Origin: Aspidiotus rigidus
Lineage: Eukaryota; Arthropoda; Insecta; Hemiptera; Diaspididae
DNA length: 64,000 bases
Assembly (NCBI GenBank): GCA_035079385.1
Contig: JAVHKY010000065.1
Span: forward strand, 930,001 to 994,000
Reading direction: 5' to 3'
Made by a program: the position numbers and the translations under genes. A model generated the notes under the pieces. The model was not told where the DNA came from, ran no database searches, and worked only from the letters and a program-made list of their open reading frames with translations. Below, piece by piece: positions 1 to 64,000 of this stretch. The stretch's first letter is position 1. Each line of letters begins with the position of its first letter.

Positions 1-3000
1 ACAGAGAAGAGTGCGTCATCTCCTTGAATCTTTAAAAATGTACGTCGCACTAGATTTTATGATTTGTCAACTTTCGATTAATATTCGATCATTATGCGGT
101 ATTTGAACAGTCACATGAGATAAAATACAGTTTCGTTAGAATGAGGATCAAGAAGGTACCTATCCATGTTCACTCAAAAACCACGATTTAGAGCAATATT
201 ATTTTGTCATCTTACAAATTTCAAAACTGATCAAAAAATTTAATTTAAATGGAATTTTATATAGTCACGCGTATGAAGATTTTCCTTTTCGTGCGCAGTA
301 AAATCCCCTCTTAAGAAGTCGATTCCTAATTTTACGTCCGTCTTTCATTCCGAGTCATTCAAAAAATTCAATATTAATATTCTTATCGTACAATAACTTC
401 CCAGTTGAAAAAGGAATGAGAAAAGAAGAAAAATGAAATGATTCTCTTCGAAACATGTACGTGGGAATGAACGCGAAGAAGAAATGAAAATAATTCTCCC
501 CTTTTTGTTCTCATCATTTGACTGTTGAAAGTTGTCTATACACCATGAATATTTTGAGATATATTAAACACAAAAATGCTTCATCTTGGAGCAGATCGAA
601 AGAATCGCATTTTGTCAACCGCAAAAAAATTATCCACTAGAAAAACTGCGAATATTCATTTAGAATATTAAACGAGTTCGGTAAACCAATGCCACGCGAG
701 TACAACGAGTGTATGGCGCTACATGTGTGGTGCTTCATGCTATAGAGTAGCTGCAGTGGCAAACCTCCACCGCGTCACTGCGTCAACGAGAGGTCGACCT
801 GTATTTTGAACTCTGTAGGCGGGATTTGGAATAAAGATGGCCGACGCGACGCAAATACGAACGAACTTCGCACTGCACTGTGTGCGAGCACGGACTACGC
901 TATACTTCTATACCAACCCGTATACGCGTATACGAAACACGAGGCAAAAATCAACATTTTCGCTTTCTTATACGCTCATCCGAATTTTTTCGCCAAATTC
1001 TTTATTTCGGACTCATTTTGAAACCATTCAATTATTAATATTTAAATGGGAAAAGAAAAACGCCCTGATCCCGTTATCAATGTTATCAATTCTCTGCCGT
1101 ACGAAGTAGAATTGCCGTATCTAAGGAATCAAGGATCACGATAAAAATACCTTACGATCTAACTTCCTTGAAAAATTCCTAATGTGACAGCTAATGAATC
1201 TAAAGTAGACGCGAGTTCTGCGAGAAAAGGAACTGTTTGACGATGAAGTTGTCTAGTTTTAGGAGACGATGTTCGTTTTTTGAAAAACTTGGGTAGAGAT
1301 ATCTGCAAATCGGCTCTTGAAAATACACCGCGTGTTGGCCTTCACACGCACACACTGACACTTCGAACAAGCCAAAGATCTCATTCTCCAGATCGTTGAT
1401 ATGCAGATTCTTCAGTTCTATTATGTGCGGCAGAATTGTAGCGCTGCCGTACAAAGTTGAATTGATATCTAAATCGACGGTCTGGCAGAAATTCTATTTT
1501 CTTTAAAATGATGATGAGATTAATACGGCTAATTTAGATAGTCGTTCCGAAAATGATTTCTTGGTGCGTAACCATCCAGTAATCATGTATGCTATAATTT
1601 TTCGATACAAGCATTCATACTCCCATCAATATCGATCTTTTCGGATTTAAGTCAATAATTTTTCCACCTATAACCGCAATGTTCATCTCAACACGCTTTA
1701 GAGAAGAGTATTCTTCCGGTTTCTCAGCTCTCAATTTTGCCCTGTTATTCCATCATTGAAGTTGTAGTAATTCATTAATCACTATTGATTCAAAAATTCA
1801 CACAAAACGTTCAAAAGGTACAGTTTGTCTGATCGTCGATTTAGATATACGTTAATTCAACTTGCACGGCAGAAGCCCCCGAGTGGTCGGAGGTGAGTCC
1901 TGGCCCGAATCTTCATTTGCAAGTAGGTTTACAGTATTCGTTGCAGTCGCAAAATTACGTGAAAAAGGGAAAAGGATAGATTCGTATACAAATGAAGAAA
2001 CGATGGAATTCTGGAAGTGAAACTTCATATCATATTTTTCTCGATTCACTATACGAGCACGAGCTGTGATATTTCTACGCATCAATTTTAATCGCGATTA
2101 ACCTTTGGAACCTACACGAGACGATAAACAATGTGGGTCTACACGAATAAATCTTTTGATACATTGGCTTATCAGCATTTAGTATCAACTGCGCGGTCCT
2201 CTCACTTATCTTGTGTTTCTCGATTCAAGTATATTGCGTATATTTCGTACGATTGAAGCTACATATTTCCACATGACCCAAATACCGACACAGGGCATGC
2301 ACCTCGAGAGTCTACTTACAGCCCAGGTGTAAGATAAAATTTTCAACATATTAGGCCTACGTACAAAGTATTTTTGAGAATAAGATCGTACGTGTGATCA
2401 CGAAAGAAAATGTCCACAATAATATTATGATTAGAAAATGTAGGTAAAATGTACAAGATATTTTTTGACATCAATACAATTGTTTTTCGCTAATTAATAG
2501 TTTCATAGGTGACCTATTGTTTTTCCGCGAACTTTCATGGAATAAAGCGCATCCATAAAATGAAATAACGTCAAATATATATATTTGGAAAACTAAAAAG
2601 TGGTGTATATCGACGGAAAGGAGTGAATTTTTTTAGAGGAAGGGAGAATTCCCAAGTTAAATTCAATACTGATGACTAATGTAGACCTGCAAAAGAGGAG
2701 ATCCTGCTCCACGATGGACGAGAGGAGAGAATTCAAGAAATTTCGACGGGGAATCTGGGGAAATTTTGAAAAATATCCGCATTTATAATTATAATTCACC
2801 GCAAGGGCGTTTCGGAAAAATTTCGACCTTCCAGCTAGTAGTAAACTCAATGACAGGGGAGGGGATTGGACAATTTTTTGAACCCTCTTTTAAATCGACT
2901 GTCTTCAATAATGAATAGTTAACAGTTTCACGAAATATTAGGTGGTCAAGATGACGATTTTTTGAGGGGCTATATCCTCACACATAGAAATAAACAGCGA

Positions 3001-3399
3001 CAATTATCGAAAAAAGTGACAGTCAAGTTACAGTAAGTAATGAACCATCCAGAAGCCAAACATTCGAACATTTTTTTTCATTATGTCTTCCCTTTATTCA
3101 ACAAGTTTCCGGGTCATAAAAAGAATGAATTCGTATACAAAAATGAAAAAGCAATTTAGCGACACGTCATTTTCTCTATTCTTTCTAGGCACGAAGTTAG
3201 CGATTTCTTCGTAATTTTAATGAGGTCGCCTTCGTAGTCTACACGTGGTGATAAACATTATGCGTCAATATGAAGTGAATCTTTTTATCCGAAAATTTAC
3301 TGGGAACTACAATCTCCTTATCTTATTTTTCTCGATTTACTATATAATGAGGTTCTCTCGACGCACGGACTGACGCACGAACTGAGCTATTCACTCATA

Positions 3400-3790
3400 A
3401 TTTTAAAGAGGTCACCTTTGGAATCCACACGTGGCGATAAACAACATGCGTCAATGTTGAATACCTTCAAGTTTTCCATTTACATCAAGAACGAGAGTTT
3501 TCTTATCTTGTTTTTCTCGATGTACTGCGTACTTCGCACAAGCGGAGCTGTACTTTTATATGACCTCATTGCAGATCACCTTCGAAGCGAACCTTTCATA
3601 ATATCCCGTAATTTTCGAGAACAAGATCGTACACCAATCAATCAACTTAGAATGAAGTGGCACGCGAGATGAGAGATATAAAGAGATACCCATACGACAT
3701 AAGACTTTCATGGTGCGGTTGTTTAACCGAAAGTGCTATCGACTCCTATATTTTTCTGCGGTTTTTGTAGCATTCCCTCTGTTTCCTTCC
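3400..3790. repeat. Inverted repeat arm, left
   Basis: The block containing gagctgtacttttatatgac and the downstream tract ending near gcggttgtttaaccgaaagt recurs in reverse complement at about 5590-5850. It recurs again, in forward orientation, at about 35940-36140. The two copies here lie about 1.8 kb apart and face each other. The family is unrecognised. ORFs in this block are repeat shadows. Confidence 0.7.
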
Positions 3791-3799
3791 TTGGAGTAT

Positions 3800-5030
3800 T
3801 CTGGAGTTTTCGTTCAGTCTATTCAAATATTTGTATTACCGTCAGCATTAAGTAAAGCGAGCGATATCGATCAGAGAACCGCAACATATAATATCAAACA
3901 TGGAAAATACGGGATTTTGACTATCTTGTGTACGTCACAATTCCTTTCCGTGAAGCGTTGTAAAATAAAGGATACGAAAAACTGCGATTATGTTGAAGGG
4001 AACGAGAGGAAGGTATACGAGTATAAATACGTTCAACGATGAAAATTCTCAAGAGAAGGATATTTTATTTATCCGGAATACATTAAAGTTAGCCTATCAT
4101 GATAATTTTCGAGTAGAAAAATTTTGTACTTTTCCATAAATTTCGGGAAACACATCATAGAACCAGAAGACAATGTATAAAATACGAGCGATGACTCTTT
4201 ACAATCATTCATTGGTCATTAGGCTCCCCATCAATTATAAATATACATACATAGGTGTAAATCAACGATTATTAAAACTAGCCTATGTTTAAATATATAC
4301 TAGATACAAACGATGAATTGCGTGTTTTTATGCGGAACAAACAATACCTTCAGAATTGACCTGAAATAATCTATGGTCCGTGTAAACAACATTAGTACCG
4401 AGTCCCACAATACCCGTGATATAGATTGTGACATGACCTCGATCCATTTACGTCGTAAACAGATCACATACATGTTTTTTTTTTTTTCATTTGTCGGTTA
4501 TCATCAATATGTACACGCTAAATCGGGTAACGATGACTTATCCAACTACCTTCAAATTCTTTATATATTATATGTAAACGATTCTACTCTGATATAGAAG
4601 GATAGAAAAATAATTTTGACCTCAACTTCTAGTCTTGGAATAACGAAATTTTCCTGCCCGAAATCTCGTGCCTTCATACCTCAATTACACCCCCCTCCCC
4701 CCTCCCGTCAATGATATTGAAAAGTACACTTCATTTTGTCGCAGCTCAGACGTACAGAAAAAAACAAGAATAGAAGGTAGAAAATCTTTGAAGTACAACT
4801 TCACGTTCGCTTGAACATCGACCCCTTCCATTGGAAACTAGAGTAAAAGTTCAGCACTGGCCCCCTCTCCTACCACCCCCAATTTTGAATCGTAATGGGA
4901 ATTTCCACTCGCGATAGAAACACCTTTCTCACAACAGACTCTACTACGACCAGTCTCCAAAAACATAATTCTAACATTTCTATCATTATATATATGTAGA
5001 AGGGTAGAGAAACAGTTTTGCCAATGTTTT
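3800..5030. other. Non-coding spacer
   Basis: This is AT-rich unique-looking DNA with short C-rich tracts (about 4690-4705 and 4860-4880). The stretch near 4620 resembles about 36970 in copy B. I see no gene in it. Confidence 0.6.
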
Positions 5031-5400
5031 AAAATTTCCTAGTACATTTTCGCGAATTCGGAAAAATTCCTCATTTTACTCTAGCAAAACTGAATCTCTA
5101 CTGTCACACATGCGCCCTGAAAATATTTTGTTCAAAAAACTTACCAGTCTTCATCCAATGCGAGAAAGCGCGAAATTCAACGGCGGCAAACGCGAATCAA
5201 CGTGAAATTGGCTAATGGACGCGAGGGGCGCAAAAAAACGTAGAAGCGACGAGAAAACACGAATTTAACGAGGTAAAAACGAGAACGTAAAGAGCAGATT
5301 CACGCGACTGAAGAAAAGACAAACTCTCGATTGCCTGCATTCGCGATTACGAAAAGTAGAAGAACGTTTAAATAGATAAAAAAGGAACTTCCCTCAAAAA
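5030..5400. repeat. Direct repeat, first copy
   Basis: The block with ttaccagtcttcatccaatg, gcgagaaagcgcgaaattca and caaactctcgattgcctgca is repeated at about 5865-6290 on the same strand and once more at 37545-37990 in copy B. It is non-coding and its family is unrecognised. Confidence 0.7.
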
Positions 5401-5410
5401 TACATCAATA

Positions 5411-5860
5411 TTACGTCGAAACACTTCGCGATACATGAGCTGAACCGAGATCAAACCGAGTAACCGCTAGCAAAGGTACAATAAAGGTAAGAAGCCTCGA
5501 GCAAAGCGGACAAAAACTCCAGAATACTCCAAGAGAGTAAACAGAGGGCAAGCTAAACAAGAACCGCAGAAAAATATTGGAGTCGCGAGCACTTTCGGTT
5601 AAACAACCGCACCATGAAAGTCTTGTGTCATATGGGTATCTCTTTATATCTCTCATCTCCCGTGCCACTTCGTTATAAGTTGATCGATTGGTGTACGATC
5701 TCGTTCTCGAAAATTCTTTACGTTGGTCATCGTTACGCGATATTATGAAAAGTTCGCTCCGAAGGTGATCTGCAATAAGGCCATATGAAAGTACAGCTCC
5801 GCTTGTGCGGAGTACGCAGTATACATCGAGATAAACAAGATAAGGACATTCTCGTATCAT
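5411..5860 (-). repeat. Inverted repeat arm, right
   Basis: This is the reverse complement of the 3400-3790 block. The 149-codon minus-strand frame that spans it is only partly shared with its relatives and looks like a chance frame in repeat DNA. It sits between the two direct repeats at 5030-5400 and 5865-6290. Confidence 0.7.
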
Positions 5861-5864
5861 TATT

Positions 5865-6290
5865 TAGGATAGAGAAACAGTTTTGCCGAAATTTTAAATT
5901 TTTCTAGTACATTTTCACGATATTGGAACAAATTCCTCATTTTACGTTAGCAAAATCGTATCTCCTCTTACTCAAAAAACTTACCAGTCTTCATCCAATG
6001 CGAGAAAGCGCGAAATTCAATGGCGGCAAACGCGAAACGCTTGCTCCGAACGACGACGCAACGTGAGATTCGCTAACGGATGCGAGGGACAAAAACGAGA
6101 ACGAAAAAAGCGGCAGAAACGCGACGACTCACAAAATTTACGCGACTGAAGAAAAGACAAACTCTCGATTAGCTGCATTTGAGATTACGAAAAGTGAAAA
6201 AAGTACGTTTAAATAAAACGGGGAAAAAAAGATGCCTCAAAAATTCATCAACAATATTACATCGAAAAACTTCGCGATACATTAGCCGAA
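5865..6290. repeat. Direct repeat, second copy
   Basis: Second copy of the block at 5030-5400. Copy B of the segmental duplication retains the corresponding block at 37545-37990. Downstream, to about 6700, the DNA is also shared with 38050-38460, including an identical 71-codon minus-strand frame that I regard as non-coding. Confidence 0.65.
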
Positions 6291-7237
6291 TCAAGACTGA
6301 ATCGAGTTACCGCTAGTAGAAGTACAACCAAGTTAGGTAGCCATTACATCGAAAAACTTCACGATGCATGAGCCGAATCGGGACCGAACCGAGTTACCGC
6401 TAGCAAAAGTACAACCAAGTTAGGAAGCCTCTCGCAAAGCGGATTCAAACTTCGGAAACGATTCCAAAGGAAATACTGTCGAAAGAGCTGCGAGCGAGCG
6501 CGTTTTATAGGCGACGAGAGCTCGTGCTCACACCGATTTTCAATTCTCTCCTCCCAGCGTGCGCGAAAGCTCAAATTAGCGCGCGAAGTAGCCCAATGAT
6601 GTAATGACTCCTAATCAACTCGACCCCCACTCGTAGTATCGCACAGATTCTCTCTTCCCAGCGTGCGCAAAAGCTCGATGTTGTGCGAAGCTGCCCAATA
6701 ATATTCGATCTACCGGGCCCCACTCGAAAAATGTGCGAAAAAAATTGCACGTGTGAATAAGCAACCCTACTCCCTTCTTCCGCACTCTCTCTGTTACACT
6801 CGATTCAACATCATACGAGTATTTTCTGAGAATTTTCCATCACCCGCATGTGAACGCGAATACGAGAATACCGCGTCGAGAGAGCGCGAAGAAATTTGAT
6901 TTGCATGATTTCGACTCGAATCAAAAGCTCGTGTTGAATCTTCGAAGCGTATATTTTGTAAATAAAAGCCTGCGTATAATACTCCCCTTAATCCCTTGTT
7001 TGAAAAAGAGTTTGAGGCTTACGATAAAAATCTTTCGATGGGGTTTCTCAAACTGAGGAGGAATTATAAAAACTTACCTATTCGGTCCAGGTAGCTCTGG
7101 CGCATTTTAATAGAGTATTATAAATGTATTACGTTTCACACTTAGCAATGGTAGAAAGAAGATGCGATTCTTATACCCAAAAGATTACAATTATGTCTAC
7201 CCTTGCTATACATAGCCCATAGAACAAAAAGTTTTCG

Positions 7238-7290
7238 TTCGACGTATTTCTTTGTAACAATTTTGACGTATTTCTTTGTAACAATTTTTC
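7238..7290. repeat. Short tandem duplication, 25 bp x 2
   Basis: The motif gacgtatttctttgtaacaa occurs twice in tandem. Copy B has a single corresponding motif near 38957. Confidence 0.75.
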
Positions 7291-7755
7291 GACGGTCTCA
7301 TAGCAATTCTGATGACCGTTCTTTCCCCCTCGTATAGATTAGTGTCTTAAGAATTCGCTATAAAAATGCAAGTTATAGAAAAGAAGTATGAAATACCGAA
7401 ACTACCCGTATTTTCCCGAAACTCCATCTAAGAACAATTGTTTGACAAATTTTTGATGTTCAGAAATTATGAGAAAGCCGCAGCCGTGAACGTTTCTTAC
7501 GAGTATATGAATGTTCATCGGATGTCTAACCACCATATATTTTGAACATTGATGAAGTTAGTTCTTTGCAAAAAATTCCGTCGAATAGTCTCATTTTCGT
7601 CATCTCATCTTCTTCCACTCTGTACTGCTTTAATTTTCTCGGGAATTCGTCTTTCAATTGATGATTCGTCCTCATCCATTCTCCTAAATAGCATCCAAAA
7701 TGATACTTTATCACCACCCCCCATGGTAAAGACCAAAAACAACTTTGATTATGCG

Positions 7756-7845
7756 ACGCTCGTTATCCCTATTCCATCGCTCGTTATCCCTATTCCATCG
7801 TCTTACAAATTCTACAAAACGTCTTACAAATTCTACAAAACGCCT
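7756..7845. repeat. Two adjacent short tandem duplications
   Basis: A unit containing ctcgttatccctattccatc is present twice. It is followed directly by two copies of tcttacaaattctacaaaac. Both look like recent replication slippage. Confidence 0.75.
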
Positions 7846-9056
7846 ACATCAATAAAATTCGATGGATTCGGCATTTCTGTAACAATAAGGGCTATTTTTG
7901 TGACAGGTATAATTATGTACACCTCATCTGGTTGGCCCGTTACTCGAGTTAGAATCATACATGTATTCTACAAAAAGGTTTCTGAAATCCTGAAACGATC
8001 CCAGGGGAATTTATCACACCTATAAAAACAAACCCGCCCTACAAAATTCTCCAATTTCGAAACCAGATTTTTTGTCGCCCCTCCGTAGTCTTCCCATAGG
8101 ACACTCTTTCTCTACCAAAAATATACTGATCGTTGACATAATGCTGGAATATTGGTACAGATATTTAATAGTTTTAATGGAAAAATGCCTTCATCCAACT
8201 CCAGGAATTTCTCGTTTTTTACGGTTCAACATGAATTTCTCATGTCTCGCTATTAGTATTAACAACGGCCAACATAAATTCAACATAATTATTTAAATAA
8301 CCCATAATACACATTTGATTGATGGTAGTTCTTCCCACCCCCTCCCTGCCTCTCATTGTTTTCACATAGTAGCATCTAAAAAAATCTTTCACATTCACTC
8401 ACATGGTGAAAGCCAACAACAACTCACATGCATGTCGAAAAAATCACTTCTCGTACTTTCAGTTCCATGGCCTCTCAAACTTTTTATCAGAAAAAAATAG
8501 AGAGAAATAAAGTGGTCCCGGCGCTACCTTCCAGGCGTCATCAATCGCTTCAGGCAAATAATATACCATACAAGGATCCTATATCAAAATAAGAAATCAC
8601 AAAATTTTTCTTGGGCTGTGTTTATTACAGTTCAATTCTAATATATTTACACCTCGGATTCACTAGTAATTATGTGTAGTATCTTCACTAATTCATTGTA
8701 GTTTGCACTAAAAATTAAATCTAAGCGATATTTATACAATATGCAACCAAAAATACTTAAATAATTGACTTGCATACACCAATCCTCTAAAGAAGGACCC
8801 TTGTGTAGGGTAGAAAGTGCTTCCCTGAATAGAACAATAAAGAAGGGAAGTTGATAAGATGAAAACTATTCTCCATAGATCTCCCACACATACCCTCTAC
8901 CCTCTGCTACAATTGTGCAGTGGCCAACATTCAATCATTTCCAGTATACTGCAAAACTCACTTTTCCCACCGCTGCTCTATATATAATAATCACGCGCTA
9001 CTCACTTTAAATAAATCTATATAATATTACTATTGACATACCAACAGGCCTTGTTC

Positions 9057-9403
9057 TCATTCACTCAATAATGAACTTCGGCAGTCCTTAGCCAGGTGTC
9101 GATATCTCAGACAACGGGTGCATTGAATAATGGGCAAGCGGCACGAATCTAGAGTGTGTCCTTTACATCTGCAATTCAAACAGCGGGTGTTTTTATTCAC
9201 TCTTATAGGATTGGAGCTATTAGCACATTTTTGATCTCCCAATTGTGAACTCTCGGCAGTTGGTGTTTCGGGAGTTGGATTTGAATCGAATGTACCAGCA
9301 CGCTTTTGACTTGTGCCTTGCAATGGTGAACTCTGGGTATGCGATGTTATAGGCGTTGATTTCTCTAAAGATGTTCCTTTACTCGGTATTGGCATGGATG
9401 GAA
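9057..9403 (-). CDS. Zinc-knuckle terminal exon of the copy A gene
   Basis: The frame opens after a good acceptor (tttttatcag) at 9404-9405 and ends with a stop at 9057. Joined to the first exon, whose last codon is left with one base (G), it reads on in frame as Val-Pro-Ser-Met. The exon adds about 115 residues: a Ser/Thr/Pro-rich linker and then two perfect CX2CX4HX4C knuckles (CLNCRCKGHTLDSC and CTRCLRYRHLAKDC) close to the C terminus. CCHC knuckles bind single-stranded nucleic acid and are typical of Gag-like proteins of retroelements and their domesticated relatives. That origin is inference. The paralogous exon in copy B is broken. The alternative reading, a separate small gene starting at the internal ATG (9395), is less likely because the acceptor and phase fit so well. 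Confidence 0.65.
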
Positions 9404-9489
9404 CTGATAAAAATGTATAAGAAAATTCATTAATACTTCATTCATTATGGAGGGCATAGGGGAGATAGATGAGAAGTTAATTCCTTTAT

Positions 9490-9665
9490 TTAAAAAGGGA
9501 GTAAAATTTCTAGTATAATAGTTTGAGGGTGGGATATGTGAATCAATTTTTCTTTTACTCTATGCTTTAACAGGTTTAAGGGGGAATGGATGATATAATT
9601 TTCCTCTTCAGGGAGGACTCCAGTTATATTTGTAGCTGAAACACACAGGACGGTCTCTTTGTACA
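9490..9665 (-). CDS. Alternative terminal exon of the copy A gene
   Basis: A second acceptor (ttttgttttag) at 9666-9667 opens a 58-codon frame ending in TAA at 9490-9492. It joins the first exon in the same phase as the zinc-knuckle exon does, so the two exons would be alternative 3' ends. The residues begin V-Y-K-E-T and include SATNIT, an acidic PEEEN and HISHPQT. The same frame is intact in copy B at 42155-42336 with many substitutions but no break, which suggests it is coding in both. No known domain is recognised. Confidence 0.55.
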
Positions 9666-9801
9666 CTAAAACAAAAATTAATGATCAAGACAATCTCTCT
9701 CTTAACAATCAGCTTCACTCTAATAGATTTGAAGGGGACAGGATAGGCCTCTATTATGGATTTGAAAGGACACTAAATAAAAGTTTCTAATTTCACATTA
9801 C

Positions 9802-10804
9802 CTTGATTTTCTTCCAACTTATCATCTTTCATTGAATTTCTTGGTGCCTGTTCCACTTTTCTTGGTTGGCTCATCATCTTCTCTTTTGTATTTTCTGTAC
9901 GCTTTGTATCTTGATCAAATTTCTGGACTATTAATGGTCCTGATGGAAGCAGCTTCTTCATTGTCGGTTCCTTGCATGGTGAAAGTATTGGTGAAAGAAG
10001 AGGGGGTCTCCTAGCGAACGCATTTAAAATAATCTCCACAGATAGGTTTTCCTGTGAAATTTTTGGCACTTCTACAGGAGAAATAGACAAATTATTTTCT
10101 CGACCACTTGATAACTTTGTGGATTCTTCTCCAACGGAGTGTAGAATTGAAGGAAGTGTAGAGGGTATACTCATTTGATCATTTTGACGAGCAGAGAGGA
10201 GAGAATTGTTTGAACAGGCAGAGGGAGGAACCACCCTGATCTCCATAGAAGGGTTTTCCTGCGCAATTGCAATTTCCGGCACTTCTATGGTGGGAATGAA
10301 CGAGGATTTTTTTTGATCGCTTGATACCTCCGTTAAATTCCCTTCTACTGAGTTTAGAATTGGGGAAAATATAGAGGGTATTTTTTTTTTATCGCTTGAT
10401 ACCTCCGTTAAATTCCCTTCTACCGAGTATAGAACTGGGGAACATATAGAGGGTATTTTTACCAGATTATTTTGAGAAGCAGGAGGGAGAACTTTTTCAA
10501 CATCATTTTCTTCCGCAGCTTGCCTTCCGTCTGGATCAAGCCCAGACATCAAAATGTGAAACCGGTATTCCTTCATTAGTTTGATCAGGTCATGTATATT
10601 CATCATTTCAGGAGGGATACCAATGTTCGACAATACGGATCTTTGATCCGATGGAATCTCATAGTTGTGGTCGGTGAACATATTTAGTTCTGCCCTCAAT
10701 AATCTGTTTTCACGAATCATTGTGCGAATAACTTCGAGGGCGATATCGGCAAAACTTTCAGGTGATATTTGAAAGGAGGCCATTTTCTGTAACAGATCAA
10801 ACAT
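9802..10804 (-). CDS. First coding exon, repeat-containing protein (copy A)
   Basis: I do not recognise this gene. The exon runs from ATG at 10804 (or the in-frame ATG at 10783) to a donor AAG|GTAATG at 9801. The second ATG is preceded by TGTTACAG, itself a plausible acceptor, so MAS may be the true start after a 5' UTR exon. This is conserved in copy B. Residues 1-105 look helical and carry IGIPPEMMN and SGLDPDGRQAAEENDVEK, both nearly unchanged in the paralogue. About four diverged Ser/Glu/Pro-rich segments follow (IPSICSPVLYSVEGN type). The tail is basic and low-complexity. There is no signal peptide or membrane segment. Spliced products would be about 392 or 449 residues. It is probably intracellular. 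A nucleic-acid role is inferred only from the knuckle exon. Confidence 0.65.
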
Positions 10805-10809
10805 ATTTT

Positions 10810-13150
10810 ACCGATTTTCTTTTCTTCTGAATTGTCTGAAAATTAAAAGTATACTTCATTCAAATAGTCTTTGAAACTGATTGAAGGACACAATGGTGAA
10901 TGATCGTTTTTTGAAGATATCTATAGAACATCAAGGGTCTATCAACAAATGTTTCACGAATTCCAAGGAGGCGGGGTATGTCTATCTTTTAAAGGAAAGT
11001 TTGAATAAAGACGGAATATGTTTTTTTGGGGAAGGGGATTTAAATTTCCATAATACACTAGGATCGATTATTTGATGGTCATGATTATCAAAAATCCTCC
11101 TTCTGATCTATAATGTATGAAAGTAAGAATCCCTTCAGATAATTTCTTTGTATTTTTAATTTTCCAAAATCCCTCTCTTGATGATTTTCATGTCGCTCAA
11201 AAGCCGAAATCTCTACAAGTCTCACACCTATAGAGAAACAACCTAATAAACCCATCTTTGTCCCACCTTCTTGAAAGCGGTCATTCCTATACGATAGGGG
11301 AAGTGAGAGCATACTACATTTTGAAAGTTCCTATCTTAAACACCTTGCTTTAGAGGCCATTGAAATTATTCACTACTGTAATAATAATGAGAAGCTTATC
11401 AACTCATATACACCTGACAATGAACTCATCAAACTGCTTTATTCCTCGTGTCTGCTCGGAGCGTCGATCATATCACGTCCTGATTCCTTATCTTTCGATT
11501 CTATTTTGTATTTCTCCTTATAGATGTGTTACTGACTTGTTTACACAGAGTGGAAATTTGAGTCAAGGAAGCAAGATAACTCAAGTAGGAAGAGGTGGAA
11601 AAAAAGACAACTGGTCGCATAGAGTTGGCCAAATTTGTGAAGTCTCGCACATACGGGGAAGAATGTGCCTCTCAGGGCTCACTCGCGCCACACGCTTGCC
11701 CCCATATAGCTTTATCCAACCTTCGACAATAGAACCAAAAGAGGCTTCGAACTGTGTAAAATTAATATTTTTGCGTAGAGCAGCGGAAGGCCTAGGCTAG
11801 TATACCAGTATTTTACTGCACAGCTAGTATAGAACTGCGTAGAACAAATAGTGTTCGAGGCTGATGACAATGAGAGTATTTCCGGAAAATTAAAGACTGT
11901 CTACTGATACTGAGAAGATCTGAAATTTGCGCGGCTTAATAAATTCACAAAATATAATAACGAAACGATATTTTCGAAATGCTGAAGATTTACATTGGTA
12001 CCGGTAAAGTCGTCACAAATCCACGGATACAAAAAAGGCGGTAGTTCAGCGTAAATTGTATTCAGATACCGAGAATGTGGAAAACAAGAACGAGTAAAAT
12101 TCTTTTTATACAGAAATATTTCTCGAGTTATCGCGTATCAGTGATGATACCGTATTTATCACACTATCACGAAATTGATAGGAACACAAATGTGAAAAAT
12201 ATTGTTCTCAACGAAGCTTTTATAGTTATACGAAACACAAAGAACCCACCCAATTCCCGATCTGAAGTTCAGAAAAAAAAAAGAAGAAGATGATGAGATT
12301 GAAATGTTCTACGAGATCGAGCATATTTTTACGTCTTCGTAAAAGCTCACTTTGAAAATTTTGAGGTAGACGTACATTTTTCGTAGACCAAATAGAGATC
12401 AAAGATTTGGAAATCGTTATTCGACATCGAGTATACCGAAGTTATTTAATGAGTGCATCAGTAAACTTATCGTTTATACAGGGGTATATTTCTTGTTACG
12501 ATATTCGACGAAAAAGTACATCTCTGCACGAGGTAAAATTGTCCTTGCTGCTGTATGAACACATACTCCTAGGTTGATGCTTTACCTGAGACATATGACA
12601 TAAATCTCTTCCTTAGATTTGCTAAAAGAGAGAAGTAAACTAAGGATATTGACACTCTATATAGTATATGTATAGTGAGAATACGAAAAATTTTTCAAGG
12701 GGGTTGAATATAAGTATAATGAGACAGGGATGGAAAAGTTTTTTGTTGGTTGACATCATGAGAAGATGGGGCACTCGGAAAGATTTCGATGATGGACAGA
12801 ATGAGTATCATGAGACGGGGTTCACCTTCGAAAAATTGTGCTGGTAAGAATAGGAAAGGGAGGGGGGGGGGGGAATTTCAAGAATTTTGCAGGTGAGCGG
12901 AATAAATATGATGAAGAAAAGCGTAAGGAATTGAAGAAATTTCGAATCTTTAGCTACATGTATTGTGAGATTTAAAAATTTTTAGGGACGGACGAATTTG
13001 GAACACAGAGAGGCGCACTCGAAAAAATATTTGCATCTGACCTGGAATTCGGAAAATTTTGCTGGGCTGACACAATGGGTGAAAGTGGAGAGGCATACGA
13101 TTATTAAGAGATTAGAGTTTTGGAAAAATTTCATCAGTAGGCTAGAAGTA
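10810..13150. other. Intergenic DNA without supported genes
   Basis: I see only short frames (11360-11800, 12075-12293) that lack conserved counterparts in copy B. The tract 11840-12480 aligns with 48370-49060 as non-coding DNA. A nine-base G run sits near 12861. A 5' UTR exon of the minus-strand gene could lie just upstream of 10804 but is not identifiable. Confidence 0.5.
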
Positions 13151-13188
13151 AGGAGATGTGACTTCCGTTAATTCGTGTGGACAGCAAA

Positions 13189-13600
13189 TGGACGGGACGT
13201 GGACGTATTGTTGACGTCGAAATCGAGTCAACTTATTATTGTCGACTTTTTGAAATGTTTTGTCGACTTAAAATCGATTGCTCCGTTGCTTCGACTTCAG
13301 GTCGATGTGAAGTTCGTTGGTAATGTACGCTTTTCGACTCCAAATCGATGTCGAACTGAAGTCAATATTAAGTCGACAGTTTCTCAAAATTTTAAATATG
13401 AATTTTTACGTTAATAAATAGTCGATATTCAGTGCTTGTGAAATACAGGTGGATTGACATGGAATAGACCTGAAAACGACGTCGATTGGAAGTCGACTAG
13501 CGTACATCGCCAGAAAACCACAAATCGACTTGAAATTGACACAGCAGAGCATTTTAGAAAATTAAGAGTAGTCGACTCAATTTCGACGGTGACGATGAAA
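13189..13600. repeat. TCGAC-rich foldback block (copy A)
   Basis: The block is saturated with gtcgac, aaatcgac and aagtcgac motifs in both orientations. Outer parts such as aatgtacgcttttcgactcc and aagtcgactagcgtacatcg are inverted relative to each other. The homologue is at 49397-49880. It may be an old foldback element. No coding function is supported. Confidence 0.6.
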
Positions 13601-13712
13601 TACGATAGTGAAGAAGAGCCCTATATTTGAAGAATATAGGTGAGAGTAATGCAAAGAGAGAATGTCTAGATAGGAAAAGGTCACAGACGGCTGGAGTGTC
13701 CGTCAGCCCCCT

Positions 13713-13848
13713 CTTAGCTTAGTTTCCGCGAGACAAAGTCCTTTGGAATGCAGCTCTCACCGCGTGCAGGTGCTAAGTAGGAGTTGAGGTTTGAATGATA
13801 AGTAATATGCAACACGTATACGACTTCATTCAAATCTCCTTGAGAGCC
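13713..13848 (-). ncRNA. HDV-like self-cleaving ribozyme, copy 1
   Basis: On the minus strand, from the predicted cleavage site (5' of G at 13848): P1 5' strand GGCUCUC; a J1/2 insert forming a hairpin (GAGAUUUGAAUG with CAUUCAAACCUC); P2 5' CUUAGC; P3 ACC/GGU closing L3 UGCACGC; P1 3' GAGAGCU directly abutting P3 and giving G1.U at the cleavage site; GC pairing with GC in L3 (P1.1); P4 UUCC/GGAA around GGAC/GUCU; J4/2 ACUAA with the candidate catalytic C at 13722 (C-N-R-A); then P2 3' GCUAAG. Order and crossing of helices match the nested double pseudoknot of the HDV-like class. The assignment is by hand folding and covariation. Cleavage is not shown. Confidence 0.85.
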
Positions 13849-14463
13849 AGGGACCCCACTCCCCCCACCCGCCGGGAAATTTTTAAATCTCGCCTCACTT
13901 TTCGCTTTAGTAATGTACATTTGAATTTCTTACTACTTCTAGTATACTGAAAAAGTTATACAAATAAAAACGGCTAATTTTGGCTATTGGTGGAAGAAGA
14001 AGATGAAAATTCGCTAATGACGGAATGTGTTTCCTTCGGATAATATTCTAACATCGCTAATAGAATTAGTGGTAATGAATTACTGATAATATCGGACCGA
14101 GCAAAGTGACGATTACCAAGAGTTGCTTATAAATAAATACATTGATATATAAAAATACAGGTGATTGTAGTTAACTACAAATAAGTACAAAATGACACAT
14201 CTCGGTAGATTATTACAAGAAATTTTTGCATTTGAAGGAGTTCAATAAATTATTATATGTCTTGTTACTAAGGGGTATACTAAAGAGGAGAGGGAGTATG
14301 ACAATGAGCTATCTTCAGCGCGGCAAGAAGACTTTACATCAACTGTGACACTTGAATAACATAATATCTCCTTGCAAACTTGCGAAATTTTTGATTTTCG
14401 ATTATGGCCGAAAAAAATATTGTTACTCTACCCTCCTCTCTAGTATCCTGATATTATTTAATT

Positions 14464-14709
14464 TTGGTTGAAAATCAATTTTTCCACTTGACTGATGAAA
14501 AAGTTGTACTCACTAATGTGTCACGCATGACTCATTTGACCTCGATGTCGACAAATTGCGAAGTTGTCTTTTCCCATTATTGGTTAAAATGTATGCATTT
14601 GATGTATCTTATTCCTGACCTCTGTTCAATTTTTTCTTCCGCGTCATGGATTAGTTCTTATGATCAAATCACAAATAAGAAGTCAAACATGACGCGAGGA
14701 AGAAAATGA
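14464..14709 (+). other. Repeated 81-codon frame, probably non-coding
   Basis: This frame is identical, codon for codon, to 18047-18292 in unit 3. Identity reflects recent duplication of the unit rather than selection: unit 2 lacks the segment and other units do not preserve the frame. It has no recognisable domain. Confidence 0.4.
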
Positions 14710-15226
14710 CTTCTTCATTCAAAACAATCCCATTTGTATACAAAATTATGAAAGAAATTAAAAAATACTACAGAACTACATTCACGTTCGAAATATCGAT
14801 CAACATTATTTTAGAACCTGTTTAAATTATCACTAGGAGAATGTTACATTAAGAAAGGTTTGTACAAACAGATCAAGCATACTCTTGAAGATTGTTGTGC
14901 ATTTTTCGGTATCGTTCAAATTTCCTCGTAGGTTTAAGAAAAGGTGTAGGCGATTAATCAGACACACCCATCACCTCTTCCTTACCTTGGAGGAAATGGA
15001 ATAAAATTGAGCCTTGAATGATTTATTCAGAAGTCGTACTTGAAGCAGAGTAACCCAATTTTCGTCTATAAACATACGCTAGGCTTACTGAAAATGTATC
15101 GAGCTACAACTACGCCTCCGGATTTCTGTCTTCTTGACGAATGTTTGCATCTTCATTTCTTAAAGGATGCTCGTACAACATGATTACTTACTATCTTTCT
15201 AATAAATATTTTCTTGAACTTTTTGG

Positions 15227-15283
15227 TAGGAACATGTAAGGTACTAATGAATCAGTAACACATTAATACCAGACATGTTCCTA
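15227..15283. ncRNA. Pre-miRNA-like hairpin, unit 1
   Basis: The outer stem TAGGAACATGT pairs perfectly with ACATGTTCCTA. An inner stem GGTACTAATG pairs with CATTAATACC with one C.A mismatch. The loop is about 11 nt. Length and shape (57 nt, near-continuous stem) fit a small pre-miRNA or other processed hairpin on either strand. The same structure occurs in four other units, one with different inner-stem bases but pairing kept. Confidence 0.55.
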
Positions 15284-15398
15284 CAAAAAATTCAGTGCTC
15301 AATATAGAAAGACACTTTGCATAAGAACTTCACTGAAATAAAAGCTCTTTTGGTTAAAAATGTGGAAAAGTTTAGAGTACTGGGAGAGTTTTCAAAAT

Positions 15399-15549
15399 CA
15401 GTATCGTAGCCATGAAATTACCGCAGAGGGTTTAAGAAAAAGTTGTATGCAATACATTAACCCTTTCTTTAATTTTGATAATATTTGAAGACAAATTTTC
15501 CAAGTTTGGCAGGAATTTCGAACCCCATATCTCCATGGCTACGTCTCTG
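15399..15549. mobile_element. hAT-type MITE, unit 1
   Basis: A short element whose ends derive from CAGTGGCGTAGCCA and its inverse, the terminal pattern common in non-autonomous hAT elements. The flanks resemble a decayed 8-bp target-site duplication of ATCAGAAT type. It lies at the same place in units 1-4 and 8, so it inserted before the array amplified. Confidence 0.6.
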
Positions 15550-15668
15550 ATCAGAATGAATTTAGGATCCGAAATGGTCACCGAAGGCTAGACACATGAG
15601 AGTAATGCGAAGAAACATACGCATGATAGGAAAAGGTCACAGACGGCTGGAGTGTCCGTCAGCCCCCT

Positions 15669-15806
15669 CTTAGCTTAGTTTCCGCGAGACAAAGTCCTTT
15701 GGAATGCAGCTCTCACCGCGTGCAGGTGCTAAGTAGGAGTTGAGGTTTGAATGATAAGTACAATATGTAACACGTATACCACTTCATTCAAATCTCCTTG
15801 AGAGCC
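15669..15806 (-). ncRNA. HDV-like self-cleaving ribozyme, copy 2
   Basis: Same core as copy 1: P1 GGCUCUC/GAGAGCU, P2 CUUAGC/GCUAAG, P3 ACC/GGU, P1.1, P4 and J4/2 ACUAA are all intact. Predicted cleavage lies just 5' of 15806. The candidate catalytic C is at 15678. The J1/2 hairpin loop is slightly longer than in copy 1. Confidence 0.85.
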
Positions 15807-16851
15807 AGGGACCCCACTCCCCCCACCCGCCGGGAAATTTTTAAATCTAGCTTCACTTTTCGCTTTGAATTTCTTACTACTTCTAGTATACTGAAAAATA
15901 TAGAAAAGTTATACAAATAAAAACGGCTAATTTTGGCTATTGGTGGAAGAAGAAGATGAAAATTCGCTAATGACGGAATGTGTTTCCTTCGGATAATATT
16001 CTAACATCGCTAATAGAATTAGTGGTAATGAATTACTGATAATATCGGACCGAGCAAAGTGACGATTACCAAAAGTTGCTTATAAATAAATACATTGATA
16101 TATAAAAATACAGGTGAATATAATTAACTACAAATACGAACAAAATGACACATCTCGGTAGATTATTACAAGAAATTTTTGTATTTGAAAGAGTTCAATA
16201 AACTATTATATGCCTTGTTACTTAGGGGTGTACTAAAGAGGGGAGGGAGTATGACAATGAGCTATCTTCAGCGCGGCAAGAAGATTTTACATCACAAATA
16301 AGAAGTCAAACATGACGCGAGGAAGAAACTGACTTCGTCATTCAAAACAATCCCATTTCTATACAAAATGATGAAAGAAATTAAAAAATACTACAGAACT
16401 GCATTCATGTTCGAAATATCTATCAACATTATTTTAGAACTTGTTAAATTATCACTAGGAAAATGTTACATTAAGAAAGGTTTGTACAAACAGATCAAGC
16501 ATACTCTTGAAGATTGTTGTCCATTTTTCGGTATCGTTCAAATTTCCTCGTAGGTTTAAGAAAAGGTGTAGGCGATTAATCAGACACACCCATCACCTCT
16601 TCTTCTTATCTTGGAGGAAATGGAATTAAATTGAGCCTTGAATGATTTATTGAGAAGTCGTACTTGAAGCAGTGTAACCCAATTTTCGTGTATAAACATA
16701 CGCTAGGCTTACTGAAGATGTATCGAGCTACAACTACGCCTCCGGATTTCTGTCTTCTTGACGAATGTTTGCATCTTCATTTCTTAAAGGATGCTCGTAC
16801 AACATGATTACTTGCTGCCTTTCTAATAAATATCATCTCGAACTTTTTGGC

Positions 16852-16907
16852 AGGAACATGTAAGGTCCTAATGAATCAGTAACACATTAGTACCAAAACA
16901 TGTTCCT
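16852..16907. ncRNA. Pre-miRNA-like hairpin, unit 2
   Basis: AGGAACATGT pairs with ACATGTTCCT. The inner stem GGTCCTAATG pairs with CATTAGTACC with one mismatch. The inner stem differs from unit 1 at two positions. Confidence 0.55.
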
Positions 16908-17023
16908 ACAAAAAATTCAATGCTCAACATAGAATGACAGTTTGCATAAGAACTTCACTGAAATAAATGCTCTTTTGGTTAAAAATGTGGAAAAGTTTGG
17001 AGTACTGGGAGAGCTTTCAAAAT

Positions 17024-17174
17024 CAGTGGCGTAGCCAAGGAATTACCCCAGAGGTTTTAAAAAAAAGTTGTATGCAATACATTAACCCGTTCTTTAATTT
17101 TGATAATATTTGAAGACAAATTTTTCAACTTTGGCAGGAATTTCGACCCCCATTTCCTCCTGGCTACGCCTCTG
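17024..17174. mobile_element. hAT-type MITE, unit 2
   Basis: The best-preserved ends among the array copies: CAGTGGCGTAGCCA at the left, and TGGCTACGCCTCTG at the right. Flanks TTCAAAAT and ATCAGAAT suggest a degraded 8-bp duplication. Confidence 0.65.
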
Positions 17175-17298
17175 ATCAGAATGAATTTAGGATCCGAAAT
17201 GGTCACCGAAGGCTAGACATATACATGAGAATTATGCGAAGAAAACATACGCGTGATTGGAAAAGGTCACAGACGGCTGGAGTGTCCGTCAGCCCCCT

Positions 17299-17436
17299 CT
17301 TAGCTTAGTTTCCGCGAGACAAAGTCCTTTGGAATGCAGCTCTCACCGCGTGCAGGTGCTAAGTAGGAGTTGAGGTTTGAATGATAAGTACAATATGTAA
17401 CACGTATACCACTTCATTCAAATCTCCTTGAGAGCC
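17299..17436 (-). ncRNA. HDV-like self-cleaving ribozyme, copy 3
   Basis: Core identical to copy 2, including a near-identical J1/2 insert. Predicted cleavage lies 5' of 17436. The candidate catalytic C is at 17308. The identity with copy 2 points to recent conversion or duplication of this segment. Confidence 0.85.
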
Positions 17437-18809
17437 AGGGACCCCACTCCCCCCACCCGCCGGGAAATTTTTAAATCTAGCTTCACTTTTCGCTTTGAAT
17501 TTCTTACTACTTCTAGTATACTGAAAAATATAGAAAAGTTATACAAATAAAAACGGCTAATTTTGGCTATTGGTGGAAGAAGAAGATGAAAATTCGCTAA
17601 TGACGGAATGTGTTTCCTTCGGATAATATTCTAACATCGCTAATAGAATTAGTGGTAATGAATTACTGATAATATCGGACCGAGCAAAGTGACGATTACC
17701 AAGAGTTGCTTATAAATAAATACATTGATATATAAAAATACAGGTGATTGTAGTTAACTACAAATAAGTACAAAATGACACATCTCGGTAGATTATTACA
17801 AGAAATTTTTGCATTTGAAGGAGTTCAATAAATTATTATATGTCTTGTTACTAAGGGGTATACTAAAGAGGAGAGGGAGTATGACAATGAGCTATCTTCA
17901 GCGCGGCAAGAAGACTTTACATCAACTGTGACACTTGAATAACATAATATCTCCTTGCAAACTTGCGAAATTTTTGATTTTCGATTATGGCCGAAAAAAA
18001 TATTGTTACTCTACCCTCCTCTCTAGTATCCTGATATTATTTAATTTTGGTTGAAAATCAATTTTTCCACTTGACTGATGAAAAAGTTGTACTCACTAAT
18101 GTGTCACGCATGACTCATTTGACCTCGATGTCGACAAATTGCGAAGTTGTCTTTTCCCATTATTGGTTAAAATGTATGCATTTGATGTATCTTATTCCTG
18201 ACCTCTGTTCAATTTTTTCTTCCGCGTCATGGATTAGTTCTTATGATCAAATCACAAATAAGAAGTCAAACATGACGCGAGGAAGAAAATGACTTCTTCA
18301 TTCAAAACAATCCCATTTGTATACAAAATTATGAAAGAAATTAAAAAATACTACAGAACTACATTCACGTTCGAAATATCGATCAACATTATTTTAGAAC
18401 CTGTTTAAATTATCACTAGGAGAATGTTACATTAAGAAAGGTTTGTACAAACAGATCAAGCATACTCTTGAAGATTGTTGTGCATTTTTCGGTATCGTTC
18501 AAATTTCCTCGTAGGTTTAAGAAAAGGTGTAGGCGATTAATCAGACACACCCATCACCTCTTCCTTACCTTGGAGGAAATGGAATAAAATTGAGCCTTGA
18601 ATGATTTATTCAGAAGTCGTACTTGAAGCAGAGTAACCCAATTTTCGTCTATAAACATACGCTAGGCTTACTGAAAATGTATCGAGCTACAACTACGCCT
18701 CCGGATTTCTGTCTTCTTGACGAATGTTTGCATCTTCATTTCTTAAAGGATGCTCGTACAACATGATTACTTACTATCTTTCTAATAAATATTTTCTTGA
18801 ACTTTTTGG

Positions 18810-18866
18810 TAGGAACATGTAAGGTACTAATGAATCAGTAACACATTAATACCAGACATGTTCCTA
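18810..18866. ncRNA. Pre-miRNA-like hairpin, unit 3
   Basis: Identical to the unit 1 hairpin (11-bp outer stem plus inner GGTACTAATG/CATTAATACC stem), as expected from the recent unit 1/unit 3 duplication. Confidence 0.55.
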
Positions 18867-18981
18867 CAAAAAATTCAGTGCTCAATATAGAAAGACACTT
18901 TGCATAAGAACTTCACTGAAATAAAAGCTCTTTTGGTTAAAAATGTGGAAAAGTTTAGAGTACTGGGAGAGTTTTCAAAAT

Positions 18982-19132
18982 CAGTATCGTAGCCATGAAA
19001 TTACCGCAGAGGGTTTAAGAAAAAGTTGTATGCAATACATTAACCCTTTCTTTAATTTTGATAATATTTGAAGACAAATTTTTCAAGTTTGGCAGGAATT
19101 TCGACCCCTATATCCTCCTGGCTACGCCTCTG
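18982..19132. mobile_element. hAT-type MITE, unit 3
   Basis: Same insertion as in units 1 and 2, with a mutated left end (CAGTATCGTAGCCA) as in unit 1 and a TGGCTACGCCTCTG-type right end. Confidence 0.6.
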
Positions 19133-19255
19133 ATCAGAATGAATTTAGGATCCGAAATGGTCATCAACGGATAGACATATACATGAGAGTAATGCAAAGA
19201 AACATACGTATGATAGGAAGAGGTCACAGACGGCTGGAGTGTCCGTCAGCCCCCT

Positions 19256-19388
19256 CTTAGCTTAGTTTCCGCGAGACAAAGTCCTTTGGAATGCAGCTCT
19301 CACCGCGTGCAGGTGCTAAGTAGGAGTTGAGGTTTGAATGATAAGTAATATGCAAGTATACCACTCCATTCAAATCTCCTTGAGAGCC
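19256..19388 (-). ncRNA. HDV-like self-cleaving ribozyme, copy 4
   Basis: P1, P2, P3, P1.1, P4 and J4/2 are as in copy 1. The J1/2 insert is shorter. Predicted cleavage lies 5' of 19388. The candidate catalytic C is at 19265. Confidence 0.85.
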
Positions 19389-19912
19389 AGGGACCCCCTT
19401 CCCACCACCGCCGGGAAATTTTTAAATCTAGCTTAATCTTTCTCACTTAGTTATGAACATTCAAATTTCTCATTTGTTGTTGATTACCAAACTTCTAGTT
19501 GTGAAAAATTTAGAGAAGTTGAATAAAAAAAAAAACAAAACTACTAAATCTATTGGTGGGAGAGGAAAGTGAAAATTCGCCATTAGTGGACAATGTTATC
19601 TTCGGATAATATCCTAATAACGCTAACGGGATTAGTTTTTCTTTTTATTTATTTATTTTACAAGCTTTGACTAGGGCTATTGGCGTGACAAAGGTTTATT
19701 CGAAAGACGGATAATACTATCCTATGGTTAAATGAGGGGGAAGATGTCGGATCGGTAAGATAGTAATAATAAGTTACAGATAATATCGTGCCGACCAAAG
19801 TGATGAGTACCATGAGTCGCCCGGAAATAAATACATTCATATAATAATTATATAGAAATACTAGTGAATAATAATTAAATATAAATGACTATAACATAAT
19901 ACATCTTATAGG

Positions 19913-19976
19913 TAGAAAGAAAGGAAATAGGCACTATGTACCATTTTATTCAAAGTGCCTATTTCCTTTCTTTCTA
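19913..19976. ncRNA. Perfect 23-bp stem hairpin
   Basis: TAGAAAGAAAGGAAATAGGC plus ACT (19913-19935) pairs without mismatch to 19954-19976 across an 18-nt loop. It occurs only in unit 4. It could be a tiny foldback insertion or a source of small RNA. Confidence 0.6.
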
Positions 19977-20882
19977 TATTATAGTGGAAACCACGAAAAA
20001 ACTCTCCTCATCAACTTAATAATACATCTTGGTAGATTATTACAAAAAAAATGTTGCATTTGAAAGATTTTAATAAATTATATTCCTGGTTTCTTTTGGG
20101 TACTAAAGAGGGGAGAGAGTATGGCAATGACATATCTTAAGCAGCATAATGATTTTACAATAAACAAACTGTTACACTTGCATTACATATCTCGTTGTGA
20201 ATTCGCGGAAGCTATGACTTGCGATTATGGCCGAAAAATATTGTCAAGTTTATGAATATAGTTTAAAAGTGTCATTGATGAATTCTTGCCATTTTCTTTC
20301 AGATAAGTCCATTTTGAACTGCTATTTCATGTACCTCATTTCTGACCTCCATTCAATTTTTTCTTCCGCGTCTTGAATTCCTTCTTATGATTAAATCACA
20401 AATAAGAAGTCAAACATGCGGTGAGGAAGAAACTGAATTCGTCATTTAAAAACAATCCCATCTCTATACAAAATTATGAATCACTAGGGAAAGTTACATT
20501 AAGAAAGGTTTGTACAAACAGATCAAGCATATTCTTGAAGATTGTTGTCCATTTTTCGTTATCGTTCAAATTTCCTCGTAGGTTTAAGAAAAGGTGTAGG
20601 CGATTAATCAGACACACCCATCACCTCTTCTTTACCTTGGAGGAAATGGAATAAAATTGAGCCTTGAATGATTTATTCAGAAGTCGTACTTGAAGCAGTG
20701 TGACCCAATTTTCTTCTATAAACATACGCTAGGCTTACTGAAAATGTATCGAGCTACAACTACGCCTCCGGATTTCTGTCTTCTTGACGAATGTTTGCAT
20801 CTTCATTTCTTAAAGGATGCTCGTACAACATGATTACTTGCTATCTTTCTAATACTGTAAATATTATCTCGAACTTTTTGGC

Positions 20883-20938
20883 AGGAACATGTAAGGTCCT
20901 AATAAATCAGTAACACATTAGTACCAAAACATGTTCCT
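20883..20938. ncRNA. Pre-miRNA-like hairpin, unit 4
   Basis: AGGAACATGT/ACATGTTCCT outer stem with GGTCCTAATA/CATTAGTACC inner stem. The inner stem is weaker than in unit 2 by one extra mismatch. Confidence 0.5.
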
Positions 20939-21054
20939 ACAAAAAATTCAATGCTGAACACAGAAAGACAGTTTGCATGAGAACTACACTGAAATAAAAG
21001 CTCTAGTGGTTAAAAATGTGGAAAAGTTTGGAGTACTGGGAGAGTTTTCAGAAT

Positions 21055-21186
21055 CAGTGCCGTAGCCATGAAATAAAAGTCTTATGCGATACATTAACCC
21101 TTTCTTTAATTTTGATAATATTTGAAGGCAAATTTTTCAACTTTCGCAGTAATTTCGACCCCCATATCTCCATGGCTACGCCACTG
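21055..21186. mobile_element. hAT-type MITE, unit 4
   Basis: Shortened copy of the shared insertion. Ends are CAGTGCCGTAGCCA and TGGCTACGCCACTG. The flanks TTCAGAAT and GTCAGACT keep six of eight positions of a target-site duplication. Confidence 0.6.
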
Positions 21187-21319
21187 GTCAGACTGAATGT
21201 AGGATCCGAGGATCCGAAATGGTCGGCTGGATATACACGTGAGAGTTATGTGTAATGAGAAGAGATCATGCGTACGATAGGAAAAGGTCACAGACGGCTG
21301 GAATGTCCGTCAGCCCCCT

Positions 21320-21455
21320 CTTAGCTTAGTTTCCGCGAGACAAAGTCCTTTGGAATGCAGCTCTCACCGCGTGCAGGTGCTAAGTAGGAGTTGAGGTTTG
21401 AATTGTAAGTGATATGCAAAGTATATACCACCCCATTCAAACCTCTTCGAGAGCC
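21320..21455 (-). ncRNA. HDV-like self-cleaving ribozyme, copy 5
   Basis: Core preserved. The base after the 7-bp P1 strand is G instead of A, outside P1 proper. The base before the predicted cleavage site is C instead of U. The J1/2 stem (GAGGUUU side on the plus strand) has changed but still pairs. The candidate catalytic C is at 21329. Confidence 0.83.
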
Positions 21456-23451
21456 GGGGACCCCACTTCCCTCCACCCGCCGGGAAATTTTCAAATCTAG
21501 CTTAATCTTTCTGTTCAGTAATGGACATTTGGATTTCTTACTTCCTCTTGATTAGAAGTTTTAATTTTTTTTCCTACGTCATAGCCAAAACCTGGACAAG
21601 TTATATACATAAAAACACAATGGCTGAATTCTGCTAGAAGAAAGTGAAAATTTGCTAATGGCGTAAACTAATGGTTGCAACAGTTCTGTCTTAGGATAAT
21701 GTCATAACAACGCTAAAAGGAATAATGGTAACAGGAGTAAATTACTAATGACATGAAATGAAGCGAAGTGAATGGTGCCAAGAGTTACCCATAAATAAAT
21801 ACATTAACATTTAAAAATAATGGTAAATATAATTAACGATAAGATACACACAGCATTATGGTACATCGCCATAGAACATGACGTATCTCATTGCAAATGC
21901 TTGGAAGCATTGATTTGCAATTATGCCGAAGAAATATTAATTTTCACGTATAAGAATCTTTTTGATGAGTCTATTTTGAACTCTATTGAAAACGCATATC
22001 AAAAATTATTGAATATTCCATAAGTACACGTTTTGATGAATAGATTCTTGTGCTAAATTGTTGTATTACCATACTCCACTCTCCTCTTTAGTATCCCTTT
22101 GTTTTCAAATCGTGGTCAAATTTTAAATATTTCACAGGATTGAAGAAAAGGCAATTTAGCAGTAATCTGCGCCAGTCATGGATCATCTGATCTTGGTCTT
22201 GAAGATAGTTGATCAGATTGCGATGTTCTCTTTCGCTCATTATCGGTTGAGATGTCGATGAATCCCATTTCTGACGTTCGTTCAACTTTTCGTTCACTCC
22301 ATGGATGCAACTATTTATTAAGAAAACACAAATAACATTGCAACCATGAAGTGAAGAAAAGACTGATTTTATCATTTAAAAACTATCCAATCCATACTAA
22401 ATCACAAAAAGAAAAATGTTTAATGAAATACCTACATTCACATTTGAATTATCAATCTAAACTTAATCATTACAAGGAAACTGACACAATAAAAAGCGTT
22501 TGTATAAAAAAGTCATTTTATGAAACAGAGTTGAAAGAAATACATAATATTTCATTTTAGTATTGGTCAAATTTCTTCATAGGCTTAAGAGGCTGTGTTC
22601 ACGATTAATCAGACACGAGAGACACAGAATCTTAGCCTATGACGAAATTCAATAAAATTAGGAGTACAATAATTCATTCGAAAGCCACGCTTAGAGAAGT
22701 CTGACTCACTTTTCTCATTAATGCTGTTGGTAACTTTGAATGGAGGAAGGGTATTACCTAATTCGGAAAACGTTTTCCCTTTACTCTGGGTCAAATTGCA
22801 TATGTTGAGTGCTGTAGGGAAATCCGACTATAATCCCTGGTGAATCTGTCCCCAAAAGATGCGCCATCACCCTAAACTGGTACTGAGTAAGAGTTTGAGG
22901 TAAATGATTTCTAAATGTATCTTTTCTGCCCGAGACTTGCTGACTATTGTAATATCCCTGGAGGCTCCGGAAATCTAATACTTCTACGAAAATTGTACGT
23001 TTTACTAGATGCGTCCGGAACTTACTTCAACCAGATTTCTTCCCTAGGCACACAGTTAGATACAGAGTTGCAAACAATTTTGTCTCAGCTATGTTGGTAG
23101 GTATTTCTTCAAACTGTATCTATATGCCCGCACAGTCGAAACCAACAGCTGACGAAGAATGATTAATTTTTTCAACATGAGCAATTAAGCGTGTGTTCTA
23201 CATTTAAAAATATGCTCGTGAAACATGGTACCAAAAATCAGATTTTACTGTTCGAAATCTTGAAAAATCTTTCTGAATAATTGAAACCGAAGCAACCCTC
23301 ATAGTAAACACATGCTAAATAAGAAATGATTCCCAAATGTATCGACTTTGCCTAAAACTTGCTATCTATTGTAACCTATTCAAAGACTCCTGAAGTCTCC
23401 TTCTAACGCTCGGATAATAGTACACTTCACAATTTGCCTCGAGAACTAACT

Positions 23452-23652
23452 TCAACCAGATTCATCCCATCGGCACTGAGTAAGATACACAGGTGCAAAC
23501 AAGTATATGTCTCTGCTACTTCGATAAATACCCGCCATATCTAAACAGACAGCTGAAATAGTATTATCAATCTCTTCCACACACGCGTAATTAGAGCTCA
23601 ATTTCAAAGCACTCCCTCTTTGTTTAGAGAATTTCAATCCATACCTACTCAT
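23452..23652 (-). other. Frame related to 25452-25652, function unknown
   Basis: A 66-codon frame shares about 46 alignable residues with 25452-25652, including QRGSALKLSSNYA, VEEI and LDMAGIYR. A third, decayed relative of the surrounding DNA lies near 22.9-23.1 kb. It could be an exon captured and amplified within the array, or a chance frame in a duplicated block. No domain is recognised and no convincing splice sites were found on both sides. Confidence 0.3.
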
Positions 23653-23807
23653 GAATTTTAATTCAGGTTCGGGAACAGGAAAATATCAAGCTTTTACTCT
23701 ACTTTTTGGATGAAATATGATTCAAGAATATGAGTGGGAGCAATACAAAGGAAACATGCGCGCGATAGGAAAAGGTCACAGACGGCTGGAATGTCCGTCA
23801 GCCCCCT

Positions 23808-23941
23808 CTTAGCTTAGTTTCCGCGAGACAAAGTCCTTTGGAATGCAGCTCTCACCGCGTGCAGGTGCTAAGTAGGAGTTGAGGTATGAATTGTAAGTGA
23901 TATGCAAAGTATACCACCCCACTCAAACCTCTTTGAGAGCC
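23808..23941 (-). ncRNA. HDV-like self-cleaving ribozyme, copy 6
   Basis: Core preserved with G1.U in P1 and J4/2 ACUAA. The candidate catalytic C is at 23817. Predicted cleavage lies 5' of 23941. The J1/2 stem has an extra mismatch (gaggtatgaa on the plus strand). Confidence 0.83.
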
Positions 23942-25451
23942 GGGGATCCCACTTCCCTCCACCCACCGGGAAATTTTTAAATCTAGCTCCATCTTTCTGT
24001 TCAGTATAATGAACATTTGGATTTCTTACTTGCTCTTGATTAGAAATTTTAATTTCTTTCCTACGTTGTAGTCAAAAATCTAGATAAGTTATATAAATAA
24101 AAACACGACGGCTGAATTCTGCTGTTGGCGGAAGAAGAAAGTGAATTGGTTGCAACAGTTTTGTCTTAGGATAATATCATAACAACGCTTAAAGGATTAA
24201 TGGTAACAGGAATAAATTACTAATGATATGAAATCAAGCTAAGTGAATGGTGCCAAGAGTTGCCCATAAATAAATATATTCACATTAAAAAATAATGGTG
24301 AATACAATTAACAATAAGATACCCATAGGATTATAACACATATCCATAGATCATTACAAGAAAATTTTGGCGTTTGAAACATTCTTGGTAGACATATTTC
24401 TATCCGATGAATCTTATTTCGGAGCTCCGTTCAATTTTTTCGTTCGCGTCATGGATACTGACACATATTATTAAATCACAAATATGTGTGTACCCATGAA
24501 GCTAAGACAAAATGATTTCGTCGTTTGAGAATAATCCAATCCATATCGAATCACCAAACAATGGCCAATATACTATACACTCATAATCTAGATATCAATT
24601 AACATTATTTTACAGTTTGTTAAATTATCACTAGGAAAATATTACAATTAAAAAAGGTTTAAAAAAAATCGATTAGGTGATCGCGTCATGTAACAGACCC
24701 TCAAAGAATGTTTACGTTTTTTCAGTACTGGTCAGATTTCTTCTTGGGCTTGAGATATGACAAATGACATTTAATCTCATATGTAAGTTGCCAAATCTCA
24801 GCCTTGGAAAAAACTGAATAGAAGTGAGCCCATAGATCAATTTATTCAGAAGCCATGCTTGAAGTAGTATGACTCGATATTCTGATGAATGTGGTTGGTG
24901 TTTTCCCATACATATTTTACGACCATTGTTCCAGCAGTCGATTTTCTGTTCCCATTGTCTCGATCTGGGTGCAACCAGTAGAAGATTATTACAATTGTCT
25001 GCGAATCCCGTATTGAATCACCCCAGCTTGCACCAAGGAAAAACAAAACAAAAATACGAATATTCTTATGGAACGAACAAAGGACGAATATAAGAATACA
25101 AATTCATTGAGACGTCTAGACCTCTCCCCACTTACTTCTAGCCACAAATTCAGAGGTATATTTCTGGCCTCCGAAAACGTTTTTCCTCGCGCATGGTCCA
25201 AGGGCATACCTTGAGAATTTTGTTTTTTTTTGACGAAATCTAGCTGAAGATATATCCTCCATATCTGCGCCCAACTTCTCGAGGAAATCCTCAAAGTAAG
25301 CATGCGATAAATAAGAGTTGAAGGTAAATGACCCCCCAAATGTATCACCTTCCCCTAAAACTTACGGTCTATTGTAACATCATTAAAGACTCTCAAAAGT
25401 CTCCTAGCCAGTACTCCGATATTTCTTCGCTTCTCAATTTGCCTCCAGAAC

Positions 25452-25652
25452 TCACTTCAACCAGACTCCTTCAATCGGCACCGAGATAGATTGATGCGAA
25501 GGAGTACGTCTCCAACTACCTCGGTAAATACCCGCCATGTCTAAACCAACAGCTAATCTAGTATTACCAATCTCTTCCACATACGCGTAATTAGAGCTCA
25601 ATTTCAAAGCACTCCCTCTTTGTTCAGGGAATTTCAATCCATACGTACTCAT
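25452..25652 (-). other. Frame related to 23452-23652, function unknown
   Basis: See 23452-23652. This copy differs mostly at amino-acid-changing sites over the shared part and diverges completely after AGIYRG, which argues against strong purifying selection. Confidence 0.3.
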
Positions 25653-25807
25653 GAATTTGAATTCAGGTTCAGGAACAGGAAAATATCAAGCTTTCACTCT
25701 ACTTTTTGGATGAAATCTGATTCAAGAATATGAGTGGGAACAATACAAAGGAAACATGCGCGCGATAGGAAAAGGTCACAGACGGCTGGAATGTCCGTCA
25801 GCCCCCT

Positions 25808-25939
25808 CTTAGCTTAGTTTCCGCGAGACAAAGTCCTTTGGAATGCAGCTCTCACCGCGTGCAGGTGCTAAGTAGGAGTTAAGGTTGATTAGAATCAGCC
25901 AAAAACTGGTTGTTTGCCAATCAGACCTCTTTGAGAGCC
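25808..25939 (-). ncRNA. HDV-like self-cleaving ribozyme, copy 7
   Basis: Core preserved; catalytic C candidate at 25817. The J1/2 insert is entirely different from copies 1-6 but still folds: AGGTTGATT against AATCAGACCT, and an inner CAGCCA/TGGTTG stem. Replacement of sequence with retention of a stem argues for a structural role. Confidence 0.85.
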
Positions 25940-25969
25940 GGGGAACCCACCCACCTCCCAGGGAATAAC

Positions 25970-27060
25970 ACTCTTTTGCCACTTTCCTTTGTTTTGGTGC
26001 ATCCATCGTCCTCTCGATACAAATTCTCGAATTATGAGCTCAACTAGTGTCAACGTATCACTTGTCTTTGTGTGTACAGGGGATGGACGACCTTTCTTCA
26101 ATTCAAGCACATTGATGGTACACTCTCGGCAGGAAAAAGCTTCCTCTTTCACTGAAATGATTGACAACACCCGCTGGACAGCTCTTGATTACAAAAACCT
26201 ACTCTTCAATCATGGGAGACATTCTAGAAATATCAAATACTCAGTAAACCCCTCGGAATTAATCAGGCGTCGCATACATTGGTCTTCTTTCATTGAAAAA
26301 TTGAAAACTTGGGACGAGAAGAAACGATCCTTACTCGGATGGCCACAGCGTCATTTTACCTATAGGAAACCTGCCAGTTTTGCTTCTTAACATGTACACA
26401 ACCCATACCTTTCACTCCTCTATGCCGAACCATATCTGAAGCTACTAAGTACTTTAAAAATTACATTTACACAATGTGTACATTACAGTATGCTATATGA
26501 TTGATATTACCGACAGAAAATATTTAAAAGAATAGTGTATCATTAATTATTTGTTATAATCGCCAAATCAATTACCTATTCTTACATGAAGGAAAAAACC
26601 ATTGTATGTTTTTATAAGATAATGAAATGCTTGATATTTCCACTTGATGATTAGCCACTTCTGAAAAGATGGATTTACCATAATTACATACGGTTATTCA
26701 CATCTTTCTAATGGATCTATCACACACTTGAAAGTTGCAAATAACCATATGAAACATGAATCATGTAACTTCCAAACGTTCTGATGAGGTATTGAATGTA
26801 GAGGTGAATACTATAATTTCCATGTATCTCTTTTTGAGAACATTTGGCGAGATATTATTAATTCGAGAAATAACTCGTGATCCTTAATTTAATTACAACT
26901 CTTCAACGAGAACGTATTCTAATTGTACAAACATGTTTTTCTATTCTCAGTTGGTGAATACTGCACATAATGTACTAACTATCAATTATCACGGTAGTGT
27001 CCATTCAATGGCTGAACAAGAATTGGATAACGTCGATTTCCACTTTTTCTCAAATTTTTT
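25970..27060. other. Unit-specific spacer without supported gene
   Basis: A 133-codon plus frame (25989-26390) and an opposing 91-codon frame (25895-26170) overlap on opposite strands. Neither has a recognisable domain or a conserved copy in another unit. The rest is AT-rich. Confidence 0.45.
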
Positions 27061-27063
27061 GAA

Positions 27064-27118
27064 AGGAACATGTAAGGCAGTGATAATATGTCACACATCA
27101 TTGCCGAAACATGTTCCT
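27064..27118. ncRNA. Pre-miRNA-like hairpin, unit 8
   Basis: AGGAACATGT/ACATGTTCCT outer stem is unchanged, while the inner stem is now GGCAGTGAT/ATCATTGCC (one G.U), so pairing is kept although the bases differ from units 1-4. This is the most informative copy for structure conservation. Confidence 0.6.
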
Positions 27119-27236
27119 ACAAAAAATTTAATACTCAACATTGTAAGACAGTTTGCATCAGTACTTCGCTGAAATAAGAGCTCTATAAGTTAACATTGTG
27201 GAAAATTGTGAGAAGTATTGGAGGAATTGTCGGAAT

Positions 27237-27383
27237 CAGTGACGTAGCCAGAAAATTTTTGTGGAAAGGTTTCAACAAAATTGTGTGCAATGCGATTACT
27301 TTACCCTTTTCTGTTATTTTGATGCTATTTTAAGGCATATTATTCAACTTACAATTGATTAAGGGTTTCAGGCTACGCCACTG
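27237..27383. mobile_element. hAT-type MITE, unit 8
   Basis: CAGTGACGTAGCCA left end and GGCTACGCCACTG right end, with flanks GTCGGAAT and GTAAGAAT. It sits directly downstream (plus strand) of the hairpin, as in units 1-4. Confidence 0.6.
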
Positions 27384-27443
27384 GTAAGAATTTGTGAAGG
27401 ATCAGGAATGGTCACAGACGGCTGGAGTGTCCGTCAGCCCCCT

Positions 27444-27575
27444 CTTAGCTCAGTTTCCGCTGGACAAATGTCCTTTGGAATGCAGCTCTCACCTCGTGCA
27501 GGTGCTAAGTAGGAGTTGAGCCTCATGGTCTCTGTCCAAAGGGGACAGAACGCCATGAAAACCTCATTGAGAGCC
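27444..27575 (-). ncRNA. HDV-like self-cleaving ribozyme, copy 8
   Basis: P1, P2 and P3 are intact; L3 ends in A instead of C. Inner P4 is GGAC/GUCC (fully Watson-Crick). J4/2 is ACUGA, still C-N-R-A, with the C at 27453. J1/2 is a new hairpin: CATGG/CCATG around TCTGTCC/GGGACAGA. Predicted cleavage lies 5' of 27575. Confidence 0.86.
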
Positions 27576-27959
27576 GGGGCCCACCCCCTCCCTGGACTGA
27601 AAATTGTACCACTAAATATGGAAACTGTATTGAAAAATTTTATTCATGTTGTCCAGAAGAATCCCAAAGATGAAATGAGAAACATCAATAATATTGTAGG
27701 AACCAAGATAAGGGTACAGACTACGGACTCCATTAGCTCCTTCCAACTAGTTTTTCCTCCCTTAACTTAGGCTTTTGTTTATTACGTTCGTTAGCCAAAA
27801 TTTTTATGGTTTCAATATTGATGGTACAAGACATTTCTTTTGAGTGAAGAGCAAGAACAGTGTGATCATTCTACTTTCTTTCGTCATTTTTATGCTGAGA
27901 GATTCTAATCGGAACAGGGAATGGAATAAACAACACCAGCTCTTTTTGTAAGGTGAGGG

Positions 27960-29930
27960 GTGCTCCTCCAACGCCTATAATTGAAAACTTTTTTGGTACA
28001 GTTTATATTATACTTAAGTATACATTTGAATATTCTAGTATTAGTAGCAATGATTGAATTTCAATTATTTCTCTTGGCTGAGAAAGTCTAGTCATAACTG
28101 AATATGCACGTATGAACTAGCCAATCTCAGCCTAGGAAATAATTGAGCTGGTTGCGGTCCAAGATTCCATTCCAACGCCTATAATTGAAAAAGTTTTTCA
28201 GTACAATTTATATAATATTATAATATATAAGTACGCATTTGGATGTTCTAATATAAGTAGCATTGATTGGATTTCAATTACTTCTCTTGGCTGAGAAAGT
28301 CTAGTCATAACTGAATATGCACGTATGAACTAGCCAATCTCAGCCTAGGAAATAATTGAGCTGGTTGCGGTCTAAGATTCCATTCCAACGCCTATAATTG
28401 AAAAAGTTTTTCAGTACAATTTATATAATATAATATATAAGTACGCATTTGGATGTTCTAATATATAAGTAGCATTGATTGGATTTCAATTACTTCTCTT
28501 GGCTGAGAAAGTCTAGTCATAACTGAATATGCACGTATGAACTAGCCAATCTCAGCCTAGGAAATAATTGAGCTGGTTGCGGTCCAAGATTCCATTCCAA
28601 CGCCTATAATTGAAAAAGTTTTTCAGTACAATTTATATAATATTATAATATATAAGTACGCATTTGGATGTTCTAATATAAGTAGCATTGATTGGATTTC
28701 AATTACTTCTCTTGGCTGAGAAAGTCTAGTCATAACTGAATATGCACGTATGAACTAGCCAATCTCAGCCTAGGAAATAATTGAGCTGGTTGCGGTCTAA
28801 GATTCTATTCCAACGCCTATAATTGAAAAAGTTTTTCAGTACAATTTATATAATATAATATATAAGTACGCATTTGGATGTTCTAATATATAAGTAGCAT
28901 TGATTGGATTTCAATTACTTCTCTTGGCTGAGAAAGTCTAGTCATAACTGAATATGCACGTATGAACTAGCCAATCTCAGCCTAGGAAATAATTGAGCTG
29001 GTTGCGGTCTAAGATTCCATTCCAACGCCTATAATTGAAAAAGTTTTTCAGTACAATTTATATAATATAATATATAAGTACGCATTTGGATGTTCTAATA
29101 TATAAGTAGCATTGATTGGATTTCAATTACTTCTCTTGGCTGAGAAAGTCTAGTCATAACTGAATATGCACGTATGAACTAGCCAATCTCAGCCTAGGAA
29201 ATAATTGAGCTGGTTGCGGTCCAAGATTCCATTCCAACGCCTATAATTGAAAAAGTTTTTCAGTACAATTTATATAATATTATAATATATAAGTACGCAT
29301 TTGGATGTTCTAATATAAGTAGCATTGATTGGATTTCAATTACTTCTCTTGGCTGAGAAAGTCTAGTCATAACTGAATATGCACGTATGAACTAGCCAAT
29401 CTCAGCCTAGGAAATAATTGAGCTGGTTGCGGTCTAAGATTCTATTCCAACGCCTATAATTGAAAAAGTTTTTCAGTACAATTTATATAATATAATATAT
29501 AAGTACGCATTTGGATGTTCTAATATATAAGTAGCATTGATTGGATTTCAATTACTTCTCTTGGCTGAGAAAGTCTAGTCATAACTGAATATGCACGTAT
29601 GAACTAGCCAATCTCAGCCTAGGAAATAATTGAGCTGGATGCGGTCCAAAATTCCATTCCATCGCCTGCCTATAATTAAAAAGGTTTTTCGGTACAATTT
29701 ATATAATATAATATATAAGTACATGTTTGGATGTTCTAGTACATATAAGTAGCATTGATTGAATTTCAATTATTTCAATTAATTCTCTTGGCTTGAGAAA
29801 GAGTAGGTCATAACTGAATATGAAAATATGAGCTACCCAATCTCAGCCTAGGAAAAAATTGAGCAAGTTGCGGTCAATTATTCCATTCCACAGCCTATAA
29901 TTTTAAAAAATATTTAGGTACAGTCTGTGG
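27960..29930. repeat. About 212-bp satellite, ten boundaries
   Basis: Monomers start near 27967, 28172, 28385, 28597, 28810, 29022, 29234, 29448, 29659 and 29888 (motif caacgcctataattgaaaaa). Central copies are nearly identical and outer ones are decayed, the usual satellite pattern. Two sub-types differ in a tataatatt insertion and recur in a higher-order order. Each monomer holds one stem-loop (first copy about 28076-28132): GGCTGAGA/TCTCAGCC, a 4x4 internal loop, then CTAGTCATA/TATGAACTAG. The block lies inside array unit 9. Confidence 0.9.
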
Positions 29931-30269
29931 GACATCCAAATATAAATAGCATTAATTGAATTCCAATTATTTCTCTTGGCTTGAGGAAGGGGAGTTCATG
30001 ATGGAATTTGCACCTACAAACTACCCAGGGAGTTACTTATTAGTTGTTACCGAATAGAAAAGTTGAATTACGTACAAAATATACATTTATGTGTACATAG
30101 GTACACGTGTGACAAGAACTAATGATGATTAAAAGTTTGATTTGAAAAAATCATATCGGAATTACAGGAGAGTCCAGCTAAAACCTTAAAATTAGTATCA
30201 ATAAGGAAAGAAGAAATAGACAGGGGATAGGAACTGGTCACAGACGGCTGGAATGTCCGTCAGCCCCCT

Positions 30270-30422
30270 CTTAGCTCAGTTTCCATTGGATGATATCCTT
30301 TGGAATGCAGTCCTCACCGCGTGCAGGTGCTAAGTAGGAGTTGAGGTTCATGGTAAGTGATACGCTGGTGTATCATATCTGCCTATGACTGGCAGTACCC
30401 CATTCAAACCTCCTTGAGGACC
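30270..30422 (-). ncRNA. HDV-like self-cleaving ribozyme, copy 9
   Basis: The most diverged copy and the best evidence. P1 is GGUCCUC/GAGGACU: two pairs are swapped relative to all other copies (C-G to U-A and U-A to C-G) and the terminal G.U is kept. Inner P4 is GGAU/AUCC. J4/2 is ACUGA with the C at 30279. P2, P3, L3 and P1.1 are unchanged. J1/2 forms different hairpins (GTGATAC/GTATCAT and CTGCC/GGCAG, plus strand). Predicted cleavage lies 5' of 30422. Confidence 0.88.
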
Positions 30423-30931
30423 GGGGACCCTCCTACCCCCGGGAAAAATATCACCTCGTGGTTTCTATGATTTTTTGTGCAGAGCTTTTCCCTGGCGATT
30501 TAAATTTCCAGAACTCCACAAGCTCTTGAAAAGTTTTTTTATTGGTTAGTTCACCGAGAGAAACGTCCGACGTTTAATTTTCACTACACAATCTAATCCA
30601 AATATATCTTCATCGTCTCCATTTACCCTCTCCGAGCTCATCACCCCAATTGTTACAAGGCTCGTTAATCTAATAAACAATTGTGAAAATAACGAAAAAC
30701 CGCGCACGTACAAAAAAGTCGAATTGTTTTAGGGGCTTGCACCTCCTTCTTTCTTCATCTTCCCAAAAACCTTCAGATCCCCGCTTTCTTATGTGCTTTA
30801 TATGTATAATACATATCTTACAAATATTTTTAAGAGAAATATTTACAGTTCTCATTATTTATGTAGATAACTATATTATATTTGGATACCTACACATTTT
30901 CCTCAAGATATACTTTTGACACAACTACAAT

Positions 30932-31254
30932 CAGTGGTGGAAACCCGAAGCCAATGAACGGTTTAGTGGCAGCAGCCGGTTTTGAACGGCTTTTAAGTCA
31001 GTCGTGAGCCGTGCTTCAAAATGCGGGTAGCCAATGAAAAGCCAATGGAAAATAATGGAAGCAGCCAAAGCCATTTGAATGCATCTAACATGGTTAACCC
31101 CAAAAAGCAGCTGAAAGCTTATATCAAAATATGAAAAACTTCCTTCATGCCAGTGGAATGACAAAAAAGCCGTTGGCAAGCCGATCGAAAATTGGTCAAC
31201 GGCTACAAGCTGGAGCCAAAGTTTAAGCCGATGACAAACGGCTCTCCACCACTG
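30932..31254. mobile_element. hAT-type MITE with perfect target-site duplication
   Basis: Ends CAGTGGTGGA and TCCACCACTG are inverted repeats. The flanking ACTACAAT at 30924-30931 and 31255-31262 is a perfect 8-bp target-site duplication, diagnostic of hAT transposition. The 323-bp interior is rich in agcc/ggct motifs and has no transposase. A minus-strand frame across it is incidental. Confidence 0.9.
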
Positions 31255-31442
31255 ACTACAATAATAACTGTACTGATTTAGGCCTACATGTAAAATTATT
31301 TCTACATTTCTCAATGAATTACCCGGGTTTGCGATCACATTTTCTGTCTTCATTTTCTTCATTTCTCTGCTTCAATATCTCACTGGCGCACAAATTAACC
31401 CAGATGCTGAATGTTCAACGACAAAAGTTCACAAATTCAATG

Positions 31443-31514
31443 CATCTTCAGAAGTTCCAGGGACTAACTTATTTTTCAACATTAATAAGTTAGTCTAGGA
31501 ACTTTCAGCAGATG
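31443..31514. ncRNA. Pre-miRNA-like hairpin a
   Basis: AAGTTCC, GGGACTAACTTATT and their partners AATAAGTTAGTCT and GGAACTT give a stem of about 30 bp with a 10-nt loop. The inner stem reads GACTAA/TTAGTC. Confidence 0.55.
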
Positions 31515-31650
31515 TGTTGAATCATATCTTCCACAATTTGTATTCAGGATGCTCTTCATCTTCTTCATTTCTCTGCTTCAATATCTCACTGGCGCACAAA
31601 TTAACCCAGACGCTGAATGTTCAACGACAAAAGTTTCACAAATTCAATGA

Positions 31651-31721
31651 ATCTGCGAAAGTTCCAGAGAGTAATTTATTTTTCAACATTAATAAAGTTA
31701 CTCTCGGAACTTTCAGCAGAT
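31651..31721. ncRNA. Pre-miRNA-like hairpin b
   Basis: ATCTGCGAAAGTTCC pairs with GGAACTTTCAGCAGAT (one bulge). The inner stem is GAGAGTAA/TTACTCTC. Relative to hairpin a the pair C-G has become G-C on both arms. Confidence 0.6.
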
Positions 31722-31858
31722 GTGTTGAATCATATCTTCCACAATTTGTATTCAGGATGCTCTTCATCTTCTTCATTTCTCTGCTTCAATATCTCACTGG
31801 CGCACAAATTAACCCAGATGCTGAATGTTCAACGACCAAAGTTTCACAAATTCAATGA

Positions 31859-31930
31859 ATCTTGCGGAAGTTCCAGGGAGTAACTTATTTTTCAACATTA
31901 ATAAAGTTACTCTCGGAACTTTCAGCAGAT
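31859..31930. ncRNA. Pre-miRNA-like hairpin c
   Basis: Like hairpin b in its inner stem (GGGAGTAAC with GTTACTCTC), with a more mismatched base (ATCTTGCGGAAGTTCC). Confidence 0.55.
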
Positions 31931-32516
31931 GTGTTGAATCATATCTTCCACAATTTGTATTCAGGATGCTGATAAAATGATATCCGCGTAATGGAAAGCT
32001 CGAAGGCCTTAAACTGCGTAGAGTTTTGAAAGGACGTGTTCATGCACAATATAAGTAAACTTGTGTGTTAAATTATACCCTTCAAAATACATGAAACTGA
32101 AGAACTATTCCATATAAAAACTAGGAGAGGTATATAAGTGACTTATCAATACAACACATCGTAAATGTAAAGCAGCATATTTTTATACTATAGCTAACAA
32201 AATATTTTCCTTTCCAGGGGTGCCATGATCCCTCAAGTCCAATGAAGAAACCCCTCTCAAACTTTAATTTCTTATAGCTATAAATAAAAAATAAAAAAAT
32301 TATATCGGCTCTCCCTAAAAACGATTACGAAGAATTATCTTCATGAAAGTGGCCTCACGGCACCCCTGTTTTCACAAAATTTCTAGGAAGTAAATGAACA
32401 AATTATATTCAGTATAAGTAATAAGGACGGCTCAAAGGTTTTCTAATTTTAAAGTTATGTACAATGTAGAATATATCTATGAATTAAGTCAGATTGGTGT
32501 CAAATCACATTTCAAA

Positions 32517-32592
32517 AATTTTGGGAACGCAACGTCCAAGGTCCTGTATGACTTTAACAACAACGTAAAAGACCTCGTTGCGTTCCCAAATT
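32517..32592. ncRNA. Hairpin with 15-bp perfect base stem
   Basis: TTTGGGAACGCAACG (32520-32534) pairs exactly with 32576-32590, and AGGTC/GACCT extends the stem after a 4-nt asymmetric bulge. It occurs once in the window. It may be a processed hairpin or a relic of a small foldback element. Confidence 0.5.
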
Positions 32593-33779
32593 ATTGAGAA
32601 AATACATAATCGAAACCAGATTAATTCTATACCTATCTTCCTTCCGGTACAATATTGGTCCATTTACTTGCGCAGTCAGTCTAGAAATTTAAATTTATGT
32701 ACAATATACTTCTTTTTCTTAATAGATAATGTTCACAAATAATTGAGAAGTTGTTAATCATCACAATCGACATTTTCTATAGGCGAAAATACAAGGAAAA
32801 ATGAGTAAGACTTCTTCCGAAATAAAAAATTGATGGTAAAAGAATAGAAATTAAAACAAAGACGCTGGAGAGATTTTAGATTTTGGCATCAAATCCCCTC
32901 CAAAACAAATATCAATAGATAAATCCATGATCTCTGCGGTGACCGGACTCTCTCTCATCCTTGATCGTCGTGCGTGCTCCGTCACGCTACCACGCTAGGC
33001 AACCGGTCCTCTTCTCCTTTCGTCACTTTCGTTTTCCTCCCTGTACGACGATGTACGAGTTAGAGTTGACGTACGCTTTACAGAATACACGTTTTCATCG
33101 TTCAACTCTCTTCTTTTTCATGGCTCGTCTTTGTGCGCATTTCCTCCAACCCCCTTCGTCTCATCAGCACACTCTTCCACCCTTCTGGAATCACTCTTGA
33201 CTATGAGACCAGATCTCAAACAAGGTTCCTTGTCCAAAAACGATTCTTCTCCATCACTCACATCGAACAATTTTTACAAATCTCCCAAAAAGTCAAAATT
33301 TTTCCAAGTCCAAATTCGTCATTAGAGTATAGATCAGTTTTTCTTGGACACGACATCGCGTGTTCCCTATTGAAAACTAATTTAAAAACATTCCCAACTT
33401 CCCCATTCGTCTCAAAGATTGTTCAAAAACCCGGAAGATAATCGCCCATATGCATATTCCATAAAAGGGACACTGAACGCCAACGAATAAAAAATACACA
33501 GCCAAATTGATGCCTATAGTTGCTTGCCTATCTCATCTTTCAAACAGCAAATTCCTCCACCTCATCGATTCAATTTCTTGTCTTTAGCCCCTCATTATAA
33601 CATGAACCCACTCGCTATCAACCCTCGTCTCTATCAACTCGCATACCCTATTCCTCTGGATCCTAATCTTGAAACATATCAAGTATAGCGAAACAACCTC
33701 TGAAGAATATCTCCTTCGATAGAATCCCCGAAAATACCCATCAGTTTCAAACTACAAACAACATTATATCGCAAACCAA

Positions 33780-34081
33780 TTCACACTCGTCAAAATAAAT
33801 TACTTTCCAAGAGAAAACATCTCTCCTGCAATCTTCCCCCGTTAGAAACTCCAGACGCAAAGAAGTCTTTCAGTCTCTTTCTCGACTTGAAATATGCCAC
33901 ACACGTACCACTCGCTCTTGCCATGTCAAAGAAAACTCATCATTCCCCCAACGTGTCCTATTGCCAGAATCAAGACCTTTCAGTCGCCTGCTCAGTCGAA
34001 CACATCTTGATCTGTTCTCGATTCCAGCTTCTATTCGAATCTTCATTGACATGCTCTCTTCACACAGCATCAGAGCCTTAA
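33780..34081 (+). pseudogene. LINE C-terminal fragment, frameshifted
   Basis: One frame reads RRKEVFQSLSRLEICHTRTT, which matches the R-R-x-E/Q-V ... L-R-I-G-H-T-R pattern downstream of RNase H in non-LTR retrotransposons. After a frameshift near 33950 the next frame reads YCQNQDLSVACSVEHILICSRF, the usual C/H-rich HIL-C ending. About 700 bp upstream is AT-rich with no readable domain. The copy is dead. Confidence 0.6.
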
Positions 34082-35555
34082 AACGTCATTTTGACACTAT
34101 TTGCATGAGGATGCAAAGTGAGCGCAATGTGTGACAACATTTGAAAGCAGTCCGAAAATGTGCAAACAGTAGTGCTTCTAATAGAGCAGCCTCACGTAAA
34201 TACGTACTCCGTCCTCCAATATCTCAGATTAACCCACTTCTTCATTGTTATCTAATCATCTGATGTGTAAATACTATAAACTAAGTACTTGTATAATTGT
34301 CGAGCTCATATGATCTCAGTAATTGTGTAGCTCGTTTATGAAAAATAAATCGAATTAAAACTAGAACAGAAAAGACCGCGTTAGCCTACCTCCTTGAGTC
34401 TTCAAAAAATGTACGTCCCATCAAATTTTATGATTTGTCAATTTTCGATTAATATTCAACCATTATGCGGTCGCATGAGCTATTCGACGTAAACGCAGTT
34501 TCGTTGAAATGTAAATCAAAAAGATTTCTATAGTCACTCAAAAATTATGATTTAGAGTAATACGGATATGAAGAAGTCATTTAACGAATTTCAAATTTGA
34601 TGAAATGAAAGAAATTAATTTAAATAGAAATTTTACATACGCGCATGTATGAAAAGATTTCTCTTTTGCGCGCGGTAAAATCCGAAGTCGATTTGTACTT
34701 TTGCGTACTGCGTTCGTCTTTCGATCCGAGTCATTCAAAATAATTCAATATTAATAATATTTTTATCGTAAAATAACTGCCCAGTTGAAAAAGAATAAGA
34801 AAAGAAAAAAAAAATGGAATGAAATAAAATGAAATGATTCTTTCCGAAAAATGTTCATATGAATGAAAGAGAAATGAAGTTCAAAAATAATTCTCCCTTT
34901 TATGTTTTATCACATGTCTGTCGAAAATTGTCTATCCCATGAATATTTTGAGATATGTTGAATCAATACAAAAATGTTTTATCTTGGAGCACAACGAGGA
35001 GATTGCATTTTGTCGACTGAAAAAAATCATCGACTTCAAAAACTGCGAACACTCGCTTAGAATATTAAACGAATTCGGTAAACCAATACAACGCGAGGAC
35101 ATACGAGAGTGTAGCCCTGCATGGTCATTGCTGTCTGCTAAACGACAGCGGCAGCGGCGAATCAACAACGCGTTACAGATCAACGAGATTTTGAATTGTG
35201 TAGGTGGTGGGATTTGCAACAAAGATGGCCGACGCGACGCAAATACGAACGAACTTCGTAGTACGTGCTGTGCACAGGCGTTTTGTGAGTTATGCGTAAC
35301 GCCACATCTGCCGTACAAAGTGAGATTGACGTATATCCAAAACAACGATTCGGAGGATTGATATATTATTGCTTTCAAAAACAACGGAAAAATTATTCTA
35401 CAATCCTGCAAAATTTACGATTTCTAATATTTTTATCTAAGAATCCGATGGTCGTTTTAAATTTTTGTTAACGGCATTAGTTTTTTTTTTTTTATTTTTA
35501 ACACTGTCATATTCATGCTACTATTTAGAGATATGTATTTACTAATATTCACGTG

Positions 35556-35605
35556 AGTGGATATACGTCCCATTTGCCGATAAAGGAATAGGACGTATAT
35601 CCACT
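35556..35605. ncRNA. 15-bp perfect stem hairpin
   Basis: AGTGGATATACGTCC and GGACGTATATCCACT are separated by 20 nt. I see no matching hairpin at the equivalent place in copy A, so it is probably a young foldback. Confidence 0.45.
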
Positions 35606-35841
35606 TTCGAAAGATTTCACAGACGGAGCCCACACGCACACACTCGTAGGTAAAACCGCCAGAAGATCCATTTTTCTAGATTCGTATTTCCGATGTACGT
35701 TATCTCTATTTGTACGGCAGACGTATCGCGTTGCGCTCGGAAAACCTCTTCATAATTTTCTATACATAGGGTAAAATTCGACATTTTCGCTTCATCTCAT
35801 ACCTTCTTTGATGGACAATCTGGTTGAACAAGCACGCGGGG

Positions 35842-36017
35842 CATGAAAAGTTCGCTCCGAAGGTGATCCTGCAATGAGGTCATATAAAAGTACAGCTCCA
35901 CCAAGAACGAGATTGTCCTTATCTTGTTTTTCTCGATGTACTGCGTATTCCGCACGAGCGGAGCTGTACTTTTATATGACCTCATTGCAGGATCACCTTC
36001 GAAGCGAACTTTTCATG
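35842..36017. repeat. Foldback, 57/58-bp arms
   Basis: CATGAAAAGTTCGCTCCGAA through the left arm is mirrored at 35960-36017 with one mismatch and one indel. The 61-nt spacer contains the cttatcttgtttttctcgat tract seen near 3500 and 5830. It belongs to the same repeat family as 3400-3790 and 5411-5860. Confidence 0.8.
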
Positions 36018-37544
36018 ATATCGCGTAACGATGACCAACGTAAAGAATTTTCGAGAACGAGATACTACACCAGGGGACGAAGTGGCGAGCGAGATGCGAG
36101 ATGTAAAGAGACACCCTATGACACAAGACTTTCATCTTTGGTCTCAACGAATCATCATTAAAACTAACCTATGTTTAAATATATACCAGATATAAACTAT
36201 GAATTGCGTGTTTTTATGAAACAAACAATACCTTTAGAATTACCCTGAAATAATCTGGTCGATGTAAACAACATAAGTATGTACTAAGTCCAACAATACC
36301 CGCGATATAGATAGTGATGACCTCTTGCTTTTTATGACCTCGATCCACTTACGTCGTAGACTGACATGTTTTTTTTCCCCATTTGGCGATGATCATGAAT
36401 ATATACACGCTAAATCGTACAGCCGAAAAAACTGGAGAATAAAGTATTCACATCTCAACTTTTTAGCTTTAGAAAAACGAAATTTTCCCGTACAAAATCT
36501 CGTTCCTTCGAACCTCAATTTCCCCCTCTCTCACGTCGATGATACTGAAAAGTACACAAAATAACTAACTATTCGTCAACAACTAGGGAAAAAATATTTT
36601 CGCAGTCATCTTCGGGTGCCCCCCCCCGATCTCAGTTTCCCTATTCACTAGACTTTCTATCGTAGCAAAGCATCTCGCTATTACCGATATCAAAACACCT
36701 TCGAAGTTGATAAAAGTTGAGATTCGCTCGAACTCCGACCCTTTCCATTGAAAAAATTCATTTCTCGTCTTTCAGAGGTTAAAAACGTTCAGCATTAGCC
36801 CCCCTCCCCTACCGGCACCAACATCGAAACGTACAAGAAATTTACATTCCCTTTAAGAAACCCTTTTCGCTATCGACTCTTCTATGACCAGCCCTCCGCC
36901 CCTACACAAATATAAAAACAAAATTCTAACATCTCCATAATTATAATATAATAGGATAGAAAAACAGTTTTGACCTCAACTTCTAGTCTTGGAATATTTT
37001 CCCTCACAAAATCTTGATCCTTCGAACCTCAACTACCCCCTCCCTCCCGTCGATGACACTGAAAAGTACACAAAAATAGTAACTATTCGTCAAGAGCTAT
37101 AGGGGGAGTTGTAATCCTCGGTCGCCACGATCTCGATTTCTGGTAAACATTCAAGAAGTCTTATTCTCTAGACTTAATTCTATCGAAGTAAAGCATCAAG
37201 AGAGAAAATCTTTCGCTCCAACACTGCCCCCGACCTCTCGATCACTAATACTAGAACATACGAGAAGGGTAGAAAACTTATACGTGATAGATTTCATTTT
37301 GCCGTAGCCTAATCGCACCGAAAAAAATACAAGAATACAAGGGCAGAAAATCTTCGACGTACAACTTGACGTTCACTCAAACATCGACCGCTTCCATTGA
37401 GAACTAGAGTAAAAAGTCCCGCCATCAATTTCGAATCCTAATTGGAATTTTCATTCCCGAAAGAAAAACCTTTCTCACAATAGACTCTTCTACGACTAGC
37501 CCCCCAGAACGTGATTTAAAAATTTTTATCATTATTTAGAAGGA

Positions 37545-37990
37545 CAGAGAAACAGTTTTGCCAAAGTTTTAAATTTTTTCCAGTATATTTTCACGATTTC
37601 GGAAACAATTCCTCATTTTACGTTAGCAAAACTGAATCTCTCCTCTTACACATGCGCCCTGAAAATATTTTGTTCAAAAAACTTACCAGTCTTCATCCAA
37701 TGCGAGAAAGCGCGAAATTCAACGGCGGCAAACGCGAAATGCTTCCTTCGAACGACGACGCAATGTGAGATTCGCTAACGGATGCGAGGGACAAAAACGA
37801 GAACGAAAAAAGCGGCAGAAACGCGACGACTCACGAAATTTACGCGACTGAAGAAAAGACAAACTCTCGATTGCCTGCATTCGAGATTACGAAAAGTGAA
37901 AAAAGTACGTTTAAATAGAACGGGAAAAAAAAGACTGATCAACAATATTACATCGAAAAACTTCGCGATACATGAGCCGAATCAAGACTG
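37545..37990. repeat. Direct-repeat block, copy B
   Basis: Counterpart of 5030-5400 and 5865-6290. Only one copy is present here. Confidence 0.65.
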
Positions 37991-40216
37991 AATCGAGTTA
38001 CCGCTAATAAAAGTACAACCAAGCTAGGTAGCCATTACATCGAAAAACTTCACGATGCATGAGCCGAATCGGGACCGAACCGAGTTACCGCTAGCAAAAG
38101 TACGACCAAGTTAGGAAGCCTCTCGCAAAGCGGATTTAAACTTCGGAAACGATTCCAAAGGAAATACTGTCGAAAGAGCTGCGAGCGAGCGCGTTTTATA
38201 GGCGACGAGAGCTCGTGCTCACACCGATTTTCGATTCTCTCCTCCCAGCGTGCGCGGAAGCTCAAAGTTGCGCGCGAAGTAGCCCAATGATATAATGATT
38301 CCTAATCAAACTCGATCCCCACTCGTAGTATCGCACAGATTCTCTCTTCCCAGCGTGCGCAAAAGCTCGATGTTGTGCGAAGCTGCCCAATAATATTCGA
38401 TCTACCGGGCCCCACTCGAATGATGTGCGAAAAAAATTGCGCGTGTGAATAAGCAACCCTTCTCCCTTGTTTCCGTGCTCTCTCTGTTACACTCGATTCA
38501 AAATCATACGAGTATTTTCTAAGAATTTTCCATCGCCCATGTAAAAGCGAATACGAGAATACCGCGTCGAAAGAGCGCGAAGAAATTTGATTTGCATGAT
38601 TTCGACTCGAATAAAAATCTCGTACTGAATTTTTGAAGCGTATATTTTGTAAATAAAAGCCTATATAATACTCCTCTTAATCCCTGGTTTGAATAAAGAT
38701 GAGAGTTTGAGGCTTATGATAAAAAGCTTTCGGTGGTTTAGGTTTCAGGTTTCTCAAATTGACGAGGAAATTATAAAAATTTATCTATTTGATCCAGGTA
38801 GCTCTAGCGTATTTTAATTGACCATCATATTAATGTATTACACATATGTTTAATGCTTGAGAGCGACACAAAGAAGGTCCGATTGTTATACACAAAAGAT
38901 TACAATTTCGTCTACCCTTCGTATACATAGGCCAAGAAACAAAAAGTTTTCGTTCGAAGTATTTCTTTATAACAATTTTTCGACTGTCTCATAGTGGTTC
39001 TGATGACCGATCTTTTCTCCTCGTATGGGTTAGTGTACAATTCTCTATATAAAAATGCAAGCTGCAGCAAAGAAGGATGAAATACCGAAACTACACATAT
39101 TTTCACGAAATTCATGTAAGAATGATGGTTTGAAAGATGTTTAGAGATTATGGGAAAGCCGCAGCGGTGAACCTGTCTTATACATGAATCTTCATCGGAT
39201 GTCTGACCAGCATATTTTGAACATTGATGGAGTTAATTCTTAGCTAAGAATTCCGTCGAATAGTCTTATTTTCGTAATCTCATCTTCCTCGACTCTGTAC
39301 TGATTTGTACTGAATTAATTTCCTTGAGAATTCATATACGTGTATTCTTATGACACTATGAGCGCCAGTTTTACGAGTTACACATGACCTTATGGGTAAT
39401 TTTATCTTAAATTTGATTGACTCATTACCTGACCTGGAGCGAAAAATGTTGTTTTGAAATCTTTTAGAAAGGTGTCTCAAGTCGTATAACAATCACATAT
39501 TTTGCCCCCTACTGCTGAGAAAATTCATTACACTTGGATTGAATAAAGCGAAACAAAATTTATTGTTTCCCCGATATAGGGTTTCTTTAGGGTTTTTTCC
39601 CACACTAAAAATATAATCTTGAACGTATAATTGGATACCTACGGTTCAACATCAATTTCTCATGTCTCTCTATTACTATCATCGATAGCCGATATAAATT
39701 TAGCATGTTTAGAAAGCCCACTCATACCGTGATGTGATTGATGGCGGTTCTTCTCACTTCCGCCTCCCTCAAGCATTCTAACTTTCAATTGAAGATTCGT
39801 CCTCGTCAATTCTCCCGAGGGTCATCCAAAAATATACTTTACATTATTAACCTCCCGATGAAGACCAACAACAACTTTAATTATAGAGCTCAGGTCGTTA
39901 TCCCTATTCCATAGAAGGGCTTATAGTTTTGTGACTTACTCACAACCTCATCGATGATTATGCACCCCTCAAATCTAGTTGGCTCAGTACTCGACTTATA
40001 GAATAATGAATGTTTTCTACAAAAAGGTTTCTGAAATCCTAAATCGATCCCATATTTCACCCTATAAAAACGCGCACCGAATACAAATACAAAATTCTCC
40101 AATTTCGAAACCAGAATTTTTTGTCTCCCCCCCATAGTCTTTCCATAGGGCACTTTCTCTCTACCAAAAATATACTGATCGTTGATATAATGCTGGAATA
40201 TTGGTACAGATACTTA

Positions 40217-40632
40217 TGGACGACGTTATTTTAGCAACAGAGTTTGGCTCTTGTCAGCACCAACGGGAGAGGAGGAAAAGGTACATTTTCTTTGACTTCG
40301 GGTTTTCCAGAGAACTGAGGTGCATAGAGAAGAAACGAGGAGAAAGAAGAGGCTATACAGAAAACGATTTCGATGGGAGACTCCCGCTGATAGGTTTTTT
40401 CTCAGACCTAGTCTGGTCCTCGGCGGTCCTGACTCTTGCTGGTGGAGATTATCTACTTATTAATTTCACTTCAGTGAACAAGGATTTACATTTGCTATTC
40501 AGGTCAGAAGCACGCACCGCGTCGCGTCATTCTATCTGCATGAGATCTTGCTTTTGCCGAAAATCAACTCTTGAAGGCTACTACAATTACCAGATATATG
40601 ACAGATTGCTAATTCAATCGCTTCATGAAATA
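40217..40632. other. Sequence specific to copy B
   Basis: The two duplicates align up to about 40217 and again from about 40632, but the DNA between is unrelated to 8166-8600. A 165-codon plus frame begins at 40201 in shared DNA and runs through this insert. The mixed origin and lack of any domain make it a likely chance frame. Confidence 0.45.
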
Positions 40633-40917
40633 ATGTACGTTGGACTGTGTTTATTACATTTTAATGCACATATTTATGCCCCGGATTTATCATATTAATT
40701 ATCTGTATAGTTAGCCAATATCACCACCAATTCGTCGTAGTTTCCACTAAGAAATACATATCTAAGAAATATTTATACAATATGGAACGAAACATACTTA
40801 AATAATTAACTTGCTTGCACTAATCCATTAAAGAAGGACCCTTGTACACGGGTACAAAGTGCTTCCCAGAAAAGAACAAAAAGAAGAGAAGTCGGTGAGA
40901 TGAAAACTATTCTCTAT

Positions 40918-41590
40918 ATGTCAGCGGCGGGCAACCTTTTTTCCGCGCGACCACCTTTTGGCTCGATTGATTTTTGGCCTTAAACTGAATCGAGGTCTCG
41001 TTCCCTCATGGTGTAATCAGTCAGTTCAAATAGGACACTCCATATTAGAGATATACCCTGTTATATGTAGGTTCAGAGCTCGAAGTTTCTCATAGTCCCC
41101 ACAGTAGGTCAAAACCTAGTTATTCCATGTATGTTAGGCCAAGTGGCGTACAGAATTGCTCGTTTGTTCCCCATCTTAGGACTACTATATAATCCCAGTA
41201 TATAGACTAACTATCTCACGGGCTTCCTGACTCCACTCGTGAGCCTCCCTCTCTTCTGAAAGTAGTACAAACTTATTATGAGTTCAGCATAGGGCTAGGG
41301 TAACAATCTCACAGGTTATAACTTTTTCTCCTGGCTCATCTAAATAGCTGAATATAGGCCGAGTGTATGATGTATACCATCAGTGCAGGTCTTACTATAG
41401 GCTTTTGTGCAAGCCTGTTATATAGTACACAATTTTTAGACACAATTTTTAGGGGGAGGAGAGGTTCATTGAAGACTAAATATGTCAAAATTCTCGAAAT
41501 AAACCATCTATTTTGGGAGAATTACAAAATAAATAAATAAATTGTCCACAAGAATCTTACATTTCTCATTATTTTAATGACTTAAAATAT
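40918..41590. mobile_element. Insertion in copy B with one hAT-like end
   Basis: Copy A runs without interruption across this point (about 8878). The insert begins CAGCGGCGGGCAACC, which resembles hAT termini, but no inverted copy or target-site duplication is visible at the other end. It is probably a truncated or decayed element. Confidence 0.45.
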
Positions 41591-41744
41591 CTATCTCCCA
41601 CGCATGCCCTTTACCCTCTGCTAAAATTATGCGGTAGCTAACAGTCAGTCATTTTGATTCGATTGCAAAACCCACTTTGCTCACCGCTACTCAATAATTA
41701 ATAATCACTCATTATTCACTTTAAATAAATCTATACAGTATAAT

Positions 41745-42068
41745 ATCACTCTTGAGGCAGTCCTCAGCAAGGTGTCGACGGGTGCATTGAATAATGGGCA
41801 CGTGACACGAATCTAGCATGTGTCCTCAACATCTAAAATTCAGACAGCCGTTTTTTTTTATTCACTCTTGGAGGACTGAAGCTATTAGCACGTCTTCGAT
41901 GTCCCAATGATGAATTGTCGGCAGCCGGTGATACGGGTGTTGAATTTGAATTGAAAGTGTTAGCACGCTTTCGACTCGTGCCTTGCAATGGTGAACTCAG
42001 GGTATCCGATGTTACCGGCGTTGATTTCTCCAAAGATGTTCCTTCACACGGTGTGGGCAAGGATGGAA
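41745..42068 (-). pseudogene. Broken zinc-knuckle exon of the copy B gene
   Basis: This is the homologue of 9057-9403. The acceptor tttttatcag is kept and the first part stays in frame (VPSLPTPCEGTSLEKSTPVT). An A-run insertion near 41855 then shifts the frame and a stop follows at 41833-41835. The DNA of the first knuckle has lost a cysteine codon (tgc to ttt), and part of the second knuckle is deleted. If used, the exon would add only about 78 residues without any knuckle. Confidence 0.75.
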
Positions 42069-42154
42069 CTGATAAAAATGCATAAGAAAATTCATTAATA
42101 CGTCATTCATTATGGAGGGTATAGGGGAGATAGATGAGAATTTCGTTCCTTCAT

Positions 42155-42336
42155 TTAAGGAGGGAGTAAAATTTCTGGTGTGATACTCGTAGTTTGAGGG
42201 CGAGATATGTGAATAAATTTTTTCTTTACTCTACGCTCGAACAGGCTTAAGAGGGAATGGGTGACATCATTTTCCTCTTCAGGGTGGACTCGGGTAATAT
42301 TTGTGGCTGAAACATATAAGCCAGTCTCTTTGTCCA
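42155..42336 (-). CDS. Alternative terminal exon of the copy B gene
   Basis: It opens after a poly-pyrimidine tract and TTTAG at 42337-42338, joins the first exon in phase (V-D-K-E-T) and ends at 42155. It aligns with 9490-9665: SATNIT, PEEEN and HIS-P-QT are shared. With the knuckle exon broken, this is the only intact known 3' end of the copy B gene. No domain is recognised. Confidence 0.55.
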
Positions 42337-42477
42337 CTAAAAAAAAAAAAATAATAATCATGACGATCTCTCTCTTAAGAATAAACTTCACTCTAATAGG
42401 TTTGAAGGGAATAACAGGTTAGGCCTCTGTTGTGGGTTTAAGAAGACACCAAACAAAAGTTTCTAATTTCATATTAC

Positions 42478-45400
42478 CTTGAATTTCTTCTAACTTTCCA
42501 TCATCTTCATGACTCATCATCTTCTCATTTGTATTTTCTGGACTCTTTGTACCTCGATCGAATTTCTGGACTGTCGGATTGCTGATTGGAAGCAGCCTCT
42601 CCATTGTTATTTCCTCGCATGGTGAAAGAATCGGTGAAAGTAGAGGGGGTCTCCTAGCGAAAGCATTTAAAATAATCTCCACAGATAGGTTTTCCTGTGA
42701 AATTTCCGGCACTTCCACGGGAGAAATAGACGAGGCATTTTCTTGACCACTTGATAACTCTGTGAATTCTTCTTCAACGGAGTGTAGAACTGGAGAAAAT
42801 ATAGAGGGTATTTTTACTCGATTATTTTGGTTTGCAGAGGGAAGAAACGCGCTGACCTCCAGAGAAAGGTTTTCCTGTGCAATTTCCAGCACTTCTATGG
42901 TGGGAATGAACGCGGAATTTTCTCGATCGTTTGATAACTCCATTGAATTCTCCTCTACTGAGTGTGGGATTGGGGAACATGCAGAGGGTATTTCTATTAG
43001 ATTATTTTGGTATGCAGAGGGAAGAAACGCGCTGACTTCCAGAGAAAGGTTTTCCTGTGCAATTTCCGGCACTTCTATGGTGGGAATGAACGCGGAATTT
43101 TCTCGACCGCTTGATAACTCTGTGAATTCTTCTTCAACGGAGTGTAGAACTGGAGAAAATATAGAGGGTATTATTACTCGATTATTTTGGTTTGCAGAGG
43201 GAAGAAACGCGCTGACCTCCAGAGAAAGGTTTTCCTGTGCAATTTCCAGCACTTCTATGGTGGGAATGAACGCGGAATTTTCTCGATCGTTTGATAACTC
43301 CATTGAATTCTCCTCTACTGAGTGTGGGATTGGGGAACATGCAGAGGGTATTTCTATTAGATTATTTTGGTATGCAGAGGGAAGAAACGCGCTGACTTCC
43401 AGAGAAAGGTTTTCCTGTGCAATTTCCGGCACTTCTATGGTGGGAATGAACGCGGAATTTTCTCGACCGCTTGATAACTCTGTGAATTCTTCTTCAACGG
43501 AGTGTAGAACTGGAGAAAATATAGAGGGTATTATTACTCGATTATTTTGGTATGCAGAGGGAAGAAACGCGCTGACCTCCAGAGAAAGGTTTTCCTGTGC
43601 AATTTCCGGCACTTCTATGGTGGGAATGAACGCGGAATTTTCTCGATCGTTTGATAACTCCATTGAATTCTCCTCTACTGAGTGTGGGATTGGGGAACAT
43701 GCAGAGGGTATTTCTATTAGATTATTTTGGTATGCAGAGGGAAGAAACGCGCTGACTTCCAGAGAAAGGTTTTCCTGTGCAATTTCCGGCACTTCTATGG
43801 TGGGAATGAACGCGGAATTTTCTCGACCGCTTGATAACTCTGTGAATTCTTCTTCAACGGAGTGTAGAACTGGAGAAAATATAGAGGGTATTATTACTCG
43901 ATTATTTTGGTATGCAGAGGGAAGAAACGCGCTGACCTCCAGAGAAAGGTTTTCCTGTGCAATTTCCGGCACTTCTATGGTGGGAATGAACGCGGAATTT
44001 TCTCGATCGTTTGATAACTCCATTGAATTCTCCTCTACTGAGTGTGGGATTGGGGAACATGCAGAGGGTATTTCTATTAGATTATTTTGGTATGCAGAGG
44101 GAAGAAACGCGCTGACTTCCAGAGAAAGGTTTTCCTGTGCAATTTCCGGCACTTCTATGGTGGGAATGAACGCGGAATTTTCTCGACCGCTTGATAACTC
44201 TGTGAATTCTTCTTCAACGGAGTGTAGAACTGGAGAAAATATAGAGGGTATTATTACTCGATTATTTTGGTATGCAGAGGGAAGAAACGCGCTGACCTCC
44301 AGAGAAAGGTTTTCCTGTGCAATTTCCGGCACTTCTATGGTGGGAATGAACGCGGAATTTTCTCGATCGTTTGATAACTCCATTGAATTCTCCTCTACTG
44401 AGTGTGGGATTGGGGAACATGCAGAGGGTATTTCTATTAGATTATTTTGGTATGCAGAGGGAAGAAACGCGCTGACTTCCAGAGAAAGGTTTTCCTGTGC
44501 AATTTCCGGCACTTCTATGGTGGGAATGAACGCGGAATTTTCTCGACCGCTTGATAACTCTGTGAATTCTTCTTCAACGGAGTGTAGAACTGGAGAAAAT
44601 ATAGAGGGTATTATTACTCGATTATTTTGGTATGCAGAGGGAAGAAACGCGCTGACCTCCAGAGAAAGGTTTTCCTGTGCAATTTCCGGCACTTCTATGG
44701 TGGGAATGAACGCGGAATTTTCTCGATCGTTTGATAACTCCATTGAATTCTCCTCTACTGAGTGTGGGATTGGGGAACATGCAGAGGGTATTTCTATTAG
44801 ATTATTTTGGTATGCAGAGGGAAGAAACGCGCTGACTTCCAGAGAAAGGTTTTCCTGTGCAATTTCCGGCACTTCTATGGTGGGAATGAACGCGGAATTT
44901 TCTCGACCGCTTGATAACTCTGTGAATTCTTCTTCAACGGAGTGTAGAACTGGAGAAAATATAGAGGGTATTATTACTCGATTATTTTGGTATGCAGAGG
45001 GAAGAAACGCGCTGACCTCCAGAGAAAGGTTTTCCTGTGCAATTTCCGGCACTTCTATGGTGGGAATGAACGCGGAATTTTCTCGATCGTTTGATAACTC
45101 CATTGAATTCTCCTCTACTGAGTGTGGGATTGGGGAACATGCAGAGGGTATTTCTATTAGATTATTTTGGTATGCAGAGGGAAGAAACGCGCTGACCTCC
45201 AGAGAAAGGTTTTCCTGTGCAATTTCCGGCACTTCCACGGGAGAAATAGACGAGGCATTTTCTTGACCGCTTGATAACTCTGTGAATTCGTCTTCAACGG
45301 AGTGTAGAACTCGAGAAAATATAGAAGGTATTTCCACTCGATTATTCTGGCATGCAGAGGGAAGAAACGCGCTGACCTCCAGAGAAAGGTTTTCCTGTGC

Positions 45401-45859
45401 AATTTCCGGCACTTCTATGGTGGGAATGAACGCGGAATTTTCTCGATCGCTTGATAACTCCATCGAATTCTTCTCTACTGAGTGTGGGATTGAGGAACAT
45501 GCAGAGGGTATTTCTATTAGAATATTTTGAGAAGCAGGAGGGAGAACTTTTTCAACATCATTTTCTTCCGCAGCTTGCCTTCCGTCTGGATCAAGCCCAC
45601 TCATCAAAGTTAGCAGACGGAATTCCACCAATATTTTGAGCAGGTCATTTAAATTCATCATTTCGGGAGGGATACCGATGTTCATCAATGCGGATCTCAT
45701 TTCCGATAGAACCACATAATGGTGCAAGGTGAGCGAATTTAGCCGTGCCCTCAATGATCTGTTTTCGCGAATCAATATCTTAATAACTTCAATGGCGAGA
45801 TTGGCTAAAGTTTTAGGTGATCTTTCTGAAGAGGCCATTTTCTGTAACAGATCAAACAT
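42478..45859 (-). CDS. First coding exon, 60-residue tandem-repeat protein (copy B)
   Basis: I do not recognise the family beyond its paralogue at 9802-10804. The exon has about 1127 codons from ATG at 45859 (or the in-frame ATG at 45838 after a possible acceptor) to donor AAG|GTAATA at 42477. Residues 1-105 match the copy A N-terminus, including NIGIPPEMMN and SGLDPDGRQAAEENDVEK. Then come 16 repeats of 60 residues alternating between two types (IPSACSPIPHSVEENSMELS and IPSIFSPVLHSVEEEFTELS), each followed by the shared ENSAFIPTIEVPEIAQENLS. The C-terminal tail resembles copy A. The repeats are acidic and Ser/Pro-rich, so likely disordered. There is no signal peptide. The reading frame is intact throughout, which argues for a live gene. 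Confidence 0.7.
42770..45530. repeat. 360-bp coding tandem repeat, about 8 units
   Basis: The motif cttcaacggagtgtagaact or its close variant recurs exactly every 360 bp (42775, 43135, 43495, 43855, 44215, 44575, 44935, 45295). Each unit consists of two 180-bp halves. Inner units are almost identical at the nucleotide level, including silent sites, so they were homogenised recently. Copy A has only a few diverged segments, so the growth happened after the duplication. Confidence 0.95.
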
Positions 45860-45899
45860 ATTTTATGGATTTTGTTTCCTTCTGATTTGTCTGAAAATT

Positions 45900-48800
45900 A
45901 AAAGTCTTTGAAACTGATTGAAGGATACAATGGTGCCGAATGATAGTTTTTTTAAAGATATCTAGGACATCAAGGGTCTATAAACAAATGCTTCACGGAC
46001 GAATGACTCAAGCATTAATTCCAAGGAAGCGGGGTATGTCTATCTTTTGAAGGAAAATTTGATTGAAGACGGGGGGGGGGGAGAATTTCAACTCCTATAA
46101 TACACTAGGATCGATTATTTGATGGTCATGAGTACCACAAATGCTCCTCCTGATCTACCATGCATGAAAGTAAAAATTCCTTCAAATAATTTCTTTGTAT
46201 TTATGATTTTCCAAAATCCCTCTCCTCATATACACATTGGACTTGATGATTTTCATATCGCTCAACACCCGAAATCTCTCCAAGTCTCCTCCTGATATAC
46301 CTAGATTGATGATAAGAATTTGTCCATACCTTCCCTCTTTGTAAATACATATAGTTCAATTGCCAAATTTTTGTTAAGAATATAATTGATTGGAAATCGA
46401 AATCTTGTCACCCTTCCCTTTAAGTGCATAACTGGATGGTCGAAATTCTTCAAATTTTTCAAGTAGATTAGATTCCCTCCTCCAAACAATAATTTGTCCG
46501 GGAAATATTTTTCCAAAATGAACCTCTATCAAATAGGTCTCATATACAAATTTTAAAGCTCACATTTTGTCACGGGACGCAGTATTAATATATTTGTAGG
46601 CGCGCAAAATCGTATGTCTTTTCGAAGTTAAGACGATATTATGATTGCGAAAGCGAACATTGTGGGGGAGAAGAAATTAAAAGTTAATGAACTCGATAGC
46701 CTATAATTGAATTGAAAAATGAATCTTTATATTTACGGTATTAAATAATGACGGATCAGTATACGTAATTTGTAATTTTTACGACGGATATTCTCTATAG
46801 CACATAAATCGTCCTATTCTAGAAAGTTGACCTTAAAAAGTTTTGATTATGTTCTATACCAGTACCGCATTGCGCCCCTATAGGAAGAGAAAAACATAGG
46901 ATCGTAAAAACCCCACGAACTCGTAGAGTCGACGGAAACGTTCTAAAAATGATGAAGGTAAGTATTTTAAAAAAGTGTAATTATTGTCAATTCTAGAACC
47001 CTTAAGAAGAGGGGAGGGCTTAAGGCGACAAGGGAACCGATCAATAAGGTACTAGAAAGAAATCCATTCCCGTTCATCGAAACGAGGGACTTCATCTATA
47101 TTTTGTGTTAATTTGGATCCTGGAACCGTTGAGATGGAAAAGGCTATCCGACGAGGTACCATTGAAGTATTGGAAAAATAGAAACATTCCATCAATCGAC
47201 CGAGAAATGTATTTTAGTGGGAAACCTTCTTCATAGGGTAGGAGGGAGGGGGGTATTTCCGATGAATGTCTTCCGTTCGACCTACCGGCGACACTCCTCC
47301 TATCATATGTGTATATATACTCAAAAGTCAAAATTTTTTTAGGTTTCCTCCTATCATATAGGTTGGGATTCGACATTTTTTAAATATTTCCCATAAAACA
47401 GGTTCCTGCCCTTTCGTTCAGTTCCATTGAAGAACCTGGAAGTTATATCAATGAGTAAAGAATTTGACAAAATATTGCAAGCACGCAGAATTTTATTGTG
47501 CAAAAATCGACCGGTTGCAACAACTTCGAGATCCTCTCATCTCCGGTCTGAACAAAATAAAACTATTTACGAGTAACATTAATCGCAATACTTACTGTAT
47601 TCTTGACTCATTACGATATGGCTCACTATGTGGTGACCTATATCACACTTCTTCTTATACTAATTCAAACTTTCAAACCCTCAGACGAGTAAAGGGTGTA
47701 TCCCTAATGAGATAAACTACAAATGTATTTAGAAGAAACCATCCCATAAAACCGCAAAGAATTAACTCAAAGAGATATTTCTCATATTTTCTATACTGAT
47801 TCGAATTCTCAAACCATTGTAACGAAAGAGGAGGGTAGGGTCAAGCCGACGAGTGAAACGATAAAGATACTTGAAATAAACCTTTCGATGAAACGAAGGA
47901 AATCAATTGACGAAGGTATTTTTCTTTATTTTTCTCCGTGTTCCCTGTATTAATTTAAATTTTTGAACCCACGGGATGAGGGTGAAATACTTACGAGGTC
48001 ATGGGTTATCCCGAGAAAAACGATGAGGGCATTTTAAGAAACTATAATCGACAGTCCATGTAACCCAATGAATTGACTTAAAAAGATTTTCTACAAGCTG
48101 GGACAGTAAACCATATAATATCAAGAGACTCCGCTCAACTAACTATGTATAAGGTTCGAAGCTCAAAATAAGGCTAGTATAAAAAAAGCCTGAACCTGGA
48201 CAACAAAGGGGTGGGAACTCTGAAAATTTCGAATCAAATCGTATATTATAGCTTTTATTTCAACTGAGATAGGTTTTCTGTATTACTCAAAGTTCTTTCT
48301 AAATAACATCTAAAGGGGGAGGGGGTTGAGGATTTGTACACGTATAATATTAATCACTCACGATAGTTTGAGCTTCACTTCTTGCCAGCGAAATCCGTCG
48401 GAGACACTTCACGAATGATTTGATCACCCGAAACAGAAAGATGACGATGTGAGTATTATCGGAAAATTAAAAACCGTCAACAAAAATTTCGAAAATTACG
48501 GCTGTCTACTGAGAGCGAAAATATCCGAAATTCGCGCGGCAAAAATTATTAATAAATTCTGGAACTATAATGACGAAACGATATTTTCGAAAAGCTGAAG
48601 ATTTACATTCGAAAATTGGTACCCGAAAAGTCGTCACGAATCTACGAATACACAAAAGGATAGGTAGTTTAGCGTAAATTATATTAAGATACTGAGAATG
48701 CGGACAACAACAACAAGCAATCGTACCGTCTTTATCAGACCGTCATGAAATAAAATAGGTGCGTACACGAATGTGAAAAATATTGTTCTCAACGAAGCAT

Positions 48801-49390
48801 TTATATAGTTATACGAAACACAAAGAAGCCGATTCCCGATAAGTTTAAAACAAAGAAACATAGATAAGACTGAAATGTTCAACGAGATCGAGCATATTTT
48901 TACGTCATTGTGAAGAGCCCATTTGAAAATTTTGAGGCAGACGTACATTTTTCGTAGACCAAATCGAGATGAAAAATTTGGGAATTGTTAATTATCGGTA
49001 GGTATCGAGTATGACGAAGTTGTTTGAAGAGTGCATTAGTAAACTAACTGTGTGATGAAATTTTTTCGGGTTTGTACTCTCAGGATTCACGAGAAACACT
49101 TACATACCTAGATATCTTTCGAGAACACCAAAATTATTTATAAACTATTATAGGAGATGATCTGAATGTCATAGAAGTTCGAGTCCAGATAAAGGATAGG
49201 CCACTCACGTATTACACATTCTTACCTGAACAATGCTTGCATACTATCTCCTCCATTTTGCCCACACTGGCAAGAAAATCTCACAACTGGTCACATTTTT
49301 GCGTGTCCTCGACTTCAATCACTTTGCTCTTCATCCTGTGCCTCATCAACACTCGAAAATAATCACACTGTCTCACACAATTTCTCTCAC
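45900..49390. other. Intergenic DNA without supported genes
   Basis: The first 400 bp and the tract 48370-49060 align with copy A. The middle (46.3-48.3 kb) does not and holds only short frames. A ten-base G run occurs near 46073. No RNA gene or element ends were recognised. Confidence 0.5.
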
Positions 49391-49396
49391 TCCTTT

Positions 49397-49880
49397 AAAG
49401 CGAGTCAACTTATTGATGTCGACTAACAATCGACATCGATTTTAGGTGGATTTCAAATCGACTTCTCTAAATTTTTTGTCGACTTAAAATCGATATATTG
49501 CTTCGTTGCACCGATTTCAAGTTTCTTGGTAATGTACGCTTTTCGACTTCAAACCTTTGTCGAACCGAAGTCGAAATTTTTCGACTGATTTGAAACGTCG
49601 ACCTGTAGCCGATTTTGAGTCATAGCTCTCAAAATTTTGAATATGAATTTTTGCGTCAATCAAGAGTCGGTATTCAGTGCTTGGAAGTCGAATAGCGTAC
49701 ATCAGTACCAGAAAACTACAAATCGATTTGAAGTCGACACAGCAGAGCAGTCGATTTTAGGTCGACATCATCTGATGTAATAAGAGAAGTCGACTCATTT
49801 TCGAAGTCGACGATGAAATACGTTAGTGAAAAAGAGTGCTCAGTTTCCAGCCGATTCGTGGTCGACTGGGGTGGAACTAA
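49397..49880. repeat. TCGAC-rich foldback block (copy B)
   Basis: Homologue of 13189-13600. The parts aatgtacgcttttcgacttc and gaagtcgaatagcgtacatc are inverted relative to each other, and gtcgac sites are spaced irregularly through the block. Confidence 0.6.
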
Positions 49881-50333
49881 ATCGACACGAAATCGACCAA
49901 AATTGACGTCAATTTCGAATTGATATGATTCATCGGGGATATATAGAACAAGTTCACTCATGCTTTCTTCAATTAACTCCGTTAACCGATCCTCAATAAT
50001 GATTTTCAATTATGAATCTTCTATCTCAATTTATTCTCTGAAATTATACGCGCCTGTTTCAAAATATTCGGAAAAAACGCGATCGTCTAAGAATGACGAA
50101 GTCGCGATTACAGGATTCCTGATTCTCATAATGAAATTCTCAACTACGATTGAATGTTCCTTAAATGAAAGTAATGAAAAAAAGGTCTCCCTCTCATTTC
50201 TCCCCTTTATTCGAAATAATTCACGACTAATCTACTTAGACTTTTATTACATTATTTTTTTCAAATCTGTACTACCTAAAAATAGTTCAAATGAATCTTC
50301 AATACGAAATAAGTCATAATAAGGTCCTTAGGT

Positions 50334-50501
50334 TAAGGCGCTAGAGGTATTCTCAAGAATGTAAACAAACACGTGATGTGGTGGTAAATTTTAGTGAAGT
50401 GGTGCGACTTAATGCGATCACATTAAGTCGCACCACTTCACTAAAATTTACCACCACATCACGTGTTTGTTTACATTCTTGAGAATACCTCTAGCGCCTT
50501 A
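50334..50501. repeat. Perfect palindrome, 81-bp arms, 6-nt loop
   Basis: The left arm starts TAAGGCGCTAGAGG and ends CGACTTAATG at 50414. The right arm 50421-50501 is its exact reverse complement as read base by base. Both outer flanks carry GGT, a possible 3-bp target-site duplication. It could be a foldback MITE or a recently formed inverted duplication. Confidence 0.9.
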
Positions 50502-50864
50502 GGTAGGTATCAGATAAGGTTTAGAAATTTTCAAATTGGACAGAAGATCTAGTGTTTTAGAATTCTATTTTAACGGTCATTTTTTTGTTTTATTCAATCG
50601 TGAGCTCACATAGACGCTGGAACTTCTGATATTATTCTATATAAAAAGATATTATCGTTGGAGGCTTGAAAACCCACCCCTTAATGCGGATTCCTGACAT
50701 GAAAAAAATTCTCGTTTGTGGGAGATTTGGCTGAGAGAACAGTTGAGTTGGATCGATGTCATGAAACTGTGCATACATTGATAAATATTCATATTGTCTT
50801 TATGTGTTACTGCGCTTTTCTTATATATTGAAAGAAAATACGGTACAGACATGCACAAATTTTT

Positions 50865-50922
50865 ATTACACGACCGGTTTCGAACCGTATATCAACTGGT
50901 TCATCATCAGGTTCGTACTGAT
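50865..50922 (-). ncRNA. Hammerhead-like core of a Penelope-like element
   Basis: On the minus strand CTGATGA (50910-50904) is followed by stem II GAACC/GGTTC and then CGAAAC plus CGGTC. This is the core order of a hammerhead with a minimal stem III. Penelope-like elements are known to carry such motifs. Stem I is weak here, so activity is doubtful. Its position after the GIY-YIG remnant fits a 3' element end. Confidence 0.55.
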
Positions 50923-51905
50923 TTACAAGAAAACAAAAACTAAGCAGAAGAATTATCGATGAAACATTCGAGGAAGGGGTCATGAGTAATCACCTCATTG
51001 AGTAATCGTGATGTACCTCTGGTAGCATGGGTGATGATTTCAATATTTTCTAAATTATTAAGGAGTTTTCCCTTCCTTATTTCATGTAGTAGCACAACAT
51101 TAGTTTTCATATCGAAAGTGTGATCACATGAAAGTGGATGGTCAGCGAAGGCTTAAATTTCAAGTTTCTTACCTTTCCAAGCAGAGGTGTGCTCAGATAC
51201 TCTAAAATGTTGACCTATATATATACATATATATAGCGTTACAATTGGCACAACTTAGCTTATAGACTCCACAACGATTAAGTACAGGGGTGGGACCTTT
51301 TACATGAGAAAATAATGATCTTAAAGTATTGACCGGATAGAATGCAGTATGATAACCAGCTTTGGATAATATTGCTGCGATTTTGTACGATATTTTTCTC
51401 ACAAATGGTTGTCGGATGTATTTAACGTCGCTTGGATGACTCGTATGTGTTGTGAGATTGGTCGCGTTGTTCATAGACATGGAATATTTCATCTTCTTTA
51501 CGGTGGCCTCGAGGTTGATATGTATATTGTTACGCTGTGCGATGTCTTTGATGGTAGATAATTCTTCGTTGAGACTAGGTTCGCTCAGAGGGGTAGAAAG
51601 AGCTCGACGAATCAGTTATAGGTAGGCAGATATTTTGTGACTGTATGAGTGGAAGGAACCACCATTGATCGTTATATCAGTAGCTGTCGGTTTGCGATAA
51701 ATGTTGAACTGAAATTCCCGTGAGTTGGTATTAGGAGTGTTCACAATGTTGAGGGTGAGGTCCAAAAAGTGAATTGAATCGCCTCCAATTCCCAGTGTGA
51801 ACCTAATTTTGGAGTGGACAGAATTGAGGCTGTTTAGGAACGCTTGGAGGCTGCATGAGGTACCGTTGTAAACTACGTATCTCCCCCAGTAGAATACATC
51901 AAACG
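50870..51905 (-). pseudogene. Penelope-like retroelement, 5'-truncated
   Basis: The readable frame from about 51903 has FLNSLNSVHSKIRF, then HFLDLTLNI, IYRKPTATDITINGGSFHSY and HKISAYL before a stop at about 51617. This matches the end of the reverse transcriptase domain of Penelope-like elements. The YVDD region is already decayed (RYVVY). A second frame, 51492-51202, has SHVKGPTPVLNRCGVYKLSC, the linker into the GIY-YIG endonuclease, and then stops. A hammerhead-like motif ends the copy. It is dead. Confidence 0.8.
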
Positions 51906-52150
51906 AATAAGGACTGTTATTTGAAGATTTTTATCAGTTTCAAAATCTTAAAAAAGGTTTAGGCATATCTTATTGCGCCTAATATTCCCTTGTGGGTACT
52001 CTCGCTAGCTTGCCAATGGGGCAATCATACGATAGAATATTCGTGGAGGATAGAAGTCATATTAACTCATCTATCCGCGATAAACACGTGGATGTTTTTT
52101 TCTTCGAAAGAAATACTCATTAGCGTCTCATAAAATCGAATTGCGCAGTT

Positions 52151-52365
52151 GTCGATTCCCAGTAAAATATCACGTTATATCCGTCGGATGTTGTTTGATG
52201 AAAATTCTCGTTCATTTATTTCACCACCTTACCCGTCTTCGTATAATATCCTCGGTCGATTGATTCCTAGGAAAAATATCATACGATCCGTCGGATGTTA
52301 TTTGATAAAAAACCGCATGAATTTATTACACCATCTTGGCGAATCTTCTTTCTCTAATGCTGAAG
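52151..52365. repeat. Tandem duplication of about 105 bp
   Basis: Two diverged units, each with gtcgatt near the start and ccgtcggatgtt followed by tttgat in the middle. Non-coding. Confidence 0.6.
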
Positions 52366-52399
52366 AAGTAAAGAGATATGCTTTCTTGGGAAAAAAGGG

Positions 52400-53540
52400 T
52401 ACCGATTAAAGGAAATTTTCATCGCAATCATTCATCTCACACGTGCATAGGTTATTACTTATAAGAACTTTCGAGAGAGTCAGAGAATATTCGAACAACG
52501 TGTGCAATAAAAGTTTCTCGAATTTTCTGTAAAAACTGACGTTCGACGCACTAGCACGCAATACCTGTACCGGTATACTTTATTCGTAGAGGTAGGAATA
52601 CGTCTGCGAGAATGGTATATGCCTAAAATATTAATGAAGAACGATTCAATTATCAAAAAGCTCTCGAAAACTCATTAGAGGGACAATAAGTGATTTCGAA
52701 TTTACAGCACATTTTGAGATTGGGGATAGCATTCAACTGTTTTCGATAGTAAATGTTCAGTGAGAAAATTATTGTACGAACCCTCGAAAAATATAAAAAT
52801 GGTTCCTAGTTTATTTTTGACTTGTGTTAGTTTTGGAAGGTCTTTTACTCGATACCATAACCACGAGTAATCGCTGCAGATGTAATGTACAATTTAGGTA
52901 AATTAGGGACCTGGAAAAAATGGATATCCACCCCTTTGAACCCCCCCTATTGTTCTTATTTTCAACCATAAGTTGAAACCTTCGTGTGTAGAACACGACA
53001 AAATGGATCATCCGCATGCATGAATATATCCTATAGTATCCTGTATGTTGAGCTATGGGGCTCTATGTCGTGATGAGTATTCGCAGATACCATTTTATGT
53101 GTAAAAAGAATTTTGCCCCATGAGAACACTTTTTGAATTCGTGTTTTCCAGAGAAGGATAACTCGAGAACAGCTGGATGGATTTTTTTCGAATAACTCGC
53201 ATTATAAAGAAAATTTTATGGACAGTCGATTATCATCTCTTCGATTTTTCTCTGGAGCATTATATCTCCAGTTATCGATTAATAAATGAAACTTAGTTGA
53301 AACGCACCGTTTTGCCTAAACGTTTGCTTCCACCTGCAATTTTCTATCAGAGCTCCTCTTTCATTTGTTCGCCCCTCCATGGGTAGCATGATTCAAGTGT
53401 AGAATTCTGTATGCAAGGCTGCCTAGCTGACGGGCTCCGCCTGCAAGTATTTCTTAGTTGACGAAAGTCAGGTCTGAAACCCTCAATTTTCATGGACCAA
53501 ATATGTGGCCAGACCGGCTCAGGGCTCATTCTCAGGCCTG
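52400..53540. other. No recognisable feature
   Basis: AT-rich DNA with short frames only (such as 52811-53017 and 53347-53607 on the minus strand), none with a domain. Confidence 0.5.
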
Positions 53541-53554
53541 CCAATACACGTCTG

Positions 53555-53628
53555 GTTGTTGCTCGAATGAGAATTATGGGCAATGTACTACGAAAAATGA
53601 AACGCAATAGTCCGACTCGAGCAACAAC
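53555..53628. repeat. Small inverted-repeat element, copy 1
   Basis: GTTGTTGCTCGA and TCGAGCAACAAC bound a 50-nt spacer. The right end is followed by taaatcgct, as in copy 2. Confidence 0.6.
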
Positions 53629-53727
53629 TAAATCGCTACTTACTAAATTCTTCTCTCAAAGCTGAAGGACCGACTTGCTCCACTTATTCGATTCCTTCAT
53701 CTGTAAGTAGGTGCTTACTATAGTCTA

Positions 53728-53820
53728 ATTGTTGCTCGAGTAAAAAGTATAGGCAATATATCTTATGAATCTTGAAGGAAGAAAACGAAATGCAAATATT
53801 CCTGTACTCAATCAACAACT
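53728..53820. repeat. Small inverted-repeat element, copy 2
   Basis: ATTGTTGCTCGAGTA and a partly decayed TACTCAATCAACAACT, again followed by aaatcgct. Interiors of the two copies are partly similar (ggcaatat, aaaacgaaatgcaa). Confidence 0.55.
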
Positions 53821-54499
53821 AAATCGCTGCTGAATTATTTTTCGAAGTTTTACAGAGTTTTCCGTACGACAGATCCATTACAGTTGGGACGCAAGACCAT
53901 TTCTCTTCTCACCAAACCTCTCAGAACGGTGTCCGTCAAGGAGAAGTCTGGAGTGCACCCCTTTTTTTGTTAGCTATAAATTATCACACCTAAATAGTAT
54001 CCACGTGCGTCTAAATTCGCTCTCGTTGGCTATAAAACTGTTGTATATGCCTATGTAATCTATTTACCCTCCTCAGTCACATAAGTACCCTCATTTTCAG
54101 ATAGATATCCTAGACTAAATACTGACATTTCTTTTCGTCCTAAGTTTTTTGGGGAAAGAATAAGTCGAAACGTTTCCTTAATTATACAGCATTTCGTTTT
54201 CAAAAATTGCGATGAAAGAACTATAGTTACAATTTCAGAAGATATTACATTTTAGTATGTACGTACATTCATTTCGGGGAGGACCTATGAAACTCAGAAT
54301 TTTTTTGTTTTCTTTATTAACGAGCTACACTGAGGGTTATCAGCTCGGCGGTTTGTAATTATTGGTAATCATCCTATAAATTAACAAGGGGTAATTTTTG
54401 GATTATTGAAAAATGGTAGTAGTGAGTTGGAGAAAGTTATTATTTATTTATTTTGATATGTTGGTATAGTGGTGAGTGCGACAAAAATAATCGCAAGAG

Positions 54500-54533
54500 A
54501 GAGGGGGAGAGAGAGAGAGAGATATATATTGTA
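54500..54533. repeat. GA/TA microsatellite
   Basis: A purine-rich gaga tract running into atatat. Confidence 0.7.
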
Positions 54534-54726
54534 TCCGAGTTGTTTCCCAGAGCTTGTGCGAGGGTGGATGGGATTGATGAGGTAAGAGTGAGTGATTTTG
54601 GTATGGCCGATTTGTATAGTCGAGTAAGGATTACATCTTCTCTTCTATGATTTCTGTGTGAGGGACCTCGTTTGATACTGACGAGCTTATTGGGAGTTTG
54701 ATTTTTCCAGACATTTGTCCATTTTT

Positions 54727-55300
54727 CTAGGATGAGAGAACGGTAATAGTTTTGTAATCTGAGACAGGTATGGGTGAGTTGTCAGTTATTTTGGAAAAGG
54801 ATGTTGCTTGTTTGGCGGCTAGGTCGACTGAGTCGTGGCCAGGTAGATTTATGCGGAGAAGAGAATGGAGTGAAGACAGAGAGTCGGTGAGGTGGTGAAA
54901 TTTGTTGTTTGGTGGAAGTTGTGTGATGTGAGAGGGGCAGGAGAGTATAGCCATTAATTCTGTTGTGAAGATGGAGGCAATGATGCGGATTCGACTGAGT
55001 CGTGGCCAGGTAGATTTATGTGCCTGGGGATCCATGTGATAGTGATGCAGATGTTGATAGATTTCATATAGTGAGTGTAATATAAGGTAGACTCGTTGAA
55101 TGAGAGGATGGTTGCTAGAATACCTAGAAGCGAATGGAGTGAACACAGAGAGTTGGTAAGGAGGAGAAATTTGTTGTTTAGTGGAAGTTGTGCGACGTGA
55201 GTGAGGCAGGAGAGTATAGCCATTAATTCTGCTGTGAAGATGGAGGCAATGATGCGAATTCGGTCATCTATGGAGAGTGAATAGGGGGTCCCATTCAATT
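54727..55300 (-). pseudogene. LINE RNase H domain fragment, internally duplicated
   Basis: Frames read ASIFTAELMAILSC, LTDSLSSLHSLL, ITITWIPRHINLPGHDSV and DLAAKQATSF, the ordered motifs of the RNase H domain found after reverse transcriptase in I/R1/LOA-type non-LTR elements. The AELMAILSC and DSLSSLHSL blocks occur twice (54874-54990 and 55141-55262) and the GHDSV block twice, so the fragment was tandemly duplicated. One copy has D to N in the DS motif. Non-functional. Confidence 0.7.
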
Positions 55301-55394
55301 TTTGGGGATTTTGTAATCTGGATATTCTTGATTAGTTGTTTAATGTAAGAGATGGTGGTAGTGGTGTCTGATTTAGGTAAGTTGTTATTCGCAA

Positions 55395-55560
55395 ACTTAT
55401 GATAAAATAATTATTATTCTTATGGGAATAATTATTAAGTTAGAAAAATTTATTATAATAATAAATAAAATAATTAATAAATTTATTTTTATAATTAATA
55501 ATTATTAAATGATGTACAAAATCATTATTTAAATTAATTAAAATTTGATTAATATTTTTT
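55395..55560. repeat. AT-rich low-complexity tract
   Basis: Almost pure A/T with many attatt and aataat words. Confidence 0.8.
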
Positions 55561-55601
55561 AGTTACGGATTTTTTGCGCAATCGGTTATCGAGAGGATAT
55601 T

Positions 55602-55645
55602 CAGGCTCCACGTGGAGCGAAATGGCTCCACGTGGAGCGAAATTC
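55602..55645. repeat. Two tandem 20-bp copies of a CACGTG palindrome
   Basis: ggctccacgtggagcgaaat is present twice. Each holds the 14-bp palindrome GCTCCACGTGGAGC with a CACGTG centre, an E-box core. Regulatory use is speculative since no gene is recognised nearby. Confidence 0.5.
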
Positions 55646-55799
55646 GAAAAATACCAATCAAGCTCTGCATTTGCGTCCTATAACACGAGTTGTTTACTTC
55701 CAAGAAGATTTAATGTTCTTGTTATTCTCTTTAAAGTAACACCGAATGACGTCTCTGAGACAAGGGAAGGTGAAAGGTCACTGATATAACAGAGAGCGT

Positions 55800-56680
55800 G
55801 TGGTATCTGCTCTAGATTCTACCGTCTTATCTCAGAATCGTCCCGGTTTCACAGAAAAATATGAGCTGATCAGAGATACAGAATTTTATATCACCTTGAG
55901 AAGTCTTTCAAAATCATATCCACGTGCGTCTTCGATTCGAAAACCAAGAAACGTATGACGAGAACTTACGAAGCTTTTGTGAGGTACAATATGGGGTGTA
56001 TAAATGCGGTTTGCTAAAAATCATGTGATCTACCAGAAGAGCATACATACGAACGAAGGGAGGGGTTTCGGTAATTTGTCAGATGGCTGTTCGAAAAGCT
56101 TTTTAAATGGACAAATTCACAAGGATGATTAGAAAAGAGAAAGTTCTGCGTGATTAAAACCTGGTCATTGGCAAAGCAGGAAATATCTGTATTTTCAACT
56201 TTCCCACATCTAGCTGTTCAAAATTCCAAATCATCCTCACGAGTGTTCCTTATTTCAATTGCCGATCCACAGAGGTTGAGATTATTTGACAGAAAAGAGA
56301 GTTACAAACTATTTTACGATGTCGTATCAGTGCTCCAGTTTCCCTCCCAACACCTTCATCGCTCTTTTCCTCCCTTAAGATAATTTGTGATCTCACTCGC
56401 CTTTCTAGGTTTTAGTCACTTTTTCAAACTTCCGCGAACATCTTAATGAAACTGTAGCTTGTTTTCTAAAATCACAACAAAAGCGAATTCGCATACTCGG
56501 TATGAGAAATCACCGCAATATCGAGTAAGCCTACACTGCTAAGCTTCAGGCCATCTTCAATTATCTGAAACGCGTCCTTCTTTATCCTTCTGATCAGCAT
56601 CACTTCGAAAACGACGTATTACGGCCGAAAAAAGTGTTTCACTACTATAATTATGGCACTTTAAATAACATGAAAGACAA
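55800..56680. other. No recognisable feature
   Basis: Only a 77-codon plus frame (56150-56383) without a domain. Confidence 0.45.
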
Positions 56681-56988
56681 AATTAATTCGAAAGAGAATA
56701 AAACGGTCCCATGAACCGTTCGAAAGTATACACGGCCATCAATCAACACCCAACCCGTATTTCCAAGCAATTTTGTCAATTTTGTAAAAGTAAAAAACTT
56801 TCATTTCACTTACACACTCCACAATGAAAACATGCAGCCAGAAACATCTGACTTTCATCCCTCGTCACGGCTTTAGAAGGGGGAGTTTTGTATTTTTGAC
56901 CACCTCGTCACCATCTTGACCATCGTGAGAGGATGCTGTAAAAATCTTGTTAAAATCCGTCCAATAGATTTGGAGTTTACTTGTTCTG
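56681..56988 (-). mobile_element. Helitron 5' region, truncated second copy
   Basis: It matches 59725-60027 at high identity in the same orientation (for example catgcagccagaaacatctg and gaccacctcgtcaccatc). The terminal 30-40 bases of the Helitron are missing and unrelated DNA (tgttctgacagggcac) follows. Confidence 0.75.
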
Positions 56989-57051
56989 ACAGGGCACAAA
57001 CATACTTTGAATCGGGTCTATTCCATTTTCGAATACAAAAAAAAGTCAAGA

Positions 57052-57311
57052 GTAGTAAATTAGAGATAAAGGAAAAAGAATATCGGAAAATTGACAAAAG
57101 AAGAATACAAAAATATACAACAGAATAGGAAAATAGGACTAAACACTGGGATGGTAGTGTTCTAACAGGGCACGAACATAGTTCGAATCGGGTCTAACAC
57201 TACTATCCTAGTGTTTAGTCCTATTTTCCTATTCTGTTGTATATTTTTGTATTCTTCTTTCCTGTTTGTTAATTTTCCGATATTCTTTTTCCTTCACCTC
57301 TAATTTACTAC
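57052..57311. repeat. Foldback, arms of about 110 bp
   Basis: The left arm (57052-57160) includes ggaaaataggactaaacact. It is mirrored at 57195-57311 with a few indels. The spacer holds acagggcacgaacatagttc, a near copy of the DNA just left of the foldback (about 56989). Confidence 0.8.
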
Positions 57312-57323
57312 ACTTCACGATAA

Positions 57324-58314
57324 CCGAATATATGTCGAAGAATCGGCTGAATGATTCACGGCGACACGAAGAAAAAAAGATTGGATGAGAGCGGATTCAT
57401 TCAACATGTATACGCTGAATACTTTGATAATCGATGCTCGTTCTTACCCAACCGATTTTTGTGAAACTTGGCTGAACTCTTCCTGAGCAAAAGAAGATAA
57501 TGGTAGAGCAAAAGAAGATGATGGTAGAATTTATAGGGATACGCTGTGTTTTTACAAAATTGTACCCATCAAATAAAAAACTGTCAAAACAGCCGAAATA
57601 ATCCGTACAAACTTCGGTTTACATAAGAATTGACCAAATCGATAAACAAAATACTGAAAATATATTTTTGGTCTATCTACATTCCCAATTCATCCCACGG
57701 AGGAGTGCGTATCTTTCAGCTCGAACATTGCCTATTGATTTCACGCGGTCTATTGCGGTAGCAGTTGTAGTTCACCCCGCTATTGATGGAAAAATCACAG
57801 AAATTTATTAAATATTGATTCTTTTGGGAATCTTCCACCTCACCGAGAAAGGACTTGAAAAAATTTCTACTTCCGACCAACACATGGTAGGGAAAGGACC
57901 TGTATATACACGTAGGAGTAGAACTCAAAATGCTGACCCTCAAGCTTTATGTAATGCTGATGGAGAAGGGAAGTCAAGAAAATCTCCTTCTGTCTACATA
58001 TAATAGGAAAAAACTTAGAAAAATGTCAACTCCCGAGCTGTATATGATAGGAGTTTGACTCTTAAGGAATTTGACTTCCGAGATAACTGGAATAGAACTG
58101 AGGAAAATTTCAACTTAGGTCCTGCTGTGTCCAAATGTTGTGATATTGTTAACCTAATTGACGTGATTTCATGTCTGCTCTGACCCTACCCTAATTTCAA
58201 AATTTGCATGCGCGTGCGTGCAGATGACCTTGGGACTTGGAATTTTTCTCACCCAATCTTTTTTTTCTTCGTGTCGCCGTGAATCATTGAGTCGATTCTC
58301 CGACATATATTTGG
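57324..58314. mobile_element. Element with terminal inverted repeats of about 60 bp
   Basis: CCGAATATATGTCGAAGAAT through GATTGG (57324-57384) is mirrored at 58253-58314 with about five differences. The interior of about 870 bp has short frames only, so it would be non-autonomous. No clear target-site duplication was found. Confidence 0.6.
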
Positions 58315-58721
58315 CTGTCTTTTAACGCTTTACGCGTATTCTGACCATTAACATGATGAAACGGAAATTTATTTTCGAGTTAGCCGATGCACGTAAAAAA
58401 TCGGTAACCATACGTTTAACTTTCAAGCTTTATTATAAATTTTAGAGACAATAGTAAAGCAAATAATTGCGATCATGTGTCATGAAATGAAAAGATTAAA
58501 ATTCTGTGGCCGATACTCTTTTTCAATTTTTCTTATAAATATTCAGATAATACCCGTCATTGCCATCTGGAAACATTAGAGGATACTGAAGAAGATTGTA
58601 AGACAGATGCATTTCATTATTCCTTTTGATTATACTATCTCGTCCTAACAACAATAAAAATACCGCTAGTTGAAATTGATATTAGCTCCAATGAAATTTT
58701 TTGGTTCAAATAAAATTTTGT

Positions 58722-59567
58722 TTACTTACGTTCTAAAACAATATCTCTTTTATTATATTTGTCCCCGCAAATCACAAAAGCAACTTCATCTTCAATAGAA
58801 GGAAGATTATTTCTTCCCTTGTGAGTATTAGGAATACGCATTTCTTTCAAAATCACCTTCACTTCCGGACATGGATTTCGACTAATTCTCTTGTCCACAG
58901 ATTTAAATTCTCTTACATATTCATTTTCAGAGTGCAACATACCTTGCAATGCTTCAATCAAATTCAATTGCAATAGGGAAGACGTATTTTGCCGTCGTTT
59001 TTCCGCTTCCAAATCGGCGTTATTTAGAAAATACAATTGCAGAAATCGAGGGTCATTGGATACTGGACACAAACTACCAATTTTATAAAACATCTTTCCA
59101 GAAATTTTTAACGTTAAATTGTTAAAGAATTCCTCTTGACAACCAAGGGAGGTTATCGACAATGAATTATTATAATTACAAATATTATTGAAAAAATGAG
59201 GAGAGTTGCAAGACTCGTTTAATAAAAGACCCATCAATAGATCCGGAGGAATTGGGTGTCTGGGAAGTTCAAAACTACCGTTATTGCAACACATATTTAA
59301 ACGTTCACCTTTAAAAAACTTGGATCCACATTTCATGCACATCTTGTTGAGCCCGCCAATATGGCATTTCTTCAAATAATCGTTTGTTGCAACATTTGAC
59401 GGGATCCCATCATTTTCAAGTTTTGTCAAACGGCGATTATTCTTACGTTTTTGCAATTGTTTTTGCAACTTTGAACCTAAACGGAACAGTTCACTTTTCC
59501 TATGTGCCATTTGGAACGCAAAGAAGGACAAAAAGAATTTGAAACAGAAAAACTTGACTCGCGCCAA
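58722..59567 (-). pseudogene. Helitron N-terminal (Rep region) ORF, truncated
   Basis: The product matches the N-terminal part of Helitron Rep/helicase proteins: CMKCGSKFFKGE and MCCNNGSFELP (zinc-finger-like region), HFFNNICNYNNSLSITSLG, MFYKIGSLCPVSND, LQLYFLNNADLEAEKRR and FVICGDKYNKRDIVLERK. The true start is probably the second ATG (MAHRKSELFRLG) since the first 19 residues are hydrophobic and atypical. The ORF stops just after DIVLERK, where family members continue into the catalytic Rep HUH motif and helicase. Those parts are absent. GTAAGT at the end could also act as a splice donor. Family members exceed 1000 residues, so this copy cannot move itself. Confidence 0.85.
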
Positions 59568-60061
59568 CCAAAAAGTTCATAGACAACATGATAACACGAA
59601 GAACAAAAATAATTCGAATCAGAAAAATAACAAAACAAAACAATATAATTTATGGTAACGATAACCATGTGCAGGATAAGCCGTTCAAAATTATAGCGGC
59701 CGTCAATCAACACCCAAAATAATTCGTAATTCGAAAGAGAATAAAATGGTCCCGTGAACCGTTCAAAATTATACGCGGCCATCAATCAACACCCAATCCG
59801 TATTTCCAAGCAATTTTGTCAATTTTGTAAAAGTAAAAAACTTTCATTTCACTCACACATTCCACAATGAAAACATGCAGCCAGAAACATCTGACTTTCA
59901 TCCCTCGCCAGGGCTTTGAAAGGGGGAGTTTTTTATTTTTGACCACCTCGTCACCATCTAGACCATCGTGAGAGGATGCTGTAAAAATCTCGTTAAAATC
60001 CGTCCAATAGATTTGGAGTTTACTTGCTTCAAAAAAACGGTCAATTCTTTTATTATATAGA
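59568..60061 (-). mobile_element. Helitron 5' terminal region
   Basis: On the minus strand the element begins TCTATATAATAAAAG at 60061 and is preceded by A, as expected for Helitrons (insertion between A and T, 5'-TC start). It continues as non-coding leader into the ORF at 59567. A 3' CTRR end with hairpin was not identified. Confidence 0.75.
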
Positions 60062-60069
60062 TACCAGAC

Positions 60070-61135
60070 TTTTCTCTCGAAATTTCAGTGATATAATGTA
60101 ATTACAAAATCATAACATTTTCAGTGGACAAAAAGTGCGAGAAAGTACCCGTAAAAATTAGTATCGAGTGATTTCGTTTTCATCAAATTGGGCCATTTTG
60201 TTTGTTTTCCACTCATTAGTGCAGTGGACGACGTACTTCATATTAACTCTCGGAAATTTATTTCGACGTCTTGTCTCTCCAATTACTCCTCCATGTAATC
60301 GGTATTTTTCTTGGTCCTTCATATGAACTTAAAACACGTACGATGATTTGTTTCGTGTGTCGCGACTGAAATATCGCACAATTCGGTGGGAAGCAACTCG
60401 TTACCAACCCATCTTTAATTCCCTCGCATCACTCGATGTTATCGTCTTTCGCCCTTTGAAATCAAATTCACGCTCTCCTTATTACCTCTCCGAGCTGACT
60501 TCATCTCGATATTCTTCATCAGGGGTTTCACCTGGCCCCATCAGAGAATAAAAAATATATGAAATTTATTACAACACGAAAAATGAAGACCATATTTTAT
60601 GTCTAAATCCACCTCTCTGGCCTCATATGGGTGAATATATAAAGGGTACGCTAATATTAGAAGTAGGGGGGAAGGGAGAGCAGAGATACGGACCTCATTA
60701 CTATCTATTTTTACTTTTGTTTCAGGGCAAATGACGGTTATTATTTCATAAAGGGGTCTACTTTCCTTAGACCGAGTGTCTTTCGGGGGTCATTCGCACC
60801 ATTTTTCTCCAACATTTTTCCCATTTATCTACCAACTAAACTTCCTGCCCCAAATTAGGTTCAGTCGCCACGAAGCTTATAACTCTGATGAAAGGTAGCT
60901 GTTAATTAAATGAAAAAAGTCTGCATACAATGAACATGGAAGTTTTATAAAAGGCTATATTACGACAAAGAAATGTTGGGTGAAAGGTATTGTTCATTGT
61001 TACCACGTACAAAACGAGAAAGTCTTAGCATCCTCACTCGAAAACCACTCGTTGAATTGAGCCTACTTGTTTGTTTCATTAACTTGAATAAGAAATTACA
61101 TATCCACAAATATAGAAAACCATATCTAGATTGAA
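60070..61135. other. No recognisable feature
   Basis: AT-rich DNA. One 67-codon frame (60348-60551) has no domain. Confidence 0.45.
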
Positions 61136-61139
61136 TAAA

Positions 61140-62255
61140 CTAATAACCGACCGGTTTCGGAAAGCCAGTTTCCGTTATCGAGGTTAATATGGTACCGAGA
61201 AAAAAACAATTTGAACGAAGGCTAAGATATCAGTTATGCCTGTTGATTGTTGTATAAGTAGGTCCGTAAATATATTAAATAGATCATATACGTAGCGTCA
61301 TTGAGTAGCGTTATATTATTACTATCATTCTTATGACTTATATTTCAAATTTCACTTTAACGATTCAAAACTTTGTTTTTCGGCTAGGCGTAGCGTATAG
61401 AGAAGGGTGACATTGGATTTTCCGGGGTTGTCACCGCTTTAGAGTATGTGATCGGCAAATCTTCTTCTCTACGGTGTAATGATACGGCGTTCGGCGAGAG
61501 TACTTCCTGTCTGATCGACGTACTCCGAATTACATTCACCAAATTCTAGTCCAGTATTCCTCCAAGGCATTTGCGGTGAATCGCGAACCTTTAGGAGATT
61601 AAGGCTATTTCCATCGAGTTGCAGTCTTTACTCTTTACTTCGGTCGATCGCGACACATGTCTGATTTTGAAATTTTTTTTTTTTATACACCCTTTATACT
61701 TAGTGAAAATAATAAATTAGATCGCGTGTTGAAAACTTGGAGGAACACTGTTCTAGTCGAAATACAATTCGGATCCTCGGTATGAGGTAGCAGGCTTTTT
61801 CGAGTAACCTTGCAATGCGGAAAGATGAGGAGTCTAGGAAGAATTGACGTATCCATTTTTCTTTTTCTTGTAGAGAGGATCACTGAGTGAGGTCTATCGA
61901 TTGCAAAAGAAGGAGTACGGCTTGTTGTTTATCCCTTTTGATGTTCACGTTATTACATCCAAGCTCTGCTATACTCTGTATGGTTTCAGTCTTTTTGTTG
62001 ATTAACCTATGAATCATGGTGAGGTAGGCGGCTACCTTGTGCTTGTGAGGAAATAAGGATTCGCCATTAATTATGACTCATGTAAGGGCTATTATGACCA
62101 CTGTCACCATGTTCTTCAATACGCATTCGTGATCGAGGAAATTGATCATTTTTTCTTTCAACTCCGAAGTGAACTTGGGTCGTTTAGGAAAATGTGTAAC
62201 GTGGTTCTGTCGCTCAACCACAAGCGGAAAATATCATCTACTCGTGGTACCTAGT
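61140..62255 (-). pseudogene. Second Penelope-like retroelement, heavily decayed
   Basis: In order on the minus strand: VDDIFRLWLSDRTTLHIFLN (about 62252-62170, the VDD box of the reverse transcriptase), a region resembling S-x-HK-AAYLTMIHRLIN in broken frames (about 62060-62000), the frame 61883-61683, and EYVDQTGSTLAERR (about 61545-61490), matching the Y-V-G-Q-T motif of the GIY-YIG endonuclease with G to D. A hammerhead-like remnant follows at 61147-61184. Multiple stops and frameshifts. Confidence 0.65.
61147..61184 (-). ncRNA. Degenerate hammerhead-like core
   Basis: Minus strand: CTCGATAA in place of CTGATGA, then GGAAA/TTTCC (stem II) and CGAAAC plus CGGTC. The core is mutated, so it should be inactive. 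It supports the element identity and its 3' position. Confidence 0.45.
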
Positions 62256-62339
62256 CAAGCAGAAGGGTTATTGTTAAAAACGAGGCTCCCTGAACAATGT
62301 TAAACGAGGAACGAAGAGAACCTGTTCAATGGGTCGACC

Positions 62340-62790
62340 CAGCGTCCACCCGGATTCAACTATATTTTGTTATCTGGCTCACTTTCCTCCCTATCTTCAC
62401 AAGATCCTTACTCAAATAACCCTATCACTCAACGCATTTACGTCATTCTTCATACGCTAACCTCCGTCAAATCACCAGTCACCTTCATGTGGATTCTAGG
62501 TCATATCGATCACTCTCAACATGAAAACGTTGATCGTGCGGCTACAAACTCCTCCCTCTTACCAAAAATTACTGACCCAGCTCATTCGCCAGTAAACGAC
62601 CTTCGAAAATACTACCGTTTCACCATCCTAGAGCTTCTTGGCGCCATCTTTGGAAAGAATAGCATCTCAACAAACTAAGATCAATCAATAGCCTCCCTAT
62701 TCCTTGGTCTTCTTCAAATAGAAACTCCCGCCACGAAGAAGTCATCCTATTTGTTCTCTGTGTGGAGCAATATTTCAGTACCTTCCTCAG
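62340..62790 (+). pseudogene. LINE RNase H and downstream fragment
   Basis: The frame 62367-62678 reads SLSSLSSQDPYSNNPITQRI and FMWILGHIDHSQHENVDRAA, the second half of the RNase H domain. In another frame near 62725 SRHEEVILFVLC matches the motif seen at 33.85 kb. Frameshifted and truncated. Confidence 0.6.
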
Positions 62791-62799
62791 AAGAATGGT

Positions 62800-64000
62800 T
62801 ACTCGCTAGGAGGTGAGCGGCAAAAGCCGAATTCTTAGGTTTGTTTTCACGGAATGCATGGAGGTGCTCAGAGGTTCTGACTGAAAATTGGCGACCTGAC
62901 TCACCAATGTATACGGCAGGGTAAGAAGTCGGTTTTTGCCGCTAGTTCGAGAACGTGAATTTCTTCCTTCCTCATAAGTACAGTTGAACTTTTTCCATAC
63001 TCCTCTTCCGACTTTTACCGCTCGATAATCAGAATTCGTATGGTTTCTTCCTCCTCGTATTTATATATTGAAAGTCAAAACTCTGTGTGTCTTTTCTTCC
63101 TTTCAAGCTTGTTTGTAATAGAAATTTTTTCCGTTACCTCTCTTCATTTAACTAGTTTGAGAGTGAGAATTTCTTCAATCCCTCTCCCCATTCGTCATAA
63201 TGATGAAAGGATCAAATTTTCTCCATGGCCGACCACTGATCTATACCGTTTCATGATTGGACTCCTTTAGTGGCCTTCCCCTACCATACACGTTTATTGA
63301 ATTTCAGAATTTTTCTGTCCCCCACTTTATCAAGTGCCCCTCCATATCTATATTATACGAGAACGAGAATGTCACTAATCTCCCTTTCTCTCCTTAAGAT
63401 GTATGCAGCTAGATGGTCGAATAACCCCCCGTCCTGTTGCACTTATAATAATTATGTACAATGAAAGTCCGCATTTTTCGGTTTACTACCTCTTGTACAT
63501 AAATAGTGGTGCATTTTCCGAGTATCCCCTTCGTATAGAGCTAGATGACCGAAATCTCTTCAAGTAGCCTTCCTTGTCTACGTACTCCAGAATGGGACTT
63601 ACTCCAATCTCCCTTTTCTTTATTACATAGCTGTGAGACTACTTCACACCTTTGTACCACAATTCATTCCTCCAATTTAGAATATGACCACATTGGACAT
63701 CGAACAATTAATTAATATTAAGTCGAGCCTCAATCTTACTGTGTAGCTATATTATATGAAGATTGAGTCTCCTTTGTAACGTATAATACAACGCTGGTAT
63801 TCGAATTATGAAGATCTTTTCGTCTTATCAAAGTGAAACTTAAAACTCTGAACCGTACCACCTTCCCAATAGTTAGATGGTCAAACTCCTTACATGACCC
63901 TCTTCTAATCTATATAACTTTAGGAAAATCGGAATTTATCAAAATTACTCCCTCTGTTTATTTATATATCTACAGATGGGAAATCAAAATTGTCTTATGT
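62800..64000. other. No recognisable feature
   Basis: Pyrimidine-rich DNA with short frames (63040-63464) and no domain. Repeated short phrases (agctagatggtcgaa, agttagatggtcaaa, agctagatgaccgaa) at about 63408, 63538 and 63870 suggest diverged repeats. Confidence 0.4.

Follow-up and report, generated by a model that had tools for sequence, protein, structure and literature searches.

Background

HDV-like ribozymes are reported for non-LTR retrotransposons, R2 among them, where they lie at the 5' end (PMC3774820), and in drz-Agam-2-1 a helix within the long J1/2 is described as accelerating cleavage (PMC4908430). Self-cleaving ribozymes are also found as tandem hammerhead repeats of about 150-300 bp, the retrozymes of animal genomes (PMC7761336). 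Among microRNA loci, the cluster in intron 10 of mouse Sfmbt2 is reported to have gained tens of precursors through the tandem duplication of a unit of about 2 kb (PMC3212979). It has long been asked why HDV-like ribozymes are retained in animal genomes other than in retrotransposons. The locus described here, in the scale insect Aspidiotus rigidus, bears on this question; by its COX1 sequence, too, the genome belongs with the scale insects. The window is a stretch of 64,000 nucleotides (contig JAVHKY010000065.1, positions 930,001 to 994,000).

Ribozyme fold in the nine-copy array

The initial annotation proposed nine HDV-like ribozymes in one tandem array, and the minus strand indeed carries all nine, with P1, P2, P3, P1.1, P4 and J4/2 in the HDV order; the fold at these segments is confirmed as real. 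Each has the strand order P1-P2-P3-P3'-P1'-P4-P2' of the nested double pseudoknot, and the units of the array are 1,630 to 2,847 bp long.

13710..13848, minus strand: HDV-like ribozyme r1 (G1 to the end of P2'); descriptor; drz-agam-1 19.1 bits
15666..15806, minus strand: HDV-like ribozyme r2; descriptor; drz-agam-1 19.1 bits
17296..17436, minus strand: HDV-like ribozyme r3; descriptor; drz-agam-1 19.1 bits
19253..19388, minus strand: HDV-like ribozyme r4; descriptor; drz-agam-1 19.1 bits
21317..21455, minus strand: HDV-like ribozyme r5; descriptor; drz-agam-1 19.1 bits
23805..23941, minus strand: HDV-like ribozyme r6; descriptor; drz-agam-1 19.8 bits
25805..25939, minus strand: HDV-like ribozyme r7; descriptor; the sole copy without a drz-agam-1 match
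27441..27575, minus strand: HDV-like ribozyme r8; descriptor; drz-agam-1 24.8 bits
30267..30422, minus strand: HDV-like ribozyme r9, P1 GGTCCTC/GAGGACT; descriptor; drz-agam-1 19.5 bits
13679..13709, minus strand: near-invariant element directly 3' of P2' (r1 example), recognised by sequence conservation
13849..13880, minus strand: G-rich tract with TCCC(C/T) at its end, adjoining the cleavage site on the 5' side (r1 example)

The helices were found as claimed in all nine copies: a P1 of 7 bp starting with G.U, a P3 of 3 bp abutting P1, and P4; pairing of GC with GC in P1.1 is likewise possible in each. The 6 bp proposed for P2 were borne out, and the helix proved longer than stated, with 3 bp more beyond a bulged A. 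The candidate catalytic C stands in a J4/2 of the form C-N-R-A in every window copy, and the long J1/2 contains a hairpin of its own. In the copy at 30422, double compensatory changes affect two base pairs of P1 and one of P4. Cleavage is predicted just 5' of G13848, 15806, 17436, 19388, 21455, 23941, 25939, 27575 and 30422.

A structure descriptor, one of the checks suggested, found the full HDV topology at exactly the nine proposed segments and nowhere on the plus strand, and gave no match in 1,600 shuffled sequences (100 + 1,500); since the descriptor was drawn up after the sequence had been viewed and the nine copies are paralogues, this result counts as one event and not as nine. The other suggested check, by covariance model, agreed as to place and strand but not as to score: the Rfam model drz-agam-1 (RF01787) matched eight of the nine copies on the right strand with 19.1-24.8 bits, all below its gathering score of 37, the best match (24.8 bits, r8) having an E-value of 0.0074 when the search space is taken as 401 bases. 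An Rfam search of the window at gathering scores gave zero ribozyme matches. Of 14 prokaryote genomes used as controls, 11 also contain weak drz-agam-1 matches (E up to 10), so such matches prove little alone. The sub-gathering scores rule out membership of the drz-agam-1 family and leave the structural class untouched.

The 226-kb ribozyme cluster

Beyond what the initial annotation described, the nine copies stand at one end of a cluster that spans 226 kb and has 81 ribozyme cores, arranged on one strand in eight blocks. All the cores in the 264 kb searched lie on the minus strand, with zero ribozymes on the plus strand; 73 satisfy the strict full descriptor, and the remaining eight have a mismatch in P3 (4) or in the outer P4 (4). 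The 7-bp P1 is fully paired in every core, eight carrying a compensatory version of it. J4/2 has the catalytic C in 81 of 81 cores and the form C-N-R-A in 78; P3 has a broken pair in four copies, three of which also have CTTA in J4/2. In the genomic HDV ribozyme, L3 has U, C and G at positions 1, 5 and 6. The L3 of all 81 cores, UGCACG(C/U/A), agrees with this pattern.

Covariation is seen at two pairs of P1 and one pair of P4, and the 31 distinct J1/2 sequences of the cluster each fold into a stem. P2 is invariant, as is most of P3, where no compensatory change occurs; being without variation, these helices are silent on the structure, for or against. Some stretches of tens of kb are nearly the same from block to block, which makes recent duplication certain, and because many copies are recent segmental duplicates, the 81 do not represent 81 independent observations. 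The ribozyme persists in units whose remainder has diverged beyond alignment; judged by sequence conservation, it is the most conserved part of the non-coding units. Conservation includes the near-invariant element of about 30 nt 3' of P2', kept in 78 of the 81 cluster copies with slight changes in some. The G-rich tract upstream of the cleavage site (11-16 G per 27 nt) is found in 9 of 9 window copies.

MicroRNA-like hairpins between the ribozymes

The ribozymes alternate, on the same strand, with 165 hairpins of 80-90 nt that resemble pri-miRNAs and belong to five families (A, B, C, F and L). Those of the window, together with a hairpin of a further, minor family, are as follows.

14626..14709, minus strand: family B pri-miRNA-like hairpin
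14915..15001, minus strand: family A pri-miRNA-like hairpin
15215..15294, minus strand: family C pri-miRNA-like hairpin; z -8.8
16537..16625, minus strand: family A pri-miRNA-like hairpin
16838..16920, minus strand: family C pri-miRNA-like hairpin
18209..18292, minus strand: family B pri-miRNA-like hairpin
18498..18584, minus strand: family A pri-miRNA-like hairpin
18798..18877, minus strand: family C pri-miRNA-like hairpin
19895..19983, minus strand: hairpin of a minor family, a, with three copies and no clear strand preference
20351..20438, minus strand: family B pri-miRNA-like hairpin
20565..20651, minus strand: family A pri-miRNA-like hairpin
20869..20951, minus strand: family C pri-miRNA-like hairpin; z -6.1
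22282..22366, minus strand: family B pri-miRNA-like hairpin; z -6.9
22567..22652, minus strand: family A pri-miRNA-like hairpin; z -6.2
24428..24520, minus strand: family B pri-miRNA-like hairpin
24732..24817, minus strand: family A pri-miRNA-like hairpin
26678..26759, minus strand: family F pri-miRNA-like hairpin; z -5.5
27050..27131, minus strand: family C pri-miRNA-like hairpin
28061..29862, minus strand: nine tandem family A hairpins in a repeat of about 212 bp (at 28061, 28274, 28486, 28699, 28911, 29123, 29336, 29548 and 29775); z -7.2

The hairpins are single, of about 35 bp and unusually stable (z from -5.5 to -8.8 in the six tested), the shape by which miRNA precursors are recognised. 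In the window no Rfam miRNA family was matched at its gathering score, the best being mir-279 with 31.2 bits against 56. In family A, 67 double-changed cells were counted against 20.8 in shuffles, a number reached in 0 of 500, and nine further copies gave 13 against 4.9 (again 0 of 500), while the 11 pairs showing a double change are not an unusual number, 65 of 500 shuffles reaching it. Family C has compensatory support at 4 of 41 pairs among five window copies, and the consensus-hairpin analysis of family B yielded no clear consensus. Family A is the largest, and compensatory change preserves its pairing, while changes accumulate in its putative mature arms at about double the rate of the basal stem and the apex.

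The family C hairpins occupy 26 places in the genome, every one in the cluster and on the minus strand. Hairpins of the plus strand are more stable on that strand in 15 of 63 cases inside the blocks versus 25 of 28 outside. Hairpins, one to nine in number, are contained in 70 of the 73 inter-ribozyme intervals, and three intervals of 427 bp have none. The orders include AB (26), CAB (11), CF (8) and CA (7), and the sequence C-A-B is never violated.

All 165 family hairpins fall between the first and the last ribozyme of a block, and no family hairpin was found downstream of the last ribozyme, r1. This distribution bears on an explanation that we consider unlikely, in which each unit is a non-coding RNA gene of its own, the conserved stretch of about 180 bp being mainly a 5' promoter module, the RNA trimming its own 5' end, and the hairpins being local miRNAs or incidental. 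The conservation that extends about 30 nt beyond P2', past the ribozyme proper, and the G-rich tract upstream of the cleavage site would fit a promoter, and a ribozyme doubling as one has a precedent in the Pr77 region of trypanosomatid retroposons, for which both activities are reported (PMC4748587, PMC4035085). However, a chain of single genes would not require that hairpins be missing outside the ribozyme-bounded stretch, downstream of r1.

Coding content and identity of the units

The array contains three stop-to-stop ORFs of at least 100 aa (the longest 151 aa), versus a mean of 2.4 in 1,500 shuffles. With no excess over shuffles, the view of the units as non-coding and devoid of a reverse transcriptase was upheld. 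In a genome-wide DNA search, 81 first-look candidates were obtained, of which 41 were unscored; all 40 scored matches lie within the cluster, on contig C65 and on the minus strand. Among these 40 the matches are thus gathered in one contig stretch, unlike those of a dispersed LINE, and a non-LTR retrotransposon with a 5' ribozyme was rejected on this ground and for want of an ORF excess. An integrated deltavirus-like agent in tandem was also rejected and is barely conceivable: the ribozyme type and the length of some units, near 1.7 kb, would suit it, but 264 kb without a plus-strand ribozyme and an array whose longest ORF has 151 aa, with no ORF excess, would not.

It is quite improbable that the units give rise to retrozyme-like circular RNAs, in which neighbouring ribozymes would excise a unit and a host ligase would close it into a functional or mobile circle of 1.6-2.8 kb. 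Circle formation calls for tandem ribozymes that share an orientation and have matching ends, as here, but the units carry conserved hairpins, which to our knowledge are not a retrozyme feature, and none of the 40 matches scored, out of 81 candidates, is a dispersed copy. Tandem hammerheads of animal genomes are reported to yield circles, whereas the ribozymes here are HDV-like and the units are about 2 kb long against about 150-300 bp (PMC7761336).

The locus might also be a dead or selfish repeat, the remains of a ribozyme-bearing element that multiplied through unequal crossing-over and through segmental duplication, its core homogenised by gene conversion and not by function. The near-identical blocks, and the typical location of HDV-like ribozymes at the 5' ends of non-LTR retrotransposons (PMC3774820), are in line with such an origin. 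It is nevertheless improbable, as conversion would have to halt at the ribozyme edges and yet allow paired changes in P1, P4, J1/2 and the hairpin stems, and the array has neither an ORF excess nor, among the 40 scored of 81 candidates, dispersed copies.

Proposed function

With moderate confidence, the locus is best explained as the source of a long non-coding RNA that serves as a precursor of miRNA-like hairpins and is divided into units by HDV-like ribozymes. The minus strand would be transcribed into one or more such RNAs, and the ribozymes would fold on the emerging RNA and cut just 5' of GG(C/U)(U/C)CUC; the upstream fragment would then end in a 2',3'-cyclic phosphate and the downstream fragment would start with a 5'-OH. 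Because the hairpins sit between ribozymes, the transcript would fall into hairpin-bearing units (1.6-2.8 kb in the window), each with a folded ribozyme first and then a hairpin group in the order C, A, B, and the Drosha/Dicer route might then turn the hairpins into small RNAs. The possible benefit of cutting is that the units become separate and that their 5'-OH ends resist decay enzymes requiring a 5'-phosphate.

A rather doubtful elaboration would make the locus a small-RNA factory, in which 81 ribozymes free, and perhaps circularise, the precursors of more than 150 miRNA-like hairpins, the small RNAs appearing as if diversified against a moving target in the insect or its host plant. If precursor cutting does take place, it would be a protein-free way to form RNA ends in a miRNA-type transcript. 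The host role proposed, the cutting of a polycistronic precursor, is directly testable at this locus.

Comparison with known systems

The initial annotation did not recognise the arrangement as a described one, and an open-access literature search, by which absence cannot be proved, gave nothing to contradict this, nor any report of a miRNA-like hairpin precursor divided by HDV-like ribozymes. The closest ribozymes are those of the drz-Agam type from the mosquito (RF01787), which have the fold and strand order in common with the cluster; the alignment to drz-agam-1 shows a shared P3 ACC/GGU and a similar L3, and the helix internal to J1/2 reported for drz-Agam-2-1 (PMC4908430) is present as well. 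They differ in that the window copies score under the Rfam gathering score and that 81 copies stand at one locus, alternating with hairpins. With the ribozymes reported for R2-type elements (PMC3774820) the cluster has in common that a unit opens, at its 5' end, with the double pseudoknot and is predicted to be released from a longer co-transcript, while the array lacks a reverse transcriptase ORF and forms one locus rather than many insertions. Retrozymes, as described in PMC7761336, are similar in that self-cleaving ribozymes recur in tandem within non-coding repeats of the genome, cleavage being predicted in our case; here the ribozymes are HDV-like, in units of about 2 kb, with hairpin families between them. 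The Sfmbt2 cluster resembles the locus in its tens of hairpins, duplicated units of about 2 kb and extent of tens of kb (PMC3212979). The abstract of that report does not mention ribozymes, whereas in A. rigidus almost all hairpin groups have a ribozyme as their boundary, and the hairpins are putative miRNA precursors.

The ribozyme fold in the window

The initial annotation had read the strand order of the HDV double pseudoknot in nine minus-strand segments, and this order is confirmed by an alignment and pair table. The array is bounded by the following copies:

13848, minus strand: G1 of the first ribozyme copy (r1)
30422, minus strand: G1 of the ninth copy (r9)

P1 is GGCTCTC/GAGAGCT in eight of the window copies and GGTCCTC/GAGGACT in the one at 30422, which differs on both sides at two pairs of P1 and at one of P4. 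Each of the nine copies has a P2 of CTTAGC/GCTAAG, lengthened past a bulged A by CCT/AGG, a P3 (ACC/GGT) abutting P1, a possible P1.1 between GC of L3 and GC after P1, a two-part P4 and a J4/2 of C-U-(A/G)-A. The window has nine occurrences of the minus-strand core, and 100 shuffles have none. The structure-descriptor search that had been proposed also agreed, as the whole-fold descriptor, composed after the sequence had been seen, matched exactly these nine and nothing in 100 and a further 1,500 shuffles.

The proposed covariance-model search succeeded in part: nothing reached the curated Rfam threshold, and under relaxed limits drz-agam-1 was found at eight of the nine copies on the correct strand (19.1-24.8 bits, where the gathering score is 37; r7 without a match). 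These weak matches are not specific, since of 14 prokaryote genomes searched as controls at E up to 10, 11 gave matches too. The drz-agam-1 alignment leaves the true P1 strand, upstream of the long J1/2, unused, and the cluster is absent from the 47 drz-agam-1 matches listed for the genome (56 of 28,067 candidates scored). Ribozyme pattern scans of viral and prokaryote genome contigs gave no matches, which says little because these collections hold no insects.

Extent of the cluster

When one ribozyme region was searched as DNA against the 441-Mb genome, 81 first-look candidates emerged, and all 40 that were scored lie on the minus strand of contig JAVHKY010000065.1 (C65:739594-953987). The 264 kb made up of C65:730001-930000 and the window (C65:930001-994000) contain 81 cores on the minus strand and none on the plus strand (up to five substitutions allowed), 73 of them satisfying the full descriptor; they are presumably the same places as the 81 search candidates. 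With a covariance model built from nine of the copies, which match it by construction, 81 places score 94-105 bits and another four reach 14 bits (E 1). Two other origins were rejected: an integrated deltavirus-like agent, given the lack of plus-strand ribozymes throughout the 264 kb, and the 5' end of a LINE or R2 element, as the array has no ORF excess and none of the 40 scored matches is a dispersed copy.

The ribozymes are grouped in eight blocks of 13, 7, 12, 7, 11, 7, 15 and 9 (C65:734033-960334). Blocks of two kinds alternate, repeating about every 53-61 kb, which shows that several rounds of segmental duplication have affected the whole locus. It might be a dead duplicated element, which is quite improbable in our judgement. 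The 7-bp P1 is fully paired in all 81 copies, with one sequence in 73 and a compensatory version in eight. Mismatches occur in P3 of four copies and in the outer P4 of four others. The candidate catalytic C and the L3 UGCACG are present in 81 of 81 copies, C-N-R-A in 78; as in genomic HDV, L3 has U at position 1, C at position 5 and G at position 6.

Among 13 chosen copies, P2 is invariant and P1 is 100% paired with two double-changed pairs. Their whole structure has 96.2% of cells paired against 95.2% in shuffles (0/500; 32-49% when slid) and three double-changed pairs against 0.6 (1/500), with no excess of further pair types over shuffles (484/500). Each of the 31 distinct J1/2 segments folds with a stem near its ends, in the same place as a helix that is reported to speed cleavage of drz-Agam-2-1 (PMC4908430).

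Three pairs of ribozymes are 427 bp apart and have no hairpin between them (C65 803713/804140, 856624/857051 and 914286/914713); the second member of each, with ACA as a P3 strand and CTTA as J4/2, has the look of a copy in decay.

Conservation along the units

The two most different array units (u1 and u8), each starting at a ribozyme, are 70, 88, 82 and 78% identical over four successive 50-nt windows starting at the cleavage site, and further on they are hardly more alike than unrelated sequences. Between u1 and u7 the shared parts are the ribozyme and the family-C hairpin region. Conservation extends about 30 nt beyond P2', taking in an almost invariant element that 78 of the 81 copies keep with a few changes. 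All nine cleavage sites are preceded 5' by a G-rich tract (11-16 G per 27 nt; background mean 5.2, with at least 11 in 2.6% of 27-mers), which alone is not rare, because the window minus strand has 41 G-rich clusters. The conserved part could serve as a promoter-like 5' module, a reading we consider unlikely.

Hairpins between the ribozymes

By one folding criterion the array contains 34 minus-strand hairpins, a few of which overlap ribozymes; 20 shuffles gave 1-8 each (mean 3.8). The flanks have nine in 13.6 kb to the left and 12 in 31 kb to the right, and the adjoining 2.5 kb (30.5-33 kb) has five, a density equal to that of the array. The eight blocks (139,751 bp of the 264 kb) hold 215 minus and 136 plus hairpins, and the sequence outside them (124,249 bp) 90 and 44. 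Six tested hairpins have z-scores of -5.5 to -8.8.

Clustering over the 264 kb gave the pri-miRNA-like families listed below. All 165 members fall within the stretch that a block's outermost ribozymes enclose, and none outside. The 73 inter-ribozyme intervals measure 427-3,632 bp (median 1,850; 55 of them 1.6-2.9 kb), and 70 carry at least one family hairpin, the three empty ones being 427 bp each. A genome search with a family-C hairpin found 26 minus-strand places, all within the cluster; the 11 plus-strand rows add no new places, being palindromic readings of these.

Table. Copies per hairpin family in 264 kb
A: 88
B: 39
C: 26
F: 8
L: 4
Total: 165

Table. Hairpin orders per interval, in the direction of transcription
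AB: 26
CAB: 11
CF: 8
CA: 7
A: 4
AAAA: 4
LA: 4
AAA: 2
B: 2
Five A: 1
Nine A: 1

Other hairpins were seen in the window:

19895-19986: minor family a, about -37 to -40 kcal/mol on either strand, three copies in the cluster, strand preference not clear
31168-32599: more long hairpins, just upstream of the last ribozyme and outside the array, stabler on the plus strand
31435, 31642 and 31850: among these, hairpins in a tandem repeat of about 208 bp, with another at 32510

Hairpins like those at 31168-32599 precede four of the eight blocks. A known miRNA at the tandem family-A hairpins (28061-29862) was rejected, the mir-279 match (31.2 bits, cut-off 56) being likely a coincidence; their 3' arm contains UGACUAGA, which we take to be the start of miR-279.

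Evolution and strand of the hairpins

In 19 of the 34 distinct family-A copies, 94.9% of cells are paired against 82.5% in shuffles (0/500), and 67 cells are double-changed against 20.8 (0/500; 5-23 when slid); the 11 pairs with a double change (65/500) and the further pair types (492/500) are not unusual. Nine further copies have seven double-changed pairs against 3.0 in shuffles (0/500), six distinct copies being left out of both alignments. Family C has 4 of 41 pairs double-changed in its five window copies. RNAalifold gave no clear consensus hairpin for 13 of the 20 distinct family-B copies, and the five window copies have a broken-up consensus structure; single copies fold well.

Table. 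Divergence of presumed arms, basal stem and apex (%)
A, 19 copies: 35.5, 15.0, 18.7
A, nine copies: 16.6, 7.5, 26.5
B: 28.5, 24.0, 17.6
C: 13.5, 13.4, 21.7

Judged by the percentages alone, the presumed arms change faster than stem and apex in the 19-copy A alignment and weakly in B, and not in the nine-copy A alignment or in C; family C would seem to behave like an ordinary conserved miRNA.

Every ribozyme is on the minus strand. The greater stability of minus-found hairpins on the minus strand (71 of 77 distinct sequences of families A, B, C, F and L) was rejected as evidence of strand because the same bias exists outside the blocks (47/53 minus, 25/28 plus). Among plus-found hairpins inside the blocks only 15 of 63 are stabler on the plus strand, which favours a minus-strand RNA.

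Other features of the window and genome

A segmental duplication, covering about 1-11 kb and 34-46 kb, carries two related ORFs:

9773-10807, minus strand: ORF of 344 aa
42419-45862, minus strand: ORF of 1147 aa, with about 16 copies of a 180-bp repeat

A protein search (1,327 candidates, none scored) found no relatives of the 344-aa ORF. Among the 53 ORF pieces of at least 90 aa, nine long ones gave only weak Pfam matches and no convincing domain, and the single match that reached its cut-off is in the 1147-aa ORF, which is repetitive. A further 29 pieces had no Pfam match. ARAGORN found no tRNA in the window.

A dispersed 59-nt repeat (L029 1501-1559, plus strand) has 44 equal-scoring places on many contigs, of which four stretches (L029-L032) were inspected. 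It has P1 GGCCAGC/GCTGGCC, P2 CGGTTCCCT/AGGGAACCG, P3 ACC/GGT, L3 TTCACGC and CACTGAG before P2', is nearly without P4, and scores 24.3 bits to drz-agam-1, under the cut-off. From its sequence it looks like a compact HDV-like ribozyme. The sequence on either side of it is conserved, and in L029 the repeat adjoins ORFs with NKSQGQT and QTNGLDCGV, which we take to be Helitron helicase and C48-protease motifs; an HDV-like ribozyme carried by a Helitron would, if true, be of interest.

Of the named entries among the 120 proteins listed, those closest to COX1 of this assembly (67-68%) come from the scale insects Didesmococcus koreanus, Coccus hesperidum, Ceroplastes japonicus and Aclerda takahashii, with at most 59% for other named insects; the genome thus most likely belongs to a scale insect. 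Partial, broken copies on other contigs are taken for nuclear copies. On contigs C70, C87, C89 and C97, full-length COX1 matches come in pairs at a spacing of 13.38 kb, which probably reflects tandem copies, in the assembly, of a mitochondrial genome of 13.4 kb. The COX1 region is 87% A+T over the 4 kb read, and COX1 stands head to head with a gene taken for ND4.

Possible mechanism and comparison with known systems

In the most likely reading, a long minus-strand RNA would be cut at every ribozyme, each a predicted cut site, and the groups of hairpins, found only between ribozymes, would be freed as separate pieces. Cleavage by HDV ribozymes leaves 5'-OH and 2',3'-cyclic phosphate ends. From their shape, number, order and covariation we infer that the released pieces may be miRNA precursors. 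Retrozyme-like circles are another conceivable product, and a very improbable one.

The ribozymes found here join the HDV-like structural class as new members. The initial annotation did not recognise their arrangement as a described one, and the combination of ribozymes with a hairpin cluster was not found in searches of an open-access library that omits most subscription papers; as far as found, the locus is a new arrangement. Parts of it have counterparts in earlier reports, which describe tandem miRNA clusters (PMC3212979), tandem hammerheads (PMC7761336) and HDV-like ribozymes at the 5' ends of retrotransposons (PMC3774820).
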